Source: Luidia sarsii (Eukaryota; Echinodermata; Asteroidea; Paxillosida; Luidiidae). From it: 64,000 bases of DNA. Where the stretch lies: contig OX465109.1 in NCBI GenBank assembly GCA_949987565.1, forward strand, positions 13,223,400 through 13,287,399, given 5' to 3'. The translations under genes were made by a program, and so were the position numbers. This document shows, piece after piece, positions 1 to 64,000 of this stretch. The notes under the pieces were generated by a model. The model ran no database searches. It worked only from the letters and a program-made list of their open reading frames with translations, and had not been told where the DNA came from. Numbering within the stretch: the stretch's first letter is position 1; each line of letters starts with the position of its first letter.

Positions 1-670
1 AGTTGAGCATGCAGTACTTGAACAGGAGATCCAACCCGTGTCCATTGTGGGATGCTTTATGTTCATGGTTGTTTTGAATAATTATTATGCCGTCTAGATT
101 TACATGTACTTTACAATTGGAACAGGGGAATATGGTACATGTAGCCTAATGAGGATTCCGGAAGTGATTCCATCATGTACCCTGAAAATCCTGACAGAAG
201 ACCCCCCATTATGAGAAAACCCACCAAGACATACTGGTACATGTTAACAGAGGAAACCTCTAGTGTGTAGTGTAGTAAGCTAATGCTAAACAGAAGATGG
301 AGTTACTGAATTATGCCAATTGGTTTGTACGTATACAACTGTACATACATGTACAACTGTACACCGGTACATGCCTATGGGGCTGTCTTCCCAAACGATA
401 ACCCCAGAGCCCCACTCACCGTTCATATGTACTTATATAGAAACAGAATACTGACATCTTGAGAAAAAAATGTGGGTAAAAAAGTGCTAATACAGTGGTA
501 GGGGATCAGTTCTGTGACTTGTAAGTTGTATACATGTACAGTACATTGTACATCCATTAGGCTGTGTACATCTTAGTACCCTGGTATGACAATATCATTT
601 TTATGTACACGTGTACATGTTCAGTATAATTATGCATTGAATGAACATGCATATATCCCTAGCTTGATTG
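1..670. other. Non-coding stretch rich in the word acatgtac
   Basis: I see no exon or gene here. The stretch is AT-leaning sequence with scattered copies of the palindromic words acatgtac and tgtacatgta, for example around 340-380, 530-555 and 600-625. The same words recur through the whole window and look like a genome-wide simple-sequence habit of this organism. An upstream exon of the FBXL4-like gene could lie here or further 5', but none is visible. Confidence 0.5.
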
Positions 671-674
671 AACC

Positions 675-1696
675 ATGAACTGAAAACCACAGAACAAACA
701 GTATAAAGGCATGGTGAAGGGCAAGAGATCTGTGTGGAACTGAAAACCACAGAACAAACAGTATACAGGCATGGTGAAGGGCATGAGATCTGTGTGGAAC
801 TGAAAACCACAGAACAAACAGTATACAGGCATGGTGAAGGGCACGAGATCTGTGTGGAACTGAAAACCACAGAACAAACAGTATACAGGCATGGTGAAGG
901 GCATGAGATCTGTGTGGAACTGAAAACCACAGAACAAACAGTATACAGGCATGGTGAAGGGCAAGAGATCTGTGTGGAACTGAAAACCACAGAACAAACA
1001 GTATACAGGCATGGTGAAGGGCAAGAGATCTGTGTGGAACTGAAAACCACAGAACAAACAGTATACAGGCATGGTGAAGGGCATGAGATCTGTGTGCAAC
1101 TGAAAACCACAGAACAAACAGTATATAGGCATGGTGAAGGGCAAGATATCTGTGTGGAACTGAAAATTACAGAACAAACAGTATACAGGCATGGTGAAGG
1201 GCAAGAGATCTGTGTGGAACTGAAAATTATAGAACAAACAGTATACAGGCATGGTGAAGGGCAAGAGATCTGTGTGGAACTGAAAATTACAGAACAAACA
1301 GTATACAGGCATGGTGAAGGGCACGAGATCTGTGTGGAACTGAAAACCACAGAACAAACAGTATACAGGCATGGTGAAGGGCACGAGATCTGTGTGGAAC
1401 TGAAAACTACAGAACAAACAGTATACAGGCATGGTGAAGGGCAAGAGATCTGTGTGGAACTGAAAACTACAGAACAAACAGTATACAGGCATGGTAAAGG
1501 GCAAGAGATCTGTGTGGAACTGAAAACCACAGAACAAACAGTATACAGGCATGGTGAAGGGCACGAGATCTGTGTGGAACTGAAAACTACAGAACAAATA
1601 GTATACAGGCATGGTGAAGGGCATGAGATCTGTGTGGAACTGAAAACCACAGAACAAACAGTATACAGGCATGGTGAAGGGCATGAGATCTGTGTG
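675..1696. repeat. 60-bp minisatellite, about 17 tandem copies
   Basis: Seventeen head-to-tail copies of a 60-bp unit run almost without gaps or length change. Each unit contains gaactgaaaaccacagaac and ends near gagatctgtgtg. Single-base variants such as gcaag/gcacg/gcatg and aaccac/aattac/aactac are shared by neighbouring copies, which suggests recent local duplication. Because 60 is divisible by three, every stop-free frame of one unit stays open through the array, so long ORFs appear on both strands. I regard these as by-products of the repeat and not as genes. Confidence 0.95.
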
Positions 1697-1699
1697 TGA

Positions 1700-4060
1700 A
1701 CCGTACATGCTGCACACTTTCGTATCTAATTGCAAAATAGATAACTCGGAAGGCAAGATAAAGGCCTAAAGCTATGCGCTGTAAAACCACCCAGCGCTTT
1801 TACGGTATATTCCATTGTAACTTGGCAGTACATGTAGGTGTTGATTTCGAGTGAGTGATTACGTCATCAGGCTGTCCGTGGTTTTTTTGTGACCATATGT
1901 TCATATTGGGGCTGTTGACACTGAATACACGCGATTATTTGGATCATGAATTCGTGATTCGAATCGTGATTAAAACTCCACTTTTGTGTGTGAACAAAAT
2001 TAATGTGATTTTTATAGTGGGATTTGACATCGGTGTCTACATCGGTGACATTTGGCGACCTCTACTGTCTGATGGGTCCTCTATACCCAAGGACAACACC
2101 ACCAACCGGTCTACATCTCCGACGTCCTTCAACCACGGCACCCAGCCCTCTACTGACACGGCCCAGTGATTTCCCACCTCACGTCGTGCTTCAGTAGTCT
2201 GGCTGGGCAGGAAAGATCCTCCACACTTCAACGGTCACGACCACAACTTTTGGCGGGAAGGATCCTCCATGCTTCACCGCTACTCCAAGCCATACAAAAC
2301 CCCTGATGATAGTTGGAATCCAGCAGTCTCCTGACGACAGCAGAGTACACACTGCTCGAAACGTTGAGTCACCGGCTCTTTTCAGAGCCACACTCAGTCT
2401 CAAAAGAGATGATAAACATGGTGTCACCGCAAACCAATTAATAATAATTGTTTCCACCATGCAAACCTTCAAGTCTTTTCTAGTGGGATTTGAATCGCGA
2501 TTCGGACTCCGCTATTAGTGAGCCTTTTCCAAATAATTAAGTTGTTTTTTTTACAACGCAACGCAATTAGAGTAAACATATTTCCACAAGCAGACCATGA
2601 GTATAAAAATCATCTGAAAATGGATCTCAAAGTAACTGAGGTTGAACTATCAGACCACTACGAGTATAATAGGCCTAGTTTGTAGTGCACTGAAGATGTA
2701 CATGTATATGTTGCAGGAAATGAATTTGCACTGGTAGTCAACGCAAAAAACATATGTACATGTATCACAAGCATTTGTCTGTTTTTGACTCACTTTGCAC
2801 AGTTTGAACTTTGATGACCTTGCTGTTGCAAGGCCATAATAGACAAATACTTCCAGGGCAATCCAGGCCCATTCTCGATTGCTTTCCTTCCTTGTTTTAG
2901 ATAGCATTTTAAACATGTTAGATAGTGCCAGCTCAGTTCCTGCTCCTGTTTAACCTTTGAAAAAACTAGACGGATGGTAATGTCTGCCATTGCATTAATG
3001 AGCTCAAAGGTTTCTTTGAACGTACAGTTGATCATTTTCTTCTGTCTATTATAGCTATGCAGCATTAGCTATTATGCAAAAATCCTGGGTACATGTAAAA
3101 CATTGCAGTGTACATTGTACATTGTGGTTTGTGTGCAACGTTTACTTTATATACATACATGTACATGTTACCCCCCTGGTACATGTATGTGTACAGTACA
3201 TGTAGGTTGTATTGTACATTGTACATGTACCGTATATACATGTACAATAATTCATGTACATGTACTTATAGGATAGCCTACCAAGTATATTTTATTTTTA
3301 GTTATTTCCTCCTGGTTGTTGGGCCTACTGTACCAATATATTTAAGACGCCCCAAAATCAGTGGTTCAGTGACAGACAGACGGCTGACACAGTTTCACTT
3401 ACTAATGACATTGGAAATTTCTGATGATTGTACATGTACCATGGAGCATTGATAAATAGTTGCTTGGTAATGGTAAGGTACATGTACATGTACATGTATA
3501 CGGTATCTGGGTGAGCCCACAACTTGCTCATGAATGTTAATATATCTGTCAGCAAGGCCAAACGAAGGGCTTGCTCTGGTAAGTGTGCAGATGAACAGTG
3601 TACTGATGCATGTACCTGTGGCACCAAGAATTGACCATGCTGCAACAGAAGTCTTGATTTTGTTTTAGAACCAGTACCAGTAGCTGGCTGTACCCAAACT
3701 GACCACAGGGGACGTTGTGGTCATTTATCTTCTCTGATTGTTTTCAAATCCCACCAATGAAATATAAATAATCACGTTCATTGTGTCCACAAAAAAGAAG
3801 AAGTGGACTTTGATTAGTGATTCAAATCGTGTTTATTTTGGACAGTGGAAGCGGCCCTATACCATGTATACTGTGTCCTCATTGGGCTAATGTTGCCGAC
3901 TACATCACAAACCATGCAAGCTCCATTTAAGACACCCTAGCTCTTTCAGTACCGAACAGCAGCGGCCGATTCTCAACTGGCACTTTGCGGACGTCAAACA
4001 AGCCCCGCAAGTGATTGGTTTTTCCGTAGGTACCGTAAGCGAGTCCAAAATTATTCATGA
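1700..4060. other. Non-coding stretch upstream of the recognised FBXL4 exons
   Basis: No exon of a known family was recognised. Acatgtac-type simple sequence is frequent from 3090 to 3260 and around 3480. The segment around 2170-2480 looks like the untranslated end of a retroelement and carries a hammerhead-like motif, listed separately. Confidence 0.45.
2331..2370 (+). ncRNA. Hammerhead-ribozyme-like motif of retroelement type
   Basis: The conserved hammerhead core words occur in the right order: CTGACGA (2331-2337, fits CUGANGA), a 5-bp stem AGCAG (2339-2343) with CTGCT (2352-2356), then GAAAC (2358-2362) and GTC (2368-2370). The very short third stem is of the kind reported for Penelope-like and retrozyme hammerheads. 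The closing pair of stem II would be a C-C mismatch (2338 with 2357), which weakens the case. A Penelope-like remnant lies 1.7 kb downstream on the other strand. Ribozyme activity is inference. Confidence 0.35.
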
Positions 4061-4065
4061 TTTTC

Positions 4066-5030
4066 TCATGAATTAATTTTTGTCTGGCATGTCTGGGGAA
4101 AAAAATGAATGATTCTGATCTGATATCGAATGATCAGGGAGATTGAAGTGATACCCAACAGGGGTGTCCATTTTACCAGTTTCGATAGTAGACCTATGGC
4201 CCTAGATCCGTTTTTTGAGGGTGTTTTTGGTCTCGCCAACATACTGAATATTACAAACTCTACAAGAGATGAGGTATATGATGTTGGAGGTAGTGCACGT
4301 GATACAGCCATAGGTCATGTGGGTAGTTCCAGAAGAATGTCCATTGAAAGAGTCTATTTCCTTGACGTGTCTTGCAAACAATGCATTTCGAGGTACACTT
4401 AAATGTTCCAAATTTGGTTGGAGGTGAAGAGTCCAAGGGGGGAACCTCTGCTCGGACAATTAAGTCACGCAGGTTACGGGGGCGCCTGTAAGCAAAAACA
4501 GGCGAATTTGGAATGGCATCAGCCAGATGATCTGAAGTGTGGAGAATATGTTGGTTTTCCTTAGTTATCTTTCTGAGAGAAGGAAGAGAAGGTTGGTAGG
4601 AAGTAACTAAGGGAACCTTGGGCTTGTCCTTTGGACCTGGTGGCTTTTGTTTTAGTGCCGAACTTCTGGGAATGGAATAGACTTTAGCAATGGAGTTCTT
4701 CACTTGGCGAGAACTATAGCCTCTAGCAACCGAGTTACTGGCCAATACACGTGTATGGCGGCAAAAGTCAAACTCATTGGAACATACATGTATGCGCCTC
4801 GATCTGAGGGCCTGGCTGTAAGCTATACCAGTCTTACAGTGTCTGGGGTGACAACTGGAGGAATGGAGATATTGATGAGTGTCGGTGGGCTTAGAATACA
4901 AGTAAGTAGTGAGAGTATTGAGGTCTTTCCGGACGGTGACGTCCAGAAAGTGGGTCCGCTGAAGAGACTGCTCCCATGTAAATTTGATAGTCCTATGGAA
5001 GGAGTTGATACTTTTGCATGATTAATTTGT
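4066..5030 (-). pseudogene. Penelope-like retroelement remnant (RT C-terminus plus GIY-YIG endonuclease)
   Basis: Reading the - strand from about 5030 down to 4066 gives the end of a Penelope-type reverse transcriptase. A FLDVTV motif lies near 4940, then YSKPTDTHQYLH near 4890, then a cysteine pair region (CTSKCIVCK), then a GIY-YIG nuclease start (IIYLISC...QYVGETKNTL, about 4215-4280). The frame shifts near 4360 and a TAG interrupts the nuclease near 4197, so the copy is dead. The N-terminal half of the RT is absent. The element is antisense to the FBXL4-like gene and stops about 65 bp before its first recognised exon. Confidence 0.85.
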
Positions 5031-5085
5031 TACCTTTGCCAATGTTTTATTGGAGTGTGGCTTTTTCTTACATTTGTTCTTGTAG

Positions 5086-5215
5086 AAGTGGATCTGTCAT
5101 CAGTGGTCATATTGGATAGCAATGACTTACAGCCTCTGGCACTCCTACACAACTTGACAAGATTAGACCTGTATAGATCAAGAATAACTGAGGAAACAGC
5201 CTCCAACATTATCAG
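5086..5215 (+). CDS. FBXL4: FBXL4-like exon a (first visible)
   Basis: The exon is bounded by ttcttgtag and gtaggt. It begins with two bases of a split codon and ends two bases into the next, so both ends are phase 2. It encodes an LRR pair with the core LTRLDLYRSRITEETASNII. Confidence 0.85.
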
Positions 5216-8200
5216 GTAGGTTTGGTTGTTTCTTCGCCCATCTGCCTGCCTGCCTGCCTGCCTGCTTGCCTGCCTGCCTGCCCACTCACCTGCCCACTCA
5301 CCTGCCCTCTCTGTTTGTCTGTCTGTCTGTCAGGTCATCTGGTCGTTTCTTTTTCTGTGTACACGTACATGTATGTACAATTTCTTCCAGACTCAATGCT
5401 CCTGAGTCCTGATACTCATCAGTTGATAGGGTTGCTGTTACTGCTGCTGCTGCTGCTGTTTTTTTTAGCTTTTCCGCCGCTTCCAGGGAAGCGGAAAAGC
5501 TATATCTTTTGTTCTGATTTTTGTTTTTCTTCTTCTTCTTCTCCCCCAAAGCCCATAGACAATGCACAGGGGTTTTGTAAGCACGACTTTGGTCATTTTT
5601 TTCAAACGTGGCACATGCATAAAACCCATGCTGAAATTGATCCTAAACACCTTGATATCATCATGACGTCATCACGTGTCACGTGACATTGCTTTAAAGG
5701 GGCAAATTTCAAAATCCATTAAAAGCAAAAGTACAAGTTTGTTTGGTTTCAACTTTGCACTGTATCTAAGTTGGGAAAAGGTGTATCCAAAAATTGCCGT
5801 CAATTGACCGTGACGTCATCTCATGAATATTTATGAGGTCATGAACTTTTCAGATTGTCACATTGAAATGAGCATATTTGGCCAATGGAGCGAGATTGTT
5901 TACATTTTTTCTGTGATATCTATTGGGGACATGGTTTAGAAACACCTTCCGGAGCCAAAATGTCATTACGCAATCATGACGTCATCAAAACGTGTGATTT
6001 TAAAACACATATAAGGCATTGGCCAATTCTCAAAATTTGGTATGTAGTTAGCTATCGTGCTAGACATTCCAAACCTAAAGTTTGGAACCAAAGGGCCATT
6101 GTTTATAATTATTATGAATTTTTGAATACCACACTACATAGGCTTTGTGCACAAAATATGTACATGCGTTTTGGAGTAGGAATGGGGCTATTCTATGACT
6201 TGTTAAAAACAGTAGCGGAAAAGCTCTGTGCTCTGTTTCACAACAGACATATTTCTCGTTTTTACTGATGTTGCTGCTGTGGCTCTTGCTGTTTTTGCTT
6301 CTGCGAATGTTATTGATGTTGTTGCTGCTGTTGCTGTTGTTACTGATGTTGCTGCTGCTGCTGAATGCTGATATTGCTGTTGCTGTTGCTGTTTTTGCTG
6401 CTGTCACTGTTTATTGATTATTTTGTTGCTGTAGTATTGGTGTTGTCCTTGGTGTTGGTGTTCTTTCCATGTTACTGTTGGTACATGTACATGTATTGCC
6501 CTTGTTGCTGCTGTTGTTGCTAATCAATGTTATTGTTGCTGTTGCTATTGCCCTTGTTGCTGATGATGTTGGTGTTGGTGCTGTTTTTTCTGCTGCTGCT
6601 GTTGTTGTTGCTAATGTTACTGTTGTTGCTGTTGCTATTGCCCTTGTTGCTGATGTTGTTGGTGTTGGTGCTGTTTTTCTGCTGCTGCTGTTGTTGCTAA
6701 TCAATGTTATTGTTGTTGCTGTTGCTATTTCCCTTGTTGCTGATGTTGTTGGTGTTAGTGCTGTTTTTTCTGCTGCTGCTGCTGTTGTTGCTAATGTTAC
6801 TGTTGTTGCTGTTGCTATTGCCCTTGTTGCTGATGTTGTTGGTGTTGGTGCTGTTTTTCTGCTGCTGCTGTTGTTGCTAATCAATGTTATTGTTGTTGCT
6901 GTTGCTATTTCCCTTGTTGCTGATGTTGTTGGTGTTAGTGCTGTTTTTTCTGCTGCTGCTGCTGTTGTTGCTAATCAATGTTACTGTTGTTTCTGTTGCT
7001 ATTGCCCTTGTTGCTGATGTTGTTGGTATTGGTGTTTTTTCTGCTGCTGCTGTTGTTGCTAATGTTACTGTTGTTGTTGCTATTGTCCTTGTTGCTGATG
7101 TTGTTGGTGTTGGTGCTGTGTTTTTTTTGCTGCTGCTGTTGTTGTTGCTAATGTTACTGTTGTTGCTGTTGCTATTGCCCTTGTTGCTGATGTTGTTGGT
7201 GTTGGTGCTGTTTTTCTGCTGCTGCTGTTGTTGCTAATCAATGTTATTGTTGTTGCTGTTGCTATTTCCCTTGTTGCTGATGTTGTTGGTGTTAGTGCTG
7301 TTTTTTCTGCTGCTGCTGCTGTTGTTGCTAATGTTACTGTTGTTGCTGTTGCTATTGCCCTTGTTGCTGATGTTGTTGGTGTTGGTGCTGTTTTTCTGCT
7401 GCTGCTGTTGTTGCTAATCAATGTTATTGTTGTTGCTGTTGCTATTTCCCTTGTTGCTGATGTTGTTGGTGTTAGTGCTGTTTTTTCTGCTGCTGCTGCT
7501 GTTGTTGCTAATCAATGTTACTGTTGTTTCTGTTGCTATTGCCCTTGTTGCTGATGTTGTTGGTATTGGTGTTTTTTCTGCTGCTGCTGTTGTTGCTAAT
7601 GTTACTGTTGTTGTTGCTATTGTCCTTGTTGCTGATGTTGTTGGTGTTGGTGCTGTTTTTTTTTTGCTGCTGCTGTTGTTGTTGCTAATGTTACTGTTGT
7701 TGCTGTTGCTATTGTCATTGTTGCTGATGTTGTTGGTGTTGGTGCTGTTTTTCTGCTGCTGCTGCTGTTGTTGCTAATCAATGTTACCGTTGTTGCTGTT
7801 GCTATTGTCATTGTTGCTGATGTTGGTGTTGGTGCTGTTTTTTCTGCTGCTGCTGCTGTTGTTGCTAATCAATGTTACTGTTGTTGCTGTTGCTATTGCC
7901 CTTGTTGCTGATGTTGTTGGTATTGGTGTTTTTTCTGCTGCTGCTGTTGTTGCTAATGTTACTGTTGTTGTTGCTATTGTCCTTGTTGCTGATGTTGTTG
8001 GTGTTGGTGCTGTTTTTTTTTTGCTGCTGCTGTTGTTGTTGCTAATGTTACTGTTGTTGCTGTTGCTATTGTCATTGTTGCTGATGTTGTTGGTGTTGGT
8101 GCTGTTTTTCTGCTGCTGCTGCTGTTGTTGCTAATCAATGTTACCGTTGTTGCTGTTGCTATTGTCATTGTTGCTGATGTTGGTGTTGGTGCTGTTTTTC

Positions 8201-11200
8201 TGCTGCTGCTGCTGTTGTTGCTAATCAATGTTACTGTTGTTGCTGTTGCTTTTGCCCTTGTTGCTGATGTTGTTGGTATTAGTGTTTTTTTCTGCTGCTG
8301 CTATTGTTGTTGCTAATGTTACTGTTGCTGTTGCTATTGCCCTTGTTGCTGATGTTGGTGGTGGTGCTGTTTTTCTGCTGCTGCTGCTGTTGTTACTAAT
8401 GCTACTGTTGTTGCTGCTGCTATTTCCCTTGTTGCTGATGTTGTTGGTGTTAGTGCTGTTTTTTCTGCTGCTGCTGCTGTTGTTGCTAATCAATGTTACT
8501 GTTGTTGCTGTTGATATTGCCCTTGTTGCTGATGTTGTTGGTGTTGGTGCTGTTTTTTCTGCTGCTGCTGTTGTTGTTGCTAATGTTACTGTTGTTGCTG
8601 TTGCGATTGCCCTTGTTGCTGATGTTGTTGGTGTTGGTGCTGTTTTTTCTGCTGCTGCTGTTGTTGTTGCTAATGTTACTGTTGTTGCTGTTGCTATTGC
8701 CCTTGTTGCTGATGTTGTTGGTGTTGGTGCTGTTTTTCTGCTGCTGCTGCTGCTGCTGCTGTTGTTGTAACTCATGTTGCTGTTGTTGCTGCAGCTATTT
8801 TTGTTGCTGCTGTCACTATTGTTGATGTTGTTTCTGTTGCTGCTGCTGACAGTGTCTCTGAAGCTGCTGCAGTTGCTGTTATTGTTATTGCTACTGCAGT
8901 TGCTGCTGTTTTTGTGTTAAATTGATTTCACAGCAGCTTTCTCCTTCTCCTGATTTCTCAACACAGAGCATCACCCAAACTGGAGCATCTAAACCTTGGT
9001 GCTATCAAGACAATACAGAGCTTTGACAATGTCATGTCTGCATTGTCACAGTGCAAGTAAGTCAATCTCAATTTCATCCCTAAATTGTAAATTTGTAATG
9101 AGCAGTGTTATAGCTAGGGTATTTTTGGTGGTGGTTCAAATTTCACCAACAAGAAGTCGCTAAACTAATGTTTATTACAGTTATACTAGCGATGTTTCAA
9201 GTATCGCGGTCAACCAAAGTGTATTTTGTAGAATTCTAGTAAATTTGAGAAGGATTTTTCATTCATTTCTTGAGATATCGGGAGTTGAAAATTGCAAAAT
9301 CACTCCGTGCAGCCGCGGTAGATCGAGCCAAAATGACGGAGAAAAAAAAGAGTCAAACTAGCGTTTTTCGACCGCCATCCAAATTTGTCAATTTTACCCT
9401 CAAATTGAAGCCTGTATTCTCTGCTTTTCATACATTTTGTACCACTATCAAAATTAATAACGAAGAGAATAATATTAAACTACGCCGAAACAATATTCGG
9501 AGACAAACAATGAAAGTTTATGTAGCGTATTTTAGTTATGACCGATTTCCCTTCGCGACGTTACCGAGGTTGGCGAGTCTAGGTGTGGTTTCCGTCTCGA
9601 GGTAAAGCCATAGCGACACTACAGGAGCAGTAGGGCGGAAACCAGCCTACGCGCGGCACATGTGACATAACACAACACGTCTTTGCACACACTGTATACT
9701 GCACAGTGCACGTGCACAGCGGCCGCATGGCTGCATACGAGATATGACTACGATCACGCTGCGCTACTCAAGCCTGATCGGAACAATTCCAGAACAAGTA
9801 TTAGCGAGACGGTTACGCTACAAAAAAGTACAATTTATTTTACTACCGAAACCAAACATAGATTGGGTTAATAATGGGGTGAACATAGTTCCGGTCGGAA
9901 GCATTGTTTTTCACCAGGAGTGGTGGACAGAAATTACCTGTGGTGGTCGGCCCCGTCCACCGCCGACCAGCGTAGCTATAACACTGGTAATGAGTATGAC
10001 CATAAGATTCTTATTGTGATCACAAGTTGAGGGCCAGGGGTGGGGTCTTGCATGCTTGCATTAAAACATTATGCCTTCTTTATTTATGAGCTTTGTATAA
10101 TTTGTGAGCTTTGTCATTAACCAGTAAGCAGTCTTTTGTCAAAGCTTTTTACTAATACTTTGAATGGAAATGATTATATCTTTTAAATCTGTTGTGCCCA
10201 TGCCATGATCGAGCGATGAAAGAAAGTATTCAGAAGCGTATTAAAATTCATAAAAAATATCATCTTCAAACCTTAAAGATTAATAAGAATCTAGGATTGA
10301 AATACATATATCAGGCCCTCTTAATTTTTGAGATTTGTAAATGTTTTATAAATGAAGTCAATATAGTTTGTGAACTAATTAGTTGAGCAGAATACTGCTG
10401 AAGACCGGTATTGATCATTGCAAGGCTCATTTCCCTAAACCTGGCTCAGCATAGCCTTTGTCTTCATTTCCTTTGTCCATTCTGAAGTACAAGGCTGCTT
10501 TAGGGATGAAGACAGGAGGCATTAGGCCTGTTCAAAAAAGGGAAACATTCTTACATGTACATGTAGCTCCAACTTCATCAAAGAACCCATCCTACATGTA
10601 CATGTATGTTCACAACTTTCCGTGTACATCATTCCGTGTCCATCATTCTGTGTGCATCATTCTGTGTGCATCATTCTGTGTGCATCATTCTGTGTGCATC
10701 ATTCTGTGTGCATCATTCTGTGTCCATCATTCCGTGTCCATCATTCTGTGTGCATCATTCTTTGTGCATCATTCTGTGTGCATCATTCTGTGTGCATCAT
10801 TCTGTGTCCATCATTCTGTGTCCATCATTCTGTGTGCATCATTCTGTGTCCATCATTCTGTGTTCATCATTCCGTGTCCATCATTCTGTGTCCATCATTC
10901 TGTGTCCATCATTCTGTGTGCATCATTCTGTGTCCATCATTCTGTGTTCATCATTCCGTGTCCATCATTCTGTGTCCATCATTCTGTGTGCATCATTCTG
11001 TGTGCATCATTCTGTGTCCATCATTCTGTGTTCATCATTCTGTGTCCATCATTCTGTGTCCATCATTCTGTGTCCATCATTCTGTTTCCATCATTCCGTG
11101 TCCATTATTCCGCTTCCCTTATTCTGTGTCCCTCATTCTGTGTCCATCAGGTTCCTTCAGAGTGTGAACCTGTGGAGGGCCAAGACATTGACCTATGAAG

Positions 11201-14200
11201 GTCTGAGTGCCTTGGCTAATGGTTGCCCAGAGCTGCTGGAGATAGACCTTGGATGGTGGTAAGATACTGATTTCCTGAGATCACACCCATGGTGATTGCC
11301 GCAAAGTGGCTTCAAAGGACACATCTTAAGATGCTCATCAGTCTTCAGCTAGGCAGTCACTTGCATTTTAGACTCTAAGTGCCAATAAGCAAAATCAAAG
11401 TGTAATTTAGATTGTTTGGATTATGAAATTCAGCTTCAGGAATATCTCTGCCATACAGTCACCTGGTCATAACCAGGCCAAACTCTCACACAATCCAATG
11501 AGAAACATCATGCGCTTTTGAGTGTACAACCAAACAATTAGAATCACAGCTCCAATACAGCAATAGGGACTGTTTCTAATGCTAATTGAACTTTGCAGTT
11601 CCAGTCTTTTCCACTAATCTAAATAATCACAAGTGTATTGAACTTCATATTTTGTTATCTATTCCTCCAAAGAGAATCCTCTTACCATGCTCATGAGTGC
11701 AGCAAAGGAGCATCAAATGTAGAACCTGCAATGAATCCGTAGATGATTAAGGTTACAATTTCCTTGAGCATTTATGGTACCTCAGGACAGTCAGAAGTTC
11801 CCAGCACTCTTGATTGTTTTAACAGCACCACACCTCTTCACTAAAGATTTCTTCAAGCAATGACTGCAAAAAACATTCCATTGATCACATGACATGCCTT
11901 AAATCTTGACAATAATCTTGATTTGTTTTTCCTCAGTTCTGAGCTTAGAGGTGGTAATTTTCATCCCTGCCTCGCCAGGTTTATAGGATCCTGCCCAAAA
12001 CTCCGTAAACTCTTCTTGACGGCAGTCAGGTAAATGGGATTAATTAAAGTAAATCAATGAGGGTTTGCCCTGCTCGACGTAATAAGCACTGAACTTTGCC
12101 CGATGCCTGATAAAAGCAGGAGTTGCGGGTTCGAGTCCTGCCTGAGCTGCCTAAAAAAACTATCATCAGGCATTAGGCGAAGCACTGAACACCCAGTACA
12201 TATTACATGTACATATACGTGGAGCAGGACAGATCCTCATCCCATGTAAGTCCCTTTGTAAAAAACTTTGCTTCCCTGAGTGGTTGTTTACCTCATTGCA
12301 AAACAACATTCTAGATAACTATTTGGTTTTGGTGATTGAAGATGCTGTTCATTTTAGAAGAGGCACGCAAAGATCAATTTCTCTACAGGAATTTCTTGAA
12401 AAAAGAAGTGATTGGGATTTTGCTTGGTAACCATTTACATCGGAAAGAAAATTAGACTAGATCATGATTTGAGCCCAGGATTCTGACATTCTTCAGGCTT
12501 AGGCGCCCGTCAGAAAAATTTAACAAAAAATTGCTGTAAATCTCCAGAGAGAGCACCCCGTTTTCATTATGATGCAGAGAAGTTTGCCCGCAACAGTTTG
12601 AGGAGCATTCAAGGTGGATGCAGCTTTTAACAATATTTTTTATCAAAGAATGGAAAGGAAAATAATACATGGAGAATAGATTTGGAAGTATGAGTAAACT
12701 GCTGCCTTAGAAGGCGCTGTTCCTGTGGCATAACTAGATACACTCCTTTTGACTTTTTTGTCCAAATTTGAGTTCATTTTGATTGTTGCTGTTCTTTGTG
12801 CAGGAGTGTACAAGATGCAGATCTTTGTGTCATAGCCAACTATCTGACTGACCTTGAGCAGCTGGATGTCTTGGGGACATTGTCAGTCACGGCTGGAGGT
12901 TTGCAGAGGTGAGTTACAGATCATGAGATGGGTCTTGGATGGGACCTTCTCCATGGGTTCCATCACAGGCCAACCTTGCTAGATACACTGTACATCCTAA
13001 CTCAGGAACCAATTGTAAGATAATGGTAGATGCAGGCTATTAGACCAATGGCAAATATGGGTGTGCCATTTTTGTTTCCGTTTCAAAAATCTTCATTTCT
13101 TTTTGATTCAAAACTATTTACAACTTTCTCACATTGAGTGACACCCAATTGAGACACCCAAAGACACCCATCAATTGAGACACCCAAAGACACCCATCAA
13201 TTGAGACACCCAAAGACACCCATCAATTGAGACACCCAAAGACACCCATCAATTGAGACACCCAAAGAAACCCATCAATTGAGACACCCAAAGACACCCA
13301 TCAATTGAGACACCCAAAGACACCCATCAATTGAGACACCCAAAGACACCCATCAATTGAGACACCCAAAGACACCCATTAATTGAGACACCCAAAGACA
13401 CCCATCAATTGAGACACCCATAGAGACCCTTCAATTGAGACACCCATAGAGACCCATCAATTGAAACACCCAAAGACACCCATCAATTTAGACACCCAAA
13501 GAGACCCATCAATTGAGACACCCAAAGACACCCATCAATTGAGACGCCCAAAGACACCCATCAATTGAGACACCCAAAGACACCCATCAATTGAGACACC
13601 CAAAGACACCCATCAATTGAGACACCCAAAGACACCCATCAATTGAGACACCCAAAGACACCCATCAATTGAGACGCCCAAAGACACCCATCAATTGAAA
13701 CGCCCAAAGACACCCATCAATTGAGACACCCAAAGACACCCATCAATTGAAACGCCCAAAGACACCCATCAATTGAGACACCCAAAGACACCCATCAATT
13801 GAGACACCCAAAGAGATCAAAAGATCAGTTGCTCCTGAAAAAAACTTCCTTCTTATCCTATCTGACCAATTCCAACTATCAACTTTTCCCTGAACAAACC
13901 CATTTGTTTTGTTTACCGGTACCCATTAAAAGTGTACATGTGTAATGGCTTAGATAAAGGCTGGGTGAAATATCAAATCACCACGACCTGGTAACCAAGC
14001 ATTCAGTTTAATTTTGGGGATTTTCTCTTGATTTTTTCCCGTTTTCTCTCCACTCTCTGATCATTAATAGGGTTTTTGAGAGCTGCAGAAAGCTGAGGTT
14101 TATAGACTTGTCCTTCTGCAATAATGTCAGCGAGGAAGATGTGATAAGGATGAGGTCAGCCTACCCACGTGTCACTGTACAGAGAAGCTTTGTCTCCTCA

Positions 14201-14206
14201 TCTTGA
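5086..14206 (+). CDS. FBXL4: FBXL4-like F-box/LRR protein, C-terminal part (six exons)
   Basis: Six exons join in one frame: 5086-5215, 8967-9056, 11151-11258, 11937-12029, 12804-12908 and 14071-14206 (stop TGA). They give about 219 residues of leucine-rich repeats. Landmarks in order match the C-terminus of vertebrate FBXL4: LxLYRxxI..., a repeat ending HLNLG, LWRAKTLTYEGLSALANGCP, LEIDLGWC, LRKLFLTAVR, LEQLDVLGT, FIDLSFC and a final QRSFVSS close to the family's terminal KKSFTQ. In vertebrates FBXL4 is an SCF-type ubiquitin-ligase subunit at the mitochondrial outer membrane that restrains mitophagy. The F-box and N-terminal domain should lie upstream of the window or in unrecognised exons. 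All splice sites are GT/AG, no frame break is seen, and the introns are full of repeats. The orthology call rests on remembered family sequence, not on a search. Confidence 0.85.
5237..5334 (+). repeat. CCTG/CTGT tetranucleotide tract
   Basis: Runs of cctg, then ctcacctgcc, then gtctgtctgt lie just 20 bp downstream of an FBXL4-like splice donor. This is simple sequence with no coding sense. Confidence 0.85.
5467..6266 (+). mobile_element. 0.8 kb interspersed repeat, copy A
   Basis: The copy begins with a hairpin in which agcttttccgccgcttcc is followed at once by its near inverse complement. It has an inverted partner gcggaaaagct near its far end (6215-6225) and continues to about 6266. The same sequence occurs in opposite orientation at 61436-62250. 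The hairpin and terminal inverted words suggest a non-autonomous DNA element. Target duplications were not clear because copy A is flanked by T-runs and satellite. Confidence 0.8.
6270..8925 (+). repeat. CTG/TTG-rich complex satellite with 537-bp higher-order unit
   Basis: About 2.65 kb consists almost entirely of ctg, ttg, gtt and att triplets arranged in 60-110 bp blocks around the word ttgttgctgatgttgttgg. Blocks recur as larger units: the sequence starting at 6884 is repeated nearly exactly from 7421, an offset of 537 bp. All frames are open for long stretches and translate as poly-Leu or Ala/Val-rich (+) and Asn/Ser/Thr-rich (-), which I treat as spurious. It sits inside an FBXL4-like intron. 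Confidence 0.9.
8967..9056 (+). CDS. FBXL4: FBXL4-like exon b
   Basis: The acceptor is tcaacacag and the donor gtaagt. The exon is 90 bp, phase 2 to phase 2, and encodes one LRR (SPKLEHLNLGAIKTI...). It follows a 3.75 kb intron that contains the 0.8 kb interspersed repeat and the CTG/TTG satellite. Confidence 0.85.
9103..9986. mobile_element. Non-autonomous hAT-like element
   Basis: The element has inverted ends CAGTGTTATAGCTA (9103-9116) and its exact complement (9973-9986). It is flanked by a perfect 8-bp duplication, GTAATGAG, at 9095-9102 and 9987-9994. An 8-bp duplication with CAG-type ends is the hAT signature. No transposase is recognisable inside the 884 bp; the stop-free frame at 9270-9605 resembles nothing known to me. 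It lies in an FBXL4-like intron. Confidence 0.88.
10619..11150 (+). repeat. 14-bp minisatellite, about 37 copies, running into a splice acceptor
   Basis: Tandem units of catcattctgtgtg with c/g and t/c variants occur. As 14 is not a multiple of three, the three frames cycle every 42 bp and all are open, giving spurious Cys/His/Ser-rich ORFs. The array ends exactly at the acceptor of FBXL4-like exon c. Confidence 0.93.
11151..11258 (+). CDS. FBXL4: FBXL4-like exon c
   Basis: The 108-bp exon is phase 2 at both ends and encodes KFLQSVNLWRAKTLTYEG and DLGW(C). Its acceptor, tgtccatcag, is the last unit of the 14-bp minisatellite in which the intron ends. A second AG at 11159-11160 would give a shorter exon, but only the 11151 start keeps the frame with exon b. 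Confidence 0.85.
11937..12029 (+). CDS. FBXL4: FBXL4-like exon d
   Basis: The acceptor is tttcctcag and the donor gtaaat. The 93-bp exon completes the Cys codon of DLGWC and encodes FIGSCPKLRKLFLTAV, a near match to the corresponding FBXL4 repeat. Confidence 0.85.
12085..12190 (+). repeat. tRNA-like or SINE-like segment with internal B-box
   Basis: A T-arm-like sequence, gcgggttcgagtcctgcc, contains a good polymerase III B-box (GGTTCGAGTCC, about 12129-12139). A 9-bp inverted repeat, atgcctgat / atcaggcat, flanks it. A full cloverleaf with A-box was not found, so a functional tRNA is unlikely; a tRNA-derived SINE fragment is possible. Confidence 0.35.
12804..12908 (+). CDS. FBXL4: FBXL4-like exon e
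   Basis: The acceptor is ttgtgcag and the donor gtgagt. The 105-bp exon encodes SVQDADLCVIANYLTDLEQL followed by DVLGT, the penultimate LRR. Confidence 0.85.
13139..13816. repeat. 26-bp minisatellite, about 26 copies
   Basis: Head-to-tail units of the form tcaattgagacacccaaag plus acaccca occur with little variation. The palindrome caattg is present once per unit. The array lies in the last intron of the FBXL4-like gene, about 250 bp before the terminal exon. There are no spacers, so it is not CRISPR-like. Confidence 0.95.
14071..14206 (+). CDS. FBXL4: FBXL4-like terminal exon f
   Basis: The acceptor is tcattaatag. The exon encodes VFESCRKLRFIDLSFCNNVS and the basic/serine-rich tail QRSFVSSS, then TGA at 14204-14206. 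The tail position and character agree with the end of FBXL4 proteins. Confidence 0.85.
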
Positions 14207-16860
14207 CAGCTGATGTGCCTAGAACTAAGCAAGTATCAAGCTTTGTTAACGCTATGCAATTCCAAGATTTGTAGCAGGGATTCTCAGTTTGGGTGATGTG
14301 TGGCCTGGGATCTATGGCCTCTGATCAGAGGCATTGAATCTGTGGTCTGAGATCTGTGGTCTTAGATCTGTAGTCTTAGATCTATGACCTTATGACTTAT
14401 TTTATGCACCAGTGATTTTTATCTCATGGGTTTGAATTCCCCTATTGTCACCAAAAACTGTGATGTTACTGCTAGGATGGAACCCTTTGTTGAATTTAGT
14501 TCTCAAAACGTCAGAAATGAAAGAATGATAGCATCTAGATACATGTATATATTATACAGATGAAGAATGTTTATGAGTGGAATGGTAAAAGTAAGAACAA
14601 GCTTGTGGAATGGAGCTTGCTTTTCATTTTTCACCAAATGAAATTATTCTTACCATCCCACAAATGAAGCATTCATTATTTGTTTATACAACACCCTCAT
14701 AAATCCCTGTCAGATATTTCATCTCCTGTTAGGAGACCAAATGGTCCTCGTGTATTAACCTTTGGCATTCTAAAATTTTGGGAATGAAATTGGGGGGGGG
14801 GGGCCTGGAAGTTCTATTAAATGTTGAATAGAACTTCTGTACAATTGAATAGAACTTCACCATGTGTATTGGAACAAATAATTTAGTGATAGAGATCCAC
14901 CAATCAGGTGACGGTGATTTATGCGGGTATTGTATGAAACACAATACAAATCTTGTGTTCTAATGTCACTGGAGACTTTGTGTGGCCTTTTAAAACAAAA
15001 AAAGGATGAGCAGTATGGTCTCTGACCTAACATGCATGTTATGTGATGGGTTACATTTTAGCATGCTAAACATTCCAAATAAATGTAGTTGTTGCCCTCA
15101 AATACGCACACTGTCAAGATAATTTTATAGCACAAATTTACTTCTGGACTTCTGGATAACAGTCCCAAAAGTTTCATTTCCCGAGGGAAGAATTCCTAGC
15201 TTGCAATGACTTACTCCAAAACAATCCAAATAAGTATACCCTCCACATTGCACAAGAAACATGTTCTAACACTGGGTACTTAATATTTATTACCGTAATT
15301 TTCGGAATATAAGTTGCATATAAGCTGCATATAAGCTGTAAGCGCATAGAAATCACTAGATGGGGTTGCCTCACACCGGTCAGCGCTTTTGCGTCGCGTT
15401 GAAATCTGCACACCTCTAGACCACTAGGTGGTGCCAAAGCCTATGTCAGGGGTGTGTTGGGGCGAAGGATCACCCCGCACACGATGGTGCCACTACCGGT
15501 AGTGTGCCAGTCTCCCGTCACTAAGAGGTCGCTACGATTTATTTCAAAAATTTTGCAGCACCTTGCCGATGTTATTTGCCACTCATGCGCCACCCTAAAT
15601 CAGTGCAGGTCATGCTCTTCATTACTCTTGGTAGGGTAAGATGGGTAAAGGTAACTCTTAAGCAGTAGCTGGGGATTGTCTCTCATGAAGCGCTCACATC
15701 TTTGGTTGTAGGAACTCTGGACTGGTCTGAAAACCGACTTATCCAGAGGTTGGGCGGGTGTGGTTGGTGGTATGGGTTGACAGACACTACATATGAATGA
15801 CAACATATGAATGACTAAATGAAACACTACATATTCGAGGAAAATTTCCTCCTCACCCCAGATACTGATGAGGGCAAGGACCTCTGCTTCCCGCCAGAGC
15901 TTGACTGAGATTGGGCAACAAACTTTGCCTTTGAGAGAAATTTGGGGTCTAGCCCCCAACTCATGGGTCAAAATCAAAGAGTGGGGGGGGGGGGGGTTGG
16001 TCGGGGAACTGGGGAAATCCAGGGGCACATGCTCCCCCTCCCCTCCCTCTCCCCTACCCACAGAGGCCAGTTGCCGCCCCCTCCCTAATTGAAAAAGATG
16101 CAACACTTTTGCATCTGGGTTTCCCTCTTGAAAAATTGGTGCACCCTCAAGTGCTCCCATGTACATGTACATGTGTAGTATACAATGTAGGACCTTAAAT
16201 ATGCCGCTGCATTTTTAACATGGTTCTCAACAGGTATGTGGAGTACGTTATTGTTATGAGGGAGAAAAGACTGCTTATATTTTTTTATCCACCTTAATTT
16301 TTGTGCAGGTTGAATCTTAAGATCCTTGGCTGGCACTTTTCCTTTGTAAACTACATGTATGATGCACACAGGGCAGGGCATTTCATAGTTCAAGGTCAAC
16401 AATTCTTATATTAATGTAAATTCAATTGTTATCATCTCGTGCTACTGTTGTTTGTTATGTGCCAAAGGCTTCATCTAATTTGCAAGCTCCCCTCCTTCAT
16501 CTTTACCAACCGATCAGCATCATGAGCTTCAGAAGACTTCTCCCTGGCCCTCCTTCTCATGGCATTTGACTTGGCAAGGAGGGAAGGATCAAGTCTTTTC
16601 TACAGATTCTGCAGTTGTGTCCGCTTCTTTATTGAGGAAGTTCACATCTTTCTCTTCTTTGCTTTTTTCTCTTCTTCATGCTGTGTATTTCTTCTCCATT
16701 CATGAGACTTCCATCTTATTTTTTTTCTGTTCATCAAGATATGTACTGTACCATTGCCTTGCTTGTTCGGCATAACAAAGCATTTCTTTGTTGATTGTTA
16801 CATTCATAATTCCTCCTGAGGTACGGATGTTATCCACAATTAGCCTCCCAGCAACAATTT
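14207..16860. other. 3' flank of the FBXL4-like gene, no gene recognised
   Basis: This should contain the 3'UTR. A candidate poly(A) signal lies at 15078. From 15295 the sequence looks repeat-derived (attttcggaatataag words, then GC-richer sequence with poly-G runs at 14793 and 15984). Two - strand ORFs (15600-16172 and 16085-16402) resemble no family I know and are probably chance or old transposon sequence. Confidence 0.4.
15078..15083 (+). promoter_or_regulatory. Candidate poly(A) signal AATAAA of the FBXL4-like gene
   Basis: This is the first AATAAA that I see after the stop at 14206, about 870 bp downstream. It is a plausible end of the transcript but unsupported by other data. Confidence 0.35.
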
Positions 16861-16867
16861 TTGATTT

Positions 16868-17300
16868 TCAACTTTCACCTCCTTGTTTACTTAGAAACCC
16901 CCTTTCTACTGTACATCTGCTTGTCCATGTGACAAGCAGATGAGGAGTTTGAAATGTGATTAAACGTTCATTATCATTGATTCTGCAATGTGGAGCTCTT
17001 GCATCATACAAAGACATGGCTTTGACATCAGGTGGGTCTGCAGCGTCCAGTTTCCAAAACCTCTCGACCTGGGCCTCGAGACCTCCTTGTACAAAGTGCG
17101 AAGAGACCTCCGTGGGTGATCCACCAGCTATTGGACCATTAATTGTCCAGCCAAGTGCTGTCCTCATTGCATAAGGTTCACCTTGTTTGCCATGCTTGAC
17201 CTCAAGTGGAGCGAGTACATGAGGCACATCTTGACCTATCTGTAGCATCACACCAGCCAGTACTTCAAATGGATCATGTGCATCATCAGCTAACTCTGTG
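16868..17300 (-). pseudogene. BEL/Pao retrotransposon pol fragment
   Basis: The - strand ORF contains the linker typical of BEL pol between the protease-like region and the reverse transcriptase: a segment LAPLEVKHG, then EPYAMRTALGWTINGP, then VERFWKLDA. The reading continues upstream to about 17300 in the same frame (DDAHDPFEVLAGV). The RT core is not present on either side and the ORF ends at 16868, so this is a truncated relic without visible LTRs. Confidence 0.8.
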
Positions 17301-17459
17301 TTCTTTTCTTTCCTCTTGGATCAGCTGGTCTACCTCACCATCTACATTGTACACTATCATGTTTTTGAGGGTTGTGAGATCTGGAGATATGCCATCACCA
17401 CAATTACTAATATTTGAACTTTTAAGTTACTGGGAATCAGGGTGGCGTCAATTGGGGGG

Positions 17460-18585
17460 AAAAGTGCCAAATTCATTACATTTCTGGTCTACTAAAAGAT
17501 CTACTTTAAATAAAAGCTTTAAAATCTACCAAACCGGTCATGCTTGAAAACAGCTTGAATATTTGATGCATTTATTCAGAATATTTTACCAACTTATGTT
17601 GATGGATTGGTTTACAATGTACGTCAACAGTGTAATTGGCAATGTATCCAGAAAAAAACCAAAGGATTCAAACAGAATTCTTGATGGATTTAAAAACAGT
17701 AGTTATATTTGACCCAGTAACTCACTCATGATTTGAATGAAACATTTCTTTCACTGCTCTACTTATAAAAGAGACACAAAATAAAAAAAAGATCCTCTTT
17801 TTTGGTGAACTGATATACATGGATATTAATAATTTTAGTAAAAATCGACTCTTTGATTTAACAAGAAAAATGCCAGTGCAGTTCTTTGGCATTCTTTTGA
17901 TGGAAATTTCTTTATTCCAAGTGATAAATAAGGAAAAAGTGATAATGTAACTCAGTTCCATTCCAATGTTTTGATCATACTGTATTTGAACAGAAAATTT
18001 GAAATATCCACGGTTATTGACAACTTCTGGAGCATCCAGTTTAGAAGTAATCTTTTTCCTCATGTAGAAAATTACATCTTTTCTTGTTGGCTATTTCCAG
18101 TATTTTCCCACTTGCTCCATAACTGACACTTTGTGAACTATTGTTCACATACAGTATGACATACTGTACCGGTACATGGATATTAATAAATTGGTGGGGA
18201 TGTTGTCATTACTGACACCATCCCCGCGCACAGCAATAACTTCAACGGGAAATTGCTTGCCTTCATATCGCAATATGAACCGGTTTCCCACTACAATAGC
18301 ATGAACACACTCATCACTGCCCTGTGTTGTCATGCCATCCTTGTCTGCCCAGTCTGCATTGTCTTTTGTCAAGATGTGAGACACCACTTCAACATTCACC
18401 ACTTTCAGGAAATGCATCTTGGCGATGGCAGGGACTGTCTTCATTCTAAGCTAAAAAGCTGGGGATCAAACTCCTGGATTTTGCTGTGCTATATGTAGTA
18501 TGTACATATTATGTACATGGTGTGTGTCCGTAGTTTCTTCTTCATGACCCGTCTGGCAGTGGCACACTTCTGATTAAACTCATCA
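17460..18585. other. Gap between BEL fragment and piggyBac element
   Basis: The sequence is AT-rich with no recognised gene. A - strand ORF of 99 codons at 18145-18444 has ordinary amino-acid composition but no motif I can name; it may be part of an unrecognised transposon. Confidence 0.35.
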
Positions 18586-18872
18586 TTAACCCTTTTGAAG
18601 GTCAGTTGTCTGCTGCCCTCATGTGGCCGTAGGTGAATTAATTGGTGAAAATGGTAAAACAAAGGCACTCATGTTTATACATGCATGTACATGTACTTCA
18701 AAAGCAAGATCTTAGTAACAACACATTTCTGTGATGGTTGCAAAATATCTATTCAATACTGTCAGCAGTTATTTTACTATAATTACCTGTAACTTAATGT
18801 TTACCAACCTTTAATGAAGTAACAATAAGGCTTTGTTATCATCAAAAGTCATGGATGGCACCACCTTTTTTC

Positions 18873-20664
18873 TCAGTTGCTTTTTTTCCTGTGTTCTTCA
18901 TTTGCATCTTGTGTCATGGGGAGGGAGGTTGCAGTCACAGTTACATTAGGTGACAACGTGTTCATGTGTGGAACTGTTGAAAGCATTTGCCCTTGCAAAG
19001 TCCCACTCCACACTCTCGACACCAAGTTGTGATGCGTGTTCCCTTGAAGCCCTTGACTCACTTTGAAGCACAGACAGCACACATTTTACATTTCTTTTCT
19101 GGAATGACCTCCATTAAGAGGCGCACTGATTTTCTTGCTTCGATTGGACCTAAGCTTGGTCTTCAAACTTTTTGTCTGGGCTCTTGGTAAGCACCCACTA
19201 GTCCTTCCACTAGCTGAACCAGGAATTGCGAGTGTGTCATTGCTTTACCCTTCCTATTAGGATTCTGTTTGTAGCATATGTAGTCATTTGTGGCAGTGCG
19301 ATGAAACGGGTGTAAAACAATTTTGCGCCAACACTTGACTGTTCTCAGTTCTGCTGCATACTGGTCGGTCATCTGATCAGATACATCAACACCACCCATC
19401 CCTGCGTTGTATTCTGCAACAACTTTTAGAATACGTTTAATTTTGTTTTGTCTGCGGGTAACATCAGTCATTCCAGCGGGTGCATGAGTAGACAAAAGAC
19501 GCACCTGTTTTCTATCAACCCAGCTGACAGCGAGGACCTGCCCTTTGCGAAGGAACTTTATGTCATCTTTTTTCTTCAGCTTTGCTTTGATGTCAGCTGG
19601 TAATCCACGACTGTTTGACCTGAATGTTCCTGTCACATAGATGTCCTTCTTTGCCATTCGCTCACAAAGAGGTATAATAATTAGTATAATAATTATCAAC
19701 GATTAAACGATGGTTTTTCCCCGTGTGCTTTGCAAGTCATTTATAACAAGTGTCATATGGTTGGCCATAGATGGATTTCTTCATTCCTGATATATGGTAA
19801 ATGGTTTGGCATATATAACCAGACCTGGAATCGGCAAGGTTGTACTCCTTTGGCCCCCACTGATGATGCTTCTTTATCCTGATATAGCTTATCAGTATGT
19901 GGTGTCCTTTTAAACCAACAATAGTTTCGTCAATGGCTATGCAACAGGACAGATTGTAATTACGTTCCCAAGATGCATTCAGATGATCCAGAACTTGGCG
20001 AAATTAATACTGTGGGTCATAGTTTTTTATCCACATCCAGGTTCATTTACACTGTCGGATTCATGGAGGACGCAAAGGATTAGCTTGAATGTGTCCAAAG
20101 TGAAGATCTTTCGGAACATCGGTGTTTCCTGTGAGAAGTTTGTAGAATTCCAATACTCTTCTGTTTTGTGTTTGACTGTTTGTGCACAAGTCCCATATTC
20201 AGTATGAGCCCAACAAATGCATGAAGTCCATCAATCTCAAGTGGTTTCCACTTGTGCATCTTTGAGTTCTTCAGCAAAACATCAAGTTTTCCAAGAGTCC
20301 AGGTAAAGTATTTGTTTGTTTCACAAAGCAGAAAGTTCCACAGCGATGGGCTCCATCATCAACGGGCTCAAATAAACTGATCAAAGTATTCATCTGCATT
20401 TGGTGCCCATGTGGGTCCAGATGGACCGAAAAATCCCTTGATAACAGGATCATCTTCTTCTGGCTTTGTTACTTCCATCCAAGGAATTTCATTATCATCA
20501 TCACTGTCAGTATCCCCATCCGAATCACTCTTTGCACTGTCCACATCATAATCCACGTCGTCGCTAACGTTACCTTGCCCTATCGATTCTGAATCGTTAC
20601 TTTCCATTTCAACATCACTTTGATCGAAATCCTGCATATCTATGTCACTGCCACTGTCCTGCAA
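18873..20664 (-). pseudogene. piggyBac transposase (DDE type), broken
   Basis: The N-terminus (20664 downwards) is the acidic Asp/Ser/Glu-rich leader usual for the family. The three expected catalytic aspartates can be placed: AIDE at 19926-19937, VDNYY at 19686-19700 and GGVDVSDQ near 19370-19396. A cysteine-containing C-terminal segment (CCLCF near 19070) fits the zinc-binding tail. Frame breaks occur near 20270 and 20080, and a stop near 19750, so no single ORF survives. A TAA just upstream of 20664 may itself be a mutation in a longer leader. Confidence 0.85.
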
Positions 20665-20954
20665 ATCTTAAGAATCATCCAGCATATCAATATTCTCCGA
20701 AGGATCGTAACACAAAGCTCTTTTCTGGGGAAATTGAGACCGCCGCCATCTTGGTTGTTTATCTGCGAGTGCAGCGACCCCAAAGTTATCGTCTGCGCAT
20801 GTTTAAGTAGGGTACGTTATCAACCAATGGATATAGTACCCGATTTGTGATTGGGTAAACGACCACACAATACCCACACGATGCCCTGCTCGTTAAACCA
20901 AAAGCACGCTACCTTTTATGGGGCTTTCAGTGGGGGCTTTCCCCGTTCTTTGTA

Positions 20955-21011
20955 AAGCGACATAAATGTCGCTCTACCTCCAAAACGGTAAGCGACATTT
21001 ATGTCGCTTCA
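20955..21011. repeat. Tandem palindromes at the piggyBac 5' end
   Basis: Two 18-bp near-perfect palindromes (agcgacat-aa/tt-atgtcgct) are spaced 36 bp apart, each followed by acctccaaaa. The second copy runs into the terminal inverted repeat. They are candidates for transposase-binding sites. Confidence 0.75.
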
Positions 21012-21027
21012 CCTCCAAAAGGGTTAA

Positions 21028-22006
21028 ACTCCCGTGGCATGAAACATGGCTGTCCTTTTGGTTGCTGGAACATTCAAAGCACACGTTCTTATTCAGAATG
21101 GTCGAAAAAAAGAAAGGATTGGTTTAATTCCTTTTTTCTGTTAGGTTTTCAGTAGATCTCACTTACGGCAGATCAGGGCAGTTTGTTGATATACCTGTAC
21201 CGGTACTTTTGTCATATTGACCAGCTGTGACACTAACTGAATCCCAGGTCATAACTTTGTTGATATCACCTTCCTCACTTTGTACAGCCCAAACTGGCTC
21301 ATATGCTTTTTCACATTTCGGAAAAGCTTGAGAGCCAGGTTCCTGATTGTCCAGGTGTCATCTGGAACGAGATGGGATGCACATCGGGAGTCAGATCGTT
21401 TGCTGTCGGTGGCCATGACTTTGGTACATGTATGAGAGTGGCAGCTAATCTTCTTTTCGGGATCTGGGCAGCATGGTGCAAATGTGTGCAAGTACCAGAC
21501 AATGAAGAACATTCCGATATCTCAGCTGGACCTCTTGTAGGCAACTCTATCAGAATTAGTGTTGGTGTCATCCGATACAGGAAGATCAATATTTTCTGCA
21601 ATCTCTGCATCATCCAAATCTTCAACAAAGCCCAAATCACTGTTGTTGCTGTGTGAGGACTTCAGGGAATCTTAAGACCGGATAGGTCTTTTGCACTTGC
21701 AGTCTCTATTTAAAAATTCCTTGACTTGTATGCTGGAGTCAGTTGAGTGGTTACTTTCTGTATATCGCAAACAAGGTCAATAATTTCTTTAACCTCAACA
21801 CTTCTCGATTCTGGATTATCTTACACTCTACCAATGACTCACAGAATTGAGTATAACCTGCCTTGTAGATGTTCTCTTCTGGAGCATCTTTATCCTGCTT
21901 TAATAAAGGAACTTTGTGCATAGCAGGATAATTAAGTGGTATCTCACTTCTAGTGCAACAAGATCCTGTCCTCGATCCTGAGTGCTCTCAATAATCTGTC
22001 AAATTT
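21028..22006. other. Stretch with no recognised gene
   Basis: ORFs on both strands around 21249-21656 overlap each other and carry no known motif. I see nothing firm here. Confidence 0.35.
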
Positions 22007-22447
22007 TCAAGTTTGGCTGATTTGTGTGAGTGCAGGACTGATTAGGAAGGCTCGCTCAGTGTAGTTGTCCTTGTTGCTGGGCCTTTTCCCGCTGTTTGTT
22101 CCCCCCCCCCCTGCATTTCTGAGCCAGATCATGATGGCTCTCTCAATTTCTGCCTCAGTGGCGTTGGTCAGCAGTGGATTGCGCAGTGTTGACTCTGAAA
22201 CAAAAACAAAATTGCAATGTTTGTTGTTGATCTCGGGTTGCACGGCCGCCAAAATGTGAGCGAATTTGGTGTCCTCATTCCTCAAGCCGGATTGCCCTGG
22301 TATTGAATTGTGTCTCCGCCTGTGCAAGATGAGGGGATTGGCTGGCCAGAAGGCGGGTAGCTTGATGGATAGCGCGATGATTTGCATCTTATCCTCAGGT
22401 TGAGGCTGGGCAACAGTTACTGTCGTTCCACTATTTTTCTTGCTCAT
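22007..22447 (-). pseudogene. Ty3/gypsy-type gag fragment
   Basis: The 146-codon - strand ORF starts MSKKNSGTT and contains IKLPAFWPANP followed by DTKFAHILAAVQPEI. This is the usual start of the matrix/capsid region in gypsy gag proteins. The conserved aromatic segment between them is disturbed and the end is not gag-like. No pol lies next to it, so it is an orphan fragment. It is not the missing gag start of the gypsy element at 27-47 kb as far as position shows. Confidence 0.65.
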
Positions 22448-22951
22448 GGTGCAAAAATCATGTCTGGGTCACCAAATTTACCGTATTTACCGTATGTGGA
22501 TGTGAAACTAAAAGAAACTACAGGGCCAACTCACCGTAGTACTTAATAGCAGGACTGGCAGGAGTTTCTTCAGGCTGAACGGCACTGGACTGGGCAGGCA
22601 AAAACGTGCCTAATAAATGTCCCGAAAGTTAGTTCAGGGTAATTGTTTATCTTCAAACAATCACAAAATGAAATATCCATAAAAAAAAAAAGTACAGCTC
22701 AAAAAAACGGATGCTTCTCCAACGACTAGCAGTAGCAGTAGTAGTGCATTTACTATAGGACGAAAAAAAATCTGGTCGCTTGACGACTGTGTAGCGACAT
22801 GAAAAAAAGATAGCAAAGTATAAGCCTTTTTAAAGATTTTTCTCAGACTGAAACAAATGACCAAATATACACACAGTGGTTAAGGTTTGTTTTGTGTCAC
22901 AGCTCCTCAGTCTTGAAACTTATAGTATTTGGGCACTTAATTCCCTTACAG

Positions 22952-23100
22952 AAAAGAGCTTGCCGCAAGCTTATTTTGTGATTGCGAACTTGCACGCAGC
23001 AAGCTTGCACGTGTACTTTTTGCATGCTTGCGGCAAACTTGCACATGTACATGTACAGTACATGTACTTGCAAGCTTGCATGTGTACTTGCATGCTTTTG
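22952..23100. repeat. gcaagcttgc palindrome cluster 1
   Basis: Copies of cttgcggcaa, gcaagcttgc and acatgtac alternate here. The same palindrome forms larger arrays at 59145-59620 and 62985-63305. This cluster lies directly beyond the 3' end of a transposase-like fragment. Confidence 0.7.
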
Positions 23101-23640
23101 GCCAGTCGTACTGCTTCAAAATGACCTCCAGTTTCTGTGCCAACCAGTTGCGAGATGTTAACCCCTGACGGAGTGCTGGGCTCTACAACCTTTGCCATGT
23201 CGTCAAGGCAAAAGACTGGTGTCTTTTGGTATCGCTGCTTTATAGTAGTCCGAAGCACCAGTTGGGGGCATACACTGTACTTACTTGTAGTATGCCCAAC
23301 AACCATGAAATGAATTGGATTGAGCAATGAAATTTGTGGATGCATCTCCAGAGAATGTACCACATTTGTTGTCTTTTTGTCTTTTTTGTTTTGCCCGCTG
23401 CAATGGTGGCAATGCATGTGAGCATCTCTTTCACCAAGTCCATGGTTCGTGAAGAAATGCTGAACAAAGCTGGTAACAGCATATACTGCCTTTGGAGACA
23501 GTGACAGCTTCATCTAGATAGTTCACTTGCTTGGTCACGTCCTCACAATGGACTCCAAAAATCTGTTTGACCTTTCTCTGACCATATTTGGATAATACAA
23601 GCCACCAATGAGAACCTAGGAAACAATTGTTCAATTTGTC
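23101..23640 (-). pseudogene. Transposase-like fragment (GQNK...GHT...FGL family)
   Basis: Reading the - strand in two frames gives, in order, HCHHCSGQNK (near 23400), a tryptophan-rich LWYILWR-like segment, FMVVGHT (near 23300), CFGLL and GVNISQLVG (near 23150). I know this order from uncharacterised transposon-encoded proteins of invertebrates, where the first motif usually reads HCDNCSGQNK with an aspartate; here it is His. Frameshifts near 23480 and 23240 make it a relic. Family name uncertain. Confidence 0.6.
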
Positions 23641-24779
23641 TCGTATGCACTTGATCCAGTGCTAATTTTATTTTCATGTATGTTTCTTCAGATCTATGCA
23701 CATCACAAGGAATTATGACACTAATTGAGACAGATTCAATATTAATGTGTACATGGTCACACATACTGGTTTGATAAATGCTGATGACATGCACAGCGAG
23801 TGATATTTAGTTTATACACTGTTTCTGACAAAGTCTGAAATTTCACATGCAAATACATTTGCCAGTGTGACCTTATGGTGTAATTGATATTATACTGAAT
23901 AACATGTAAAATACATTGATTAATCTAGCACAGTTAATTGTGTGTGTCATCCTTCAACTTAACCAAGTATTTGTTAAATTTCTTTAATCTCTTTCAATGT
24001 ATTGGGACATTTGGCTTCAAATACTGTAGGCCTATATCACTTTCTTGCAGAAAGAATTCTCCAAATCAGCCAGGTTGACAGTCAGATTCAGAGTGGGGGT
24101 TTTATTGTCATGAGAACAAAGATAAAGAAATGAAATTAATACAATATAATCAATGAAAACAATTATTATAAATTACACATATACAATCAGAGTGATTTTA
24201 AGCGGAAAGCACTCCTTACCCAGGATGGAAGGTGGTGTTAGTCCCTAAAGCCTGAGCAGGGGTCTGACCTGTTGACTGCTGTATTGTCAAAATCGGCCAG
24301 AAGCCAATCAGCTGCCAAATCAAAACAACCCATTGACAATAATGTTTTCAGGCTAAGACTAAAAGTAAGAGCTACAAACATTTATATCACAGAGATGGCT
24401 TAACACAGAAGAGAAGTCAAAGTCAGGATGATCAATACAATATAATGCCATGCCCAGACCCAACACGTAAATAGCGGGATCACGCAGAGCTTGAGACCAG
24501 CAACGCAGCAACGGTAGACAGCCATTACAAAACAGTGCAAATGTATACACTACACACACTATATAGTATTATTGACATTATTGTACAGCCATGCAAATGC
24601 CTGTGTGTACCATGGACACTCTCCCCACGCTACCCCGTGACCCATTCCAGCCCCCAAATCTGCCCTTAATATAGGAATCCCAGAACAAATGATAGGTTCT
24701 TATTGAACTTGGAGAGTTTCCTTACCGTGCTAATCCAGCCTGGGGTTCCAAGGGTGGGGGTTGAAGCAGAAAAATGGGA
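23641..24779. other. AT-rich stretch, no gene recognised
   Basis: No exon or domain was recognised. The 24070-24210 segment is a long A-rich run of gaaatgaaattaatac type sequence. The boundary to the tnp2-like block is near 24780. Confidence 0.35.
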
Positions 24780-27252
24780 TCAATAAAAAAGATAAAAAGA
24801 GATTTCATCAGTGTACCACATGAACGATATATTAATCTTATTAAACAGAAAGTTTCCTAGGGAGGACAGTGTCTTGTAAATGCCACCATCATAATTATCT
24901 TCAAAATTGCCCTGGGTTTTCTTCTTCCTTTGAAATCTATAATTGAGGCCTTCACAGAATTCTTCTTGTTTAAATGAATTCTTGAGCTGGATTAACAATG
25001 GTATTTCAATGAAGTAAGAAACAGATTTCAGATAATTTTCAATAGCATTTGCACATGATGGGCATTTGTCCATCGTCTGATCACATCACCTAGAAGGAAG
25101 TAGGCCTAACATTTGGCACAAAATCTGTAAATGTAAGAGGCATAGACAAGTTAGAGAAGTACAGTATTGGAGAAAGAGATCAAGTGAAGTCTTACACAGA
25201 TTTGGTTGTTGACAGTGAAGAGCTACAAGGGTCATTAAATAAGCAAGGCAACTTCCAGTCAAGGTATGTCTTAGTACAAGAGTAAGAATGAGTAACTTGC
25301 TTTCAGCCAATGTGATTGGTTTGCCATCATACAGTAAACGATCTTCACACTCTTCATCAGCAAACACGTCGTCTTCTTGTGATGAAATGTTAGGGTCATT
25401 GCTCCATTTTATGTAATTCTGTAGCGTTGTACAGTGTACCATTCAGACGATACACTGTACACGTACATGTAGGTCCTCAACATGTTCGTCAGCATCATAC
25501 CATGTTGTGTCGGTAGTGCTCTCATCTTCATTGTAGGGGGCCTCCCATACCTCAGGATCCATGGACTGCCACTTGTTTGGGGGTCTTGAATTGACTCACA
25601 TTCCAGTTCCCACTGAGGGTGGGGTCTAGCATGTCCAAGTACTTGTGATTACATCACAGATATGCAAACTGCCAAATGGCAACTTTGCCTCTGCATTGCT
25701 GTTGCCCTTCCAGCCAGATTTGCCAGCCCAATTGTAATGAAGAGTTATCTCGTGGCTCAGCGCATTCGTCATTATGCGCTTTACTGTCTCCTTTACAGTG
25801 TTTCCCCCAACTGATGTGAAGCAGTTGACCTAAAAATAAAATGAACAAGTTCATGAACAGCCATAGATTTAGTGATTAGGTTTTTGTACTTAGCAGTAAG
25901 CCATACAGGAATTTTATTGAACAGTTTTACTGTTTGAAACAACCCTCATGTATTTTTATGATAGGTGCCTTTGTCAAGCCGTTGTAAACCAATCGCTAAT
26001 AATATACAGATTACAGATAGACGAGCACCAATTGTGTGATGTATGCTGAACTTGACATGTCCCTCCATCATTGTTTAATTTCAGCAGACAAGCTAATATT
26101 AAATACAGTACCAAGTAATATTATTCCGATTGTTATAACAGTACTTAAGAATACATTAATCACAGCTACACTGTACACAAAACTGAGAACAAGAGGGATT
26201 GACAATGGTTATACATGTAAATGTACAATAAACCTTTATACTGGAACATGTTGGTGGGGGCACGCTGATATCTAAGATTCAAAAAGGCGCTTAATACCAA
26301 GGGCCTGATTAGACTTGGTAATTGCATCAGCAAGTACTTCTATGATGATCCGCTTTCTGAAAACCTTGCTGTGCTCTTCCCTGCGCACCACGTCGTTGTC
26401 CACGATCGTCAATGTGACCGTATGCTCCCGGATCATGGCAACTGTCTTCACCTTTGCCTTCTTGGTGTCCTCCATCTGCAGCTGTTCGCACTGCCCAGCT
26501 CAAAGACGTGCTCTCCGAATCTCTCGAGTCGTTTCACTCGTCATCATCGCTCTCTTGTATATCATGGCGATCATTCTCTTAGGCTTCCCAGTGTGAGTGC
26601 CTGCTGGTACTTCCGCTGGTGGGTCGGCCAATAGGTCAGGTCTCAGAGGGGAGATAGAGAACAAAATGATGGCAGGGGACATCAGTGCCTCTGGGGCCAC
26701 AGGGGGCTCTTTGGAGGTCTCTGTGATTACCTCCCTCCCAGCCTCTGACGGGGCTTGGGGTGTGTGCCTGGAGTGGGCTTCCATCTCCTTAGCTGCAGGG
26801 CTTGCAGACCTTTCCTTCCGCCACCCCTGCTTGCTTACACTCACTGTGCGTGAGGAGGACGGGGAGGTTTCATCTTGATATCTGCCAGGTCGGAAGTCTG
26901 ACTTGCATGCAGATCCCGGTAATGCCGACGGAGATTTTTCTGTCTGGGGTCGCTGTAACCGGCAGTGCCGACAGTATAGATACATCTCTGGGCCGTGCAT
27001 CAGACGTCAGTCCTCGGCTCTGCTGGTACTCCTTACTGCTCTGTTAGCACGTGAACATCTTGACTTCAACTCAGGATCGCACTGAGCAAAGAATTGTCTA
27101 GGGTGCCTCAGGCCCGTTTGCCAAAGACACTGCAGCTCAGACTCATTTCATCCATGGAAAAGACGGCGCACATCTAATCCCTGGGGAGCCGCTTGAAGTT
27201 TCCGGTGTTGCACTTCCGCACAACTGTAGAAGGGATGACCACATCAGGAACC
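24780..27252 (-). pseudogene. tnp2-like (CACTA-related) transposase block, copy 1, with BEN-like exon
   Basis: On the - strand a series of exons or fragments is visible. At 27252 downward, after an AG acceptor (ttttctag), lies a short BEN-like stretch (VVIPSTVVRKCN...KRLPRD, then a TAG). ORFs at 26500-27000 and 26272-26475 follow. Then 25086-25442 has GKPITLAESKLLILTLVLRH, and 24780-25073 has CPSCANA...NYRFQRKKK...NISFMWYTDE. The last two match the N-terminal part of animal tnp2-like transposon proteins. The block ends abruptly at about 24780, in mid-domain. Most of it recurs at 55589-57561. Confidence 0.65.
24841..26845. repeat. 2 kb duplicated block, copy 1
   Basis: It is near-identical by eye to 55589-57561, in the same orientation, through coding and non-coding sequence alike, including the 300-bp AT-rich part around 25850-26270. 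Differences are single bases plus a few short indels, such as the missing GACTCACATTCC-containing stretch of copy 2 near 56318. The offset is 30.7 kb. Confidence 0.92.
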
Positions 27253-27452
27253 TAGAAAATGGAAAATGAATTTCAAAATAAACATTTATACACACACGTA
27301 TACAAATTAAAAAAATGGAAAACTGCAGAGACAGAATTATGAATGGAGATAAGAAACTTGGTGACATTACTGGTGGTTTGAATGTAGTTCAAACCACTTT
27401 TCCAAGCACCCACTTAATACTTTTGACAACCATTTGACAACCATCAATCTAT

Positions 27453-28030
27453 TTACAATGGTGAGTTAATACTAGTTTTCATATTGTACTGAAGCGATAC
27501 TGGAGGGATAGGAAGAGGAAGGGATCCAGAAAGAGCAGTAAGGGTTGGGAGTGGGGTCACTGATTGTTGTGGGGAAGAGGGGACAGGGGGAAGAGGTGAG
27601 ATATAAGGTTTAAGGCGATTGTAATGGACGCGCTTGGGTTTGCTATTTGGATTCTGGCAATCAACAATGGAGTACGTGACAGATTTGTGGTCGTCTGACG
27701 AATTGAGAGAAACAATTCTAAATGGGCCTTTCCATCGAGGTGCAAGTTTCACACGAGAGCTTGCGGGATCATCAAGCCAGACAAGATCACCGGTGTTATA
27801 GGGGTTGAATTTATTTTGTCTGTCATAGTGTGAGTTTTGTTACGCACTGGCTCATTCCTGAGAGTGAGCTTCCGGTACTTGATCAAAAGCCGATTTAAGA
27901 CGGGTTTGAAGGGAAGTAGCATAAGAATCAGGAGTTAGATAGGCAGTGGAAGCAGGGGAACCAACGATAACATTTGCAGGCAGACGGGGTTCTCTGCCCT
28001 TGGCAAGATAGAATGGTGAAAAGCCAGTAG
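27453..28030 (-). pseudogene. Gypsy integrase C-terminal part
   Basis: The ORF at 27453-27752 has KLAPRWKGPFRIV and RVHYNRLKPY, the usual C-terminal integrase features. Upstream, GFSPFYLAKGREPRLP (near 27985-28025) is the end of the integrase core. The zinc-finger and the DDE core before it are missing: RNase H tail sequence joins directly at about 28030 in a different frame, so roughly the first two-thirds of the integrase was lost by deletion. Confidence 0.8.
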
Positions 28031-28633
28031 AGGCATGTCGGTAGTACTTTCACTTTCAGTAGCAGCTGAGGGGAGCCTAGAGAGTGCATCTGCATTACCA
28101 TGGCGAATGCCATTACGATGTGTGATGAGCCAATTGTAGGGGTCTACAACATGTAGCTCAAGAGCCCATCGTGAACGATGGCCTGTACGGCCATTGTGAA
28201 TAGGCAGTTTACGCAAGCCAACAAGGGGCTTTTGATCCGTTACAATTCTTAATGATGTGTGTGACGGAAATGGTGGACTGACCACACAATTGCCCAGAGT
28301 TCACGGTCATACATGTAAGTGGACCATCGCTTCTCTGTGGCAGTGAGAACATGACTACATGACTAGCATAAGCAATGTGACGTTTGTGACCATTGTGAAT
28401 CTGTGAAAGGACTGAGCCAACTGCGGAGTTGGGAGCAGATCTGTGTATAGTATGAAGGGATTAGTACCATCTGGGTAATCAGTATGCCATGATAGGGGCA
28501 TGTACAAGTGCATCACAGAGCTTTGTGTAAGCATTCATACACTCAGAAGTCCAATCAAAGGGAACATCTTACTGAGTAAGGCGTTGGAGGGGTGCAGCAA
28601 TGTGTGCAAATTTCTGGATAAAACGATGATAGT
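28030..28633 (-). pseudogene. Gypsy RT end and RNase H
   Basis: RFIQKFAHIAAPLQRLT and DWTSECMNAYTKL near 28500-28620 are the end of the RT thumb. TDQKPLVGL (near 28230) and the HGNADALSRLP tail (near 28090) belong to RNase H. An in-frame stop follows LQRLTQ near 28570, and other breaks occur around 28300-28450. Confidence 0.8.
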
Positions 28634-28638
28634 AGGAA

Positions 28639-31350
28639 CAGGGTTCTCCCCAGGATTTTTCAAGACTGTGGGGATTTCCTTTGTGGCTGACCCAAACCCT
28701 GCAAATTGTTTTGACTTGCGATGCTCTCTGCTGCATTTTAGAGCATTTCCTGGGCTTTTTAAGTACTTTTTCTCAGAAAAAAACCATGAAATTAAATATT
28801 ATCTTTTTTCTATATTTTTCAGTTTTTGAACAAATGACCAGTTTTTCGTTCTGGACTACATGTTATTATAGGCACAAAATGAGTCATTTGAAGTTTCAGA
28901 CATGCAATAATATGTAGTGGCTGAATCAATCAATGATTTAAACAACCGTTTTATCTTGTTTTGTTGAACATAAATGCTTCAACCTTTGGTTTATGCTGAT
29001 CAGACCTGAAACCATGAGCTCCATTCAGTTTCAAGGCAAGAATATTAGCTTAAAGGAATAAACAAATGTCATAAAAAATAAAACTATTTGGTCTTTATAT
29101 AAAATAAAACTATAACACATAATGTAGGCTTTTCCTATACATCGGCAAGAACGAAAACCTGTTAAAAATGCATCTTTTTACAGAGTTTTTGACCTGAGTT
29201 TGTGAATTATTTTTATGTAGTCTGACCCCTTGTTAAGTCGAATTTTGTTTAAATTTGTGGCCTGACTTAATTAACATAGACAATTTTGACTCTGCAAATT
29301 TAACGATTCACAAATTAACAAAATTACAGTAAAGGACAAATCAAGCATGAAACTAACTGATGTGTGACTTGGCTCGAGGAAAAATTACTTTGATTTGACT
29401 AGACTTGTGAAACATGTTTTGTTAATTTGTTTTCACATGTGACTTTCCTTGACTTTGAAACAATAACTAGTTAAGAATCTAAAGAGTAACAAAAGCATAA
29501 ATTATGAAAGAAACCATTGCTTGCTATGTTATTGCAAATTATATGGTAAGTTATCTCAAGCCAAAACAGTAACTTTAATCCATACACATTGACAAGTAAC
29601 TACTACATGAATATCAAATCTTGGAACCCTATGCGAAATTAAACATCCAGTCGTCGGTTCTTGTTCTGAGCCCAAGTACATGTATCTGCTGCAGCATTGA
29701 AGTCCATCTGGTGAATGGGGGGCCCTTCAACTGATATCATTAAAAGGCTGTTCAGAGTTACTTCATTCATCCTATTCCTGAGAGTACTTTTGATTCTCTG
29801 AAATATAAGAAAAAAATAGAAATTTAATATGTTTTGATAACATAAAAAACGATAATCAATAAACTTTTGACATGGAGTATTACCTACCAGCTGTAGAGAC
29901 TGGCAACACCAAAGCCACAGTAGCCAGTTTAGTCAAATAATTAAATTAATCAAATAATTAGGTTAATATTGGTCAAAAAATTAATCAAAATATTGAAACA
30001 ATTAAATTGGTAAAATAATTTAAAAGCAAAGTTGATGCTGCTGTATTAATTTTACAAAGTTAATGTTAGGCCTTTCCTTCAAATATTTTTCATAAAATCT
30101 GAACATTTTTTAAACAAAAATGATAATAAATCTAGAAGTAGCAAGTAATATTTCATTACAATTTTTGAAATTTAAAAATGTATACTGACCTTTCTCTTTG
30201 GGGGTGGCTATGAGCCATTTGTATTCAGTCAACCATTTCGGATCGATGTCCGATTTCTTTTTCTTTCTCTGCGATACGTTATCGGCGAATGCCCCTCCTT
30301 CGCCGGCATCTTCTGTGCACGTGCTGCAGGTGGCTGTTTCGTTTGCTTTTGGTATTCCCTCTGCGCGTTCCGCTAATGTTATTGGCTTAAAAAAGGAGCC
30401 TGTCTTAGATTGCTTTTCCGCCATGATTGCACGCGAGACAAATTTAATGCCGTGACATGGCAACGAGCTAAGATCTTATAGTGCGCAAAGTGCGCAAGAT
30501 AGCCTACTCTTGTGAGATCACACGCATCCGGGTGAAGTACGCCCTGGGCGCCATTTTAGTAAGCAAAGTCGCACACATTCTCTCCATTTCGTGGTCACAT
30601 CACATCGAAAGTTATCACATTCTGTTCACGCATCCAAAGTTGTATATTTTTTATTGTTTTTGACTCTCTTGCTTCATTTTCAGAGCACCGAAAGCAAACA
30701 ACATAATATTCCGTTGCTTACTTGCTAAAAAATGTCATCCAGTGCGTACCTCATCCTTTGCTCGGAGTAGTCCACCTTGCGTGCTTTGCGCGCTATAAGA
30801 TATCTGGCAACGAGTAATATATGTACTGACATGTCCCCGTTTTGTACACAGGCCTACGGCAATAGTGTAGTATATAGAAATGTTACCCTTCGTAAATGAA
30901 GCCCATAGAACTGACAGTAGCGTATTGAGCACACGGCACACAAAACACATGCGGGCATGTACATGTAGGACGCCCATAGCAGAGGTTCAGATTTCATGTG
31001 ACACCGGCCACGAGGAACGTTCGGTGCCTTCATGTGTACACATGTACTTGTACATGTACAGTGCATAATTATATAGTACATGTACATGTACTGTACGTGT
31101 ACTGTGTACAGTGTGTGTGTGTGCAGTGTGGCGTCGCGCTGTGCACAATGCATGCATGCATGTACATGTACATGTACCGCACGGAAAAATGCAGGACTAT
31201 TAATTGCTTTTTCGTCTCGATTTTGCCAAACATGCAAGCTGCATCATGTAAAATAATTTTGAGCCATACTATCATAATTATTTTCTGCGTATCGGACAAA
31301 AATAGTTGCGTATCGGTCGATACACACGTTTGTACGTGGGGAGAACCCTG
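28639..31350 (-). mobile_element. DNA element with CAGGGTTCTCCCCA inverted ends
   Basis: The ends CAGGGTTCTCCCCA (28639-28652) and the exact complement (31337-31350) bound 2712 bp. Flanks are AGGAA (28634-28638) and AAGAA (31351-31355), an imperfect 5-bp duplication. Removing the insert plus one copy restores the gypsy RT reading frame across its conserved motif, so the borders are right. CAGGG ends and the coding exon inside suggest a hAT-type element, although a clear 8-bp duplication is absent. The interior is AT-rich, with acatgtac clusters from 30950 to 31180. Confidence 0.82.
30190..30424 (-). CDS. First exon of a hAT-like (ZNF862/KIAA1586-type) transposase
   Basis: The ORF starts at an ATG in good context (30424-30422, cgccATGattg read on the other strand as ATGGCGG) and encodes 78 residues, ending at a GT donor (AAAG|GTCAGT). 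It has a SFFKP motif near the start, a basic KKKK stretch, then DPKWLTEYKWL, which in hAT-derived KIAA1586/ZNF862 proteins precedes the TTF-type zinc finger. No later exon with the zinc finger or catalytic domain was found in the element, so it is likely a deletion derivative. Confidence 0.55.
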
Positions 31351-31365
31351 AAGAACATAACCCTA

Positions 31366-31612
31366 CACTCTAAAAAACAAGGTGCTAAAATGAGCACATG
31401 AAGTGCTGATTTTAGCACTTCTAGGTGTGTTTATAGTGACTGCACGCCGCGTGCTGATTTAGCTCTGGCATGCGTGCTAAAATATCAGCACCCAAAGAGT
31501 GCTGTTGCTAAACACTTCAGGTGCTATTTCGTAGCACATTTCCAGGTGCTATTCATTATTGAGGCTACTCTTATCGAGCTAACTATAATGCAGCACCACA
31601 AGTGCTAATCCA
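31366..31612. repeat. Left subterminal GTGCT/AGCAC motif cluster of the CACTA-like element
   Basis: About 13 copies of gtgct or its complement agcac lie within 245 bp, in both orientations, many followed by aaa or gat (gtgctaaaa, gtgctgatt). Clustered short subterminal repeats in mixed orientation are where CACTA transposases bind. Confidence 0.8.
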
Positions 31613-33220
31613 CAACGTACCAAATTTTGAAAAGAAAATTAGCCTGAAACTGTCGAAATTCCTTTCAATATCAATTTATTGTGGCTGCCAACAAAACTTT
31701 AGAAATTGGGAAAACCTTCCGCTCATGCATTTGTCGCATGTGAACACTGTTTTAAACCAGCTGAAACAGCATTGGGTTTAGATAACCTTAATGAAACAAA
31801 TTCAACCAGTGAAAATACATATAAAACAGGAAATGTGCAAAACAGTTTCCAAAAATACTTATTACAATTTTTTTCCTGATTAAAAAGATCATCATTTCCA
31901 TTTTTTTTTCATTATTTACTGGCAGTGTCAATTTTGAATAATCACAAATTATAGTAAAATTTCCATGTAACAGTATATAAACCCATGACATTCAAGAAAT
32001 AAGTGCTGTAGGCAAGAATTCCATGATTTACAAAGTAGAAATGTGTAATCATAAGGCAGATAATTTACTAATAAACAAGCATCACAAGTCCTGTCAACAG
32101 TCCGTATCCACAAGTCAAGCCGCAAATAGTTTCACTGGACAAATCATAAGTACTGCAACAGTGAACAATAAAAAGGGATGGTTTTGTCACGATTGGAATA
32201 GACTAAACGGCTCACACGGGCTAACATGCATGGTAGACTTGCAGGGACTTGTATACAACTCAAACACTTTATAACATAAAAGTATGGGAATGTAGCCCTC
32301 GGCCCAATTTCAGATTGTTGTTAAATGAAATTTCTCAAATATTTTGTAAAATTTGACAAGAAATACGTCCCACGATTAGCAAAATAAAAAATAGCTATTC
32401 AAGTCCTTACTGACCATCAGTCCGTCTATTAATCATTAATCATTAGGTATAAAATTAAAAAGTAAGACATTCTTAAACACTTAAACTTTAAAACTGTTTT
32501 GTAAAACATCCTTAAATCACAAACTTTTAATTGGAATTAAACAACCAATGGCAGGAGCATCCCAATCAAGTATTTATCAACAAAGTAACATTCAAAGATA
32601 ATAACCAATTAAATCTACTCTCCATAATCCTAACAGGTCTTGATTTCAGCTTTTTGAAGTGAATTCAGGAGTAGCTTCTTTACTTTGATTGAAATGAATA
32701 CTGAATACTATAACTAGCAAAGTTTACTTGTTAATCCTTTTCAGTTTCATTTAAAATTACTGAAGACCAAAAGTATTTATGTTGAGGTTATACTGCATAG
32801 TGATTTCAATCCCTGCGTACAAATTTTGTGAGTAGGCCTACCTGCTCTTCTATAGCAAAAAACAAAACAAAATTGTGATAGAGTTGGTTCTCCTTAACTC
32901 AGTCAGAATTTGACTCAATGATTGTAACGTCTGATTTTTGAACTTTTCTCTTCATATAAAAATTGTGTAATAACAATGGTTGTATTCACACAAGAGGTGG
33001 CTGTATATCTATAGAAGGGCCCTGGCCTAGCTACGAGTAGCTGCAATCACAATCCTGGGAGTGATGTTGTTAATCACAAAATTAGCTTAAGCACAAGAAA
33101 ACCGTATTCAATAAACAAGCTTACCAGCCCAAATTCTGTGTGTTTTCAACATAACAGCTACATGTAAATGACATTTAAAAGGCCAACAAAATCAGGTAGA
33201 AGTTTGGATTGGTGGGATTA

Positions 33221-33226
33221 TTTATT
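33221..33226 (-). promoter_or_regulatory. Poly(A) signal AATAAA of the 536-residue gene
   Basis: AATAAA on the - strand lies 53 nt beyond the TAA stop, a normal spacing for a 3' end. Confidence 0.6.
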
Positions 33227-33278
33227 GAGTAAATTATTTTGTGCATACAGGGCTCTATGATTTTGACCCCTAGGGAAT

Positions 33279-36200
33279 TTACTGTGCCTTAAGTGCCATA
33301 GCAACCTCTGTAACTCGAGGTGGCAGCTTTCCTTTATACTTAATGCCATACACTTGAGTCTGCAAGTAAATGAAGAAGTTAACCAGTGACGCCGAATACT
33401 CCAAGTTAAACACAAAGTGGCTCTTGAAGAGAAAGTCAACTGCTGCTGTGATATTAGTTGATGGTAGAGGAAACCCATTATCTTCTATCTTTAGGATGAT
33501 CTGCTGCACTGATGATCTTGAACCAAATGCAAGAAGAGAAGGCTGCTTTGTGGACTGATCCTTCAGGGCATCCTGTAGTGAACTGCCAACCTTTTAAAAA
33601 CGACACAGAACAAAGGAAGAAAATGACAGCATTTGCATTCTACATCAGGCTATGTACTAAACCAAATAATCCAGTCAATTTTTAAAATGTGAGCTAATAT
33701 AGCCATCTGGAGTTGACAATCACTTTCCTTAAACTGTCACTCTAAGCTCACATTAGATAACCTAGATGGCAAGGGGGTACTAGTTTCTAAAGGATTAATA
33801 CATGTTACCCCTTCTAGAAAACAATCTATTTTGCTCAGTTCCATTCATGTGCTTGTAATCATGTATTCTGACTCAAACAGCGGTCATCCTCTACATAGAT
33901 GTAAATACAATATCTTCGTGTGTCAAAGAAAACCACTAGAAAAACTGACTGACTAACTTATGAAAGGCTTTGGAAAAGTACTCTGGGGGTCACAGGTTAG
34001 AGCCCCACTCCAGTCAAGAAGGTCTATGTTTTGCATGGTGAATAGAACAAATTAAGCAGTGAGTTTGCAGTAGAAGCACATGAATATTTGTTTGGAGACA
34101 GTGTAGGGTTTAAAGAAACCCTGTGAGATCTCAATGCTCTAGACAATGTGGAACCTGCCCTGCATTGTTTATGCAATGCCATCAACATTGACATATACCT
34201 TACCATGGCACTTCCTAAAATATTCCCAAGAACTGGCTAATATGTTTAGAGTGTATGTGTTTGACAAGGAACACTGCAAAATCGCTACTTAATTTTTAAT
34301 TTTACAAAACAAAGATGTTACCTCATAGAATTTCAACAGCTGCTTGTCCACATCTTGATGCGAAACACGACCTCTTGCTTTTGTGTTGAATGATGGTAGC
34401 AGTCGCATCAGCACAATGAAGCCATAGAGTGCAATGAGTTCTACAAAAAACATGTACAAGTATGTAGCACTGTAAATTTGCTGAACCTGCTGTCCTCAAT
34501 CCTCCAATTGTATTTTGGAATTGCTTGTAAAGATGTAGATTGAAAGTTAACCCAAACTGGTCTTTTAAAAGTTCACTCTTTTTCAATTCAGCACAGTTTT
34601 GACAATATCATGTGAGATAAGATACAAAAAAGTGGGAGAAAACTTGCTTTGGTTTTGAAGCTACCTTTATGAGAGACATTCTACATGATGTAGGGGTAAT
34701 TTGTTCCATCACAAAATAAGCAGTTTACATCTAAAATATGGACATGTATAGGCTTTTTGTGAGGACACTTACATGTACACGAGTGTACCATGCTTACCTT
34801 CACTTTTCTCTCCAGGTTCTGACTCGTAGTCCCGCACCACTCTTGCAACTTGCTCCTGTTGACACGTCGAGCCATATTTTAGTAGAGCCTGGGCAAGGCC
34901 ACTCCATTTCCCCAGCATGCAATCAGATGATTGCTTGAAAATGGCCTGGAAATCTTGATCAATCTGGTAGTTGGTATGAAACAATTCATTTAAAGGCACA
35001 CCAGTTTGGGGGTGGGTAGTTCACATTCATTGGGTAGTAGAGAGGCAGCTCATCAGCTTTGAATACATCTACATGTATCTTGGGAAGCTAATGGCTTCTA
35101 CCTTTCTAATAAAGCAAGTCAAATAAATCTTACTTTCAAATTTGACTTACAAGTTCTGGAATATCCATGAAGCGTGGGTAATGACACAGGATTTTGGATA
35201 GAAATGGCTTTTGGCGGTCTATCCAGGCACGTCTGTTGGGTGCTAGGCGTTCCATAGCTCTGATGACTTGCAGTCTTGTTCTTGTTGCATTCCTGCAGTA
35301 GGACTCCAGCTCTTCAGCCTCCGACTCAGGTATCAGGTCCTCTTTAGGGCTCTCACAGCATGGTGGAGTGATGTTTTTACTACTGGTCTTCTGCTTTGCA
35401 GAGGGAGGTAGGGTCCTCCGAAGGTTCTTCAGTTTATCCTGGATGTATCCACTCTGCCCACCCACTGAACAGAAGAAGTGTTCCTGTTGGAAATACATTT
35501 AGACCAATATGGCAGAGAATATCATTGACAAATGCAACTTGTCATTTTCAACTTGTCAGGGGCCAATGTTTAAAAATGCATAAAAATCCATGCTTACATG
35601 GAGCTTTCATGAACTCATCATTTGGGCCAAGACAACAGCAAGTACACAATCTATGGCAAAGGATTCCATGAAAATTGTGCCCACATGTCTGAACTACCAA
35701 TTTGTAGATACAATTCTAACACTGATTGCCAATGTGGAACTGGCTACTTAAGGCATGACTTGCAATATGCTGTGAGAACCCAGGAGGCTATTTGTGTTAA
35801 CAGGTTGTTCATAAAACAGTGGGGTTGAATTCATATTCAGAGTCAACTTGTTTGCCAACTTACATGCCCTGTCCTCCCATTGGAATCTCTGAGATTTGGA
35901 AACAATCTGACCACTGCACTTCCCATTGCGTGTTTCTCCTCGATGGTTGGGTAACTGTTTAAAAAGAATTATTGTTAGTGGACAAATGAGGAATTTTTGT
36001 TAGTGGACAAATCAGAACATGATAAGCAACAGATTGAAGAATGCTTTTAAATTTGGATTGACAAGTTTGTGAACATACAGAAAGCTATGGGATGATGTTT
36101 CAGGAGCCAAGTCTTCTGACTACAATAAACTCGAGTAATTGAACTGAAAAAAATATCAACAGATTATTAATAGTAAGTCCCCTCATTCACCCATCAAAAC

Positions 36201-38334
36201 CCTTTTCATCAAAACAGGATTGCATCATTTCTACTCCATAATATACTCCATAACAAGAGGGCTTACTTTCCACATCTCGCAACCAGCTCGGCAGTTAGTA
36301 TACTGACAAGAGAGATTCTTGACCCAGGACAGATGTATTTGTTTCTACAGTACTCCTCCAGAATAGCTGGTCCTTTGGGGTGTTTCTCCAAAATCTTCTG
36401 AGCGTCAAACAATGGCTGCTTGAAAATGGAAAGGGGAAAAATATACCAATGAAATTGTATTCTTGTGACCGTATCTCACTGACAAACAACACAGGAAATT
36501 CAAGAAAATTCAAAAATTTGAAAGGCTGACAGTGATATCACATGTGCTTTTACATGTACCTGTGCAAGCTCATAATTTCCTATCGTCGACTGTGGGCTCC
36601 AACTGTCCCCTTACGAAAATGCACACTTGTCAGTACAAAGGATCATTGTTATAGCACAAATGAAAACAAAAATCCCAATATGCTGTCAGTTGCATGACTG
36701 CTCTTGTGACTTGCAACAACCAAGCTTGCATGATTACAAATTTTGCTTTGTAAGACATACTTGTATTGTACAATGAGTTTTAGTCAAAACTAGCTAAATC
36801 ACTCGGCCCCCTTTCAATTTTTACTCCATGCAGAAAAACGTATAAATGATCAACTCTTCATGTTGTTTTCTAACAGCTTTGACAACACAAAGAGGGCCTA
36901 CAATGTATAGTAAACAGAGTAGTATACACATATCAAAATGAGGCCAAACCCATTCACCTGTTCCACATGTTGTGGTTGTTGGTTCCTAACTAAAAAATAC
37001 TATCACACTGAGTGGGAATTGCTTAATAAATTGATTAATAATGATGCAAATTAGTAAGAGTGATAAAACTGTGAGGCAAGCTCACCTTGGCTAGGTTCAT
37101 TGGGGTGCTGCTTGTAGATGCTGACATGGATGGTGATGGTGATCTTGGAGGGCAGGTGTCACATATCTGAGAGATTGACAATAAATTTAACAAATAAATC
37201 AAATTATTTAACATCCCAAGAAAATGAAAATTTTTAGTTCTTTGAATTTGAAGTAATTGCCTACGGGACTTTTTTGGTAAAACTTACGGAGAAGTACATG
37301 TACATGTACATGTACGTGTACAAGTACACGTACGTGTACAAGTACATGTACACGTACATGTACTTGTACTTGTACAGGTACGTGTACATGTACTTGTAAA
37401 TGTACTTGTACATGTACTTGTACATGTACTTGTACATGTACTTGTACTTGTACATGTAGAGTACATTGCTGTATAGTACAATCATAGACCTGGAGGAATT
37501 TTTTTAAACAGCATCAAAATCATCATGCATCATTTGCATTTGCTAGCACTGCACACAGTTTTTCACAAAGTACAGGTACAAGAACTTCCCTTCACAACAA
37601 AGCAGTAATTGCGAAGAGACTCACAAAACATTATTTCATTTCTTTTTAAGCATACTGCTATGCTACAATTGGTTGCAATTGAAAATACAGGTGTCATATT
37701 TCCAAGAACATACATGTACATATACATCAATGTGTACAAGCGTCTGTGGAGTACAGTTGACTCTTTTTAATACAAACACTGTTAACACAACATTCTGATA
37801 AAACAAAGCTCTGGTCCCCACATTGCATTCATGTGCACTGTAAATGGGGTTGTGTACATGTATGTGTACCACTTGTAATAGTACTATACGTTGTGGTACA
37901 TCAAACAATCTGGCCAGGTCTCACTGAGTTTGCATTAATGAGAGTCAACTGTAACTGTACTTCATATGGATGTTTACCTTTGTTGATGGGCTGCAGGGCT
38001 CTGGAAGCTGGTCAAGATAACTAATAGTGCTTCCGGTAGAGTATGATGGACTTGGGGGTCTTGGAGAAATTGTCGTTTGCGAAGATTGGAATTTGATCTC
38101 AATTATATCCTCCAAAATATCCTCATCATTTTCATCAATTTCAACAAAACGACCATTTGTTTCAACTTTTCCTTGAAAGAAATATTCAGATTGGCCTTCA
38201 CCACTTGAGAGGGAAAACTTTGATAACACTTTCTCAGTTATGCTTGTGAAGGTCTTCTCATTGTCAAGTTTAATTAACTTTTGCCTTTGCTGTCCATCTC
38301 CATGGACAAACGTTACGTACATCCGTTTACTCAT
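33279..38334 (-). CDS. Eight-exon gene of the CACTA-like element, 536 residues, unknown function
   Basis: The exons on the - strand are 38334-37978, 37166-37086, 36418-36267, 35954-35864, 35483-35151, 34963-34798, 34440-34322 and 33590-33279. All have GT/AG borders; together they make 1611 nt without a stop until TAA at 33279-33281. The N-terminal 70 residues (MYVTFVHGDGQQRQKLIKLD...) look like a ubiquitin-like/PB1-type fold. A Pro/Ser-rich linker follows. The C-terminal exon has QPSLLAFGSRSS and FVFNLEYSASLVNFFIYLQ, which I know from large families of uncharacterised fish and invertebrate proteins. An AATAAA lies 53 nt after the stop. Likely an accessory transposon protein; function unknown. 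Confidence 0.8.
37294..37458. repeat. acatgtac/acttgtac microsatellite
   Basis: About 165 bp consist of the hexanucleotides acatgt and acttgt, with some acgtgt variants. It lies in the first intron of the 536-residue gene, near the acceptor of exon 2 in transcription order. Tyr/Met- or Thr/Cys/Ser-repeat ORFs across it are spurious. Confidence 0.9.
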
Positions 38335-38492
38335 TGCAAATTAAAATGCTGATTCAAGAAATCTATGAGAGAGTTAGTAAGTTCCTCTTTAGTAATTACG
38401 TTTTGTTTGTAGGCTTCAATCAGGAAAAGTAAAAAGTTTAGTGTGCCATGAATTTCCAAGAAATGCCACTCTTCATGACCACCACCTGGCAT
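38331..38492 (-). CDS. 53-codon upstream ORF overlapping the 536-residue ORF by ATGA
   Basis: The ORF starts at ATG 38492-38490, just after an acceptor (ctttttacag, AG at 38502-38501), and encodes 53 residues rich in Leu/Phe (LEIHGTLNFLLFLIEAYKQN). Its stop TGA overlaps the ATG of the main ORF in the arrangement ATGA (38334-38331). It sits in the same exon, so a transcript starting upstream would carry both. It could be a separate small protein, a regulatory uORF, or an N-terminal module read through another splice form. Confidence 0.6.
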   Translation of the reverse strand: MPGGGHEEWHFLEIHGTLNFLLFLIEAYKQNVITKEELTNSLIDFLNQHFNLQ

Positions 38493-38654
38493 TGTTTGAC
38501 CTGTAAAAAGAGTACACATTATGGTATTTAGTAACCAGCTCTTCAGTTCCCAAATGTTTTCCTCGAGGCTAGGGATTAAAAGCTTTGTAGCAGGAACAAT
38601 ATGTCCCTACAATATCAGTTATTTTCTAGTTGCATTACATGTTTTGGTCCAAGA

Positions 38655-38660
38655 TTTATT
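38655..38660 (-). promoter_or_regulatory. Candidate poly(A) signal of the 826-residue gene
   Basis: AATAAA on the - strand, about 170 nt after the stop codon at 38829. Confidence 0.4.
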
Positions 38661-38828
38661 ATTTTTCAATGACGTTTTTGTCCTCAAAATATATTTTTGG
38701 AATTATTTAAATTTCATGGAACTAAAGACTCTGAAATCTGCCGTGTTGTCCTTAAAAATGTTGTCAGCTGCTACTCTGGTAAGGAAATAAATAGTGCTCT
38801 CTTGCAGAAACAAAATTGACTTAAACTA

Positions 38829-41309
38829 TTACAAAATATAATTTCTTGTTGTGACAACATTTTTCTCTCCAACACAGTTAACATGCAGTGGGCGAAAGTT
38901 CCTTAACATGTTTGGTTGTCGGAAGAATTTATCATTGGATTCACTGATAATGTAGGCATGAATGTGTTCATCAAAATAATCACTTGTCCATAGTGCTCCT
39001 GACAAGAAGACGGCATTACCTACAATAATTACATGAGACATTTTTCCAAATTGAGGTAATTCATCTTTCATGTTTACAACTACAAGTGTACCTGTCCTGT
39101 ACTCAGTTCCATAATGGGTTATATTTGAAGTGACAAAAACATCATCATTTGGGAGGAGCTCAGGAACTTGCGTCAATAGAGCAGGATAGTCCTCAATATC
39201 TCTGACAGCACAACTGGCTACTTCACCAGCTTCAAATCCCACATCTTTACTGTGTTGAGACCATCTGCAGGAATGACTTATCTGGTGTCTTTTAGCTGCT
39301 GTCAAGCAAATATCCTTGAAACAACATACTACACTGGTCAGCCTTTTTGTCATATTATGCTTTGCTTCAAAGCGCATAGACCATAAGTTGATAAGAGGTC
39401 CAACTGCTTTCATGACCATGGGGTAATGCACTAAAAAGTGGTGCTTTGGAAGAAGTCGGACTGTCGGAAACAACTGCTTAAATAAGGAATGGTGATCCTG
39501 AATGAGGTACTTCAGATAATGACTCAAACCTTCTGTGACTGAATCTCCAAAAACTATGTCTACAATTGTTCGCAGTTTCAAGATTAATTGCCAATACAAA
39601 TTACCTACTGGGAGCAGGGGACCAATCAAAAGTGGCAACACTCGGAATAGGCACCACATTTGGCTTGCATGCTGTTTCAGAGAGTTGTCTTTTCCTTTGA
39701 GAGTTGATTCCAGAATCTGTGAAGGCTTATTTTTCTTGTCACAGTGCCCGTAGTTATGGTTTGCCAGAAGGGCATTGAGCTTATCGAGAGTGAAGAAGTG
39801 TTCATCATAGATAAACCTAGCTAGTACTAACTTTACTTCCATGGGAATTACGCCTTCTAATAAATCATGCATAATATCCGGTGCAAGGTTGGTAGTGACA
39901 TGAAAAAATTTGAGAGAATTTAAAACAGTATCCCTCTTAACACCACTATTTGTCACTGCTGCAGCATTATGAAGAGACTCTTCTACATGATTAGTGTGGA
40001 GGCCTTTTTCTCTGAGTACAAAGTCCTCTTCAAGAAAGCAGTGCTGAAAGTCTTCCTTATGACCTACACAAGTTCGGCATGGTCTGTTAGCCATAAAACT
40101 CTCTACAAAACCAAACACACCATTCACCCCAAGATTATCTCCACAAACTTGGGTCAATGTTCCATACACAGTCTTTGTAGAATTGTCAGGCAGTACAACG
40201 TCTGCGCCATCATTTGATTCTAGCTGTTTTAATTCTGCCACAAACGGAGCCAATATGGGATTGAAACCATACTTTTTTAGATCAAGGCAATTACAGAATG
40301 CGAGCAAGTGAATATTGTCCAAGGAAGAGTTTAGTCTTGGATGAAAATTCTTTAACATATAGTAAAAGGCACCAATTTTGTGGAGGCCTCTTTTGGAACC
40401 AAGAGGATTAACCACCTCGAATTCATCAAAATAGAGGCAAATCTGAATTGCCTGCTGATTGGTTGAAAAAAGTGGATGGTTTCTGTACTGGCTTCCATCA
40501 CAATAATCACGCAGCACATTGTCATTGCTTGTATGTCCAACATCAATCTCATTTACTGCATGTTTGTCACCAAGAATCATTCCTAGAGTGGATAAAAGGG
40601 AGACATACTGAAAAGTCTCTGGTACAAGAACCTGTTTTGTTTGATTTTGATGATCTGTTTTAACATCATAACGAAAGCCAAGAAAAATGGTCTTCGGCTG
40701 AACAACATACAAATGTGCATCAAGGAATCTTTCTTGTTTGTATCTAGTATCAAGACCATTAAAAAGAGATCCATCATTCTCAAATTCAGCCAACAGTGTC
40801 TGGTAATGTTCACTCTCCCTTCCAATGCCGATTTTGTCTAAAGTCTTGTCAACTTTACCCATTAAATTGTTAACAACTTCAGAATTCAAAGAGGCAGTTG
40901 CAGATATAACTCTGCTCATGCTTGCGTAGGTCATGTTTGTATCAGAAAGAAGTGAACCAATGAAAATAGCTGTTTGCTTAGATAAGTCCACGTCATCCTT
41001 TCTTCCTACTACATTTTGTTCAATATAGGGCCCATGAGCACACTCTTCCACCTCTTCCATATGTACATGTACATCATGTACCTCATCCCCATCTACAGGA
41101 ACACTGTCATCTAAAACAAGGGGATGTTGGTTAGCTACATGTTTTCTGAAAGAATTGAATGTGGTAAAAGATGACGGGCATCCACCTTGACCACATGTTA
41201 GACTTAAATCTTTTGCGTCAAAGAGAGCATGTGCCATATGCAAATGGCTTATTAATTTAGAAACATGTCCTGGAATTATTATATGGCATTTGAAACATGA
41301 ATACCCCAT
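38829..41309 (-). CDS. C2H2 zinc-finger tnp2-like transposase-type protein, 826 residues, intact
   Basis: A single uninterrupted ORF of 826 codons. Residues 5-60 form two C2H2 fingers (CFKC...HLHMAH and LTCGQGGCPSSF...HVANQH). The centre has NRPCRTCVGHK and the signature PDIMHDLLEGVIPMEV near residue 495, then LLPKHHFLVHYPMVM and MRFEAKHNMTKR. In animal CACTA/EnSpm-type transposon proteins the D-x-MHD-LLEG block corresponds to the tnp2 region. The start ATG follows an acceptor-like TGAAATAG about 35 nt upstream, so the 5'UTR is probably spliced. An AATAAA lies about 170 nt past the stop (38660-38655). Likely the transposase; the catalytic residues cannot be fixed by eye. Confidence 0.82.
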   Translation of the reverse strand: MGYSCFKCHIIIPGHVSKLISHLHMAHALFDAKDLSLTCGQGGCPSSFTTFNSFRKHVANQHPLVLDDSVPVDGDEVHDVHVHMEEVEECAHGPYIEQNVVGRKDDVDLSKQTAIFIGSLLSDTNMTYASMSRVISATASLNSEVVNNLMGKVDKTLDKIGIGRESEHYQTLLAEFENDGSLFNGLDTRYKQERFLDAHLYVVQPKTIFLGFRYDVKTDHQNQTKQVLVPETFQYVSLLSTLGMILGDKHAVNEIDVGHTSNDNVLRDYCDGSQYRNHPLFSTNQQAIQICLYFDEFEVVNPLGSKRGLHKIGAFYYMLKNFHPRLNSSLDNIHLLAFCNCLDLKKYGFNPILAPFVAELKQLESNDGADVVLPDNSTKTVYGTLTQVCGDNLGVNGVFGFVESFMANRPCRTCVGHKEDFQHCFLEEDFVLREKGLHTNHVEESLHNAAAVTNSGVKRDTVLNSLKFFHVTTNLAPDIMHDLLEGVIPMEVKLVLARFIYDEHFFTLDKLNALLANHNYGHCDKKNKPSQILESTLKGKDNSLKQHASQMWCLFRVLPLLIGPLLPVGNLYWQLILKLRTIVDIVFGDSVTEGLSHYLKYLIQDHHSLFKQLFPTVRLLPKHHFLVHYPMVMKAVGPLINLWSMRFEAKHNMTKRLTSVVCCFKDICLTAAKRHQISHSCRWSQHSKDVGFEAGEVASCAVRDIEDYPALLTQVPELLPNDDVFVTSNITHYGTEYRTGTLVVVNMKDELPQFGKMSHVIIVGNAVFLSGALWTSDYFDEHIHAYIISESNDKFFRQPNMLRNFRPLHVNCVGEKNVVTTRNYIL

Positions 41310-42100
41310 GATTGATTTATGTTGACTGGCACAGGCCTTAACCTATTTCAAAGATTAAAGAAAATAAATAGCCTACAACTTGCACAAGTACCCCAGGCCT
41401 TTCCACAGCCTGACACTGACAACACTTTTCAGGTCAAGGCCGGTTATCAAGGTCCACTAACACTAGACTAGGCCAATCTGTGTCATAGTCTATTAAGTAT
41501 TATTACTAAATACTAGTCATGACTCAGTCATGTAGAGCTTAGAGCCTAGATAGAGGTGACGAGTAATAATGCAATACAACATAACATGCATAGACCCTAC
41601 AACTTACAAGTTTTTACAATTCCACAACAGACTCGCTTTTGACCGTATTGCCCCTAACACTGCTACTGTGCTAGTTCAATCACGCTGATGCTACGTCTCC
41701 CAGTCGCTAGGCAGGCGTAACCTCTGATATGTCAAGTGTTAGAATGGGTCTAGGCCCGCTTATAAGTAGGCCTACAGTAGGCCTATATACGTTAACTTAA
41801 GCGTTAAGGCATACAAGGTGAAGGTCTCAAAGATAGCTCGCTTGGATAATGTTGTTGGGCTTAGTATTATTAACACAGGCAACAACGAGCAGTCAAGTGC
41901 CAAACCAGAAGAATTCATACACTCACAGCATTCTTTTGAGACAATTAAATATATAGTCTAGAACCGGCATATGGACTCCAAAATTGAAAAATAGCCCCAC
42001 TCACCGCTGCGACCCACCAAGTCATCAACTCATGCAGTCAACGGTAACACACATGTACCATACGTACGCACGTATGTTTGTACAGAAAACGAGCGAGCAC

Positions 42101-42112
42101 ACAATGGCGGCC
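42101..42112 (+). promoter_or_regulatory. YY1-like site (ACAATGGCGGCC) in the presumed promoter of the CACTA-like element
   Basis: The word fits the YY1 consensus AANATGGCGGC. It lies about 200 bp inside the right end of the element, upstream of both - strand genes, in the only CG-rich patch of the region (gcggccgcgg). YY1 sites often mark transcription starts and retroelement promoters, so this is where I would place the promoter. Confidence 0.4.
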
Positions 42113-42189
42113 GCGGACCGGACAAGTTCAGACGTGTTGAAAGGGTCACATGACTCAAATGAGCCAATCAACCTTCCGTTCTTAAAGAG

Positions 42190-42314
42190 CACGTATTTTC
42201 AGCACCCGCTTTTCAACACCTCAGGCATAGTTTGCTCCCGTGGAGCTATTTTGTGCACGTTACGTGCAGGTGACATCTCAGCACCCACAATTCAGCACTT
42301 TGTTTTTTAGAGTG
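42190..42314. repeat. Right subterminal AGCAC motif cluster of the CACTA-like element
   Basis: At least five agcac or near copies (agcacgtatt, cagcacccgc, tgtgcacg, cagcaccca, cagcacttt) lie in the last 125 bp, ending in the terminal inverted repeat. It is a sparser mirror of the left end. Confidence 0.75.
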
Positions 42315-42318
42315 TAGA

Positions 42319-42510
42319 AATGAGCGAACCTCGGTAGCATTACGGGGAAGGGGCCAATCATGAACACGATCAGTATTTGCTGGGTCAGGGAGAATTCCAT
42401 CTTTGGAAACAATATAGCCTAAGAATCTTATTGTGTGTGGAGAAAGTGACACTTGGGTTTAGTTTGAGGTTGGACTTCTGGAAGTGGGAGATAACTTCTT
42501 CCAGGTTAGT
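42319..42510 (-). pseudogene. Gypsy RT middle fragment
   Basis: Contains NLEEVISHFQKSNLKLNPSV and, after a frame change near 42410, FLGYIVSKDGI and WPLPRNATEVRSF. It is bounded on one side by the 42517-44345 insert and on the other by the CACTA-like element, so both borders are exact insertion points. Confidence 0.85.
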
Positions 42511-42516
42511 CATATG

Positions 42517-44345
42517 TGACCCGCTCTGTAAAAATGAGTCTGATGTGTCAGAATTAAGATTTGCAGTTTTGAGGCTGGTATGAAAGAGCAGGAAATAGGC
42601 TTTAATTTGATACAAGGTTCAATTCTGTTGGACATTGCGTTGCGGTTTTATGATTTTTTTAAAATTGTGTCAACTGTATAACTTATTAAGTCTTTAACGG
42701 AGAAACAGAGCTTTTAAAATCCTTGTGAATCGTCGTACTTTTCTTTTAGAGATTACCTTAGCAACCAATGTTTTCCCTTGTTGGTATCCCCCTCAAAATT
42801 TCAGGGACTGTTTCTCACTACTTTCCACCCATTTCTATTGGTCTACAATAAATGTCAATATTTGTTATTAATTTTATTTATTGTAATAATTAAAGTGAAA
42901 TTCACGTTGTTTTTTTTTAATTAAGTTTCTTAATTAAACAAAGCAGATCTTATCACAAGAACTAAATGACTCAAAATTAACACAAGATGTTCATTGGCAC
43001 AACATTTATTCATCCAAGCGCCATTAACACAAAATCTCTGAAATCTATTGTTCTCAATTGTACTGTTTTTTTTGGCTTAGAAACTGTGTTTTTGGTCAAA
43101 AATTGTAAAACCAACAGTTGAGCACAACAAACCTTCTGAGGCTATTTTCATTAAGCTTCCTGAATTGGTTTCTATCGCTCCATATACCTGCTACATCAGA
43201 ATCTCCTTATTTGGTTTAAAATTGTACGCTTTATTTTGTACTTTTTGGGGTACAAAAATAGCATTTTTGGTAAAAAAGTGTTCGGAAAGAAAAGTTTCAG
43301 AAAAAAGTTATCAAAACTTCTGAGGCTATTTTTCATTAAGCTTGCCCTGTTGGTTTTCATTTCTCCTCGTACCCGCTGCTTCAGAATCTCCTAATTTGGT
43401 TGAAAAACAGTGTTTTGGTCAACAAACAAAGTGTCAGAACAAAATCTCATTTTGGTTTAACAGTAAGGTTTCAAACTTATTTTGCTTTATTTATACTGCA
43501 GCGTTTCCTTTTCTTGGTGGTGATTTCTGTGCAAGTAATTTTCCTAATTGATTTTCTTTGGTTGGCTTTGGCATGGTTGGGAGAGGACAGGTAGTATTTT
43601 TGGTGGTTTCCTTGCAGAATTCCCTAATTTTTTTCAAACAGGTACCACTGCCGTTGTGGATCCATGCCTGGTGGGGTTATTGGAGCTGGTAGGTCTTGTG
43701 GTGGGAGGCGTACGGTTGACTTCTGCAGCTGGATCGCAGTCTCTGCGTCATCTAGGGTTTTTCGGGCATAGACTACCCCGGGTTCCTCAACTGTTGTCCT
43801 TGAGTGACAAAGTAGAAACAAAACAAACAAGCCATAAGGTTTTAATAATTCTTAGCAATAATGTTTGTACATGTACCTTCCTTATGGATTCGGTGTGGAT
43901 TTTGGTGTGCTTTATTTTCCTTACGGTAAGAAGTAACGCTGGGGTGGGGGAGTTTGTTTTCCATAATATCCCACTCCAACCGGGAAGGCATGAGATGAAG
44001 ATGAATACACCCACAGCGGTTTCAGGCGATACCAAGATCATGATAGGGGTGTGCACTTATGCCAACGTAAATATCGCAAAAAGGATCCAGTATTTTCAAC
44101 AAAACCAAACAAAGTAAATGATCAGCTGAAACAAAGAGGCCGAGAAAACCTGTTTTTAATCATCTTTAGGGGTGGAAAAAACTATTTTAAATAATTTAAC
44201 CCAAAAATATAGGTATCAAGCAAGCCTAAAAAAATAAAAACCCCAAATCATTTTTTTCGAAGGAAACATCCCCCTCCCACATTCAGCCCCTCCATACGTG
44301 GAAACGTGCTGCGCGACATCCGACTCATTTTTGCTGAGCGGGTCA
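42517..44345. mobile_element. DNA element with TGACCCGCTC inverted ends inserted in gypsy RT
   Basis: The inverted ends start TGACCCGCTC and match over 29 bp with three differences (42517-42545 and 44317-44345). CATATG stands on both sides (42511-42516 and 44346-44351), and removing the insert plus one copy rejoins the gypsy RT frame. A 4-bp ATAT duplication with one more base in each end is equally possible. The 1829-bp interior shows no transposase. It contains a partial duplication: 43134-43215 resembles 43317-43398 (ttctgaggctatttt...). Non-autonomous; superfamily undecided. Confidence 0.85.
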
Positions 44346-44351
44346 CATATG

Positions 44352-45040
44352 ATCGGAAAAAGATTTCCCAACCACAATGACATTGTCTAGAGAGATGAGG
44401 CAACTGGACCAGTGAAGTCCATGGATAACTAATTCCATAAGGCGTTGGAAAGTGGGGGGCGCATTGGTTAAACCCATTGGCATGACTTTAAACTGATACA
44501 GACCATCGCCCGTTGTAAACGCGGTCTTTTCAGTGTCAGATGGATGAACAGCTACTTGCCAGTATAGCCACTAGATAGATCAACTGTGGAGAAAAACACT
44601 GATCCAGAAAGGGCGTCCATAGTATCATCTGTACAGGGGAGGGGGTGGGAATCTTTGATCGTTTTTGAGTTTTCTGTAATCCACACAGAAACGACAAGTG
44701 CCATCTTTCTTTCTGACCATAACAATAGGAGAAGACCATGGGCTGTGGCTTTCTTCGATAACGTCTTGGTCAATTAGGGTATCGATCTGGGTTTGAATTT
44801 CTGATCTTATCTTAGGGGATGTACGATAAGCACGCTGACGTATAGGGGGAACATCGCCAGTGCGGATGCGATGGGTGACCTGGTCGGTGCGACCATAATC
44901 ATTGGGACCAGTACTAAAAACATCTTTGTATTTCTGTAGGAGATTTTCCACCTGATGGATTTGAGATGGAGAAGGCTTGTCTTAAATATATCAACGGCAG
45001 GAAGGGGACACGTTTTGTTAGTAGATACCTTGTACTTCAT
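44352..45040 (-). pseudogene. Gypsy RT N-terminal fragment
   Basis: PWSSPIVMVRKKDGTCRFCV lies near 44700-44750 and is followed by DYRKL and, after a frameshift near 44565, the fingers/palm up to the conserved FSDH region. The catalytic YxDD position reads SLDN at 44379-44390: the second aspartate is Asn, so this copy could not be an active RT. Confidence 0.85.
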
Positions 45041-45286
45041 TGACAGAGGGGCATGAGTAAGGGATCATACATTGTATATTCACTCTGTGCATCTTCAGAA
45101 ACAGAGTAAAACTGGCCAATGCGAGTATCAGGATAGAGTTGAATATATTGCGCAGTTGGATTCATAATGCGAATGGTAGTACAACCAGCATCCAGCAGAG
45201 GTAATGGTGCGTGCCATGGCAAGTAGGGTATCACGGGAACAGTTAATTGGCTCAAATACGCCAATGTATGAATCAGGGGTGTAGCC

Positions 45287-45826
45287 CTAGACAGGGGAGT
45301 CAAGAGAAACAGAAATGTGATTTTCGGACATAGCCAGAAGCGTAGTGGGTGAGGATACACGAACATTGCAACAGACAGTTGAATCACGCGGAAAAGTAAG
45401 AAGGGGGCAAGATTGATTTGCCAAAGAGAGTGTGGCAGATTCTGTGTCAATTATAGCTCTGTGGGCACAGAGAAAGTCCCAACCGAGAAGAAAAGGTCGG
45501 TTGATACCTTGGACAACCTGGAAGGTGTGCAACACAGTGAAAGAGCCGACTGTGAGGGTGAGAGGAATGGTGCCTAATGTATCTAATTGTTGACCGGTTA
45601 CTGACTGAGTGGTCAGGAATTGTTTGGTGATGGATTTCCTCCGTAGACTACAGATCTGCATTCGAAACTCATCGCTAATGATGGAAACATCAGAGCCAGT
45701 GTCTATGAAAGCATGGACAGATGTGTCTTCTGCAATAACAGAAACAAAGGCTTTGGGTGGAATCTTGCAGGGGGATAGGTTAGAAGGTTGGGTCACAGAG
45801 GATTCTTTAGTTAGAGACGGACCCAC
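45287..45826 (-). pseudogene. Gypsy aspartic protease
   Basis: The ORF has the catalytic DTGSDVSII motif near 45690 and LLGWDFL near 45475, the flap/second-half signature. The domain looks intact, but the polyprotein around it is broken: the next stretch (45037-45450) is in another frame. Confidence 0.85.
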
Positions 45827-45834
45827 TTCACTAA

Positions 45835-46405
45835 CTAGTTGGAGTTTCCCTGGTTGGAGGAAGAGGAGTTTGAAGTAGGAGAAAATGTGACACGACGAAG
45901 GTCGGGGCTGGATGAACGGCGGCTATGTTCATGGCTATTGGATCGGGGGTTGGGGGATCTACTACGGGATGAGTAGGTGGAGGGATTGTGGCTTTGGTTA
46001 TTGTGATGATCACGTTGATCACGACTATCACGACGGTCGCGACTATCACGGCGATCACGGCGATCACGACTATCGTAGCGATCACGGCCATCGTAACGAT
46101 CACGGCAGATTTGAACGAGGGCAACGATCAGTGTGTGGAAGATCGCGATACGACGAATGAGACCGAGAATCACGGTAATCACGATAGTCATAAGTGGAAG
46201 GGCGTGAATAGGAATCATCGCGAGATCGGGGGTAGGGACTGCTAGAGCGGGGCAGGGGATAGTCCCGGGATCGAGATGGGGAGTGAGGACGAGAAGAGGA
46301 GTAAAACCTCGGAGGATTGGGGACACGAAGGCCATTATACTGACGATGCAATTGAGATTGCAAATCGCCAAGATGAGTATCAAGCTTCTGGAGGAGGGAG
46401 GTCAA
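45835..46405 (-). pseudogene. Gypsy gag tail, Arg/Ser/Asp-rich
   Basis: After a short coiled start (MTSLLQKLDTHLGDLQSQLH) the sequence becomes RS/RD/YR dipeptide-rich. At DNA level it contains irregular tandem repeats of the type cgactatcacga at 46010-46110. A frame change near 46110 splits it. No CCHC knuckle is visible; the basic RS/RD region may replace it as nucleic-acid binding tail. Confidence 0.65.
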
Positions 46406-46745
46406 GGAGGACTCAACGATAGAATTGACAGATTGATGCAGGAGGTGGGGTGAGGAGAATGAGGCGTAGTAGACGTGTATGAAGGAAAGGGAGGCATTGT
46501 AGGTTGGGCTGGAACGGTGGGGGTGAGAGACAGTTGACTGGCCTCATGGGCCCTCTCAAGAGTTACGGCATACATCATGGCTTTTTCCATAGTGGTAATG
46601 CCCTGTTCATGTATCTTGAGTTGCAGATATGGGGCAAGGCCAGCCACAAATCTGCGAAATTGTTCGCAGTCTTGGGCCTCGTAGCCATATTGGGGCAATG
46701 CCTCACGGCAGAGACGGGTTATTTCATCACGGGTTATGCATCATT
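46402..46745 (-). pseudogene. Gypsy gag C-terminal half
   Basis: EALPQYGYEAQDCEQFRRFV and GLAPYLQLKI near 46600-46690 are typical of the gag capsid C-terminal domain. The 5' border at about 46745 is abrupt and abuts a tnp2-like fragment, so the start of gag and the 5' LTR are missing. Confidence 0.75.
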
Positions 46746-47120
46746 TTTTTAGAACCCTTTCGCAATGGTCTACAATTTCTGGTGAGGCTGAATCCCCATT
46801 TAACAGGTACACTGTACTGTGTATGGCTAATAGTAAGTAATGCTGAAAAAATACATCAGGCAATAATCCATGCAATACAGGCAATGAATAATACAACAAC
46901 CAAGATCTGCATTCTGATGGCTTCCAGTATTTCAAATGATCTTTGATGCTCCTAAGCACTCTTGAAATAAGATTTGGAGGTTGTATTTGCCGCAATTGTA
47001 CATCAACTTTACCAATAATACTGAGAAGAGAACATGGCTGACTAGGACTGCTATCAAACCAAAGATGCAACAACCTCCTTACAAATCCTCATAACACCTG
47101 GTGCATCTAGTCAATGGCAG
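46746..47120 (-). pseudogene. tnp2-like transposase pseudogene copy 2, C-terminal part
   Basis: MHQVL...RRLLHLWFDSS near 47060-47115 follows a DxMH block in which two codons are now stops. Later, YWKPSECRSWLLYYSLPVL and YLLLAIHSTVYLL are typical of the helical region that follows the MH block in animal tnp2-like proteins. It is cut at 46745 by the gypsy border. It continues a gene whose earlier parts lie at 52.7-56.1 kb. Confidence 0.7.
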
Positions 47121-47225
47121 TACATGTACATGTACCATGGATAATATCAGGCATATTGGGCCCGGAGGAACGGAGAGACACACGGACACGCGACTGCCAC
47201 TCAGACACACTGCCCCCGCTGGGTT

Positions 47226-47231
47226 TTTATT
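47226..47231 (-). promoter_or_regulatory. Candidate poly(A) signal of the Ngaro element
   Basis: AATAAA on the - strand, about 430 nt downstream of the hydrolase stop and inside the inferred element. Confidence 0.35.
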
Positions 47232-47659
47232 GAGTGCAAAAAATTATACAAATCAAACATCCATGTCCATAATAAACGTGTTTCACCAACCTATGATTGT
47301 TTGGTAAACAATATGATCATTCTCAAACAACCCAACACAGTACCTGCGACCAGCAGTATAGGCTACCTTTGCCCAACTTAAACCATAATTATAATCTCTG
47401 ATGTACATGCCACTTGCATGTGGTTAACTAGCACCGCTCAAATATGCGCGTGCATGTTTTGACACCATTTTTTGTGTGGCCCACCCCACCTCACAGGTTA
47501 CAAGGGGCGCCCAAGCAGGGAAAAACCAAGGCCCGGGCAAGCCAAGCCCCATGTACTCAGGGAACAAACCGCCAAACAATATCCCGACTTGGGAAATTGC
47601 CAACCCCCCCCCCCCATTTCACCAAAGCCAATACGAGTAACCCCCCCAAATGTAAGTCA

Positions 47660-48304
47660 TTATGATTGCAATGAGGGTGGATAGAGGATTGAACACGTGT
47701 TGACCACAAAATGCTGCAAAGCCGAGGACAAATTGCTGCCAAAAATCTCATTACCCTGTGGCGACAAGTGAACTCCGTCAAAACGGTACAATGAATGTTG
47801 AGAAGCCGATATATTATAAGAATGAACAATTCTGTGTGCATTGCCCAACTGGGCACAGATTCGTTGAGCAAATCTGTTCAGAGCGCGAACAAGCTTTTTG
47901 CCTGTATTACGTTTTTGCTCCCCAAAATAAAAAAGCCGTGGGAGAATGTCGGACCAAATTATTGTCGTGTTGGGCAGTAGGTTATGCGTAGCACGCAGTC
48001 CCTCCTCTATCCTCTCCCTGATCTGCTTAACAGGAGCGGAGAACAGATCGTTTGTGCCTAAATGGATGACTATCCTATGCGGTACAGGGCGGCTACGGAG
48101 TTGCCGTCGCAATGTTGGGACCAGGGCCTCCAACCGAGCGCCTCTCAAGCCGCACCACGACAGTGTCCCTTGTGACGGGCTGTGTGACAAGCTGCGACTG
48201 ACCCAGTGGATAATGCTGTCCCCTATGATCCATGTTCGCAAATGTCCTGAGGGTACAAGCAGTAAACACGAACAAAAGGGACCACCAGAAGAGATATCGC
48301 ACAT
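47660..48304 (-). CDS. Ngaro SGNH (GDSL-like) hydrolase, intact
   Basis: The 214-codon ORF starts 26 nt after the recombinase stop. It has all SGNH blocks: IIGDSI (Ser), GARLEAL (Gly), HLGTND (Asn) and DGVHLS (Asp and His) near the end. Related esterase-like ORFs are carried by Ngaro and some other retroelements; the role in transposition is not known. No stop or frameshift is seen, so this ORF has been kept better than gag and RT. Confidence 0.85.
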   Translation of the reverse strand: MCDISSGGPFCSCLLLVPSGHLRTWIIGDSIIHWVSRSLSHSPSQGTLSWCGLRGARLEALVPTLRRQLRSRPVPHRIVIHLGTNDLFSAPVKQIRERIEEGLRATHNLLPNTTIIWSDILPRLFYFGEQKRNTGKKLVRALNRFAQRICAQLGNAHRIVHSYNISASQHSLYRFDGVHLSPQGNEIFGSNLSSALQHFVVNTCSILYPPSLQS

Positions 48305-48330
48305 ACTTAATAATTATGCTAACATAACGG

Positions 48331-49090
48331 TTAATTAACATAATGGTTAACCAGTGTCGAAACTCTGTCTGGGTGTATATAGGACTGGACAGCATTAGAC
48401 CTCCAACGGCCCATTGATTGAATTTGTGAATTTGGGACACCATTAAAAGCAGCCTCCGTAGCCGCACTGATCCGGAAACTATGTGGGCTAAATTTTCCAG
48501 GGGGTAACCCGATGCTCTTTATGCACGTTTGGAAGATACGGCAAAATTGGTGGGAAGTTAAGGGAGACCCATCAAAATGAATGAACAAAGGGCCAACCTG
48601 TGGAGGCTGCAAACCAAGGTATTGTGTTACCGCAGAAACTGGGCACAGTGGGGAAGACCCGTTCTTTTGAAACCGCAAGACTACGGAGTTGCCTCTCTGG
48701 TCCGTTTTTGAAAAACTGAGGGTTACTGTCATAACATTGCGGGACAAATCCTCAAACCTGACATCATGTGAGGCCACAATGCGAGAACAATCACTCTTTT
48801 TGGACGGGGCAGTGAATTCACCCACCCGCATGAAACCGAAAAAAGCCAGTTGAAATGCTGCCTTAAAAAGTGTGGCCTCGAACTGTGAATATGCCAGGCC
48901 CCCTACCATCTGGCAAAGCCTTAGCAGGATATCTTCTGTGACTGGATACCGAGCGTCTAGTTTTTTGGCCTTTTTTCTGCGAAGGCCCTCCCTCAATTTG
49001 TGGACCAGGAAGTTGTCCGTTGGGTCAGACAAACCATGAACCTTATGCGTATAGGCCACCGCTGCAAGGTATGTTCCAATAGTAGCAGGG
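48331..49090 (-). CDS. Ngaro tyrosine recombinase
   Basis: The 242-codon ORF holds the catalytic set of the family in order: Arg in GFMRVGEF, His and Arg in SPHSFRISAAT, and Tyr in GRWRSNAVQSYI. The reading upstream of the ATG at 49059 continues to about 49090, where a frameshift separates it from the RNase H end. The enzyme would integrate the cDNA by site-specific recombination, leaving no target duplication. Confidence 0.85.
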
Positions 49091-50993
49091 CAAAGCCAGC
49101 TAATGAGAGATAAGCGATAAAAGAGACTATGTGGTTAACTGAAGCCGGCCAGAGCGATGGAAGACCTGCATGCTGTCGAAACTGGTTGAATTGTGTAAGC
49201 CCCTGGGAATACGTTGTCCACGTACTCATAGCCATTGATGCTGTGTGTAGGCGCATGACTTCTCTATCTATAGCTCCCAAAGAAATGCAGGGATTTGTAT
49301 CCCTTGCGCAGCTGCCGCCGGAGCGAGTCTGCGGAAGCGGGATATCTGTAACCGGGAAAGAGCATAGATCTGCAATCTCATTATGCTCACCAGGGATATG
49401 CTGGGCTTTGAAAGCCACATTGTCTCTTAGGCAGCGTAGCACAAAGTACCGGACCAACCGCATTATAGAGCTACACCGTGATGTCTGCTTACAAAGGATG
49501 GCAACGACAGCCTCATTGTCAGAACGGACAATGACGCGGCGGCCTAGTAGGCTATGACCCCAGAGCGTTATTGCTACAACCACGGGGAAAAATTCCAGCC
49601 AAGCGATAGAATGTTTAGCAATCTTTATTTTTTGTGGCCACGGTGCTGCGAACCACTGCCCATTGTAGAATCCCCCGAACCCAATCCCCCCACTAGCATC
49701 TGTAAAGAATTGCACATCAGAGTCCAGCACCCAATATTGGTCAGCAATGATCGCCCTCCCATTGAAACTGTGCAGAAAAAATTGCCACATGCGCAAGTCC
49801 TCTTTTGCTCCCTTACTCAGGCGTATTAAGTACCGAGCCTTTTTGATCCCTATAGTGAGATCAATTAGCCTCCTGAGAAATGCCCTGCCTGGGGTTACCG
49901 CTCGGCAAATGAAGGCAAGGGACCCTGTCAAAGACTGAAGTGAGCGAAGTATGATTTTTTCTAAAGCCAGCGCAGCTGTTGTCTTATTGCGCACTTTCAA
50001 AAGTTTGACCTCAGGAACGGCCACTGATAATGCCTCCGTGTCAATTTCCAATCCCAAAAAAACTAGCTTGGAAGTAGGTTCTACTGTCTTATCCTCAGCT
50101 AACGGTACCCCCAGCATTTCACATGTACGCTTAAAGGACTCGAGCACTGCTTTGCATGATGAGGGTGCATTTTCATCTGACCCTCCTACGAAAAGAAAAT
50201 CGTCGGCATAATGGCATATACCTCCGAAGCCAGACTGCTGTTTGCAAACCCATTCTAAAAACGTAGAAAAGGATTCAAAGTGAGCCGGAGCACAGGAAGC
50301 CCCCATGGGCAAGGCCTAATCCACATATATCTTGTCCTGGACCTTAATTTCCAAAAGACAAAAGTCATTAGGGTGAATTGGTAAGAGGCAAAATGCCGAT
50401 TTAATATCCGCCTTAGCAAGGAAAGAGCCCTTTCCTGCTCTTGTAACCAAATGCAACGCGTCATCAAAAGTGGAATAGCGGACTGCGCAAAGTGTCCTGT
50501 CAATACCGTCATTGACTGAATCCGAGTCTGGGTATGACAAGTGATGGATTAACCTAAATGAGCCCGGGACGAGACCTATGGGGGATATTCGAAGGTTGTC
50601 AATTGGAAGGGTGGTAAACGGGCCGGCCATACGCCCTAAAAGGATCTCTTTTTCCAATTTTTCAAAAGCCGCGTGTGTGTTTTGCCTTACGGACTGCAGG
50701 TTAGGTGCATCCCGTCGTTCACACGGCCCGCTGTAACCAAGACAAAAACCATTTGTAAAGCCATTGCGTAACCTCTCTGCTGCTGCCTTAGCAGGGTATT
50801 GCTCTAATAAGGACAACAGAGGAGAAAGTTTAATTGGCGTTCGAGCGAGACAGCATACATAATGATTCCCCAAACCACAAGCCGGTTGCATAGTCTGCAT
50901 TTTACTGTGCAGTAGAGGGAGGTTTGCCTTTGTTGGCTTTGCATGCTGCGAGTCCTTGCCCAAGGGCATTGCATCCGAGGCATCGATGAACAT
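48993..50993 (-). CDS. Ngaro reverse transcriptase and RNase H, one internal stop
   Basis: RT begins with FEKLEKEILLGRMAGPF and ISPIGLVP, then FRLIHHLSYP and KADIKSAF. A TAG at 50313-50315 interrupts it before LPMGASCAP. The active site is HYADDFLF, with the YADD box intact. RNase H shows TDASGGIGFGG near 49680 and RSDNEAVVAIL near 49510. A one-base loss near 49092 moves the frame before the recombinase. Confidence 0.85.
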
Positions 50994-52368
50994 ATCTGTA
51001 CTGTGAATTAACGCATGTGGATCGATTGAACGCGAAACACGTGTTTGTGCCGCGGTTGGTTTGTTGCGGGATCCAACGAAAAGAATATCCAGAACGCTTC
51101 CCCCCTTGAGTGACCTTCGAACCTGTAGCGACCGTTGCGTATGTGCTAGGGGTACTAGGTGTAATCACGTAAAGTGCCCATAGTTCCCCATTGATTACTG
51201 CCCAAGACCGAGTAGGGTGTAACTGCTGGCGCATTCTAAACTGCCTGTCGTATTCAACCCAACCCCGGCCTGGAAAGCGGGCTGCTGCTGTCCTGATGAC
51301 ATGCATGTATTTAAGTAGCTCTTGACTCCTGGCCGGATGTGCGCTCAGGAATATTGACGTGTAAACGAGAAAAACATCAGTCCACGCAAGAAATTAGCTT
51401 ATCTGAGCCTTCTTCTTAGAGTCAATGACCTGTATCTGCCCATTGTTACCTAAGGTGAATGTCAAATTAGTTGTGGTACTAGCTTGGGATTTGCGATCCA
51501 GAAGGATTTCGAGCTCAAAGAACTCGCTTCTAATTATCTTATCTTTCAAGCAAAGGGGAAGGCCACTGCCTAAGGAATCACACACAGATGTGAGAGGGCT
51601 CCCACTACCTGACATCCATTCGGTACTGGCATGACTTGGGTGAATAATATCGTTGTAACCAAATATATTTACCGGGTTTCCAGCACCCCCAAAGTAACTT
51701 GAACTATGCTCACCGGGAGGTGTGTTAACGGGGTGACCCGCTATGGCTTGGAGACCCGCAACCGCAGTGTTGACCACGGGATCACTAATGCTCTGAAGGG
51801 TGCAGACTGCCGTGCGGGGCCCGAAGTCAGCTCCTGATGAAGTTGGCTGGACGTTCCCTCCTGAGCTTCCAAATCTGTCGAAGGGCTGGGATGTTGGGTT
51901 GCTCGCTCCTCCGGCTGTAGCCTGTCCCAGTCCCATAGACGGCGCTTGGCCCGATATGCCGCCGGTGTAGCCCAGTGCCGCCGCTGCGTTGCCGGTCATC
52001 ATGGGCGCCGGGGATCGGGAATACGGGGGTTCGTGAATTTCGGCTTGGACCTGGAACCCCAACGAGCAGTTCCCAGGAGGTTGTGCCGACGTTGACGCCA
52101 CGGTGTTGTCACTTGATGGGTCTTGCTGCTGAGAGCCTCTTTGCCTTGCACTCCTGCCCGAGGACGAAGTCCGAACGCTGCTATTGACTGCTCCGGGGTC
52201 GGCAGCGCTGACTGAGTATGGGGGCTCTCTCACTTGGCCTTGGTCAGGCGGGGCACGGACCATTTCGACTGCTCGCGACTCCGAGCGCGTTTGAACACGT
52301 ACCGCTCGTATTGACCGTTGAGCAGGGGCCTCCTGCGCTTTCCTCTTTCTGCCTCTAACCATGCTCAA
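50902..52368 (-). CDS. Ngaro gag-like ORF with one in-frame stop
   Basis: The reading starts at MSMVRGRKRK (52368) and runs 324 codons of Gly/Ser/Pro-rich sequence to a TAA at 51394-51396. The same frame then continues to 50902 with WVEYDRQFRMR and a zinc-binding-type tail of Cys and His residues (CFAFNRSTC...HRCLGC). The conserved second half is typical of DIRS-order gag proteins, so the TAA is probably a mutation. Its end overlaps the RT ORF start (50993) in another frame. Confidence 0.75.
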
Positions 52369-52689
52369 GCTGCAGCACTGACGAATTTCAGAAATCTTGA
52401 ATCTTGAATCTTGAATCAGCTAAAACTCGCGGAGAGTTTTTAACAACGATGCACACCCAGTGGAGGTGCGCGGCCAAAAGAACCAACAACGTGCCAATGT
52501 GCCCCTCGCCCGACTGCATGCCTGACCGGCCCCATTGTTGGTCAGCTTTCCAGCTACCAAGCATTCCTGGGCCAAGCGCGTACGGCATGCATACCAACGC
52601 CTTTGTTCAGACGGGCATTCTCCCTTCCCCGTTCCCAAAGTGGGTCTTCGGTCGACAAGCGACCAAAAACCGAATTGTACAAAAAACAT

Positions 52690-53035
52690 GAAGGCCCTTT
52701 TATTCCTAATGTACTATTGCTTTCGAAAGCTTCCTCTCTTAATTTGAGAGTTTGCTCATAGGTTCTTTTTGGGCCATCAACATCATGAATAGTTACAGGA
52801 AAAACTCTTGAATGTCCCCTTCCAACATTAATGACTTCTCCTGGTTGAGTACATCTGAGGCAGCAATAAAGACCAGTAAACTGTGTCATGTTAAGTACCA
52901 TGCATTTGGCAGACATATTTTGCAGGTTCCACACAATTTAACTCTGCTCACATGTATTTCTTCATTCTGAAAATTGCTGAGAAAAATCCCATCATAGATA
53001 TCCTTCAAAGCTAAGGAAATGGCATATATGTGTGT
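52690..53035 (-). pseudogene. tnp2-like transposase pseudogene copy 2, middle part
   Basis: Contains KDIYDGIFL, a CGTCK..LPNAW / MSAKCMVLNMTQFTG segment in two frames, YCCLRCTQPGE and GIKGPS, in the order of animal tnp2-like proteins. The Ngaro element starts directly after GIKGPS and the MH block resumes on its far side. The 5' border is the CGACA of the 53041-55440 insertion. Confidence 0.75.
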
Positions 53036-53621
53036 CGACACAGGGTGGTCCCAAGTAGAGTCTGGGGTCCTGTGTCTGATGGTTAAGTTTGAAATTTGCT
53101 CGGAGAACACAAAATGAATCCTAGCAGACAGCGGTTTCCAGTTGATCATTCACCTTGCCTCAAATTGTTTTTACTCAACGGTCACACATACAATAATTAT
53201 AAGGGTTGTTTGAAGGAAATTACTATTTGGACTCTACGTTGGTTCTATATACCAAGAACTTGTAACAACGCAACGACCCACCGGAACAATTACAAGTTGA
53301 GGGAAAAGACAGTAACGATCACGTAACGGAATTTAACCACCACGGTAGAATCCAAACAATGCACAAGAAATACAGTGAGAAACACCATGAGGAAGCCTTT
53401 ATTACAATATATAAAAGGGGGCTTCTTAGCTGGATTGCAGCTCCTCGGAGCGACTAGCCGTAGTGATGGGGCTTGGTGTACGCAGATGGGCTCTGGGTCC
53501 GTCCACCACCGAACGTCAGTCCGTCGAGAGAGTTGACAACCAGGAAAGGGGGGTTGAGAGCAAGGGCCAGGTGGAGAGGCGAACCGGGTCGGCTCTCCAA
53601 AGCAAGACCTGGGGACAGTGT

Positions 53622-53784
53622 CTGTATCAACAGAGCACGAAGTGAAGGGATGCGAGAGTAGTTAAGGGAACACCTAACTAGGGAGTTCAGCGAGTTCCCA
53701 GAACTCAAAGTCGGAGGAGAAAGTGCAAGACGGGGGCACTTATCTGACGAGATCCTCTCGCATCTAGGCCTTCTTCGCTTCTGA
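53622..53784. repeat. Direct repeat, copy 1, inside the 2.4 kb insertion
   Basis: Nearly identical to 54819-54982. On the - strand the partner copy ends in GATACAG|GTAAGC, a strong splice donor, and this copy begins after ttaatcag, an acceptor-like AG, so the pair looks like a duplicated exon. Confidence 0.85.
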
Positions 53785-54818
53785 TTAAGATCACTGGGTG
53801 GATAACTTTTTGGGCTTACTAACTAAATCGATACCAATTTAAAGAATATACAATTTACAATAACGTTGACTAAGCGTGGCAAGATTGAGATTGGAATTTC
53901 GCATTATTCCCGACGAGTCAAGTGAATCGTAAACGAGAAATGAAGTCATGTCACACGGCGTGGTCACCAGGCATTCCCTTAACTGTGGGGAAGTATACTG
54001 ATTCGAATTCGGGGACATGCGGTAGAGATACATAAATTACAAAAAACCAACATGTACACGGGGGAATAGGACCGATCGAGTAGCTTGTTCGCATTGAAGG
54101 TCAACTAAGGGTAGAGGGCATAATTGTGGTGTGTGGCAGCGAACAGCCGTCGTCTAGCATAAATGGTCAATGGAATGTGTCTGGTCAGTGGTCACACGTG
54201 GCACAGTCCGCCACGAAGAACTAACTTCGGGGCTGGTTTTCCTCTGACTTGGACATAGGCCCGTGGTCACGACATGCCTGGTCTACATAACAGACCTATG
54301 GCTCGATTAATAGTACAACAGCGTCTTATTTAACAACATCAATGCAATTATGAGAATACTTGTTATACTATCCTCTTGGGGCATGTTCAAACGAAGACAA
54401 TGAATAAGGATTCTATGGATCTGCCACCAACATATCGACAGTGTGGGACTTGATCTGACCAGAATCTGACCGACAGTGGTCAAACCTACTATATACTGTA
54501 AATCATTAAATACAAATACCAGATGTGTCTACTCGAAACTCAGCGTATAACAAGCGCGGATGCCAAAACTTTCCAATAATTGATTAGGCAACAATGAAAT
54601 AATGGTCACTGCATAGTAAACTTGAGAAAAGGTTCCAATAATGATTCTCATACGAGAACGTTCAACTTATTTACACATGAATACAGGATGTAGCGAATAC
54701 AACTTTCGCCCTTACTGTCGGAAACAGTATAGTGCTGTCTCTCGTTGGGCAACGTCATGCCGCAACCACATCAAACGCATGAGCGCATCATTTATACAAT
54801 AATAAGGGAGACGCTTAC

Positions 54819-54982
54819 CTGTATCAACAGAGCACGGAGTGAAGGGATGCGAGAGTAGTTAAGGGAACACCTAACTAGGGAGTTCAGCGAGTTCCCAGAA
54901 CTCAAAGTCGGAGGAGAAAGTGCTAGACGGGGGGCACTTATCTGACGAGATCCTCTCGCATCTAGGCCTTCTTCGCTTCTGA
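54819..54982. repeat. Direct repeat, copy 2, inside the 2.4 kb insertion
   Basis: Partner of 53622-53784, 1.2 kb apart. On the - strand it lies within an ORF (55124-54792) whose repeat part recurs in the ORF 53708-53454. Confidence 0.85.
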
Positions 54983-55445
54983 GGATTCTCGGCGAAGGAC
55001 CGGGGATAAAGTCGCGAAAATCACGCGCTCGGAAGATACAAAGGGGCAGCCCTGATTGGTGTAAGACTAAGACAAATGCTCGAATTTTGTAAGAAAGAGG
55101 GATTAACCAATCAGAAATTAACAAATAGTCTAAAAGTTTGGGGGTATAGCGTGATCAGCCCTTTCCACCGTCAAGTAAGCAATTCCCATCACATGATCGG
55201 ACCATGGGCTGTGGTCATACGATGGTCTGACAACAACGCAGCACCGTCACATCGCGTGATGGTCCGACTGGTCAGACTTGGGCCTTGCGTAGGAGTGGAG
55301 GATGTCTTGGGGCCATTCCGGCCAAGCCAAATTAGGAAGTTGGATGTGCAGATAGGTTAAGAAATAAATCAGAAAGCAAGGGGTCGATAATCGTCGGACC
55401 CAATTCCCTTTCACTAATTTCCAATAATTTTAACAGGGTCCGACA

Positions 55446-56108
55446 TGTGGTTTATTCTCACCATACCATAATCCTGCAATTAATAGATTTTCTTTAAGGA
55501 AACGTTTTTTGGGAGCTAATTCATTAATTGCAAAATACACTGGCCACATTGAAACGCGAGAAGACTTGAAAAAAGAGATTTCACTTTTTAAACAGAAAGT
55601 TTTCTGGAGAGGACAGTGTCTTGTAAATGCCACCATCGTAATTATCTTCAAAATTGCCCTGGTTTTCTTCTTCCTTTGAAATCTATAATTGAGGCCTTCA
55701 CAGAATTCTTCTTGTTGAAATAAATTCTTGAGCTGGAGGAACAATGGTATTTCAATGAAGTAAGAAACAGATTTCAGATAATTTTCACTAGCATTTGCAC
55801 ATGATGGGCATTTGTCCATCGTCTGATCACATCACTTAGAAGGAAGTAGGCCTAACATTTGGCACAAAATCTGTAAATGTGAGAGGCATAGACAAGTTAG
55901 AGAAGTATTGGAGAAAGAGATGAAGTGAAGTCTTACACAGATTTGGTTGTTGATAGTGAACAGCTACAAGGGTCAGTAAATCAGCAAGGCAACTTCCAGT
56001 CAAGGTATGTCTTAGTACAAGAGTAAGAATGAGTAACATGGTTTCAGCCAATGTGATTGGTTTGCCATCATACAGTAAACGATCGTCACACTCTTCATCA
56101 GCAAACAC
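55446..56108 (-). pseudogene. tnp2-like transposase pseudogene copy 2, N-terminal part
   Basis: Exon-like pieces 56108-55836 (GKPITLAETMLLILTLVLRH) and 55819-55446 (CPSCANA...LNYRFQRKK, then FKSSRVSMWPVYFAINEL and GLWYGENKPHV) give the family's N-terminal half. Compared with copy 1 it lacks about 45 nt that encode the NISFMWYTD segment, joining EISF directly to FKSSRV. It is interrupted at KPHV by the 2.4 kb insertion. Confidence 0.75.
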
Positions 56109-57561
56109 GTCGTCTTCTTATGATGAAATGTTAGGGTCATTGTTCCATTTTGTGTAATTCTGTAGCGTTGTACCATTCAGACGATACACTGTACACGTAC
56201 ATGTAGGTCCTCAACATGTTCGTCAGCATCATACCATGTTGTGTCGGTAGTGCTCTCCTCATCTTCATTGTAGGGGGCCTCCCATACCTCAGGATCCAGT
56301 GGACTGCCACTTGTTTGGTTCCCACTGGGGGTGGGGTCTAGCATGTCCAAGTACTTGTGATTACATCACAGATATGCAAACTGCCAAATGGCAACTTTGC
56401 CTCTGCATTGCTGTTGCCCTTCCAGCCAGATTTGCCAGCCCAATTGTAATGAAGAGTTATCTCGTGGCTCAGTGCATTCGTCATTATGCGCTTTACTGTC
56501 TCCTTTACAGTGTTTCCCCCAACTGATGTGAAGCAGTTGACCTAAAAATAAAATGAACAAGTTCATGAACAGCCATAGATTTAGTGATTAGGTTTTTGTA
56601 CTTAGCAGTAAGCCATACAGGAATTTTATTGAACAGTTTTACTGTTTGAAACAACCCTCATGTATTTTTATGATAGGTGCCTTTGTCAAGCCGTTGTAAA
56701 CCAATCGCTAATAATATACAGATTACAGATAGACGAGCACCAATTGTGTGATATATGCTGAACTTGACATGTCCCTCCATCATTGTTTAATTTCAGCAGA
56801 CAAGCTAATATTAAATACAGTACCAAGTAATATTATTCCGATTGTTATAACAGTACTTAAGAATACATTAATCACAGCTACACTGTACACAAAACTGAGA
56901 ACAAGAGGGATTGACAATGGTTATACATGTAAATGTACAATAAACCTTTATACTGGAACATGTTGGTGGGGGCACGCTGATATCTAAGATTCAAAAAGGC
57001 GCTTAATACCAAGGGCCTGATTAGACTTGGTAATTGCATCAGCAAGTACTTCTATGATGATCCGCTTTCTGAAAACCTTGCTGTGCTCTTCCCTGCGCAC
57101 CACATCGTTGTCCACGATCGTCAATGTGACCGTATGCTCCCGGATCATGGCAACTGTCTCCACCTTTGCCTTCTTGGTGTCCTCCATCTGCAGCTGTTCG
57201 CACTGCCCAGCTCAAAGACGTGCTCTCCGAATCTCTCGAGTCGTTGCACTTGTCATCGTCGCTCTCTTGTGTATCATGGCGATCATTCTCTTAGGCTTTC
57301 CAGTGAGTGCCTGCTGGTACTTCCGCTGGTGGGTCGGCCAATAGGTCAGGTCTCAGAGGGGAGATAGAGAACAAAATGATGGCAGGGGACATCAGTGCCT
57401 CTGGGGCCACAGGGGGCTCTTTGGAGGTCTCTGTGATTACCTCCCTCCCAGCCTCTGACAGGGCTTGGGGTGTGTGCCTGGAGTGGGCTTCCATCTCCTT
57501 AGCTGCAGGGCTTGTCACTGCAGACCTCTCCTTCTGCCACTCCTGCTTGCTTACACTCACT
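55589..57561. repeat. 2 kb duplicated block, copy 2
   Basis: Same orientation and nearly the same sequence as 24841-26845, including introns and the short ORFs 56366-56566, 56984-57187 and 57307-57585. The match ends near 57561 (ttacactcact), after which copy 1 continues into a BEN-like exon and copy 2 into unrelated AT-rich sequence. Confidence 0.92.
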
Positions 57562-57949
57562 ACGGGTGCCCATTCACCACAATAAGGTCTTACAAGTTTC
57601 AGTATGAACAGCACATCATTCTAAAATCTGAAACTGGGTTTGACTGTAACTCAGCTTTTCTTTCACATTGTGTTTCTTTAACTTTGGCACGTCAAGTCTA
57701 CATATTCAACAAGATATTTGCTGTACAGTGGAAACTGTAATCATTCGCAATAAAAATTATGACAATATCTGATTTGAACAAACGAAGCATTTGATTTGAA
57801 TAAATATTTAATATTTCTGAAATGTATAAATACTGTATGAATGTCATGAATTAGTGAAATGGCTCAGTAAAGAAACTTTCTGATATGTGCAATGTAAACT
57901 GAATCCTGCATTTACCATTCACTTGCTAAGTTCTTTTCAAAGTCCTTTT

Positions 57950-59010
57950 TCTCCTTTGCGAGATCTTTCATATTGTTTCTTCTTCTCAAGATAAAGTTTC
58001 AAAACAGCACAGAGTCTGATCTCAATCGAGAAATTTACAAATGTTCGGAGCAGTCCTTCACTATTTGCTAATTCATCTCCACGAAGGGCATCCAACATGT
58101 TATTTACATACACATTTGAAATGAGTTTTTCTATAATACGTCCTTGATGGACTTGGAACGATCTTCCACAAGGAAGTTGTCAGACAGGTGTTTCCGTGTT
58201 TGTGCTTCCATTGCCTGAAACAATCTGAAGCAGGTGTCGTTGACAATAAACAACCAACCACGATTTTGGAGTCTGGTCCACTCATTGGTGTATTACACTG
58301 CGTTCACACTTGATCCCGCAAGGAGGATCAGATCCCGCAAGGGCGATCAAAGGGCGATCAAAGGGCGATCAACGCAAGTGTGAACGCTTGCGCGATCAGG
58401 ATCAGATCCCGGGATCTGATCCTCCTTTTGGGAATGATCAGACCCGGGTCTGATTCCGCATGCGAGATCAACATGCAAGTGTGGACGCAATGCGGGGTCT
58501 GATCCTGCGGTATACAGCGACCACATCTGGTTCATGCCTGGAAAAACGCGCGAAAACAAGACTTTGTGTACATGTATGTGTTTATGTGTTTCGCGCGTCA
58601 TGGCCGTGCTGACGTTCTACTGTGCATAACTAGTGACCTACGTGGATAACCTTTGGAGAGCGTTTCCGCTGCTCAATGTGCGATCAATGCAGGATCAAGA
58701 TCCAGTGTGAACGCAGCACTGCATCAGATCCTATGTGACCGCAGGATCTGATCCTCCTTGTGGGATCAAGTGTAAACGCAGTGTTACAAAAAGGAGTCCA
58801 CATCTGTATGGTCTTCTTTGACCTACAATTTTTCCAGGAATACAACATACTGTTTTGCTGCGTCTGACGACATATTTCTGTACTTCTTCATGAGGGCATA
58901 TGGTATGAACCCTGCAATATATCGTAACACTTCTTGGTCATGAGTTGTGTATTCCTGTTCTTGTTTACTTGATTTCTTATCTGTTGGGATAATGTTCCTC
59001 CTTTGTACAA
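57950..59010 (-). pseudogene. Transposase C-terminal fragment of unknown family, split by a MITE
   Basis: On the - strand the first part (59010-58787) contains QEVLRYIAGFIPYALMKKY. After the MITE the second part (58292-57950) reads TNEWTRLQNRGWLFIVND, EAQTRKHLSDNF and FVNFSIEIRLCAVLKLYL. The two halves are contiguous when the MITE and one TTA are removed. IAG-...-NRGGLF order is familiar from uncharacterised animal DNA transposases. Stops are present near 58787 and 58830. Confidence 0.6.
58296..58783. mobile_element. 488-bp MITE with 40-bp inverted ends and TTA duplication
   Basis: Ends CACTGCGTTCACACTTGATC (58296) and its near complement (to 58783) match over about 40 bp with two differences. 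TTA flanks both sides (58293-58295 and 58784-58786). A TTA (TWA) 3-bp duplication is typical of PIF/Harbinger. The interior is filled with ggatctgatcc-like palindromes and gcgatcaa repeats, and it has no ORF of note. Confidence 0.9.
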
Positions 59011-59144
59011 CAATCTCAAGAAATTACATGAGGTACATGTAATCTAATACCTTTCCGAAGAGCATCATTTACCACTCTTAATTGCTTCACATCCTGTTTC
59101 ATTCGTTCACATTCACCACATTCACTTGCACCCTTACAGAAATG

Positions 59145-59620
59145 TCTGCAAGCTTGCGGCAAGCTTGTCTACAAGCTTGCAGCAAGCTTGTCTGCAAGCT
59201 TGCAAGGTTCCAAATATATGTAAATTAGGGCAAGCTTGCCGCAAGCTTGCAGACAAGCTTGCTGACAAGCTCAGTAGCAAGCTTGCAGTTACGCGTGCCA
59301 GCAAGCTTGCGGCAAGCTTGCTGGCACGCTTACAAGGTTCCAAATACCGGTATGTAAATTAGGGCAAGCTTGCAGACAACCTCAGTAGCAAGTTTTCAGT
59401 TAAGTGTGCCAGCAAGCTTGCGGCAAGCTTGCTTGCTGGCACGCTTGCCTGCACGCTTACAAGGTTCCAAATACCGGCCAGCTAGTAAATTAGGGCAAGC
59501 TTGCGGCAAGCTTACAGGCAAGCTTGCAGACAAGCTCAGTAGCAAGTTTGCAATTAAGTGTGCCAGCAAGCTTGCAGACTATTAAGCTCACTATACATAG
59601 CTTGCGGCAAGCTTGCAGCA
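59145..59620. repeat. gcaagcttgc palindrome array with about 128-bp higher-order units
   Basis: Dozens of aagcttgc/gcaagctt words occur. Three larger units each contain caaggttccaaata, gtaaattagggcaagc and gtgccagcaagcttgc in that order (starting near 59205, 59333 and 59460). The array lies directly upstream, in transcription sense, of the transposase fragment at 57950-59010. Confidence 0.85.
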
Positions 59621-61435
59621 AGGGAGCTGAAAAAACAACAACATTGCAGCCAAATACATGTATGCAGCTAGGGCTGCATATTTGGCTGGAGAAACTGCAT
59701 GTTACAAATGTATGCAACAAATGACATGTATATTGTAATGAAACGAAGGGGCAATTTTGTCAATATCAATTTTCTGAAGAATAATTTATTGATTTTTGTT
59801 CATTTAAGGGGAGAGTGGCCACACACAGGAAAAGCTGGAAACAACTGGCAACAAATTTGAAAAGTTCCACTAATTTTAGACAATGAAGGTGTACAAAAAA
59901 GGTTCAGAATAAAAATCTACACACACGGCTATAATTAGTTTCAAGAAAATAAATTGCACACACCTATTTTAATCTTCAGCGAAAATTACTTTAAACATGC
60001 AAACTGCAAAGTTTAAAAAAAATACAATTTTAGATAAGACTTTAAGCTATTCATGGTGGAAGTACTATACATGTAGAAGGTAAGGTTTGCGGTAACACCA
60101 TGTACGCAAAAGAAATCTCTCTAATTGAGTGTGTGGTTCTGAGAAGGACCGGTGGAGAACACTTGATGTTCCAAACTTCATCTTCTGTTCGTCTTCCAGT
60201 CATCCTCCTGAAGATGAACAGAGCATACTGTTTGGAACGTCAAGTGTTTACCACCGGTTCTTCTTAGAACCGCACACTCATATAAGAGAGATTTCTTTCG
60301 TGTACATGGTGTTACCACAAACCTTACCTCTTAAAAAATGTTTTGCATGGAGACTGAAAAGAATAACTTTAAATACAAAATCACATAAATTTCACGAGAA
60401 ATTTAACAAAGAATAAATAACCCTGAAGATTTAAAGGTTTCAACAGTTACTGGTAGTTAGAAAGTGAATGTAACCCCCTAGGATGTGTGAATTTGGAAAA
60501 TTATATTAAATTAGAGGATTGAGGATAAGGACAAAACAGATACATGTACACGGAGGAAGGGGGGAGAGAGTGAATAGGACACGGATGAGAAACAAAGGAC
60601 AAAGAGTAAAGCTGGTAGGAAGAGATTGCAGTTTGCAACATATTCGTATATCACCTTAGGATTGAGGATAGTTAGAATAGGCAGAATAGGTTAAAAACCT
60701 CAAAGTTGCTTGGCCTGTTTCTTTTTAAGAGCCCGTCTTGTTGTTGCACATTTCTGATTTATTTTCTCGTTGAAATCCCTCGGGGAGAAACAGGGCTGGC
60801 CGCTTGGCAAGCGGAATCTTCGAAGGACACATTCTGGACAACAGGGGGAAAAAGTTAGGACATTTTTAAATGAAATGCATGCACGGAATACATGTTTCCT
60901 TTTGATATTTTCTTTTCAAAAATACTTCCTTCTCCTTGGGCTCTATCCTGTAACAAATGAGGGCAGTTTCAGCGTATGTGTATGCTTAATTGGCATAACA
61001 TCTTATGTTTGCAGTGGGCATAAAGTCTGGTTTTCCGGATCAAAAGATCGTTTTCTGACAAACCTAAGATTTTAAAATTTAGTGGGCCTGACGTTTTGAT
61101 CCTAGCAGGAACTTTCTCAAAGGCAGAGAAGGCACAAAAAGGCACAAAACCTAAGATTTGTTGGAAAATAAATGTGCCATGGCCTCATGGAATAGTCCAC
61201 CAACCCAACATCTCAGTGCTACTGAAATGATTAATGGGCCTAATAAGCAAGGTTAATAATTTTGGTTTAGCACCTAAACCAAAACTTATAATTTTTTTCC
61301 CCTGGTGGGTACCCTTTCTTTAGCTGCAAATTACCTTTCAACTGGATTTTACATGGTGGCTTTGCAATTTTGGCTTAGGTGCACTCATTATGAAAAGATG
61401 AGATGAAAACACAAAGTGAAAAACAACAAACAATT
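59621..61435. other. AT-rich stretch without recognised gene
   Basis: Apart from the foldback at 60079-60328 I see nothing supported. ORFs at 60129-60416 and 60770-61075 carry no known motif. Confidence 0.35.
60079..60328. repeat. Foldback with two arms of about 98 bp
   Basis: Left arm 60079-60176 (from ggtaaggtttg to ccaaac) and right arm 60230-60328 are inverted copies with a few mismatches, separated by a 53-bp loop (tcatcttctgttcg...). The right junction carries ctgaagatgaacag...ctgtttggaacgtc, which resembles the hammerhead-like words at 2331 but lacks a proper GAAAC. Confidence 0.85.
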
Positions 61436-62250
61436 AAACGAGAAATATATGTCTGTTGTGAAACAGAGCATAGAGCTTTTCCGCTTCTGTTTTTAACAAG
61501 TCATAGAATAGCCCCATTCCTACTCCAAAACGCATGTACATATTTTGTGCACAAAGCCTATGGGACTTGAGTGTGGTATTCAAAAATTCATAATAATTAT
61601 AAACAATGGTCCTTTGGTTCCAAACTTTAGATTTGGAATGTCTATTACGATAGCTAACTACATACCAAATTTTGAGATGATCGGCCAATGCCTTATATGT
61701 GTTTTAAAATCACACGTTTCGATGACGTCATGATTGCGTAGTGACATTTTGGCTCCGGAAGGTGTTTCTAAACCATGTCCCCAATAGATATCAAAGAAAA
61801 AATTTAAAAAATCTTGCTCCGTTTGCCAAATATGCTCATTTCAATGTGAAAATCTGAAAAGTTCATGACCTCATAAATATTCATGAGATGACGTCACGGT
61901 CAATTGATGGCAATTTTTGGATACACCTTTTCCCAACTTAGATACAGTGCAAAGTTGAAACCAAACGAACTTGTACTTTTGCTTTTAATGGATTTTGAAA
62001 TTTGCCCCTTTTAAGCAATGTCACATGACACGTGATGACGTCATGATGATATCAAGGTGTTTAGGATCAATTTCAGCATGGGCTTTATGCATTTGCCACG
62101 TTTGAAAAAAATCCAAGTGTGTTCAATTACCAAAGTCGTGCTTACAAAACCCCTGTGCATTGTCTATGGGCTTTTGGGGAGAAGAAGAAGAAAAAAAAAT
62201 CAGAACAAAAGATAGCTTTTCCGCTTCCCTGGAAGCGGCGGAAAAGCTAA
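61436..62250 (-). mobile_element. 0.8 kb interspersed repeat, copy B
   Basis: Inverse orientation of copy A (5467-6266). It ends at 62214-62250 with the same hairpin (agcttttccgcttcc...gcggaaaagct). A stretch of about 85 codons with the reading YNYYEFLNTTL and MRFGVGMGLFYDLLKT is open in both copies, although they differ by several bases and a 6-nt indel. Confidence 0.8.
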
Positions 62251-62343
62251 TTAGGCAGTCTCTGTTGTCCTTACTTTGGTCATAGTTGTATGTGCTAAGG
62301 GGTGCCATATGCTGAAATATCAACAACAACAACAACAAAATAC

Positions 62344-62569
62344 CTTTGATTTCATTGAGCTTTTCAGGATCCAGAGATGTAGTTGCTTGTTCACTGTTGT
62401 GGGCTTGACAAAGGCCACATGCCTTGCCGTTGGCCAAGCGCTCATCATCAAAGACAAGAGTTAGGAGGGCAAACAAGAGAGCTTCCTTGTTTGTGCCTTT
62501 GGTGAAGGCCAGGCTCTTCTCTCTAGCAGAGAGCAGAGGGACGCCGTTAGTGTAGAGTGGTGTTAAGGA
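62344..62569 (-). CDS. BEN-domain-like exon
   Basis: Between an acceptor (tgtatttcacag, AG at 62571-62570) and a donor (ATCAAAG|GTATTT, GT at 62343-62342) the - strand encodes 75 residues: LLSAREKSLAFTKGTNKEAL, then LLTLVFDDERLANG and LDPEKLNEIKG. The spacing of a helical segment, an LVF block and a terminal LDPxK fits the BEN domain. BEN exons also accompany the tnp2-like block at 24.8-27.2 kb, so this may be a second relic of such a transposon gene. Confidence 0.55.
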
Positions 62570-62984
62570 CTGTGAAATACAAAAATCAAAGAAATGGATC
62601 AGACAAAAGAACACCTTTTCTGGCATGTCTGAAAGCCCCTGCTTCAACTTTTCCTTACTTTATTTACCTGCTAAAAAAAAAAAAAAAAATTAAAAAAGAA
62701 GGAAAGTTATGGGCCAAACATTAAAGAGAATTCATTGCTATTATTTAATGATCTTGATTTAATCTTGGAGTAAAGGATTTTCAAGACTCCAATTTGAGTA
62801 TGTGGAAATCAGTGAGATTTCAATCAAATGGATAACACGTGTCCATGAACACCTGCCGTAAAATATAAAACCAAGATCAGCAAAAAATGGTTCACTCTTG
62901 GCCACATGTACTTTAGAACAGTTAAGAATGTCACACGTGGATCGAGACAGGAGCTGGGGGTTCAACACACCCCCCTCCCCATTT

Positions 62985-63305
62985 TTTGTGCAAGCTTGCC
63001 TCAAAACTGTGCAAGCTTTGCAAGCTTGCGGCAAGCTCCACATTCTGTGTGCAAGCTTGCCTCAAAACTGTGCAAGCTTTGCAAGCTTGCGGCAAGCTCC
63101 ACATTCTGTGTGCAAGCTTGCCTCAAACTGTGCAAGCATTGCAAGCTTGCGGCAAGCTTGCGGCAAGCTTGCAATGCTTGTAATTTGCTTGCAGCTAGAG
63201 CAGCTAGATTGCGTGCACCTGCGCAATCTCATACAAGCTTTCGGCAACCTTTGCAAGCAAGTTATCAGCTTAATACGAGCTTGCGGCAAGCTTGCGGCAA
63301 GCTTA
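62985..63305. repeat. gcaagcttgc palindrome array 3
   Basis: It starts with three direct repeats of about 58 bp (tgtgcaagcttgcctcaaaa...ctccacattctg) at 62988, 63048 and 63107, then runs of gcggcaagcttgc. ORFs rich in Ala, Cys, Lys and Leu on both strands reflect the repeat. Confidence 0.85.
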
Positions 63306-64000
63306 CTTTTCTATAAGGGCATGCCTTTTCTCCACTTGCTTGTGCTTTAGCCTCTTGATAATGCCTTCGGCACCATCACGTTTGGCCCGGGTCTGCAGTA
63401 CCTTTTGAGTAATCCTCAAAATGAGGATAGTTCATGCAGTAAACAAAATATAACTACTTCTTTTTTTCATGTGAACACAGTCACATACTGTTGTGAAAAA
63501 ATGGCAATTACCGGTAAATTGATTCAATTTTAATAGCAAGAATGATACAATGTACCGATACATGTGTATGTCCTACAAGTTTTATGCTTCTAGAATAAGT
63601 GATTAAAATTACATTGCTTTTCTTTTCAGTATAGTATTCATTCACACTGTTTGACTGTAATTTAACATGTCACGTATTTCACAATGCTGACTTCAAATAA
63701 CATTGGAAAACTATGTGAGCATTTTGACAGACACCTTTTCATAAAATTTAAGAACATTCCTGTACCAGTTTTACGGCAGTTTGAACATTCTAGCATTCCT
63801 ACTAAAAAGTTACGGTAACCCCCACAAATTGCCATCTGAACTTTTTGATGTTCCTTGCCTAAAATTAGAAACATAAAAGTCCTTAGCGATCAATTATCTT
63901 ACCCTTTTATGAAGATTGTTACCATGAAATGTACCGTCTTGTCTATACTCAATTATACAAAACAAGTCTTAAACACAAGACATAATATTGGCGGTAGCAA
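63306..64000. other. Right window edge, nothing recognised
   Basis: The sequence is AT-rich. No exon with a known domain was recognised; a gene could continue beyond the edge. Confidence 0.35.

Follow-up and report, generated by a model that had tools for sequence, protein, structure and literature searches.

A probable two-gene CACTA/EnSpm-type transposon in Luidia sarsii with a transposase of predicted RAG1-like fold and a linked second gene

The element between positions 31,366 and 42,314 of the window (the whole stretch of 64,000 nucleotides that was analysed) is probably a complete two-gene CACTA/EnSpm-type transposon. On this favoured reading, its transposase has a predicted RAG1-like fold and its second protein would likely bind the subterminal repeats and help to unite the two ends. 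The two genes are closely linked on one strand across divergent families of the genome. The original prediction of a CACTA/EnSpm-like mobile element is upheld by the same ends and TA at other genomic sites. The features of the element are listed in Table 1.

Both ends carry the matched inverted repeat as described, CACTCTAAAAAACAA, with TA on either flank. They start with CACT and their fifth base is C, so they agree with CACT and not with the CACTA of plant elements. The target-site duplication is 2 bp (TA) compared with 3 bp in plant CACTA elements, and it fits the 2 bp of animal TRC elements. The target frame is restored, as had been stated, by removing the insert and one TA; the joined flanks are then open, while keeping both TAs creates a stop. 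We take the target to be a Gypsy-type pol by its motif, and a Pfam search with the joined 52-aa target peptide gave no match. The GTGCT/AGCAC motif is present in 13 copies in the left 260 bp, five in the right 230 bp, and 21 in the intervening 10,459 bp, with at most three in any other 260-bp stretch of the element and the rest of the window. Subterminal clusters are thus present at both ends as described, but mixed orientation holds for the left cluster only (eight GTGCT and five AGCAC); all five motifs on the right point the same way.

Table 1. Features of the element in the window
Feature	Position	Strand	Evidence
Whole CACTA/EnSpm-type element (10,949 bp)	31366..42314	.	Identical inverted ends and flanking TA; same-ended relatives elsewhere in genome
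Left TA of target-site duplication	31364..31365	.	
Right TA of target-site duplication	42315..42316	.	
Left terminal inverted repeat CACTCTAAAAAACAA	31366..31380	+	15/15 identical to right end
Right terminal inverted repeat	42300..42314	-	
Left subterminal cluster, 13 GTGCT/AGCAC, mixed orientation	31366..31625	.	
Right subterminal cluster, 5 AGCAC, single orientation	42085..42314	.	
Target sequence flanking insertion, open frame ...NATEVRSF, resuming on other side as LGLCS	42317..42440	-	
Transposase gene (826 aa + stop)	38829..41309	-	291 homologs, residues, structure model, fold matches
Second gene exon 1, starting with ATG at 38334; weak support for a ubiquitin-like-type domain	37978..38334	-	
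Second gene exon 2	37086..37166	-	
Second gene exon 3	36267..36418	-	
Second gene exon 4	35864..35954	-	
Second gene exon 5	35151..35483	-	
Second gene exon 6	34798..34963	-	
Second gene exon 7	34322..34440	-	
Second gene exon 8 and stop codon; best-matching exon in C2 and C7 copies	33279..33590	-	

Further copies with the same ends and TA were sought and found elsewhere in the genome. The pattern of TA, the end, and AGTGCT with at most two mismatches matched 19 sites (the window's two included), and the reversed control matched 0. Both genes are enclosed by the same ends at C7:2575056-2586247 (11,192 bp) and at C2:4948182-4967519, where the transposase has two stops. The copy at C2:6190811-6201779 retains both ends and an open transposase frame, and it also matches the second gene. 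At C6, a 542-bp element shares the ends and TA but matches neither protein. Sister families have the ends CACTGCAAAAAC and CACTGTAAAAAT. The family with CACTGCAAAAAC ends has GGTGT at its ends in place of GTGCT (5 and 12 vs 0 and 0) and carries its own diverged second gene.

The transposase frame of 826 codons is uninterrupted as described (ATG at 41309, stop at 38829). The protein has a C2H2-type finger region at the N-terminus, a predicted RAG1/Transib-type DDE core (D295, D391, C411/C414, H624/H628, and E648), and a predicted BAH-like domain at the C-terminus (about 690-820). Homologs number 291 at E <= 0.001, and the core residues are conserved in nearly all of 50 aligned rows: 50 for D391, C411, and C414, 49 for D295, H624, and H628, and 48 for E648. 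The structure model (pLDDT 89.6) matches the RAG1-type core fold and, in its C-terminal part, the BAH fold. PF02992 (Transposase_21, tnp2-type) is matched by 20 of the 50 aligned members at E <= 0.1 (best 2e-06), which, together with the element relatives, speaks for the description as tnp2-like. The window's own transposase has no PF02992 match and gives Plavaka alone in Pfam, below the cut-off (E 0.044). The 50-row profile searched against PDB chains returned 33 sequences, mostly zinc-finger proteins, none of them named transposase.

The spliced second gene of 536 aa also stands as described, with eight exons on the minus strand (38334-33279), GT-AG boundaries at all seven introns, and a frame without stops. 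Its splicing is predicted from the sequence, and the junctions from exon 3 onward align without gaps to P0123, a protein from a sea cucumber, and to the unnamed P0124. The Pfam search of the second protein assigned no family. A PB1 domain (PF00564) is not established in the second protein: it was matched in two of the four homologs at E <= 5, with the best E of 0.039 in P0123 (14.3 bits vs a cut-off of 23.6), and gave no match in the window's own protein. Exon 1 of the window gene matches Ras_bdg_2 weakly (E 0.14); exon 1 of four other copies matches RA (0.026) and DUF348 (0.05) in two and nothing in the other two.

The second-gene profile matched 29 of 30 transposase loci and none of 40 controls (10 genome stretches, 102,459 bp, and 30 shuffled loci). 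The linked pair is present in seven lineages with mutual identity of 28-61% and occurs in both gene orders. The genome search with P0123 gave 51 matches, 38 of which are on the same strand and within 12 kb of a listed transposase match; the chance expectation for such adjacency is 0.13%. Parts of both proteins are joined within one gene model in each of the sea-cucumber proteins P0125, P0077, P0085, and P0116. That the second gene belongs to the element is upheld by the same-ended copies and the locus linkage. The proposal that it is a partner or accessory factor is much strengthened by the linkage across families, and its biochemical role is what we infer.

The predicted mode of movement is cut and paste. 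The transposase would bind and cut the CACTCTAAAAAACAA ends and join them at the 2-bp TA target. The second protein would recognise GTGCT/AGCAC, assemble through its putative N-terminal ubiquitin-like domain, and load the transposase, with labour split as between TnpA and TnpD of maize Spm. By this analogy it would likely act as TnpA does in maize, gripping the element ends. The BAH-like tail may tether this complex to chromatin, which is the least certain step. We also propose, more tentatively, that transposition of animal CACTA elements is obligately a two-protein process with a conserved TnpA counterpart of its own, which would recognise the private subterminal motif of each family and load the RAG1-fold, BAH-tailed transposase. 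The 'cutter plus partner' arrangement of RAG1-RAG2 style would thus have arisen, or been retained, on more than one occasion among transposases of RAG1 fold. Linked to the transposase in seven lineages of this genome and also in sea cucumbers, a conserved partner gene would open the two-protein mechanism to direct tests in animal cells, and would identify some uncharacterised echinoderm 'genes' as parts of transposons. Partner protein and end motifs that change together provide a natural experiment, and the confident RAG1-core model gives the CACTA group a structural reference.

Compared with Transib, TransibSU, and RAG1-RAG2, the element differs in its 2-bp target duplication, its ends, and its BAH-like tail. 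Membership of Transib was rejected because the target-site duplication of Transib is 5 bp. No RAG2 match was seen in searches with the second protein, which could miss one. Maize En/Spm (TnpA + TnpD) and plant CACTA elements, in the available parts of PMC2613891 and PMC1636069, likewise have CACT ends with subterminal repeat clusters, and a long tnp2-type transposase with a second multi-exon protein per element. However, En/Spm is one alternatively spliced transcription unit, whereas two separate gene models are predicted in the window element. SmTRC1 and other animal TRC (CACTA-related) elements likewise have a tnp2-type transposase, 2-bp direct repeats, and a second element-encoded product, but their ends are CCC instead of CACT; the same portion of PMC1636069 reports TRC transposase matches from sea urchin and zebrafish, and no counterpart of the second proteins in other animal elements. 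The fungal EnSpm-like ESTA shares the TA duplication, the C(2)C and H(3-4)H motifs, and RAG1 similarity, while its founding families differ from the window element in their TET/JBP dioxygenase gene and fungal hosts (PMC12730594, in the part available).

The second gene could instead be element-borne and act outside the transposition complex, where it would counter host silencing or regulate the element promoter. We consider this unlikely. Linkage and purifying selection would look identical, plant TnpA too acts on a promoter (PMC1636069, in the part available), and the fold search with the second protein found no DNA-binding fold. However, linkage in seven lineages and both gene orders is more constant than an optional cargo gene would lead one to expect, and motif and second gene change together between two families. 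A host origin, with the second gene captured a single time by this copy or with both genes belonging to the host and the inverted repeats accidental, is highly improbable. Eight predicted exons with host-like splicing, and ordinary labels on the four named homologs (e.g. 'uncharacterized', 'hypothetical protein'), would suit such an origin, but it is contradicted by the existence of further copies: the same pair within the same ends on other chromosomes, the second-gene profile at nearly all transposase loci, and near-identical five-copy and three-copy families whose flanks differ between copies.

The element is plausibly autonomous. Of the original claim of a recent insertion, the intactness stands; the nearest genomic relatives lend it nothing direct, with ~68% identity in the transposase and 75-87% in the left ends. 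A near-identical sibling is absent (the best-scoring other left end is 75% and the next transposase 68% identical), as would suit an old, inactive single insertion that is intact in sequence. We judge this doubtful: both long genes are without stops or frameshifts, the terminal repeats are identical across 15 bp, and comparison of the window element with the C2 copy gives dN/dS of 0.14 in each gene (dS 1.45 and 1.40). The C5 relatives of its family are partial or stop-bearing, and age should therefore show in the window element.

The second-gene profile was built from the window gene and four homologous proteins (P0121-P0124), and was run on all frames of 30 loci, which are 30 of the 59 matches of the transposase genome search. 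A profile match was identified about 1.5 kb or less from the transposase match, and on the same strand, in 29 loci, which include the window itself and several loci on contig C5 that are pieces of one copy. None of the 40 controls matched the profile. The sole locus that showed no second-gene match, L034, is a fragment that ends at transposase residue 347. The linked loci represent seven lineages (the window family, L021, L028-L032, L035-L037, L039/L040, L042, and L043). The members of the window family are 57-77% identical to the window, and representatives of the seven lineages exhibit 28-61% pairwise identity. The whole-genome search with the sea cucumber homolog P0123 gave 51 matches in 31 merged loci. 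For 38 of these matches (19 merged loci), a listed transposase match is present on the same strand at a distance of 12 kb or less, against an expected share of 0.13%. The other 13 matches consist of 12 on C5 and one on contig C2 that is 13.5 kb from a transposase match.

The spliced second gene of 536 codons was recovered as originally predicted, with eight exons, GT-AG borders at every intron and a product of 536 aa. This protein has no Pfam match at E <= 1. Its homologs are P0121 and P0122 from starfish, P0123 and P0125 from the sea cucumber Apostichopus, and the unnamed P0124. The starfish proteins are the closest, where P0121 of Patiria miniata is 64% identical over 73% of the query and P0122 of Asterias rubens is 62% identical over 37%, which makes an asteroid source likely. 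Between the window and a C2 copy, dN/dS is 0.139 (dS 1.45, 813 codons) for the transposase and 0.142 (dS 1.40, 486 codons) for the second gene. The two genes thus exhibit similar constraint and about equal divergence in these alignments, as would be expected if they move and function together. Both second-gene comparisons involving the copy on contig C7 are saturated.

Among the 120 matches listed, the second-gene domain is also present in the transposase homologs P0077 and P0085 (Holothuria) and P0116 (Apostichopus). P0125, which was found using the second gene as the query, likewise holds both protein parts. The second-gene part (residues 14-245) precedes the transposase part (284-818) in P0116, and the transposase part comes first in P0077, P0085, and P0125. 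These two-part models are probably neighbouring genes that were merged in annotation.

The 470.9 Mb assembly, in which the window lies at C11:13223400-13287399, was searched for further copies. The left 300 bp gave seven matches at five distinct ends, the window's own included, and the top-scoring other match is 75% identical across 217 bp. The pattern of TA, the end and AGTGCT (up to two mismatches) was matched at 19 places, including the two ends in the window, and its reversed control yielded no match in the genome. TA starts 18 of the 19, a count that is biased since TA is part of the pattern. Because paired ends are present at other sites, a second copy does exist, which supports the mobility that had been proposed for the element.

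Paired ends of the window element, its copies and a sister-family copy
Element	Position	Length	Ends and flanks	Content
Window element	31366-42314	10,949 bp	both termini CACTCTAAAAAACAA, each with TA outside	
Paired ends	C7:2575056-2586247	11,192 bp	TA both sides	both genes inside
Paired ends	C2:4948182-4967519	19.3 kb		both genes inside; transposase with two stops
Paired ends	C2:6190811-6201779			transposase frame open; second-gene matches, one containing a stop
Paired ends	C6	542 bp	ends as in window (left: one extra A), TA	neither protein matched
L028-L032 family copy	C17:10301470-10311111		CACTGCAAAAAC, TA both sides	second gene upstream of transposase

Window-family copies that are partial or contain stops form a dense cluster on contig C5 at about 8.48-9.19 Mb, which resembles either a transposon graveyard or a young region without recombination. 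Second-gene matches on C5 also occur at 6.28-6.71 Mb. Among the matches listed, relatives on other contigs are dispersed.

Insertion of the window element at TA was borne out. The flanks minus one TA form a single open frame (...NATEVRSF-LGLCS...), which we take to be a Gypsy-type pol motif, and a stop appears when both TA are kept. The joined 52-aa target-site peptide is not recognised by Pfam. The element has 13 GTGCT/AGCAC motifs in its left 260 bp, five in its right 230 bp and 21 in the intervening 10,459 bp, and every other 260-bp stretch of the element or of the rest of the window has at most three. The orientation of these motifs, which had been described as mixed at both ends, is mixed at the left end only. 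A (GTACAT)n-type palindromic repeat of about 165 bp (37292-37458) lies in intron 1 of the second gene, and similar repeats lie outside the element at 31020-31180.

There are five near-identical copies in the L028-L032 family, each with a different 3' flank that starts directly after ...GCAGTG. In the C17 copy of this family, the left 260 bp and the right end hold five and 12 GGTGT/ACACC motifs, respectively, and no GTGCT; the ends of the window element have one GGTGT/ACACC each. The three copies of the L035-L037 family start with CACTGTAAAAATTG, and their left flanks differ (TA, CA, and TA). In the C7 copy of this family, a putative right end that matches the start is present downstream with TA after it, and the second gene sits between the two. 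The C17 and C7 arrangements show that gene order varies among families and that the linkage of transposase and second gene persists. The TA, CA, and TG that flank one end of near-identical copies in both families suggest a 2-bp target of YR type, not strictly TA. Beside the young C17 copy, minus-strand frames at C17:10311112-10320000 resemble, by eye, two kinds of receptor, one with an immunoglobulin domain and one with leucine-rich repeats and a TIR (Toll) domain.

Maize Spm requires both TnpD and TnpA, and TnpA binds the subterminal repeats (PMC2613891, PMC1636069). We propose that the second protein and the transposase divide labour as TnpA and TnpD do, because the anatomy is the same as that of Spm. 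The transposase fold, the catalytic residues, and the gene linkage were computed. Recognition of the ends is the step that we would propose most confidently. Assembly would involve the N-terminal ubiquitin-like domain of the second protein, with less confidence, and the BAH-like tail of the transposase might anchor it to chromatin, which is the most tentative of the three steps. In an animal CACTA-related case, the second proteins were reportedly not detected in any other element from animals or fungi (PMC1636069). Among the papers listed in the literature searched, which was mostly without subscription journals and without Repbase, none appears to describe a conserved gene that accompanies the transposase in animal CACTA elements.

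Elsewhere in the window, minus-strand open frames at 47663-52419 resemble, by eye, those of a DIRS-type retroelement. They include a YADD motif like that of reverse transcriptases and frames that look like a tyrosine recombinase and an SGNH hydrolase. Long tandem repeats at 604-1765 and 10455-11259 have more than one frame open across 200-370 codons, and these frames are probably repeats and not genes.
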